A stretch of 24,854 nt of DNA from the IMG/VR virus record IMGVR_UViG_3300025910_000033, positions 1 through 24,854 of that record. The stretch is one strand, 5' to 3'. The DNA comes from a virus. Positions 1 to 24,854 of this stretch are shown here, one piece after another (the first letter of the stretch is position 1; each line of letters begins with the position of its first letter). The notes under the pieces are model-generated. The model had not been told where the DNA came from and searched no databases. It saw only the letters and a program-made list of their open reading frames with translations. Both the position numbers and the translations under genes were made by a program.

Positions 1-1
1 C

Positions 2-244
2 GGGCGCACCCGGCAGGTCGCGATCTACAATCCGGCCGCGGTCAGCCTGTTCGCGCAGTTCGGCTCGTCCACCGATACCGCTTCGGTGCCGGCCGCGGGA
101 AGCGCGGTCGCCGGGCTGGTCCACGTCCCGCCCGGCCATCAAATTCTCGTGTCGCTCCCGAGCTCGTTCACTTTCGCATCGATGATCCTGGGCGGCGCTG
201 CCAGCGCCACAGCCTACGTCATGCTCGGCGCGACTGACCGCTAA
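2..244 (+). CDS. C-terminal end of an unidentified phage protein (partial)
   Basis: The frame is open from the window edge and ends at TAA 242-244, giving the last 80 residues of a protein whose start lies outside. The visible part is rich in Ala, Ser, Val and Gly with few charges (ends VMLGATDR). It looks like a beta-rich small virion or accessory protein rather than an enzyme. The stop shares one base with the next ATG (TAATG), so the two genes are probably co-translated. I do not recognise a family. That it is real coding sequence is supported by the tight junction and by codon use matching its neighbours. Confidence 0.6.
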   Translation, partial: GRTRQVAIYNPAAVSLFAQFGSSTDTASVPAAGSAVAGLVHVPPGHQILVSLPSSFTFASMILGGAASATAYVMLGATDR

Positions 245-963
245 TGCCGCGCAAGATCGCAATTCTGGGTTCGTCGACAGTCACGATGGACCAATGCCCG
301 TTCGACGATCCCGAGTGGGAAGTCTGGGGACTGACCTGGCGCTACCGCGACCACCCGCGAATGGACCGCTGCTTTGAAATCCACGCCGAGCGCTTCTGGG
401 ACGAATACGCAGGCGATCTCTACCGCGCCTGGCTCAAGGATCCGCACAGCTTCGGTGAGGACAGAAAGCCGATCGACGTTTACCTCCGCCCGGAGGATGT
501 GCCGAACTACCCCAAGTGCAAGCCCTACCCGGTCGAGCAAGCCCAAGCCCTGATGGGTCGCAACTACTTCGTTTCCAGCTTCAGCTACATGTTCGCCGCC
601 GCCATCCTCGAGCAACCCGACGAGATCGGCCTGTGGGGCATCGATCTCGTTGTTGGCGAGGAATACGAATATCAGCGCCCCAACGCCGAGTTCCTTCTCG
701 GGATCGCACAAGCCAAGGGGATCGAGCTGACCATCCCCCAGCACTCGTCGCTGCTGAAGTACCACTTCACCTACGGCCTCGAAACCCCGCCCGAAGAACG
801 CCCGCTCTACAAGCGCACGGCCGAAACCCGCGAGGAATACCAGCGCCGCATCAACGAGGCCAAAGAGATGATCTGGACATGGCAAGGTGCCGTCCACCAA
901 TGCGACGAACAACTCAAAGCACTGGAAGCCATCAGCCGCGGCAGCCTCGGGGGCGAGGTGTGA
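244..963 (+). CDS. Conserved phage protein of unknown function, Rossmann-like start
   Basis: This 239-aa protein begins MPRKIAILGSS, a beta strand followed by a Gly/Ser turn, as in Rossmann-type nucleotide-binding folds. A central segment (about residues 105-165) contains YFVSSFSYMFAAAI and IGLWGIDLVVGEEYEYQR. The C-terminal third is charged and helical (residues 185-235, with EEYQRRINEAKEM), probably a coiled coil. It lies directly before the terminase small subunit, a place where phages often carry unassigned genes. I cannot name the family. A distant link to DUF115/MptE-like Rossmann proteins is possible but unproven. The start ATG overlaps the previous stop, and the stop lies one base before the next ATG. 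Confidence 0.75.
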   Translation: MPRKIAILGSSTVTMDQCPFDDPEWEVWGLTWRYRDHPRMDRCFEIHAERFWDEYAGDLYRAWLKDPHSFGEDRKPIDVYLRPEDVPNYPKCKPYPVEQAQALMGRNYFVSSFSYMFAAAILEQPDEIGLWGIDLVVGEEYEYQRPNAEFLLGIAQAKGIELTIPQHSSLLKYHFTYGLETPPEERPLYKRTAETREEYQRRINEAKEMIWTWQGAVHQCDEQLKALEAISRGSLGGEV

Positions 964-964
964 C

Positions 965-1363
965 ATGGCCTATCGAAACGACTTCGCCGAGGATGTGATC
1001 GAAGAGCTTTTGCAAGCCCTTCAGGACGGCAAGTCGATGCGACAGATTTGCCGCGACAAGCGGATGCCCGATGCAGCCACAGTGTGGCGGTGGTCGAAGG
1101 GTGACGACGACCTTGCAAGCGCAATCGTGCGCGCGCGCGAAATCGGCTACTACACGCGGGCCGAGAAAGCAGTCGAAGACGCCAAGAGCGCGAAAGACCC
1201 CAGCCTTGGCCGCCTCGCCTTCGATGCTGAGCGCTGGCACCTTTCCAAGCTCAGCCGCGCGTTCGCTGAGAAGGTCGTTCATGCCGGCGATCCGGACGAG
1301 CCCATGAAGATGGTTCACAAGATCGAGCGGGAAATTGTCCGTCCTCAAAATACCGACCGCTGA
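965..1363 (+). CDS. terS: Terminase small subunit
   Basis: This is the DNA-recognition subunit of the packaging motor, which binds phage DNA and hands it to the large subunit. The 132-aa protein has a helix-turn-helix-like stretch at about residues 20-50 (SMRQICRDKRMPDAATVWRW) followed by a basic/acidic helical oligomerisation region. This is the layout of Sf6 gp1-like small terminases. I chose ATG 965 because GAGGTG lies just upstream and the gene then follows the previous stop by one base. A longer in-frame start at 887 would lie inside the previous gene. The C-terminus overlaps the large-subunit gene by 29 bases. Family assignment rests on motif and position. Confidence 0.85.
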   Translation: MAYRNDFAEDVIEELLQALQDGKSMRQICRDKRMPDAATVWRWSKGDDDLASAIVRAREIGYYTRAEKAVEDAKSAKDPSLGRLAFDAERWHLSKLSRAFAEKVVHAGDPDEPMKMVHKIEREIVRPQNTDR

Positions 1364-2648
1364 GGTATTCGAGCGGCTGCTGCCGGCTGCACGCGACAAG
1401 GTGGCCTGGGGTGGCCGAGGATCGGGCAAATCGCATTTCTTCGGCGGCCTGTTGATCGAAGACAGCCTGGCTGAGCCTGGCGATAGTGGCGGGGAAGGGC
1501 TGCGGTCGGTTTGCATCCGCGAGGTGCAAAAGGACCTGGCCCAGTCATCGAAGCTGCTGCTTGAGACAAAGCTGTCCGAACATCGGTTGGGCGAGGCGGA
1601 CGGGTTCAAGATTTACCGTGACGTGATCCGCACTCCTGGCGACGGGCTGATCATCTTCAAGGGAATGAACGACTACACCGCCGACAGCATCAAGTCGCTG
1701 GAGGGCTTCAAGCGCGGGTGGTGGGAGGAAGCCCAAGGCGGCACGGCCCATTCGATCAGCCTATACCGCCCGACCATGCGCGCCTCCGGATCGCAGATGT
1801 GGTGGAGCTACAACCCGCGCCGTCGGATCGATCCGGTGGACATCATGTTCCGGGGGGAAGAGAGGCCGACCGGGGCTGCGATCGTCAAAGCCAACTGGCG
1901 CGACAATCCGTGGTTCACCGCCGAGCTCGAGCAGGAGCGGCTCGACTGCCTGCGGATGAGCCCGGACCAGTACGAGCACATTTGGGAAGGCGATTACGTC
2001 TCGGTTGCGGAAGGCGCTTACTTCGCCCGCGATCTGACGCAGGCGCGTTCTGACAAGAGAATCGGCCGGGTAGCTTTCGACCCGCTGATGACGATTCGGT
2101 TGTTCTTCGACATCGGCGGCACCGGGGCGCGGGCCGATGCAGTGGCCATTTGGCCGGCGCAATTCATCGGCAAGGAAGTCCGGACGCGGGATTATTACGA
2201 GGCGGTCGGACAACCGCTGGCAACGCACATAGCCTGGCTTCGGTCGAAGGGATACACGCCCGACAAGGCGCAAATCTGGCTTCCGCATGACGGGGCGACG
2301 AACGACAAGGTGTTCGATGTCTCGTATGAAAGCGCTCTGAGGGCCGCTGGCTACACGGTCACAGTCGTTCCTAACCAGGGCAAGGGCGCCGCCGCGGCTC
2401 GCATCGAGGCGGCGCGGCGGCTTTTCCCATCCGTGTGGTTCGATGAGGACAGCACGGTTGGCGGGCGCGAGGCCCTAGGCTGGTATCACGAAAAGAAGGA
2501 CGATGCCCGCAACATTGGCCTTGGCCCCGAGCATGATTGGGCCAGCCACGGTGCGGATGCTTTCGGGCTGATGGCGGTCAGCCACAACAACCAGCCCGTC
2601 TCCGCGTGGGGCAAGAAGATCAACTATCCCAAGGTTGGAGTGGCGTGA
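1335..2648 (+). CDS. terL: Terminase large subunit (ATPase and nuclease)
   Basis: This is the motor that pumps and cuts phage DNA at the portal. The 437-aa protein has a Walker A loop GGRGSGKS (residues 26-33) and a Walker B/catalytic segment RGWWEEAQ (127-134). The C-terminal RNase H-type nuclease has an acidic strand FFDIGGTGARADAV (about 255) and ends in HDWASHGADAFGLM. This is the PBSX/Terminase_3-type arrangement. The only usable start is TTG 1335, since the next in-frame GTG is just before Walker A and would delete the first strand. It overlaps terS by 29 bases, implying translational coupling. Length and motif order are complete, with no sign of truncation. Confidence 0.95.
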   Translation: MSVLKIPTAEVFERLLPAARDKVAWGGRGSGKSHFFGGLLIEDSLAEPGDSGGEGLRSVCIREVQKDLAQSSKLLLETKLSEHRLGEADGFKIYRDVIRTPGDGLIIFKGMNDYTADSIKSLEGFKRGWWEEAQGGTAHSISLYRPTMRASGSQMWWSYNPRRRIDPVDIMFRGEERPTGAAIVKANWRDNPWFTAELEQERLDCLRMSPDQYEHIWEGDYVSVAEGAYFARDLTQARSDKRIGRVAFDPLMTIRLFFDIGGTGARADAVAIWPAQFIGKEVRTRDYYEAVGQPLATHIAWLRSKGYTPDKAQIWLPHDGATNDKVFDVSYESALRAAGYTVTVVPNQGKGAAAARIEAARRLFPSVWFDEDSTVGGREALGWYHEKKDDARNIGLGPEHDWASHGADAFGLMAVSHNNQPVSAWGKKINYPKVGVA

Positions 2649-4786
2649 TAGACACCAATCAAATCCGCGCCATCGTAATAGCCGAGAAGGCATCCGCGAT
2701 CAGCTCGGACAGCACGTCCGACCTGGGCAAGCAGCGCGGGATGGCGCTCGACTTCTACCTGGGCGATCTCGGCGAATACATGCCCGTGCTGGAGGGGCAG
2801 ACGAGCGCATCTTCGTCGGACGTTTCGGACACCATTGAGACCATGCTGCCGGCGCTGATGGACATATTCACCAGTGGTGAGGAGTATTGCGAGTTTTCGC
2901 CGCAAGGCCCTGAGGACGTGGAAGCGGCCCGGCAGGAGACCGATTACGTCAACCACGTCTTCATGCACGAGAACCCCGGCTTCCTGATCCTCTACAGCCA
3001 GATCAAGGACGCGCTGCTGTCGAAGAACGGCATCGTCAAGGCGTGGTGGGAGGAAAACGAGACCGCCGAAAAGGAGACCTACAAGAACCTCGACGAATCC
3101 GGCTATGCAGCGATCGCCGCCGACGCGGACGCCGAGATCGTGCAGCAGACCGCCACCACAGAGGGGGACGAAACGCGGTACGATGTGGTCGTGCGCAAAT
3201 CGTACAAGCGCGGGTGCTTCAAGGCTGCTGCAGTTCCTCCCGAGGAGTTCGGCATCGCCAAGCGCGCGCGAGACATCCCCTCGTCGTCCTACTGCTGCCA
3301 CACCTACCGGAAATCAGCCTCGGAACTGATCGAGGAGGGCTATCCGAAGGAGGTCATCGACGACCTGCCGGCGGCGGGCGAGGACACGAGCGCCGAAAAC
3401 ACCGCCCGCAACACGTTCGACAACGAGACCGGGCCATCGTCGATCGTCAACAAGGCGATGCGGCTCATCGAAGTGACCGAGCACTATGTCAGGCTAGACG
3501 TGGACGAGGACGGCGTTGCCGAGCTGGTCAAGGTCATCACCGCCGGCTCGGGCAATGTGCTCCTGGGGGACGCCGAAGAGCTGGACCGGATGCCGTTCCA
3601 CTCGATCACGCCCTACCCGATGCCGCACAGGTTCATCGGCCGTTCGGTGGCGGACCTGACCATCGACATCATGCGGATCAAGACGCACCTGCTCCGGGCG
3701 CTTCTCGACAACGCCTCGCTGCTGAACAACCAGCGCATCGCGGTAGGCTCTGACGGGGCGGATGAGAACACGCTCGACGACCTGTTGACCAACCGTCCCG
3801 GCGGACTCGTCCGGATGCGGAACGTCGAGCAATTGCGGCCGATTCCCAACACGCAATTGGGCGGGCACATCCTCCCGCTGATCGAATACGTCGACCAGTC
3901 GCGCGAGACCCGCACTGGCGTTACCAGGCACACCGGGGGCATCGACCCCGACGTGCTGAACAAGGCATCGCAGACCGCGACGGGCTTTCAGGGGTTGCTC
4001 GACCAGTCGATGATGCGGATCAAGCTCATCGCCCGAATTTTCGCCGAGACCGGCATTAAGGACCTGTTCCTGCATATCCACGAACTGCTCAGAAAGCACC
4101 AGGACGAGCAGAAGGTCATGCGCCTCAGAAACAAGTGGGTTCCGGTCGACCCGCGCGAATGGAAAACCCGCGCCGACATGACGGTCAACGTGGCGCTGGG
4201 GTCGGGTTCAAAGCAGCAGCAGTTGGTCTTGCTCAACGCGATCCTCGAGCGGCAGGTGCAGGCGATCGAGACGCAAGGCGGCGCAAACGGCCCGCTGGTC
4301 ACGCTGGAGAACGTTTACAATACGTTGAAGCGCATGACCGAGCTTGCCGGCTTCCGCGATGTCGACAGCTATTTCACCCAGCCCGACCCGGAACAGGAGT
4401 TCGAGACGCCGCCCGATCCGAAGATGGCCGAGATCCAGGGCAAGATGCAGCTCGAGCAGGCCAGGCTGCAGATGCAGGGACAGTCCGAACAGGCCAAGGC
4501 AGCGATGTCCGCCCAATCGGCGCAGGCCGACATGGAACTGAAGCGCGAAGAAGCCGGATTGAAGCTCCAGTTGATGCGCGAGGAGGCCAGCGCCAAGCTC
4601 GATCTGGCGCGTGAAACCAAGGCGGCCGAACTTGAACTTGCCCGGCAATCCAAGTCCGCCGAGATCGAGCTCGCCCGAGAGCAGATGCTGATCGAAGCCG
4701 AGCTTGGGCGCGAACGGGCGGCACTGGATGCCTCGGTGAAGGCGAACATCAGCGAGAACAGGCCCGGTGGAGATTTGAGCGCGTGA
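2645..4786 (+). CDS. Portal protein, P22/epsilon15 type, with long C-terminal coiled coil
   Basis: This forms the dodecameric ring through which DNA enters and leaves the head. The 713-aa protein fits the large portals of P22/epsilon15-like podoviruses. It contains the core segments ITPYPMPHRFIGRSVADL and NASLLNNQRIAVG and a Thr-Gly-rich stretch around TRTGVTRHTGGIDPDVLNK. Residues about 593-700 are a long Gln/Glu/Ala-rich helix with repeated 'LARE' and 'AELELARQ' patterns, predicted as a barrel-like coiled coil. GTG 2645 was chosen because GGAG (2637-2640) precedes it and it overlaps the terL stop by four bases (GTGA). A start farther upstream would lie within terL. Confidence 0.93.
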   Translation: MIDTNQIRAIVIAEKASAISSDSTSDLGKQRGMALDFYLGDLGEYMPVLEGQTSASSSDVSDTIETMLPALMDIFTSGEEYCEFSPQGPEDVEAARQETDYVNHVFMHENPGFLILYSQIKDALLSKNGIVKAWWEENETAEKETYKNLDESGYAAIAADADAEIVQQTATTEGDETRYDVVVRKSYKRGCFKAAAVPPEEFGIAKRARDIPSSSYCCHTYRKSASELIEEGYPKEVIDDLPAAGEDTSAENTARNTFDNETGPSSIVNKAMRLIEVTEHYVRLDVDEDGVAELVKVITAGSGNVLLGDAEELDRMPFHSITPYPMPHRFIGRSVADLTIDIMRIKTHLLRALLDNASLLNNQRIAVGSDGADENTLDDLLTNRPGGLVRMRNVEQLRPIPNTQLGGHILPLIEYVDQSRETRTGVTRHTGGIDPDVLNKASQTATGFQGLLDQSMMRIKLIARIFAETGIKDLFLHIHELLRKHQDEQKVMRLRNKWVPVDPREWKTRADMTVNVALGSGSKQQQLVLLNAILERQVQAIETQGGANGPLVTLENVYNTLKRMTELAGFRDVDSYFTQPDPEQEFETPPDPKMAEIQGKMQLEQARLQMQGQSEQAKAAMSAQSAQADMELKREEAGLKLQLMREEASAKLDLARETKAAELELARQSKSAEIELAREQMLIEAELGRERAALDASVKANISENRPGGDLSA

Positions 4787-4962
4787 AGCTGACCGTCCTG
4801 ACAGACTTCGGCGAATACGAGGTCCCGGAAAGCATCCGGGTCCGTGTTTGGGACAAGCTGCGCGACGATGGGATGCCCGACAGGCGCTACAAGATCGCGC
4901 CGGTCCTTGACCGCTATTTCCGCGCTGTCGACAGTGCACAGCGCCGCAGGTTCGCATCATGA
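4783..4962 (+). CDS. Small phage protein of unknown function (59 aa)
   Basis: GTG 4783 overlaps the portal stop (GTGA) with GGTGGAG about ten bases upstream. The frame runs to TGA 4960-4962. The 59-aa product begins MKLTVLTDFGEYEVPESIRV and ends with a basic helix ([17 protein letters not shown]). It is small, charged and soluble, with no membrane segment. Its stop overlaps the next ATG (ATGA), so it sits in a tight translational chain between portal and collagen-like genes. Without it there would be an otherwise unexplained 170-base gap in a gapless operon. Function unknown. Confidence 0.75.
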   Translation: MKLTVLTDFGEYEVPESIRVRVWDKLRDDGMPDRRYKIAPVLDRYFRAVDSAQRRRFAS

Positions 4963-5237
4963 ACGAGGACAAGCTCGGCGAGCAGATTCGTGACGGCCAT
5001 CGCGCCGATCAGGACTTGCAGCTTGTCGGGGCCGCATTCGAGACCTTGAAGGCCGAATACGTCAAGGCATGGGAAGCCACAGCCCTGCGCGACAACGATG
5101 GGCGGGAACGGCTTTGGCAGGCGGTGCAGATCGTCGGCAAGGTCGAAAGCCACCTACGCTCGATCGTCGCCAACGGACGTGTGGCACAAAAGGACGTGGA
5201 CCGCCTGAGGTCCGGCAAGACGGGCTTTTTGGGCTAG
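4959..5237 (+). CDS. Small helical phage protein of unknown function (92 aa)
   Basis: This is a 92-aa, mostly helical soluble protein. The central region (residues 25-70) has a helical heptad-like pattern ([35 protein letters not shown]). It ends [14 protein letters not shown]. Its start overlaps the previous stop as ATGA. Position between portal and head genes suggests a minor head or assembly factor, but no family is recognised. A second, shifted frame (5009-5218 minus) covers part of it but is a codon-bias shadow. Confidence 0.8.
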
Positions 5238-5241
5238 CCCT

Positions 5242-6087
5242 ATGCGGCAGCTAATCATCAGGGAAATGAGCGTTTACCAGCGCGAGAAGATCAACGCTAA
5301 CTTCGAGGAGCTTTACAACGGCGGCGGCTCGCAGGGCCCGGTAGGGCCGCAGGGTCCAGAAGGTCCGACAGGCCCCGAAGGTCCGGCGGGGCCGGCGGGG
5401 AACGCTGGTCCGGCGGGCGCTACAGGCCCTCAGGGTGCCGCAGGGCCGACTGGACCTCAGGGTCTGGCGGGGACAGCCGGAGCGCAGGGGGCGACAGGCG
5501 CGCAAGGTCCGAAAGGCGACACGGGGGATACCGGGCCACAGGGCGCACAGGGGCAGACCGGACAAACGGGGCAAACGGGCGCGCAAGGCCCCGCAGGGTC
5601 CGACGGCGCACAAGGACCGGCCGGCATACAGGGCCCTGTGGGCACGGATGGCTGGACATGGGCAAAGCTCGCGAGCGATTCCACCGTATCGACAACCGCT
5701 TTTGCCAGCGTATCGGGCTTATCGTTCACCGCCGACCCCAACACGACATACCTTGTCGAGGTGTTCGGCGCCTACCAGACGGCGGCGACAACTACCGGCA
5801 TAGGGCTTGCGCTGGACGTGCCGGCCGGTGCGGAAATCATCGGGATCAACGTGGCGGCTGTAAGCGCAACGGCCCTTGGCGGCACCGAGCAGCTTGCCGA
5901 CGCGACGACTACCGGGGCCACGACCGGGGTGCGTGCAGCGAACACTAACACGCCGGTTTGGGCCAAGTGGGTTGTGCGCGTCAATGCGACAGGCGGCACG
6001 GTCCAGTTGATGCAGCGCAGCGAAGTCGCGGCGAGCAACACGGTTCTGAAAGCCAACCTGACCGCAATGGGGCGGCGGGTTATTTGA
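5242..6087 (+). CDS. Collagen-like virion protein with globular C-terminal domain
   Basis: This is probably a trimeric head or tail decoration protein. Residues 1-26 are a short helical lead ([16 protein letters not shown]). Residues 29-136 are about 36 uninterrupted Gly-X-Y triplets rich in Pro, Ala, Gln and Thr, which should form a collagen triple helix. Residues 137-281 are a beta-rich globular domain (starting [11 protein letters not shown], ending TAMGRRVI). Virion proteins with this architecture are commonly trimeric fibres. The ATG at 5242 has a weak ribosome site. ATG 5266 (MSVYQREK) is an alternative, with AGGG only two bases upstream. Location between portal and scaffold favours a head-associated fibre, but this is inference. 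Confidence 0.88.
5326..5649 (+). repeat. Gly-X-Y collagen-like codon repeat region
   Basis: About 36 consecutive nine-base units each encode Gly plus two residues, mostly GGN-CCN/GCN-CAG/ACA. The DNA units are degenerate rather than identical, so selection has kept the protein pattern while the DNA drifted. Repeats of this kind are prone to recombination and to length change between related phages. Confidence 0.9.
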
Positions 6088-6105
6088 TAACAATAGGATG
6101 ATTTT

Positions 6106-7077
6106 ATGAGCGACGCACCGCTGTCACTGGACGGCGCGGCGGCGGCCCTTGCGGCTGCCAGAGAGACCGCCCCCGAGGTGGAACAGGAACAAGCACCCGT
6201 CGTCGAGGCTCCGGCAGAAGCCGTTGAGCCCGAGGCGGTCGAAGAGACCGAAGCGGTCGCCCCAGCTCCCGAGGAGCAGGCGGACGCCGAAGTGGACGCA
6301 ACCGCGGACGAACCGGAACAGCCGGCCATCGAACCGCCAGTGTCCTGGACGAAAGCTGACAAGGAGCTTTTCGCATCCCTCCCGCCCGAAGCGCAGCAAG
6401 TTATTGCCCAGCGCGAGAAGGCACGGGACACGGAAGTCAACCGGACCCAGCAGGAAATCGCCGCCGAACGCAAGGCGCTTGCCGAGCGCGAGGCACTATT
6501 CAGCAACTACGAGCAGGAAAAGCGCACGCTTGAGGACCTCCTGCTTGCCAAGCTTCCCCCCGAGCCGGACCCACGCCTGATCGACACGAACCCGACCGAA
6601 TACTGGCGCCAGAAAGCGCATTTCGACCGGGCCGTCGGCGAACTTCAGGGAATCGTGGCAAGACGCCAGGAGGCCGAAGCAAAGCAGGCGCAGGAAATCG
6701 AAGCGCAGGAGGCCGAGCACCGCAAGGCGGAAGCCGCCGAACTGGTCAAGCTCATCCCGGAACTGAAAGGCGAAAAGGGGCGGGAGATCGCCAGCGAAAT
6801 CGCGACCTATGGGCATTCCCTGGGTTACGACGATGCCACACTCGGCATCGCAAACGCGAACGATCTGCACGTCCTCTACAAAGCCATGAAGTGGGATCGC
6901 GCCCAGGAGGCCGCCCGCGCGGCCAAGACCAAGCCCGTTCCGAAGGTATCAGCGCCAGGCGTTGCCCGGTCCAAGGCCGAGCTCAACGCGGATACGCGCC
7001 GATCCGTGCTCCAGAAGCTGAACTCGAGCGGCACCGTCGAAGACGCGGTTGCCGCACTCCAGGCACTAAGGACTTAA
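6106..7077 (+). CDS. Head scaffolding protein
   Basis: This is an internal scaffold that guides capsid assembly and then leaves the head. The 323-aa protein is highly acidic and low-complexity in residues 20-85 (repeated AVE/EPE/EEQ). Residues 105-245 are a long charged coiled coil (EREALFSNYEQEKRTLEDLL, ARRQEAEAKQAQEIEAQEAE), and the C-terminus is basic (residues 285-323). Acidic start, central coiled coil and basic capsid-binding tail, immediately upstream of the major capsid gene, are typical of phage scaffolds. AGGATG lies about eight bases before the ATG. No protease motif is visible in it. Confidence 0.88.
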   Translation: MSDAPLSLDGAAAALAAARETAPEVEQEQAPVVEAPAEAVEPEAVEETEAVAPAPEEQADAEVDATADEPEQPAIEPPVSWTKADKELFASLPPEAQQVIAQREKARDTEVNRTQQEIAAERKALAEREALFSNYEQEKRTLEDLLLAKLPPEPDPRLIDTNPTEYWRQKAHFDRAVGELQGIVARRQEAEAKQAQEIEAQEAEHRKAEAAELVKLIPELKGEKGREIASEIATYGHSLGYDDATLGIANANDLHVLYKAMKWDRAQEAARAAKTKPVPKVSAPGVARSKAELNADTRRSVLQKLNSSGTVEDAVAALQALRT

Positions 7078-7078
7078 C

Positions 7079-8065
7079 ATGGCACAGCCCACCAACACCT
7101 TCTCGTATTACGACGCCAAGGGCGTCCGCGAGGACCTTTCCGAGCTGATCGACCGCACCGAGCGGGAAGAGACGCCGTTTTACTCCAACATCGGCCGCGG
7201 CAAGGCAACGCAGCGCATCCACGAATGGCAGACCCAGGCGCTTGCCTCTGCCATTGATACCAATGCGGTGATCGAAGGCGACGACGCAACGATGGACGCG
7301 GCAACCGCCACCGTCCGCGTCAACAATCGCACGCAGATCGCCGACAAGACGGCAACCGTTACCGGCTCGGTCGAGGTTTTCGACAAGGCCGGGCGCGCTT
7401 CGGAAATGGACTATCAGGTCATCCTGAAGGGTCTCGAGCTGAAGCGCGACGTCGAATACCAACTGCTGTCGAACAAGGCGTCCGTCGCCGGCACCGACAC
7501 GCAGGCGTCGCAGTCGGGCGGGTTCGCCGCATGGCTGGTGACGAACGTCTCGATGAACACCGCAGCGACCGGCACAGCCGGCGCCAACGGCGGTTTCGCT
7601 TCGTCGACCTCGCTGGTCGCGGCGCGCACCGACGCTTCGGCCACTCGGCAGTTTTCCGAGAGCCACATCAACGATGTGATGGAACTGGCGTTCACCACCG
7701 GTGCGCGTCCGACGGTCATGCAGTTGCCTCCGGGCCTCAAGACCCGCTTCTCGGCGTTCACCGGCATTGCGGAACTGCGCCGCGAAGCGGGCGGCGACGG
7801 GCAGGCGACCATCGTTGGCGGTGCCGACGCCTACATCAGCAACTTCGGCAAGCTGACCGTCGTTCCTTCGCCGTTCATGCGTTCGATCGACGTGGTGCTT
7901 TACGACCCGAAGAAGGTCAAGCTCGCGGTCGCGCGTCCGATGCGAACGTGGGATCTCGCCAAGACCGGCGACACCGAGAAGAAGCAGCTCCTGCTCGAGT
8001 ACACCCTCCAGGTGGACAACGAGAAGGCGCACGCGCTCATCACCGACGTTGCCAAGACCACCTAA
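7079..8065 (+). CDS. Major capsid protein (DUF5309/SU10-type, HK97 fold)
   Basis: This is the shell subunit of the phage head. The 328-aa protein matches the DUF5309-type capsid proteins of SU10-like and related podoviruses. Its opening PTNTFSYYDAKGVREDLSEL is followed by TPFYSNIGRGKATQRIHEWQ and a C-terminal MRTWDLAKTGDTEKKQLLLE. The order scaffold-capsid agrees. AAGGA is seven bases before ATG 7079, a strong site suited to high expression. The gene starts two bases after the scaffold stop and is followed by a strong intrinsic terminator, so the upstream transcript probably ends here. Confidence 0.92.
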   Translation: MAQPTNTFSYYDAKGVREDLSELIDRTEREETPFYSNIGRGKATQRIHEWQTQALASAIDTNAVIEGDDATMDAATATVRVNNRTQIADKTATVTGSVEVFDKAGRASEMDYQVILKGLELKRDVEYQLLSNKASVAGTDTQASQSGGFAAWLVTNVSMNTAATGTAGANGGFASSTSLVAARTDASATRQFSESHINDVMELAFTTGARPTVMQLPPGLKTRFSAFTGIAELRREAGGDGQATIVGGADAYISNFGKLTVVPSPFMRSIDVVLYDPKKVKLAVARPMRTWDLAKTGDTEKKQLLLEYTLQVDNEKAHALITDVAKTT

Positions 8066-8071
8066 AGGACA

Positions 8072-8103
8072 GGGGGCCGGGCTTCGGTTCGGCCCCCGTT
8101 TTT
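8072..8103 (+). terminator. Intrinsic terminator after the capsid gene, UUCG tetraloop
   Basis: GGGGGCCGGGC (8072-8082) pairs with GUUCGGCCCCC (8087-8097, including two G-U pairs) around a UUCG tetraloop (8083-8086), followed by G and five T (8099-8103). It lies seven bases after the capsid stop. This is a textbook Rho-independent terminator and would lower transcription of downstream genes relative to capsid. Confidence 0.93.
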
Positions 8104-8107
8104 GCCC

Positions 8108-8434
8108 ATGACGCTCAAACGCATATTGACCCGCAACTCCCGCACGGGGGTCGAGCGGTGGCTGCACCACGATGGCGAGAAGATCGCCGTCGAGACGCGG
8201 CAGGACGTTGCCCGTGCGCTCGACGCGAACCTGGTCGAGCGCAACGCCTTTGCAGGGTACAAGGACAGCGGCGACCGGCACATGCACAAGGTCGCGCATA
8301 TCCCGGCGGTGGTCATCGACCAGTGGCTTGCGGAGGGGATCGACGTATTCGACCCCGAGCACGCCGACCGCGTGTGGAACAAGCTGAACGATCCCGACTG
8401 GCGCAAGTTGCGCACAACCGAGGGGTGGGTCTAG
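8108..8434 (+). CDS. Small conserved phage protein of unknown function (108 aa)
   Basis: This is a 108-aa protein with basic N-terminus (MTLKRILTRNSRTGVERWL) and central segment GYKDSGDRHMHKVAHIPAVV. It ends in an acidic/aromatic tail (HADRVWNKLNDPDWRKLRTT). Proteins of this size are common between capsid and adaptor genes in related phages, but I cannot assign a role. ATG 8108 lies five bases after the terminator's T-run. No Shine-Dalgarno is visible because the hairpin occupies that space, so it may be poorly translated. A TTG at 8102 would add two residues but falls in the T-run. The next gene follows its TAG directly. Confidence 0.75.
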   Translation: MTLKRILTRNSRTGVERWLHHDGEKIAVETRQDVARALDANLVERNAFAGYKDSGDRHMHKVAHIPAVVIDQWLAEGIDVFDPEHADRVWNKLNDPDWRKLRTTEGWV

Positions 8435-9055
8435 ATGGCGCTGGCCAATTTCTCCGACCTCAAGACCTCGATAGCCGGTTGGCTCGGCCGTTCGGACCTG
8501 ACTTCGGTCATCCCGGATTTCATCACGCTCGCCGAGGCGAGGTTCAACCGCGTTCTGCGCACCCCGGACATGGAAACGGCGGGGACGGTCTCGGCGTCGT
8601 CCGAAAGCACCGCGCTTCCCTCGGGCTTTCTCGAAATGCGCTCGGCATGGCGCGAGGACAGCCCCGACGCGCCGTTGGACTACTTCCCGCCCTCGCACCT
8701 CAGGACCATGCGCGCGGCGGCCCAGAGCGGCACCCCTACGGCCTATACGATAGTCGGCGGGAACATCATCCTCGCGCCTACGCCTGCTGCGACCGAGACC
8801 ATTGGGTTGTATTACTACACCAAAGTCGTGGCGCTTTCCGATTCAGCGACCACGAACTGGCTTTTGACCGCGCACCCCGACCTTTACCTGTTCGCCTCGC
8901 TCGCTGCCGCGGAAGTCTATGGCTGGCACGACGAGCGCCTGCCGTTGCTGAAGGCAGGGGCGGACGAGATCATGGAACAGATCAATGACGCCGGCAAGAA
9001 ACGCCGCGCGGGCGGTGCGCCGCTTCAGCAACGCGCGGCCACGGCCTACCGCTGA
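8435..9055 (+). CDS. Head-tail adaptor protein (SU10 adaptor-like)
   Basis: This would form the ring that docks below the portal and joins the tail. The 206-aa protein starts MALANFSDLKTSIAGWLGR and has the adaptor features FITLAEARFNRVLR (helix near residue 30) and LPSGFLEMRSAW. The insertion YTIVGGNIILAPTP is a typical beta hairpin, and the helical end contains HPDLYLFASLAAAEVYGWHD. These match the phage adaptor family found with DUF5309 capsids. The start follows the previous TAG directly, with GAGGGG upstream. The stop shares one base with the next ATG. Confidence 0.85.
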   Translation: MALANFSDLKTSIAGWLGRSDLTSVIPDFITLAEARFNRVLRTPDMETAGTVSASSESTALPSGFLEMRSAWREDSPDAPLDYFPPSHLRTMRAAAQSGTPTAYTIVGGNIILAPTPAATETIGLYYYTKVVALSDSATTNWLLTAHPDLYLFASLAAAEVYGWHDERLPLLKAGADEIMEQINDAGKKRRAGGAPLQQRAATAYR

Positions 9056-10371
9056 TGACATCCATGCTCTCACTCTCGCTCAGGGTTGACCTGGGCGCCG
9101 TCATCGACAGCTCGGGGGCGCCTTCGCAAGTCCCGGCGATCCTCTCGCCGCCGGAGATTTCCGGTGCGGCGGAGGTCGGCGAAACGCTCGTGGCGACAAG
9201 CGGCCTGTGGTCGAACAGCCCGACGAGCTACGCCTACCAGTGGTACGCGGACGCTGTTGCAATGACCGGGGAGACCGCGAACAGCCTGCTGCTGACCGAG
9301 GCCGAGGAAGGCGCCTTGATCACGGTCGGCGTCGTTGCGACCAACGGGATAGGCGCATCCACCGAATCTGTCAGCGCGGCGGCCGGGCCTGTGGTGTTCG
9401 TTTTCGACATCGCCACTCCGGCTCTCGGCGACAAGTACGTCGACGACGTTCTGGTCCCGGACGAAGACGCGGCGCCGATGTATTCGATCGACTTCGTCCA
9501 GGCATACCCGGACGGCGGCGGGATCGGCGATACCCTGCAGGGCCGCTGGGGCGCCACCGAGGGCGCAGCGGAAGCGTTCACGCCCGAGGATTACGAAGTT
9601 GTCGAGGCGTGGTGGATCGACGCCACCGACCCGATGCCGGACCTGACCACGTTCTGCGAGGCGACCGCCGAAGACGACGTGACGCACTACCAGGTCCGCG
9701 TAAAGCGCGTCGACCAATATTCCGACTGGTCGGCGTTCCGCACGTTCACCCGCGGTGCCGATCCGGCACCCCCTGAAACCGCGTCGACCTTCGAGCCGAC
9801 CACGGGCGCCAACAAGTCGCAGTACGTCACGATCAGCGGCGCGAACCTGATCGCCCGTGGCAACAGCGGCGGGTTCAACGACGCACCGCACTCGGTTCGC
9901 CTGACCCAAAGCCGCACCTCGGGCCTGAGGCAGTGCGCGTTCGGCTTCAGCACGGCGAGCGGCAGCAAGTATTGGCTCGGCATCAGCGACGGGACCGATC
10001 ACTTCGGCGACACTGGAACTACCAACTTCAGCCGGCCGGGCAAGAACAACTCGAGCGGCTATTCGCTGCGGTGGGGCGAGAACGGCTCGGCGTGGGGCAT
10101 CTGGAGCGGCACGTCCGAGGTCCAGAGCGGTACGGTCAGCGGCAACGGCTCTGATCGTTCCGAGTTCGCCATGCGGATCGACTACACCAATGGAACGCTG
10201 TCGTTCTGGCAGAAGCTGTCGGGCACCTGGTCGCAGATCGGCACCACGCTGACCGGGCTCTCGATATCCGGCTACAAGCCCGATGTCGGGTTCGAGAACA
10301 ACGACACCTTCACCTACCTCAACGCGGGCACCAAGACGCTCGACGGCGGGGCGGTGGCGTTCGACAACTAA
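9055..10371 (+). CDS. Ig-like/SPRY-like virion surface protein
   Basis: This is a 438-aa protein of two or three beta domains. Residues about 26-112 form an Ig-like module (PPEISGAAEVGETLVATSG, then SYAYQWYAD) of the kind often found on phage surfaces. Residues about 115-240 form a second, less clear beta domain. Residues about 245-438 resemble a SPRY/lectin-like sandwich (QCAFGFSTASGSKYWLGISD and a late GYKPDVGFENNDTFTYLN). It probably binds a ligand or the host surface as a tail or decoration protein. There is no signal peptide and no tail-fibre motif. Start ATG 9055 overlaps the adaptor stop, and ATG 9064 is an alternative. Role is inferred from domain type only. Confidence 0.72.
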   Translation: MTSMLSLSLRVDLGAVIDSSGAPSQVPAILSPPEISGAAEVGETLVATSGLWSNSPTSYAYQWYADAVAMTGETANSLLLTEAEEGALITVGVVATNGIGASTESVSAAAGPVVFVFDIATPALGDKYVDDVLVPDEDAAPMYSIDFVQAYPDGGGIGDTLQGRWGATEGAAEAFTPEDYEVVEAWWIDATDPMPDLTTFCEATAEDDVTHYQVRVKRVDQYSDWSAFRTFTRGADPAPPETASTFEPTTGANKSQYVTISGANLIARGNSGGFNDAPHSVRLTQSRTSGLRQCAFGFSTASGSKYWLGISDGTDHFGDTGTTNFSRPGKNNSSGYSLRWGENGSAWGIWSGTSEVQSGTVSGNGSDRSEFAMRIDYTNGTLSFWQKLSGTWSQIGTTLTGLSISGYKPDVGFENNDTFTYLNAGTKTLDGGAVAFDN

Positions 10372-10381
10372 GGATTTAGCG

Positions 10382-11887
10382 ATGCGCTTCTTCGCCCGCC
10401 TCCTGGTGGCTTTCTTCGTGGTGGTCTCGGGGCCTGCCTATGCGCAGGCGTGGACGACCGCCGAAGTTACGCCGTCCTGGTCGAGCACGGTCGACTGGTC
10501 CCCCCCGATCACGCCTGACAGCACGCATCCGGCGGATGCCTACGAGCCCGCCGTCGACGACGAGACCGGCTACACGCGCTCGCTATGGATCACGAGCGAG
10601 AACCAGCGGACGCACATTGGCGAGGTCGGCGGCGACGGCAAGTTCCGCACGAACTGCCGGCCGACTTTCATCAAGCGCGGCGATCCCATTCTGTACCGGG
10701 GACAGTACCCGGCGGGCCACGACCACACCTTCTTCGGGCCGATGAATCAATACGTCATCGATCACGTCGACGAGTTCAATTACCAGATGGGCCGCGACTA
10801 CCCCGGCTCGGCCTGCCAGGGCGGCCCGCTCAACACGACGCTCTACTGGGAGCCGTCTGTCAAGGATGCGCGGTACGGCCTCAAGCTGACCGTGATCCCC
10901 GAGATCGCGACGTTCTACTACACGCACGCGGGCGCCGACGGCTCGGTCACGACACGCCTACGCCGGGATTTCCGGTTCATTGGCGGTGCCAACCCAGCGA
11001 ACTACAACGACACTGTACGACGTGCCGAATACGCGGCTGCCAGCCTCGAATACCCCGGCTCGCCCGACACCCCTGCTGGCTTCGGCGGCATCCAGTGCTA
11101 CGTCAGCGATGTTGCACAGACGGTGGTCGGCGATGCGCGGCTCAAGTATCCGACGGGTGCCTACCACACCACCGAGGCTCGCTATCTCAAAGGACCGGCC
11201 GGCGAGGACCCATGGAACGGCGCTTGCACCGCTGGTTACATCATCGTCCAGGTCGAAGCGCAGGATTGTTGGGACGGGACCAATCTCGCCTCGCCCGATG
11301 GACGGAGCCACGTTCGCTATTCATCGCGCGACGAGGACAACGACCCCGGCGGCGGTCAGTGCCCATCGAACTATGTGAGGGTGCTGCGGTTCACGACCAA
11401 GATCCAGTTCAATCACAACGGTTGGACCCAGGACCTCCAATATTGGTACATGTCGAGCGACCGGATGCGCATGGCGACGGCCGAGTGCCCGGACGAAACC
11501 GCGCCATGCGACGGAACCGGCCTGAATACGACGGTCAGCAAGGACCCGTGCCGCGCCATCGGCGTCGACTTCTGCCCGTTCTCGACGGCACATTTCGACT
11601 GGTGGGGCTCGTGGGACACCACGGTTATCGAGAACTGGGAGAAGAACTGCGGCGGCCTGACGATCGGCGGGGTAACGACCAACTATGCCGATTGCGGCTC
11701 AGGCGGGATAGGGACCAACAGCACGATCCAATATAGCGGAACGCCGCCTGAAGCGGGGCTTTCGACGAACCCTGTCGCGACGACAGATGTCGATACGTCC
11801 AGCAACAGCACCGAGGGGCAACGATATTTCGCGATCGTCCCCGGCGATGAAAACCAGGACGCGCTCGAGCTGCATACGCACAGCTAG
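10382..11887 (+). CDS. Secreted DUF1996-type protein with Sec signal peptide
   Basis: This is a 501-aa protein with a clear signal peptide: basic start, hydrophobic core LLVAFFVVVSG (7-17), and probable cleavage after AYA (residue 21). The body shows DUF1996 hallmarks: HDHTFFGP (113-120), CWDGTNLASPDGRSH (296-310), and a late HFDWWGSWD (404-411), plus many Cys. DUF1996 is a domain of unknown function known from fungi and bacteria. Conserved His and Cys suggest metal binding or disulfides, which is inference. AAGGA lies eight bases before ATG 10382. It sits inside the structural block, where an exported product is unusual. An apparent upstream extension at 10283 would lie in the previous gene. 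Confidence 0.82.
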   Translation: MRFFARLLVAFFVVVSGPAYAQAWTTAEVTPSWSSTVDWSPPITPDSTHPADAYEPAVDDETGYTRSLWITSENQRTHIGEVGGDGKFRTNCRPTFIKRGDPILYRGQYPAGHDHTFFGPMNQYVIDHVDEFNYQMGRDYPGSACQGGPLNTTLYWEPSVKDARYGLKLTVIPEIATFYYTHAGADGSVTTRLRRDFRFIGGANPANYNDTVRRAEYAAASLEYPGSPDTPAGFGGIQCYVSDVAQTVVGDARLKYPTGAYHTTEARYLKGPAGEDPWNGACTAGYIIVQVEAQDCWDGTNLASPDGRSHVRYSSRDEDNDPGGGQCPSNYVRVLRFTTKIQFNHNGWTQDLQYWYMSSDRMRMATAECPDETAPCDGTGLNTTVSKDPCRAIGVDFCPFSTAHFDWWGSWDTTVIENWEKNCGGLTIGGVTTNYADCGSGGIGTNSTIQYSGTPPEAGLSTNPVATTDVDTSSNSTEGQRYFAIVPGDENQDALELHTHS

Positions 11888-11973
11888 TCGAAGATCGCGG
11901 CGATCCACGGTTCGACCGGCCGGGGCGGCAGCGGTTCCATAAGCCAGCGGATGATGCGCTTGAGTAAGGCCAT
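11884..11973 (-). CDS. Possible minus-strand mini-ORF, 29-aa amphipathic peptide
   Basis: ATG 11973-11971 opens 29 codons on the minus strand, ending at TAG 11886-11884, which overlaps the plus-gene TAG through the palindrome CTAG. The peptide starts MALLKRIIRWLMEPLPPRPV and ends WIAAIFD. It is cationic, Trp-containing and amphipathic, then Pro-rich. It fills most of the 139-base gap before the next gene. No Shine-Dalgarno is visible, and the open frame extends further upstream to 12069. It may be chance, but its composition is unlike random sequence. Confidence 0.3.
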   Translation of the reverse strand: MALLKRIIRWLMEPLPPRPVEPWIAAIFD

Positions 11974-12026
11974 CTGTCGAAAATACACCAACCCGCGGTA
12001 ATAGCCAACAGGTTTCGGGAGGCCGG

Positions 12027-13472
12027 ATGTATCAGCAATTTGGCCCGCTCGCACCGGACAGGAACCCACGCCTCAACGACAAGTACCTGAGGGTCGCCGA
12101 TGGGGTCTATTCGGCTTCAGACGGCTACAAGCCGGTCGGGCAATGGGCGCAGGTTTACCCCGCGATGGCGGCGGCCCCCAAAGGCGGGGCGTCGTTCGTC
12201 AACCCGCAAGGAAGCGTGGTCATCGTTGCCGGCACCGCGACCACGCTTTACCGGGTACAGGCCGGTAACTGGTTGCAGATTGCCTCGGGCTTTTCGATCC
12301 AGGGCGGCCAGCGCTGGCGGTTCGCACAGTTCGGCGGCATGGGCATCGCCACCAACGCCGCCGATGCGATGCAAAAGATCGACCTCGAGGCGGGGGGTGT
12401 TGGCCCGCTCGGTGGTTCTCCACCGAAATTCGAGGCGCTGGGCGTCGTCAAGGGGTTCCTGATCGGGACCGTGATGGACGGCGACGTGATGACCATCGCC
12501 TGGTCCGGCGCCTTCAACGCGGAGCATTGGGAGTTCGGTTTCAACCAATCCGACTTCTACACGCTGCCCACCGGGGGGCGGGTGAACGGTATTTTGTCGG
12601 GCGAGTTCGGGATCATCCTCCAGCGCAACCGGATCGTGCGGCTGGATTACGTCGGCGGCAACCTCATTTTCGACCCCAACGAGGTCAGTTCCAACATCGG
12701 CTGCGTCACCGTCCATTCGGTAGCCCAGTGGGGCAACCTCGGGTTTTTCTACTCCGATGAGGGGTGGATGATGTGGGACGGCACGCAGCCCGTTCCGATC
12801 GGCAAGGAGTGGATCGACGCCGAGTTCCGCACCGCCTATTCGGTGGCCGATTGGGACCGCATGTCGACCGCCATCGACCCGGTGCGCGGCGTATTGCACG
12901 TTTCGGTGTGGAACGGCTCGTCAGGCGGCAAGCACTACCTGTACGACTGGGGGCTCCGGCGCTGGTCGACGGTCACTTACGCCAGTCCGGTGATCTTCTC
13001 CGGCGTGACCAAGGGCGTATCGCTGGACGAGCAGGACCCGGCGGTAGGCGCCGGAGACGACAACCTCGACGGCGCTTCGCTGCTCAGCCTCGACAGCGCC
13101 ACCTTTCGCGGTGGCGATCCGCGGCTTTACGTGTTCGCCTCCGACTACAAGCTGGGGACGTTTACCGGGACGCCGATGGCGGCCACGCTCACCGGGAACG
13201 ACCTCGAGGTATTCGGCGGACGCCGTGCGAACCTTCGGTTTGTACGTCCTGACATCGACAGCAACAGCGGGATCACCGTCACTATCGGGACAAAGCAACG
13301 GCTGGCCGACTCGCTGAGCTCGGTTGCCTATACAACGATAGAGACCAGCGGGGACATGCCGGTGCGGTCCTCCGGGCGCTATTGCCGGGTTTCGGTGGCA
13401 GTCGCCGCGGGCACGACCTGGGCGCACGCCAAGGGGGTAGAGCTGATAGGGGCGCCGGGAGCGGGCAGGTGA
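12027..13472 (+). CDS. Packaged-DNA stabilisation / tail hub protein (P22 gp10-like)
   Basis: This would plug or extend the portal and tail tube after DNA packaging. The 481-aa protein is beta-rich with propeller-like repeats: NPQGSVVIVAGTATTLYRV, EFGIILQRNRIVRLDYVGG, WGNLGFFYSDEGWMMWDG and HYLYDWGLRRWSTVT. The N-terminal MYQQFGPLAPDRNPRL and the overall size are compatible with the phage stabilisation (gp10) family of P22/epsilon15-like podoviruses. GGGAGG five bases before ATG 12027 is a strong ribosome site. The preceding 139 bases hold only a minus-strand mini-ORF and no clear promoter. The stop overlaps the next GTG (GTGA). Confidence 0.8.
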   Translation: MYQQFGPLAPDRNPRLNDKYLRVADGVYSASDGYKPVGQWAQVYPAMAAAPKGGASFVNPQGSVVIVAGTATTLYRVQAGNWLQIASGFSIQGGQRWRFAQFGGMGIATNAADAMQKIDLEAGGVGPLGGSPPKFEALGVVKGFLIGTVMDGDVMTIAWSGAFNAEHWEFGFNQSDFYTLPTGGRVNGILSGEFGIILQRNRIVRLDYVGGNLIFDPNEVSSNIGCVTVHSVAQWGNLGFFYSDEGWMMWDGTQPVPIGKEWIDAEFRTAYSVADWDRMSTAIDPVRGVLHVSVWNGSSGGKHYLYDWGLRRWSTVTYASPVIFSGVTKGVSLDEQDPAVGAGDDNLDGASLLSLDSATFRGGDPRLYVFASDYKLGTFTGTPMAATLTGNDLEVFGGRRANLRFVRPDIDSNSGITVTIGTKQRLADSLSSVAYTTIETSGDMPVRSSGRYCRVSVAVAAGTTWAHAKGVELIGAPGAGR

Positions 13473-13951
13473 GCGACAGGTTCACTTTCATCGCGGTCAA
13501 GACGACGGCGGATTTCATCGTTCCTGCCACGGCGGCCTCGCAGACCGAGTTCAACCGCAAGGCGGCGAATGCTTTCAAGGGCCTCATAGGCGGCGTTTTG
13601 CGGGTCGGGGATCTACGTGACCGCCCGACACAGGACCCGATCGCCAATCACCTGCTGTGCGACGGGCGGACCATTTCGCGGCTGAATTATCCGGAACTGG
13701 TGTCGCTTCTCGCCGGCTCTGCTGCGACCGAGGCGACCCTGCCCGATTACAGCGGCGCCTTGTCGATCACTGCCCCCACGGTAACACAGGAGGTTACGTC
13801 CGGCGGCACGGTACAGACGGAAGAAACCGCGCCTGTGGACCAGGGCGGAGCGGGCGGGACAGAGGGCGGCAACGTGCCTTCAGGCAGCCGCACCTACGAC
13901 CCGAATTTCCCGTACCCGATTTGGTACAACCCGCCCGAGATCGGCGGATGA
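13469..13951 (+). CDS. Tail-collar-domain protein
   Basis: This 160-aa protein starts at GTG 13469, overlapping the previous TGA. The N-terminus (SDRFTFIAVKTTADFIVP) may attach it to the tail. Residues about 50-95 resemble the phage tail collar domain, with the LLCDGRTISRLNYPELVSLL motif followed by ATLPDYSG. The C-terminus is Gly/Thr/Pro-rich and ends in an aromatic tail NFPYPIWYNPPEIGG. Tail-collar domains are found in short tail fibres and collar proteins. An apparent longer frame from 13382 is inside the previous gene and not used. No receptor-binding domain is visible, so it may be a linker or knob. Confidence 0.75.
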   Translation: MSDRFTFIAVKTTADFIVPATAASQTEFNRKAANAFKGLIGGVLRVGDLRDRPTQDPIANHLLCDGRTISRLNYPELVSLLAGSAATEATLPDYSGALSITAPTVTQEVTSGGTVQTEETAPVDQGGAGGTEGGNVPSGSRTYDPNFPYPIWYNPPEIGG

Positions 13952-14298
13952 CCTACGAGGCATGGCGGGACCGGTTCATGGAAGCGGCAGACGAACATCT
14001 CTACCCGGCGGAATGGCTGGACAAGCGGGTCGAAAGCGGTCGGGCGCAATTCTGGTGCAACGATGCCGGGGCGATCCTCGCCGAGATCAGGCAATACCCG
14101 TCGGGCGTCAAGGAAGTGCACGGGCTGGTCGCGGCGGGCGATCTCGAGGCGATCCGCGCCCTGATCCCGCAAGCGGAACAATGGGGGCGCACGAAGGGCT
14201 GCACCCGCGCAAGCATATCGAGTCACCCGGCATGGGCAAGGCTACTCCGTGACGACGGATATTTGCCGCACCAGCTCACGATAGCCAAGGAAATGTAG
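13948..14298 (+). CDS. GNAT-like phage protein (gp13-type)
   Basis: This 116-aa protein starts at ATG 13948 (ATGA with the previous stop). The sequence runs MTYEAWRDRFMEAADEHLYP, then RAQFWCNDAGAILAEIRQYP, then GDLEAIRALIPQAEQWGRTKGC, ending LLRDDGYLPHQLTIAKEM. The strand-helix order and the 'AWARLLRDDGY' end resemble a reduced GNAT acetyltransferase fold. Similar GNAT-fold proteins occur in virion-protein clusters of T7-like phages (for example gp13), where acetyl transfer is doubtful. The canonical acetyl-CoA loop is not clear, so catalysis is uncertain. Its position before the ejection genes fits a minor virion role. Confidence 0.6.
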   Translation: MTYEAWRDRFMEAADEHLYPAEWLDKRVESGRAQFWCNDAGAILAEIRQYPSGVKEVHGLVAAGDLEAIRALIPQAEQWGRTKGCTRASISSHPAWARLLRDDGYLPHQLTIAKEM

Positions 14299-14300
14299 AG

Positions 14301-14897
14301 ATGGGAATCTCAACGAAGAAGCAGACGACAAAGTCAAACCAGACGATCGCGCCGACGTCGTATGCGCAGCCGTATGTCACGCAGGCGGCGGACACGCTCA
14401 AGCCGGCCTATGACGAGAGCCTTGCCGCCGCACGGTCGTATCAGCCCGGCCTGCTAGGCGCCGCCAACTACTACGGCGACGTGATGGGCGGGAAGTATCT
14501 CGATTCCAATCCCTACATCGACGATATCGTTGGCGCATCCAACGCGGACGCGACGGACGCGGTGAACAGCGCGTTTATGCCGCGCTTCGGCTCGGGCTAC
14601 CACGCCAAGACGCTCGCCCGGACCATCGGCGAAAACACCGCGCGGATCCGGGGCGGGGCTTACGACCAGGAACGGCAATACCAGGACGCCGCGGGCCGCA
14701 ACCTCGCGGGGGTCGCCACGGTGGGCACCGCGCTCCCCGGCATGGCGTCGTCGAACTACGCGCAGAATGTCGGCGGGCTCTTGGGCCGCTACCTGAGCAG
14801 CGACGGGAAACAGACCACCAAGCAGTCGGGCGGGCTTCTCGGCGACTTGCTCGGCGCCGGCCTCGCCGGCTTCGCCACGGGAGGTTTTCGGTTCTGA
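14301..14897 (+). CDS. Probable internal virion / DNA-ejection protein A
   Basis: This is a 198-aa protein rich in Ala, Gly, Gln and Tyr. N-terminal MGISTKKQTTKSNQTIAPTS is followed by helices (YVTQAADTLKPAYDESLAAA), a segment YLDSNPYIDDIVGASNADA and a FMPRFGSGYHAK loop. The C-terminus is Gly-rich and hydrophobic (GGLLGDLLGAGLAGFATGGF, 177-196), which could enter a membrane. This pattern fits small ejection proteins injected with DNA in P22-like phages, in a row with two larger ones. The stop overlaps the next ATG (TGATG). I did not identify a named family. Confidence 0.6.
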   Translation: MGISTKKQTTKSNQTIAPTSYAQPYVTQAADTLKPAYDESLAAARSYQPGLLGAANYYGDVMGGKYLDSNPYIDDIVGASNADATDAVNSAFMPRFGSGYHAKTLARTIGENTARIRGGAYDQERQYQDAAGRNLAGVATVGTALPGMASSNYAQNVGGLLGRYLSSDGKQTTKQSGGLLGDLLGAGLAGFATGGFRF

Positions 14898-15652
14898 TGG
14901 GCTACGGAATTTTCGGACAGCGCCGTCCTGCCAACATCGACCCGCGCTTGGGCCAGGACATCATGCGCGAGATGGGGATTGGCACCCCCCCGACGCCTCC
15001 CAAGGCTGCTCCGCAAGCGAAGCGCGGTCTGTTCGCCCCCGGCGGGACAGGTCGGGCAATCGCCGGCACGATCGGCGACGTTCTGCTTCAGCGCGGCGGG
15101 CTTGCCCCGATTTACGCCCCAACGATGCAGGCTCAGCAGAAGACTCTGCTCGATCAGGCCCAGCGCGATGCCGAACACAACGAATGGATCAGCCGCCAGC
15201 AGTGGGAGCGACAGAACCCGATGCCTTCGACGGCACAGCCGTACCGATGGGAAAGCAACGACGGCGACGTTTACCAGCTTGACCCTAACAACCAGCCGCA
15301 GCGCGTTTTTGATGACCCCACGCCCCGGATGCAGTTCATTCCTGACGGCCTCGGTGGTGGCCAGTGGCTCCCTGTGCCAGGCGCCGCGTCGCAGCAGGCG
15401 TCGCCCGACAGCACTCCGGGCGAAGAGGACGGCTATCGCTACACCCCAGGGCCTGGCGGACGCGCCAATCAGGCCAATTGGAAGCCGGTCGCGAGCAACG
15501 AACAGGGCGGGGCCACGCTCGGGGCCGCCTATCGTTCGCGCTCGATCACGCCGGCCGAGGCGGCAACGATCCGCCAGAGCCTTGGTGCCGGGGGGCAGGC
15601 GGCGTTCGACAAGTGGATGCGCGACAACAACATCACGATCGGGGATCGTTAA
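14897..15652 (+). CDS. Probable internal virion / DNA-ejection protein B
   Basis: This is a 251-aa protein, Pro/Gln/Gly-rich and likely partly disordered. Segment RGLFAPGGTGRAIAGTIGDV with the following helix (LLQRGGLAPIYAPTMQAQQ) is the most ordered part. A Gln-rich helix covers 82-105. The C-terminus has an acidic/hydrophobic helix ending RDNNITIGDR. It belongs to the ejection cluster by position and composition and overlaps the previous gene by one base. No catalytic motif is visible. The next gene begins directly after its TAA. Confidence 0.58.
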   Translation: MGYGIFGQRRPANIDPRLGQDIMREMGIGTPPTPPKAAPQAKRGLFAPGGTGRAIAGTIGDVLLQRGGLAPIYAPTMQAQQKTLLDQAQRDAEHNEWISRQQWERQNPMPSTAQPYRWESNDGDVYQLDPNNQPQRVFDDPTPRMQFIPDGLGGGQWLPVPGAASQQASPDSTPGEEDGYRYTPGPGGRANQANWKPVASNEQGGATLGAAYRSRSITPAEAATIRQSLGAGGQAAFDKWMRDNNITIGDR

Positions 15653-17920
15653 ATGCCCAGACCTTGGGAAAAATACGCGGCGCAACCGGCTGCCAGCCCT
15701 GTTTACGTCCAGCCCAACCCGTCGCGGGTTGCGCGCGAAAGCGCGGAAGAGGGCCGCGCCGAAGAGGCAGGACAGCGTGACGAGGTGCGCACGGGCATCG
15801 CCGCCCGTAGCGAGACGCGGGACATTGGCCTCAAGTTGCGCGACGATTACAACGCGAGCCAGCCGATAAAGGACTATCGTTTGGCATTGCCGATGTTCGT
15901 CCAGGGCCTCAAGACCGCGAACACGCCGCAGGGATCGAACGCGCTCATTTACGCCTACGCGAAGATCATGGACCCCGGCAGCGTTGTACGCGAGACTGAA
16001 GCCGAAGGGGTCGCGAACAGCGATACGATCTTTGGCCGCGCCTACGCCGCTGCGCAAAAGCAGCTTGAAGGAACCGGCACGTTCTCGCCTGAGGCGCGCG
16101 CGGGCCTGATCCGCGAAATGCGCACGAAGATGATCCAGATGGCGCAGGCATACGATGCTGAGCGCGGGCGCTATACGGCCGACGCGCAGGCTTACGGCAT
16201 CGACCCGGAACGCATCATCGGCCCGCACGCCGCGGCCCCGTTCGTCGGAACACTCCAGGAAATCGACCAGCGCGAGGGTCGCCTGACTCCTGAGCAGTTG
16301 CGTAGCTATGATGAGGTCATGGCGGCGAATCCCAACGCTTCGCCTGCCGAGCTGCGCGAGAAGCTGGGCGCCGCCGGGTTGCCGGCCGACCGAATGACCA
16401 ATCTCGATGAGGTTGTGGAAGCCCGCAACAAGGGTCGCGGGACGGCGCCGGCATCGGCCGCGACTTACGAGCAATCGCCCGTCTCGCAAACCATGTCCGG
16501 CGTCAACACCGGCATTGCCAATACCTTCGGCGTGGTCCGTGACATCCCGGACGCATTGCAGACCGGGACAACCAACGCGATCAACTACCTGTTCGGCTCG
16601 GATCTCAAGACGCCGGGCGAAATCAGCGAAATCACCGGGCAGCCTTCGCTCGGCGGCGGCGAATGGTGGCGCAACAAGTTCCGCGACTGGAGCCTGACTG
16701 GCGCGGAACCGACTACCGACGTTGGCCGGTTCCTTCGCCGTGCGGGCGAGTCCGTTGGCGCGGCGGCCGTTCCGGTCGGGGCTGGCGCCGGCACGATGCG
16801 GTCGCTTATCGGCGGGCTTGTCGCCGCTGCCGGCGGCGGGGCCGGGGCTGCGACCGCGAACGAGGTGTTCCCGAATAACCCCGCAGCGGACATGACGGGC
16901 GAGTTTCTCGGGAGCCTCGCGACAGGGCTCCCGTTGGCCGCGGCAGGCCAGGCCGCCAGGCAGCGCGGCATCAACGCCGCCGTCCCCACGGTCGACGATC
17001 TCAAGCGGCAGGCGTCCGGCCTTTACGACGCGGCCGAGCAGCGCGGGGTCGTGGCGGGGCCGACGCAAACGACGCAGCTTGCCGACGACTTCCGGCAGAC
17101 CTTGCGCAACGAAGGACAACTCGGCCCCGCCGGGCGGATCACCGACGCGCCGACTAGCACAAACAAGTCGCTGAACCTCGTCGAACAGTATGAGGGGCGG
17201 CAGATGACGCCCTCTGAAATGGACACGGTCCGCGGCGTTCTCGCAGAAGGCCGGGGCAGTGTCGAAGGGTCAGACCGACGTTTGGCTGGCCTCCTGACCG
17301 ACCAGTTCGACGATTGGGTGCGCCCGATGGCCCCCGAGTTCGATCAGGCGCGCGACGTGGCGAGCCGTTACCTTCAGGCGGAGGATTTGGGCAAGGCGCG
17401 AGAACTTGCCGATGTCGAGGCCAGCAAGTTCACCGGCTCAGGGCTCGAAAACGCGCTGCGCACGCAATTCCGCGGGCTGGACCGCAACGTCGTCAATGAG
17501 CGGAACTGGTTTACTCCCGAAGTGCAGGACGCTATCCGAAAGGTGTCTCGAGGGACGTGGGGGTCCAACCTTGCGCGCGGGCTTGGCAGGATGGCGCCAA
17601 CGGGGCCGGTCTCCGGGGCGCTCGGTATCGGCGCTCCCACTGCGCTGGGAGCCTACCTTGGGGGACCTGTCGGCGCGATGGTGGCCGGCACTGGCGCGGC
17701 CGGGCTCGGCATCGGCGGCAGGATGGCCGCAACGCGCATGGGCGTCAATGCCGCCAACATGGCCGAATTGACAGCGAGGAATGGCGGCGCCGTCGCACGC
17801 GCCCCGTTCCTCGATCCTGAAGCTGAGAGGCTGGCGCTGGCGCTGCTCGCGTCACAGGGCGCCACCGGGCAAGTCAATCCCACTCCGCCCCGCCAGCGCG
17901 GAATGTTCGGCGCCCGCTAA
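15653..17920 (+). CDS. Large internal virion / DNA-ejection protein
   Basis: This 755-aa protein is the largest in the cluster. Residues 1-270 are mostly charged helices (KLRDDYNASQPIKDYRLALP, AGLIREMRTKMIQMAQAYDA). Two glycine/alanine-rich hydrophobic stretches at about 381-402 (SLIGGLVAAAGGGAGAATA) and 655-690 (GAYLGGPVGAMVAGTGAAGL) could cross the host membrane. A helical region lies between them. This suits proteins that leave the virion and form a conduit for DNA entry. No muramidase motif is visible. The very long minus-strand open frame across this gene is a shadow. Its TAA overlaps the stop of a minus-strand mini-gene. Confidence 0.7.
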   Translation: MPRPWEKYAAQPAASPVYVQPNPSRVARESAEEGRAEEAGQRDEVRTGIAARSETRDIGLKLRDDYNASQPIKDYRLALPMFVQGLKTANTPQGSNALIYAYAKIMDPGSVVRETEAEGVANSDTIFGRAYAAAQKQLEGTGTFSPEARAGLIREMRTKMIQMAQAYDAERGRYTADAQAYGIDPERIIGPHAAAPFVGTLQEIDQREGRLTPEQLRSYDEVMAANPNASPAELREKLGAAGLPADRMTNLDEVVEARNKGRGTAPASAATYEQSPVSQTMSGVNTGIANTFGVVRDIPDALQTGTTNAINYLFGSDLKTPGEISEITGQPSLGGGEWWRNKFRDWSLTGAEPTTDVGRFLRRAGESVGAAAVPVGAGAGTMRSLIGGLVAAAGGGAGAATANEVFPNNPAADMTGEFLGSLATGLPLAAAGQAARQRGINAAVPTVDDLKRQASGLYDAAEQRGVVAGPTQTTQLADDFRQTLRNEGQLGPAGRITDAPTSTNKSLNLVEQYEGRQMTPSEMDTVRGVLAEGRGSVEGSDRRLAGLLTDQFDDWVRPMAPEFDQARDVASRYLQAEDLGKARELADVEASKFTGSGLENALRTQFRGLDRNVVNERNWFTPEVQDAIRKVSRGTWGSNLARGLGRMAPTGPVSGALGIGAPTALGAYLGGPVGAMVAGTGAAGLGIGGRMAATRMGVNAANMAELTARNGGAVARAPFLDPEAERLALALLASQGATGQVNPTPPRQRGMFGAR

Positions 17921-18030
17921 GTCAGGATTAGAATCCAGCCCGAGCCCAGCACGACCAATGCGCCGGCTACCCAAAGCCACTCTCCGGGACTGAAAGTTAG
18001 CCGCCACTCGCGGCGTCTGTTGGGGTCCAT
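17917..18030 (-). CDS. Minus-strand small membrane protein (37 aa)
   Basis: ATG 18030-18028 on the minus strand is preceded by a near-perfect Shine-Dalgarno (AGGAGGG, complement of 18035-18041) at five-base spacing. The 37-aa product starts MDPNRRREWRLTFSPGEWLW and continues with one hydrophobic span (VAGALVVLGSGWILILT). It has a basic N-terminus, Trp at both span edges and a short polar end. The stop TAG (17919-17917) overlaps the stop of the plus gene (tail-to-tail). The product would sit in the inner membrane, N-terminus in if the positive-inside rule applies. A clear promoter is not visible. Expression would need a minus-strand transcript. Confidence 0.55.
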   Translation of the reverse strand: MDPNRRREWRLTFSPGEWLWVAGALVVLGSGWILILT

Positions 18031-18069
18031 GCGGCCCTCCTACCACATCCCTGCCCCTCGACCAACCTT

Positions 18070-18090
18070 CCCTACTTCGGTGGGGCTTTT
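18070..18090 (+). terminator. Weak intrinsic terminator before the tail-fibre gene, UUCG loop
   Basis: CCCTAC (18070-18075) pairs with GTGGGG (18080-18085, one U-G pair) around UUCG, followed by C and TTTT (18087-18090). It lies between the ejection cluster and the tail fibre gene. The stem is short and the T-tract only four bases, so read-through is likely. It shares the UUCG loop with the capsid terminator. Confidence 0.6.
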
Positions 18091-18108
18091 CTCAATGGAG
18101 ACAGCCGC

Positions 18109-19740
18109 ATGGCCGTTAGCGCATGGAACGTGAGTGCGTCCCTCAATACCTCTGTCGGCGGGGTGTCCATCGCTGAAGGCATGGACCGTGCGAATGTGAA
18201 CGACGCGATCCGCGCGGTCATGGCCGACGTGAAAGCGTGGTACGACGTCGCGGGTGCCGCCTACGTCCTGCCGTCCGATTACGGTGCGGTCGGCGATGGC
18301 ATAGTCAACGACGCCACGGCGCTGGCCGCGCTCCAGGCCGCAAAGGCAGGCCGCCTCGTCCTCGGGAAGGGCCTGACCTATCGGATAACCTCGAACCTGC
18401 CCGCCGGGTTCAAGATGACCGATGGCGAGATCAGCGACAGCCGGACTGTCGCTGCAAACGATGCGTGGTCGGTGGTCGCGTTCGGTTTCGATTGCCTCGA
18501 GGCGAACACCTTCATTCCCGAGCAACATCCGAGCTCGGGCCCGACTTACGCTTCGGGCAACCATATCGTTGCCATCGGCGGGCAGGCCCTGAAAGCCAAT
18601 ACCACCGGCCGCCGGCAAGTCGCGGTCGGTTCGCGCGCGCTGCTCGGGAACACCACCGGGTATTACAATACCGCGCTCGGTTCGCACGCGATGGAAAACA
18701 ACACCACCGGCTTTGAGAACACGGCCGGCGGCGTCCAGTCGCTCGGGTCGCTGACGACCGGCGACAACAATACCGCTTTCGGCACGGGCGCGTGCAACAA
18801 GATCACCACCGGCAGCTTCAACATCGGCATCGGCACTTCGACTTGCGGGTCGAATACGTCGATGACCGGCACGTACAATATCGGCATCGGGTTCCAGGCC
18901 GGGCTCTATTTCACCACTGCGGTCGACAACATCGCGATGGGCCGGCTGGCGATGCAGATCGCGACGACGGCTGAAGGCAACGTTGCCATCGGCACGCAGG
19001 CGCTGAACCTGATCGAGACGACCACCTTCAACGTCGCAGTCGGCTACCAGGCGCTACGGGTGAACACCGCGGCAAACAACGTCGCGGTCGGTTCCAACGC
19101 GCTCGACAGCAACACCAGCGGCACCCGCAACGTCGCCGTGGGCAAGAACGCCGGAACGGCGGTCGTGACGAACAACGACACCACGTTTGTCGGCCACCAT
19201 GCGGGGCTTTCGGTAACGGGCGGCACGAATACGGCTGTCGGCAGCACCAGCGCCGCCACGCTGACGACCGGCACGGGCAACACCATGATCGGCTATGCCA
19301 CCGATTGCACCGCTGCTGCGGCGAACTGTACGTCGCTCGGCAACGGCGCGACCTGCACGGGCGACAACCAGATCACGCTCGGCAACGCTTCGATTGCAAC
19401 GATCAGGGCGCAGGTCACCACGATCACCGCGCTTTCGGATGCCCGGTTCAAGACCGACATTGCCCCGCTCGAAGTCCCCAATGGCTTCATGGAAGCGGTC
19501 CAGATCGCCACCTATCGCTGGATCGATGAGGGGATGCCGCAAGGCGAGCAGATCGGCGTTATCGCCCAGCAGCTAGACGCGCTGCAAGCGGCATTCGGGG
19601 TCGATTATGGACTGGTCGACAAGACCAATCCCGACCGTTGGGAGGCGACGCCGGGCAAGCTGCTGTTCCTGCTCATTCCGTGGATGCAGGGCAGGTTCGC
19701 TTCACTCGAGGCGCGCGTCGCGGCGCTGGAGACCGCCTGA
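18109..19740 (+). CDS. Tail fibre/spike with C-terminal S74 intramolecular chaperone
   Basis: This host-recognition protein is probably trimeric. Residues 1-48 are a virion-attachment helix region. Residues 52-115 resemble the pectate-lyase-type start of tailspikes (LPSDYGAVGDGIVNDATALA). Residues about 150-430 are about 14 beta repeats of roughly 17 residues (NTALG, NVAVG motifs). Residues 443-543 are a Peptidase S74 chaperone: SDARFKTDI with the putative cleavage Ser443, then QIGVIAQQLDALQAAFG and a C-terminal heptad helix (SLEARVAALETA). S74 domains fold the trimer and then cut themselves off. GGAG eight bases before ATG 18109 supports the start. It is the only receptor-binding candidate with a full fibre architecture here. 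Confidence 0.92.
   Translation: MAVSAWNVSASLNTSVGGVSIAEGMDRANVNDAIRAVMADVKAWYDVAGAAYVLPSDYGAVGDGIVNDATALAALQAAKAGRLVLGKGLTYRITSNLPAGFKMTDGEISDSRTVAANDAWSVVAFGFDCLEANTFIPEQHPSSGPTYASGNHIVAIGGQALKANTTGRRQVAVGSRALLGNTTGYYNTALGSHAMENNTTGFENTAGGVQSLGSLTTGDNNTAFGTGACNKITTGSFNIGIGTSTCGSNTSMTGTYNIGIGFQAGLYFTTAVDNIAMGRLAMQIATTAEGNVAIGTQALNLIETTTFNVAVGYQALRVNTAANNVAVGSNALDSNTSGTRNVAVGKNAGTAVVTNNDTTFVGHHAGLSVTGGTNTAVGSTSAATLTTGTGNTMIGYATDCTAAAANCTSLGNGATCTGDNQITLGNASIATIRAQVTTITALSDARFKTDIAPLEVPNGFMEAVQIATYRWIDEGMPQGEQIGVIAQQLDALQAAFGVDYGLVDKTNPDRWEATPGKLLFLLIPWMQGRFASLEARVAALETA
18556..19390 (+). repeat. About 14 tandem beta repeats of roughly 17 residues in tail fibre
   Basis: Units such as NTTGYYNTALGSHAMEN, LTTGDNNTAFGTGACNK, IETTTFNVAVGYQALRV and NTAANNVAVGSNALDS follow one another, with conserved N-x-A-x-G and a hydrophobic pair. 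The pattern resembles left-handed beta-roll repeats of trimeric autotransporter heads (YadA-like). At DNA level the units are diverged, so this is a protein-level repeat. Confidence 0.85.
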
Positions 19741-19766
19741 CATGCATGGCGGAAAGGAGACCGGCG

Positions 19767-20006
19767 ATGACGCTGTTTCAGTTCTTCGCGGTCATCGGGA
19801 TCGTCGCGATCGTGTTCATCATGGCCGTGGTGGCCATCAAGCTCATCGACCGCTGCCGCTGCAAGATAGAATCGCAAATACCTGATAACGCACAAAGAAA
19901 GGACATGAATATGGCACGCGTTCCCTCACCTCCCCCGCCTCCTCCTCCGCCCCCGCCCTCCCCGCCGGCAAGTTCGCCTGACCAGGTCCCCAGTGACGAC
20001 GATTGA
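19767..20006 (+). CDS. Small membrane protein with proline-rich tail (79 aa)
   Basis: ATG 19767 follows AAGGAGA at good spacing. A frame-compatible ATG at 19746 is inside the ribosome site and less likely. Residues 4-27 are a strong membrane span (FQFFAVIGIVAIVFIMAVVA), followed by a Cys/Arg patch (DRCRCK), a polar linker, and then a run of ten prolines (SPPPP... about residues 54-64) and an acidic end. It may be a lysis-region membrane protein with a periplasmic or cytosolic proline arm. An internal ATG at 19911 has its own ribosome site (see separate entry). Its stop lies inside the next gene (14-base overlap). No family is recognised. Confidence 0.7.
   Translation: MTLFQFFAVIGIVAIVFIMAVVAIKLIDRCRCKIESQIPDNAQRKDMNMARVPSPPPPPPPPPPSPPASSPDQVPSDDD
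19911..20006 (+). CDS. Possible internal in-frame product: 31-aa polyproline peptide
   Basis: AAAGGA (19898-19903) precedes ATG 19911 at a spacing of seven, and a second ATG at 19905 lies too close to it. Translation from here gives MARVPS, ten Pro, then SPPASSPDQVPSDDD. It is in frame with the membrane protein above, so it would be an alternative shorter product. A polyproline run of this length stalls ribosomes unless EF-P helps, which could affect the overlapping downstream gene. Whether it is used is unproven. Confidence 0.35.
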   Translation: MARVPSPPPPPPPPPPSPPASSPDQVPSDDD

Positions 20007-20412
20007 TGAGGTGTTTCTGGTTTCTGTGCTGTGCGGGTGCCTCTCCGCTTGGAAAGGTAGCCGCACGGCATGGGCCTTGCTGGCGAGTGCGGCAGTTTCC
20101 AGCGGGCTGATTTGGGCGGGCGTGCCGTTCGACATCAAGATTTGGCGGACGATCGACATCCTTGTGGTGGCCTGCATCGCGACAGGCCCTTTGGGGGCGA
20201 AGGACTTGCTGATCCTATCCTTGTTCATCCCGATTTGGTCGCTCTATGAACGACCGTATGCCGGCGACGGCATCAATCTCATCGTCGCCGCGCAACTCGT
20301 CCTGACCCTGCCGTTCGCACGGCTATGGCTGCGGGCTAAGCAGGCAACCATCGCGAGCAAGGACTGGGGCGATTTCGACCTGTTCAGAGCGCTCGCCCGT
20401 GCGCGCGCATGA
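19993..20412 (+). CDS. Multi-pass membrane protein in the lysis region (139 aa)
   Basis: GTG 19993 starts a 139-aa protein with four or five hydrophobic segments: residues 7-19 (VFLVSVLCGCLSA), 27-44 (AWALLASAAVSSGLIWAG), 54-67 (IDILVVACIATGPL), 72-84 (LLILSLFIPIWSL) and 93-112 (GINLIVAAQLVLTLPFARLW). The C-terminus is basic and cytosolic by the positive-inside rule. It overlaps the proline-rich gene by 14 bases and the next gene by four. A GTG at 20011 is an alternative start. It may be a holin-like or antiholin-like protein, but I see no specific signature. Unknown function. Confidence 0.68.
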   Translation: MTTIDEVFLVSVLCGCLSAWKGSRTAWALLASAAVSSGLIWAGVPFDIKIWRTIDILVVACIATGPLGAKDLLILSLFIPIWSLYERPYAGDGINLIVAAQLVLTLPFARLWLRAKQATIASKDWGDFDLFRALARARA

Positions 20413-20792
20413 TACCCGAAGTGACGGCGGCCCTGTCGTGGGGATCGGCCGGCATGGGCGCGGGACTAGGGTTCTTCGCGGTGCGGTGGATCGCGGTGTT
20501 CATCGCGGGCCGGTGGGACCGGCGTGAGGAACAGTTAGACGGCGGCACGCAGCGGCTCATCAAGGGACTGGAAGCGCAAATCTCCAGCCTGACCGGGCGC
20601 ATCATCCAACTGACCGAACGGCTCGATCACGTCGAGTCCGAGCTGAGCGAATGCAAGCGGCTGCACGCGGAAAGCGAGGCGCAGCGGATGCGAGTTGAGG
20701 CGATCCTGCAGGGCTACGGCGACGTGCGCCAGACAGCGCAACTGATCGTGTCAGCCGACAAGGCGGCGGAAAAGGAAAAGCGCGATGACTGA
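20409..20792 (+). CDS. Membrane-anchored coiled-coil protein, lysis region (127 aa)
   Basis: ATG 20409 overlaps the previous stop (ATGA). Residues about 13-34 are a membrane span (SAGMGAGLGFFAVRWIAVFI). Residues 40-100 form a heptad-patterned coiled coil (LIKGLEAQISSLTGRIIQLT). The C-terminus is charged (ADKAAEKEKRDD). An inner-membrane anchor with a long coiled coil is the layout of i-spanins, but a better spanin pair lies further downstream. Its end overlaps an ATG in the string ATGACTGA (20785-20792), the native endolysin start site. No family is recognised. Confidence 0.68.
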   Translation: MIPEVTAALSWGSAGMGAGLGFFAVRWIAVFIAGRWDRREEQLDGGTQRLIKGLEAQISSLTGRIIQLTERLDHVESELSECKRLHAESEAQRMRVEAILQGYGDVRQTAQLIVSADKAAEKEKRDD

Positions 20793-20850
20793 CCGCAAAC
20801 CCATCTTCGTCGCCTTCCGAGACTTCATGGGCGGCCTACCCCCGCTTGGG
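20785..20850 (+). pseudogene. Orphaned 5' end of the endolysin gene, cut by HNH insertion
   Basis: AAGGA eight bases upstream and the overlap ATGACTGA with the previous stop mark a genuine native start. The first 21 codons (MTDRKPIFVAFRDFMGGLPPL) align without gaps to the start of the intact endolysin at 21488, with identical M1, K5, G17, P19 and L21. After about 20838 the sequence becomes antisense HNH gene. The plus-strand frame stays open to TGA 21493-21495, giving a formal 236-aa ORF that is mostly antisense to the HNH gene. I regard it as a remnant, although its reading could still couple to the endolysin. The right edge of the remnant is approximate. Confidence 0.7.
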
Positions 20851-21465
20851 ATAAAGCAGTTCGCCGGCGTCGATGATCGACTGCTTATCGAGCCTGCGGC
20901 GTTGCCTTCTGTGGGTCAGCGCGGAGTGGGAAATACCGGTCGCCTCAGCCAGTTCATGGACCGAAAGAATCCGCCCCTTGTAGGCGATTTTGATAGAATC
21001 TCGCCGGTTGGCCCGTTGCGCTACTTTATCTGCCCATCGGCAATTCCCGGCGCTGTAGTCCGCATTGGTATCTATGCGATCCAGCGAGTGCGAGGAACTG
21101 GGCCGCGGCCCCATGTCCTTATAAAACGTATCAAAATCTTTCAGCCATCGAGTGCAAACCCGGATGCCTCTACCTCCGTAATCCGCGAATTGCTTAAAGT
21201 TCGGGTTGTAGCAGCGCGTCTTCATGTCAACCCAGACTCCGTATTCCGGAGTTTTTCGGTTGGGCTTAGCCAAATTGTTCTTCGGCCATTCGGCTCGAAG
21301 GCAACCGCAACTATTGGCTCGTCCCCGGCGCAAATTGCCGCTGAAGGAAATGGTGCGCGCTCCACAATCGCACACGCACAGCCATCGCGAATGGCTGCCC
21401 TTGTTAGGCGCCCTGGCCACAACTTGCAGGCGCCCGAAGCGCTGGCCCGTGAGATCAATAGCCAT
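20836..21465 (-). CDS. HNH homing endonuclease
   Basis: This is a free-standing DNA endonuclease that would spread its own gene by cutting alleles lacking it. The 209-aa protein (ATG 21465-21463) has an N-terminal zinc-ribbon-like part (C30-x-C32-x-C34, then C53-x-C55: SCGCLRAE). The middle region reads YGVWVDMKTRCYNPNFKQF and YGGRGIRVCTRW. The HNH core is H126-S-L-D-R-I-D to N141 (SLDRIDTNADYSAGNCRWA), and a C-terminal helix-turn-helix (VHELAEATGISHSALTHR, 169-186) follows. The start lacks a ribosome site and lies only 22 bases from the divergent endolysin ATG. A longer frame to 21837 is antisense to the endolysin and not credible. Composition differs from neighbours, indicating transfer. 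Confidence 0.88.
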   Translation of the reverse strand: MAIDLTGQRFGRLQVVARAPNKGSHSRWLCVCDCGARTISFSGNLRRGRANSCGCLRAEWPKNNLAKPNRKTPEYGVWVDMKTRCYNPNFKQFADYGGRGIRVCTRWLKDFDTFYKDMGPRPSSSHSLDRIDTNADYSAGNCRWADKVAQRANRRDSIKIAYKGRILSVHELAEATGISHSALTHRRQRRRLDKQSIIDAGELLYPKRG

Positions 21466-21487
21466 AATCAAAGTAGTAGTGTATTCG
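20836..21487. mobile_element. HNH homing-endonuclease insertion in the endolysin 5' region
   Basis: The segment between the orphan endolysin start and the functional one is clearly more A/T-rich than its flanks and holds only the minus-strand HNH gene. No inverted repeats, target duplications or intron-like structure were noted. The 5' ends of the endolysin on either side are homologous in protein but differ in DNA, which fits insertion with co-converted flanking sequence. The relaxed base composition extends to about 21590, inside the endolysin. Edges are approximate. Confidence 0.7.
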
Positions 21488-22177
21488 ATGATTGAGGTCA
21501 AGACAAAACTGTTTGATCGCATCAGGTTAATCGCTGGGCGACCCCTGCTGCAATCAGAAGTTGATGCAATCAACGCGATCCTAGATGGCTCGCCCGAAGG
21601 CATCGTGCACAAGCTGGTGAACCCGCCGGCTTTCTTCGATGCCGTGCGCTCCGGCTTCCACAAGCTAACCGTGCCGCAAGTCGAGGGATTCGAAACGCTC
21701 CTCGCGGCCTTCGGGGTCGCTGGTTGGGGCGCAGGCTGGGTCGCCAACGCGCTCGCGACCGCCTGGCTGGAAACCAATGAGACGATGAAGCCGGTGCGCG
21801 AGGCGTACTGGCTGAGCGAGGAATGGCGCAAACGCAACCTGCGCTACTACCCTTGGTACGGTCGCGGTTACGTGCAGCTCACGTGGGAAAAGAACTACAC
21901 CCGCGCGGACACGGAACTTGGCCTTGGCGGCAAGCTGCTCGCCGCGCCTGACCTCGCGATGGAACCTGCCAACGCCGCGCGCATCATGGTCGCCGGTATG
22001 TCCGAGGGATGGTTCACCGGCAAGAAGCTCTCCGACTACATCCCCGCGGGCGGCGAGGGCGCTGCCGATCAGCACAAGCAGGCCCGCCGCATCATCAACG
22101 GAACTGATCGTTGGGACGACCTCACGGCATTCGCGATGAAGTTCCAGGACGCACTTGAAGCGGGGAAATGGGCATGA
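21488..22177 (+). CDS. Endolysin, GH19-like glycoside hydrolase
   Basis: This cleaves peptidoglycan glycan strands at lysis. The 229-aa protein carries GH19 features: the catalytic-Glu region AWLETNETMKPVREAYW (93-108), then WYGRGYVQLTWEKNYTRA (123-140), a long loop and RRIINGTDRW (200-209). There is no signal peptide or membrane span, so export needs a holin. ATG 21488 overlaps an upstream plus-strand stop in ATGATTGA, copying the ATGACTGA of the orphan start. No Shine-Dalgarno is visible, so coupling is the likeliest route. A GTG at 21479 is an alternative. The first ~30 codons are A/T-richer than the rest and belong to the transferred segment. Confidence 0.88.
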   Translation: MIEVKTKLFDRIRLIAGRPLLQSEVDAINAILDGSPEGIVHKLVNPPAFFDAVRSGFHKLTVPQVEGFETLLAAFGVAGWGAGWVANALATAWLETNETMKPVREAYWLSEEWRKRNLRYYPWYGRGYVQLTWEKNYTRADTELGLGGKLLAAPDLAMEPANAARIMVAGMSEGWFTGKKLSDYIPAGGEGAADQHKQARRIINGTDRWDDLTAFAMKFQDALEAGKWA

Positions 22178-22506
22178 CCAGCGGCGCCTTCTTCAACGCA
22201 CTGCGCGGCATTACCGGCGAGTTCGAGCTCAACCGGATTGTCGGCGCGTTGGGGGGCACGGCCTACGTCGTCGGGGCGCATGTGTTCATCGCATGGGAAC
22301 TGGTGCTCGGCCGCTCATTCGACCTCGCCACCTACTGTGTAGCATTTCCTGCCGGCCTCGGTGTGGTGGTCGGCTCGATTGCTGGCGCGGTCGCCATCAA
22401 GGACCGCAACGTCGCGAAGGCCAAGGCCACCGAAGCCGAGACGAGTGCGACGAACGCCAACACTGCCGACCAGGTCGCTGCGACTGAAAGAGCTGCGGGT
22501 GTCTGA
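22174..22506 (+). CDS. Holin candidate
   Basis: This is a 110-aa membrane protein with two predicted spans, roughly residues 22-46 (IVGALGGTAYVVGAHVFIAW) and 50-75 (LATYCVAFPAGLGVVVGSIA). A charged C-terminal tail (KDRNVAKAKATEAE) follows. Small size, two spans, charged tail and position directly after the endolysin fit a holin, which would permeabilise the inner membrane. ATG 22174 overlaps the endolysin stop (ATGA) with GGGG eight bases before. ATG 22168 is too close to the ribosome site. The stop overlaps the next GTG by eight bases. Confidence 0.72.
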   Translation: MTSGAFFNALRGITGEFELNRIVGALGGTAYVVGAHVFIAWELVLGRSFDLATYCVAFPAGLGVVVGSIAGAVAIKDRNVAKAKATEAETSATNANTADQVAATERAAGV

Positions 22507-22885
22507 GGTAGAGTGGACCATAGGCACGCTCAATGAGAAATTCGATGCCCTGAGGCTGGCGGACAAGGAAGCTGTCGCCACTGCTCTGGCTGCTGCCGAG
22601 AAGGCTGTCACCGCTGCCCTGACGGCTGCCAAGGAGGCGGTGCTGAAGGCTGAGAACGCCGCCGAAAAACGCTTCGAGGCGAACAACGAAATCCGCGGCG
22701 CGATGATGGACGCGCAAAAGAACTTCCCCAACCTCGCGCAGTTTGAAGCGCTCAAAGAACAGGTGTCCAGGCTCGAGCTGATGGTGTCGGGAAACTCGAA
22801 GAAATTCGAGGGCTTCGGCCTGTTCGCGCTCATCCTCGGGCTGGTGATCGGCGCTGCCGGCACGCTGTTCGGCCTGGTCAGTTAG
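22499..22885 (+). CDS. Coiled-coil protein with C-terminal membrane anchor
   Basis: GTG 22499 starts a 128-aa protein. Residues about 5-95 are Ala/Lys/Glu-rich helix with heptads (KEAVATALAAAEKAVTAAL, KEAVLKAENAAEKRFEANNE), followed by ALKEQVSRLELMV and a single C-terminal span (GFGLFALILGLVIGAAGTLF). The topology is opposite to a usual i-spanin. The longer frame from 22361 is inside the holin gene and not used. Probably a lysis-associated membrane protein, exact role unknown. The stop is followed by a strong ribosome site for the next small gene. Confidence 0.7.
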   Translation: MSEVEWTIGTLNEKFDALRLADKEAVATALAAAEKAVTAALTAAKEAVLKAENAAEKRFEANNEIRGAMMDAQKNFPNLAQFEALKEQVSRLELMVSGNSKKFEGFGLFALILGLVIGAAGTLFGLVS

Positions 22886-22895
22886 GAGCTTCCGC

Positions 22896-23042
22896 ATGAT
22901 AGCGCAGCCGACCCGCATTCGAGACCTCGCCAAGCCGTGGCGGCGCTTCCGCGACAGTGAGACCGGCGAGTTCTGCACGCGTTTGTATGCCCTGCTGCAC
23001 CCGGCAACGACCGAAAGCATCGACACGAGGAAGTGGAAGTGA
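22896..23042 (+). CDS. Small basic protein (48 aa) before the spanins
   Basis: A perfect AGGAG at seven-base spacing precedes ATG 22896. The frame is 48 codons, ending TGA 23040-23042 and overlapping the i-spanin start. The product is basic and soluble (MIAQPTRIRDLAKPWRRFRD... ending DTRKWK), with no membrane segment. Coding is supported by the ribosome site and the tight overlap. Function unknown. Confidence 0.7.
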   Translation: MIAQPTRIRDLAKPWRRFRDSETGEFCTRLYALLHPATTESIDTRKWK

Positions 23043-23380
23043 TCGGCCTTCTCGCTCCGCTTCTCGGTCTGCCGAAGTGGGCCAAGTTCGCCATCGGCGG
23101 CGCCCTGATCGCGCTCGCCTTGGGCGCCCTGTGGCTGTGGCTCGATCACCGCGAACGGGCTGACGACAAGGCCAACCAGGAAATCGGGGCCACCATCCAG
23201 CGCGAGGGAGACTTGCGCGAGACCATCGAACGAACGGAGACAGGCAATGCTGCACGCGACGAAATCAATCAAGCTGGGACTGCTGGTGACCGTCTGCGCT
23301 TTGAGCAGTGCATGCGGACAGCCCGAACGCCCGCGAACTGTCAGCGATTTCTGCCTGAACGACAAGCGGATCAGCGCTGA
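23039..23380 (+). CDS. Rz: Inner-membrane spanin (Rz-like)
   Basis: This joins the inner membrane to the outer-membrane partner during lysis. The 113-aa protein has one N-terminal span (residues 16-37: AKFAIGGALIALALGALWLW) and then a periplasmic coiled coil (RERADDKANQEIGATIQREG, DLRETIERTETGNAARDEIN). It ends in a Cys-containing tail (C91, C100). GTG 23039 was preferred to GTG 23033, which lies too close to AGGA. The next gene is nested in another frame inside its 3' half, the classical Rz/Rz1 layout. Assignment is supported by both partners together. Confidence 0.85.
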   Translation: MIGLLAPLLGLPKWAKFAIGGALIALALGALWLWLDHRERADDKANQEIGATIQREGDLRETIERTETGNAARDEINQAGTAGDRLRFEQCMRTARTPANCQRFLPERQADQR

Positions 23381-23501
23381 GCCCGCACCCGAACGGGGCG
23401 CCGATGACCGCGGCAACAAGTGGGACACCGACGAAACCCTGCACGAGATCCTTGCGCACAACGAAGTGCGCGATCGCCTTTGTCCGGAAGTGACCCCATG
23501 A
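23247..23501 (+). CDS. Rz1: Outer-membrane lipoprotein spanin (Rz1-like)
   Basis: This is an 84-aa lipoprotein. The signal peptide (MLHATKSIKLGLLVTVCALSS) ends in a lipobox ALSSAC with the acylated Cys at residue 23, directly followed by GQPERPR. The mature part is short, charged and Pro-containing, as in o-spanins. It starts in a +1-shifted frame inside Rz (134 bases of overlap) with GGAG seven bases before its ATG and extends beyond the Rz stop. Product anchors in the outer membrane and binds Rz. The stop overlaps the next ATG (ATGA). Confidence 0.85.
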   Translation: MLHATKSIKLGLLVTVCALSSACGQPERPRTVSDFCLNDKRISAEPAPERGADDRGNKWDTDETLHEILAHNEVRDRLCPEVTP

Positions 23502-24854
23502 AACGCCTTGCCCTTCTCGCGCTCGCCTGCTCGGTCCCCGCGCTGTCACAATCGAGCCTGCCGATCACCGATCTCCAGACCGCCGGCAACGCTGCGGATC
23601 GCGCCCTTGCGGCCTGCAGGAACCGTCAAGCATCGAAGTGCCTGACGGACGCACAGGCGGCCAACACGGCCATCGAAAGCGCGATGACGGCTCTAGGTGT
23701 ATCAGCCCTTGGAACCCCCACGAGGGCAGCGCAGACGGCGCTCCCGACCACCGAACTGCGTTATGCCGGGAACGCGGCGGACAGGGCTTTGGCGGCGTGC
23801 AAGAAGCGCCTTGTAACCAAGTGCCAGACCGAAGCGCAAACAACGAACAGGTGGATCGACGAAGCCATTGCGGTGATGAACGCGGCTCCTGCTCCGTCGC
23901 CAACCCCAACCCCAACTCCCACTCCGACCCCGACACCTACCCCGACGCCATCACCGAGCTATGTCGCATCGCCGACGATTGCCGGCGAGGCCGCGCTCGT
24001 CTCGTCGTTCCCGTTCCGTGAAGGGCTGGTGGCTTCATGGGGCACCGGAGCTATTCCCGGTCTCTACGGAGGGGGAGAAGGTGCATTCCGGTTCACCTGC
24101 GGCGGCGAAGGCGAGTTCCGCTATGATGACCCGCTGCTCTACCCTGGGCAAGCTGACGAGTCGCATCTGCACAAGTTCTTCGGCGCCAACGGGGTAACCT
24201 ACGCCACGACCAGCTCGGGCCTCTCGGGTGTCACAAGCTCGAATTGCAACTACGGCACCAAGGTGGTCAACCGCTCGGCCTACTGGATGCCTGCCCTTCT
24301 TGACGATCAAGGCTATGCCCGTAACCCCGACTGGATCGCGGTCTATTACAAGCGCCCGATGGCCTCGAGCGCTCGCTGCACATTGGGGAGCGGAACCTAC
24401 GAGGGCAACTGTATCGGCATTCCCAACCAATACCGGGTCATCGCCGGATGGGATCCGACGGTTCCCAACGGTGGCTCACCCGGTGCATCGTGGTATTGCA
24501 CGGGGGGAACCGGAGATCATTACACCGACCTAGATGCGGTGTTTCAGAGCGGCTGCCGCGCCGGAGATACCCTTGTCGCGGACATTTCCTTCCCGCCGTG
24601 CTGGGATGGAGTTTACCTCGACACACCCGACCACCGCGAACACGCTGCGTTTCCGAGCTATGGAGACTGGGGCTATCTCAAGTGCCCCGATACCCATCCT
24701 TACGTAATCCCGCAGACCGAGAACAAATACGCTTGGACCGTGACTGCCGACATGTACCACACGGTCGATGGGGTAATCCGTTCGAGGCTGCTGCTTGCCA
24801 GCGATCACATGAAATCGGGAGCAAAACCCGGCGAAACCTTGCACGGATTACCCC
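23498..24854 (+). CDS. Secreted DUF1996 protein with duplicated Cys module (3' end missing)
   Basis: The frame is open from ATG 23498 to the window edge (452 codons). Residues 1-17 are a Sec signal peptide (MKRLALLALACSVPALS). Residues 21-67 and 82-128 are two copies of a helical module (GNAADRALAAC... KC...), about 53% identical with paired Cys. Residues 131-154 are a Pro-Thr linker containing (PT)8. From about 156 the DUF1996 domain has HLHKFFG (223-229), NRSAYWMPAL (258-267), CWDGVYLDTPDHREH (368-382) and CPDTHPYVIP. The domain's function is unknown. A linker-joined binding module suggests a secreted or wall-attached protein. It follows the spanins and may act at or after lysis, which is inference. 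Confidence 0.85.
   Translation, partial: MKRLALLALACSVPALSQSSLPITDLQTAGNAADRALAACRNRQASKCLTDAQAANTAIESAMTALGVSALGTPTRAAQTALPTTELRYAGNAADRALAACKKRLVTKCQTEAQTTNRWIDEAIAVMNAAPAPSPTPTPTPTPTPTPTPTPSPSYVASPTIAGEAALVSSFPFREGLVASWGTGAIPGLYGGGEGAFRFTCGGEGEFRYDDPLLYPGQADESHLHKFFGANGVTYATTSSGLSGVTSSNCNYGTKVVNRSAYWMPALLDDQGYARNPDWIAVYYKRPMASSARCTLGSGTYEGNCIGIPNQYRVIAGWDPTVPNGGSPGASWYCTGGTGDHYTDLDAVFQSGCRAGDTLVADISFPPCWDGVYLDTPDHREHAAFPSYGDWGYLKCPDTHPYVIPQTENKYAWTVTADMYHTVDGVIRSRLLLASDHMKSGAKPGETLHGLP
23558..23881 (+). repeat. Tandem duplication of a ~47-residue Cys-pair module
   Basis: Two protein copies at residues 21-67 and 82-128 of the DUF1996 gene share 25 of 47 residues by hand alignment, including AGNAADRALAAC and KC-x-T-x-A-Q. 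DNA copies are diverged, so the duplication is not recent. Confidence 0.8.
23894..23955 (+). repeat. Pro-Thr linker coding repeat
   Basis: A six-base CCN-ACN unit is repeated eight times, giving (PT)8 flanked by Pro-Ser. This is the usual kind of flexible, O-glycosylatable linker between secreted modules. Confidence 0.9.

Follow-up and report, generated by a model that had tools for sequence, protein, structure and literature searches.

Organization of the lysis cassette

The DNA analysed here, referred to as the window, is a virus record of 24,854 bases, and the locus under study is covered by this one contig. The plus strand of its lysis cassette carries a gene for a coiled-coil protein of 127 amino acids (20409..20792), with a homologue at the same place in the related contig L302 (32% identity, E 3.6e-8). 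The stop of this gene overlaps by 8 nt the ATG, at 20785, of a 17-codon stub (MTDRKPIFVAFRDFMGG; 20785..20835, plus strand), whose match to a lysin module profile, SD and GC3 of 0.82 mark it as the native start of the lysin gene. At codon 18, the frame of the stub meets the stop codon of an HNH endonuclease gene on the minus strand (20836..21465, 209 aa). An AT-rich spacer of 22 bp (21466..21487, GC 0.32) follows, with the divergent start codons of the HNH gene and the lysin on either side. The lysin itself is an intact endolysin gene of 229 codons on the plus strand (21488..22177), recognized by its open reading frame, its profile matches, its predicted fold and its similarity to the lysin of L302 (58% identity over residues 13-229). 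The next gene of the cassette (22168..22506, plus strand) is homologous to the gene 3' of the lysin in L303 (50% identity, E 6e-19). The native-looking lysin start, the minus-strand HNH gene and the intact GH19-like lysin described in the earlier note are therefore all present.

Between 20300 and 22300, no sigma-70-like promoter was found, and there was no Rfam match up to E 1 to a group I intron or any other known RNA element. Positions 1-17062 of the window are matched at 100% identity by a second assembly of this virus (record G001/L154, 19,932 bases), which ends before the lysis cassette, so that the insertion is not confirmable from it. Elsewhere in the window, a gene with a collagen-like Gly-X-Y repeat (5242-6087) lies between a small gene at 4959 and a gene at 6106, and a short open reading frame with a proline run at its end (19830-20006, PSPPPPPPPPPPSPPASSP) is found just 5' of the lysis cassette; a similar proline run also lies 5' of the cassette in contig L376.

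The HNH gene and the lysin

The HNH protein matches PHROG 374 over residues 2-183, that is, over most of its length (E 1.8e-65). Its 209 amino acids compare with the 209 and 210 of the free-standing relatives BcepMigl gp14 and phiAH14a p82, and the C-terminal ends coincide. The gene is thus complete and encodes a predicted endonuclease. In Sphingomonadaceae genomes its relatives are located at other genes, except for one near a GH19 lysin. In a sphingomonad prophage (L298:3057-6168), a GH19 lysin related to that of the window is followed, about 2 kb further 3', by an HNH relative that contains an internal stop. In a Devosia prophage (L194:2450-3666), a sense-oriented HNH gene immediately precedes a GH19 lysin.

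The assignment of the lysin to GH19 draws on a match to Pfam PF00182 that is under the cut-off (E 1.6e-4) and on a match to the PHROG 181 endolysins (E 4.7e-24). The GH19 residues E95 and E105 are among the columns that are invariant across 20 relatives. The best matches among solved structures are phage endolysins and GH19 chitinases, all of them weak (E 0.008 or worse). The AlphaFold model of the whole protein has a pLDDT of 91.9.

Relatives without the HNH gene

Four relatives without an HNH gene at the lysin start (L302, L303, L304 and L305) came from an alignment-based scan, and a fifth (L002) was already known. In all five, a single gene encodes two successive modules followed by the GH19 domain. 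In L302 and L303, the lysin start and the gene before it share 4 nt; in L304, L305 and L002, the lysin begins at the end of that gene or close to it. Since the lysins of these relatives start where the stub is found, next to neighbours homologous to those of the window (the preceding gene in L302, the following gene in L303), the stub occupies the native lysin start position. Neither two adjacent lysins nor the MIEVK start, the arrangements that the earlier note had set against its own replacement model, occurs in any of the five.

The lysins of these relatives are 50-58% identical to that of the window; neither a donor nor a near-identical sister phage free of the HNH gene was found. More distant relatives hold the second module only, and the nearest relative by MCP that has a lysis cassette (G005) has, in the corresponding position, a GH19 lysin with one module and is too distant to date the event. 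A search by the gene preceding the stub (20409-20792) gave no match. Shortly 3' of the lysin of the HNH-free relative L302 lies a second type of homing-endonuclease-like gene (L302:4000-4578, IPGFPRYQVSNNGRVYS...NRLSNLRWASRSDN), and the lysis cassette may be a hot spot for genes of this kind.

The stub and its module family

A pattern search followed by a profile defined an N-terminal module of Sphingomonadaceae lysins (M.RKPIFD.VR.LLGRGF.QSEVDALD.AID), with strong matches in about 65 of 250 Sphingomonadaceae genomes. This module mostly precedes GH24 lysozymes, and in L256/L259 it precedes a GH19-like domain. A profile built from 31 of these modules gives the stub 13.6 bits, a value exceeded by none of 20,000 shuffles, and the first module of the window's lysin 35.1 bits. 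The second module reaches 3.5 bits with this profile and 52.6 bits with a profile of GH19-lysin modules. Individual lysin starts resemble the stub as well: 9 of 17 residues are identical in L221, 8 of 17 in the intact GH19 lysin of L304, and 7 of 17 in L234, each match being unequalled in 2,000 shuffles. L304 and L234 are independent cases; L221 was found via a pattern derived from the stub and is not. The likeness stops at G16, adjoining the HNH stop codon. An SD-like AAGGA (20772-20776) lies 5' of the stub ATG, with an SD energy of -5.8. A pattern search of viral contigs with the stub start returned one match, to a large unrelated protein, which was set aside as chance.

A direct comparison of the two starts gives a different picture. 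The earlier note had aligned stub and new start without gaps, but the 5 identities in 21 positions are what chance would produce (p = 0.66), and the register given by the module family is offset by one residue, with F8, R12 and G16 of the stub corresponding to F9, R13 and G17 of the new start. Nor does the similarity of the DNA at the proposed crossover hold up: more than one random comparison in three yields 9 matches in 11 positions, and CTACCCCCGCT is complementary to the end of the HNH gene, its last codons and stop. As both are no better than chance, neither the start alignment nor the junction DNA counts as evidence. Because the direct similarity is not significant, the homology of stub and new start rests on their shared family, and the two sequences are related only through it. 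By inference only, the module type points to a host among the Sphingomonadales.

A foreign block ending within the lysin gene

GC3 falls from 0.82 in the stub to 0.55 in the HNH gene and 0.53 in the first 34 codons of the lysin. It is back at 0.81 in the second module of the lysin, with 0.79 for the GH19 domain, the genes on both flanks being at about 0.8. The new 5' end (21488..21589) is a complete N-terminal module, modelled as a two-helix hairpin (helices at residues 2-16 and 22-32), and its GC of 0.48, against 0.64, is below that of all 5,814 coding segments of the same length (102 bases). The extension of the insert's low G+C into the beginning of the lysin, reported in the earlier note, is thus borne out for the first 33 codons or so. 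In the five relatives the total GC of the first module stays within about 5 points of that of the rest of the gene, versus 16 in the window; the GC3 of this module is somewhat reduced in L302 and L002 too, by less than in the window.

A change-point fit on GC places the right edge of the foreign block, and with it the right-hand recombination boundary, at 21587 (90% interval 21529..21648), in the linker 5' of the second module. In the lysin model, residues 35-37 are the sole segment below a pLDDT of 50 and lie between two helical hairpins, and the boundary therefore falls at a module border. Beyond it, the second module and the GH19 domain (21620..22177) have a GC3 of about 0.80, as in the remainder of the phage. 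The HNH gene and the new lysin 5' end share a foreign composition, and the stub and the remainder of the lysin have that of the phage.

Recurrence of the layout in other contigs

The layout of the window recurs in three other contigs, at other lysins in L374 and L376 and at a tail gene in L393. The first two came from a scan by HNH alignment and a neighbourhood search in which the sole criterion was a lysin adjoining the HNH gene. In L374, the stub MK is followed by an antisense HNH gene and the lysin MYTKKPIFDAVRLMLKRGF...; in L376, the stub MT is followed by an antisense HNH gene and MKGRTGLFDAIRPFAP..., which has a GH24 domain. These stubs, of two codons each, are too short for similarity testing. 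In L393, the stub MAVTV lies directly 3' of the preceding gene, and an antisense HNH gene separates it from the restored tail gene MAVVVYRSTDPSAP... (start MAVVVYRS...), relatives of which start with MTVRVYSS and MTVRFYSS. L393 was picked out by its open antisense frame. Four more candidates (contigs L416, L402, L375 and L085) were not accepted on inspection.

The open antisense frame

In all four loci (the window, L374, L376 and L393), the frame of the stub continues antisense through the HNH gene, in phase with its codons; L393, having been chosen on this feature, is not independent in this respect. In the window, the frame is open from the stub ATG across the HNH gene (20785..21495, plus strand), and its TGA (21493-21495) lies over the new lysin start, whose ATG at 21488 is without an SD (-1.5 kcal/mol, versus -5.8 at the stub). 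The corresponding stop overlaps the ATG at 3636 in L376, lies 17 nt past the restored ATG in L393, and lies 47 nt before the lysin ATG in L374.

Across the three lysin cases, third-position composition predicts about 13-15 in-phase stops, and 1 is observed (Poisson 4e-6 to 2e-5; rank test 4e-4). The window is unremarkable by itself, with a 27% chance of an open frame under phage codon usage. When 8 antisense HNH genes were compared with 49 sense ones, a general avoidance of in-phase antisense stops by the former did not reach significance (p = 0.28); it is the lysin-start cases that show the depletion. An open antisense frame ending over the new start suggests translational coupling, as a lead and not as proof. 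In a further contig (L430:2926-3564, reverse complement), an antisense HNH gene overlaps the 3' end of a long upstream gene, and the open antisense frame stops where the next gene starts, at 3564, the upstream gene being in a different frame.

Probable chimeric origin of the lysin

The explanation we favour, with a probability of about 0.8, is that the HNH gene entered the 5' end of the lysin together with some 33 codons of a relative's lysin, that the first 17 codons of the recipient were left behind as the stub, and that the present lysin is a chimera of a donor 5' end and a recipient 3' part. It is preferred because the HNH-free relatives have a single lysin gene, stub and new start belong to the same module family, the composition delimits a foreign block, the full-length HNH gene ends at the junction, the boundary falls in a flexible linker, and the layout recurs. 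The proposal of the earlier note, that the endonuclease arrived with flanking DNA from a relative, separating the old start and supplying a new one, is in this respect supported by the relatives, the composition and the recurrence.

By analogy with known homing systems, the HNH enzyme would cut alleles that lack the insertion, at a site around codon 17 in the N-terminal module. Repair of the break from a donor bearing the HNH gene would then co-convert the flanking lysin 5' end. The new 5' end would no longer be a target, so that the lysin gene would be both rescued and protected. We infer the cleavage, the direction of homing, the resistance of the chimera and the donor from this analogy.

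An improbable alternative is that the whole lysin arrived with the HNH gene, the stub being the remnant of a different lysin, for instance of the GH24 type, that has been lost. The module type of the stub is indeed commonest in front of GH24 lysozymes, and no sister phage fixes what the original gene was. Past lysin codon 33 or so, however, GC3 jumps from 0.53 to 0.8-0.9, the phage's own value, the HNH-free relatives have a lysin of the same module-module-GH19 build in the same cassette, and a GH19 lysin, that of L304, starts like the stub. It is far less probable that the HNH gene inserted alone and that a local duplication of the lysin's own start restored the 5' end, which diverged later: this would dispense with a donor and is backed by no result, and it conflicts with the lack of direct similarity between the two starts and with a new start that has the composition of the HNH gene and not that of the phage. 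Free-standing phage endonuclease genes are usually intergenic (PMC2988022), but an ordinary intergenic HNH gene next to a chance ORF start is the least credible reading, given a stub that matches the module family beyond every shuffle, is preceded by a good SD and occupies the position where the native lysin starts.

Comparison with known systems and significance

Replacement of a gene end by homing is known from the WHO elements at FBA1 in Torulaspora and Lachancea yeasts, where the 3' end of the target gene is replaced by means of an intein-derived nuclease with a zinc finger, whose cutting of the target has been demonstrated (PMC7282813). As in the window, the endonuclease gene has a chimeric target gene of full length on one side and, on the other, what is left of the recipient's own gene end, and one end of the target gene has been replaced by a foreign copy, visible in the window as foreign GC and GC3 up to about 21587 and native values after it. 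In the window, by contrast, the 5' end is replaced, the predicted nuclease is of the HNH type, and the genome is that of a phage instead of a yeast. The element of the window thus resembles WHO by function but, with a different gene end replaced and a nuclease of a different family, is not a member of it.

Mobile ORFs of fungal mitochondria likewise bring foreign C-terminal gene ends, as in atp6 of Allomyces and atp6, atp9, cox2 and nad3 of Glomus (PMC3630166). Here too an endonuclease ORF comes with an in-frame foreign end of the host gene, and the old end is kept wholly or partly as a remnant; these cases differ in concerning the 3' end, LAGLIDADG or GIY-YIG nucleases and organelle genomes. 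For phage homing endonucleases, co-conversion of flanking DNA is established, for example for SegG, and split genes are found with mobE in nrdA of Aeh1 and mobA in gene 60 of T4 (PMC2988022). The window shares with these T4-type systems a free-standing phage endonuclease, the co-conversion proposed here and insertion into a coding gene. Their insertions, however, leave a split gene or lie between genes, whereas the lysin of the window is whole again through its imported 5' end and the old start persists as a stub. A limited search of the literature found no phage case of 5'-end replacement.

We tentatively raise, as a possibility with the odds against it, a class of phage homing elements in which an antisense HNH gene replaces the 5' end of its target and keeps its antisense strand free of in-phase stops, such that ribosomes from the old start would cross the insert and re-initiate at the new one, and the operon would survive. 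The open antisense frame is a candidate answer to the question of how the gene 3' of such an insertion stays expressed. Gene-end replacement by homing elements is documented in yeast and in fungal mitochondria, at the 3' end in the cases cited. A 5'-end version in phages, at lysin and tail genes, would show homing endonucleases entering essential genes without an intron or intein, and would also show how the N-terminal modules of lysins get shuffled.
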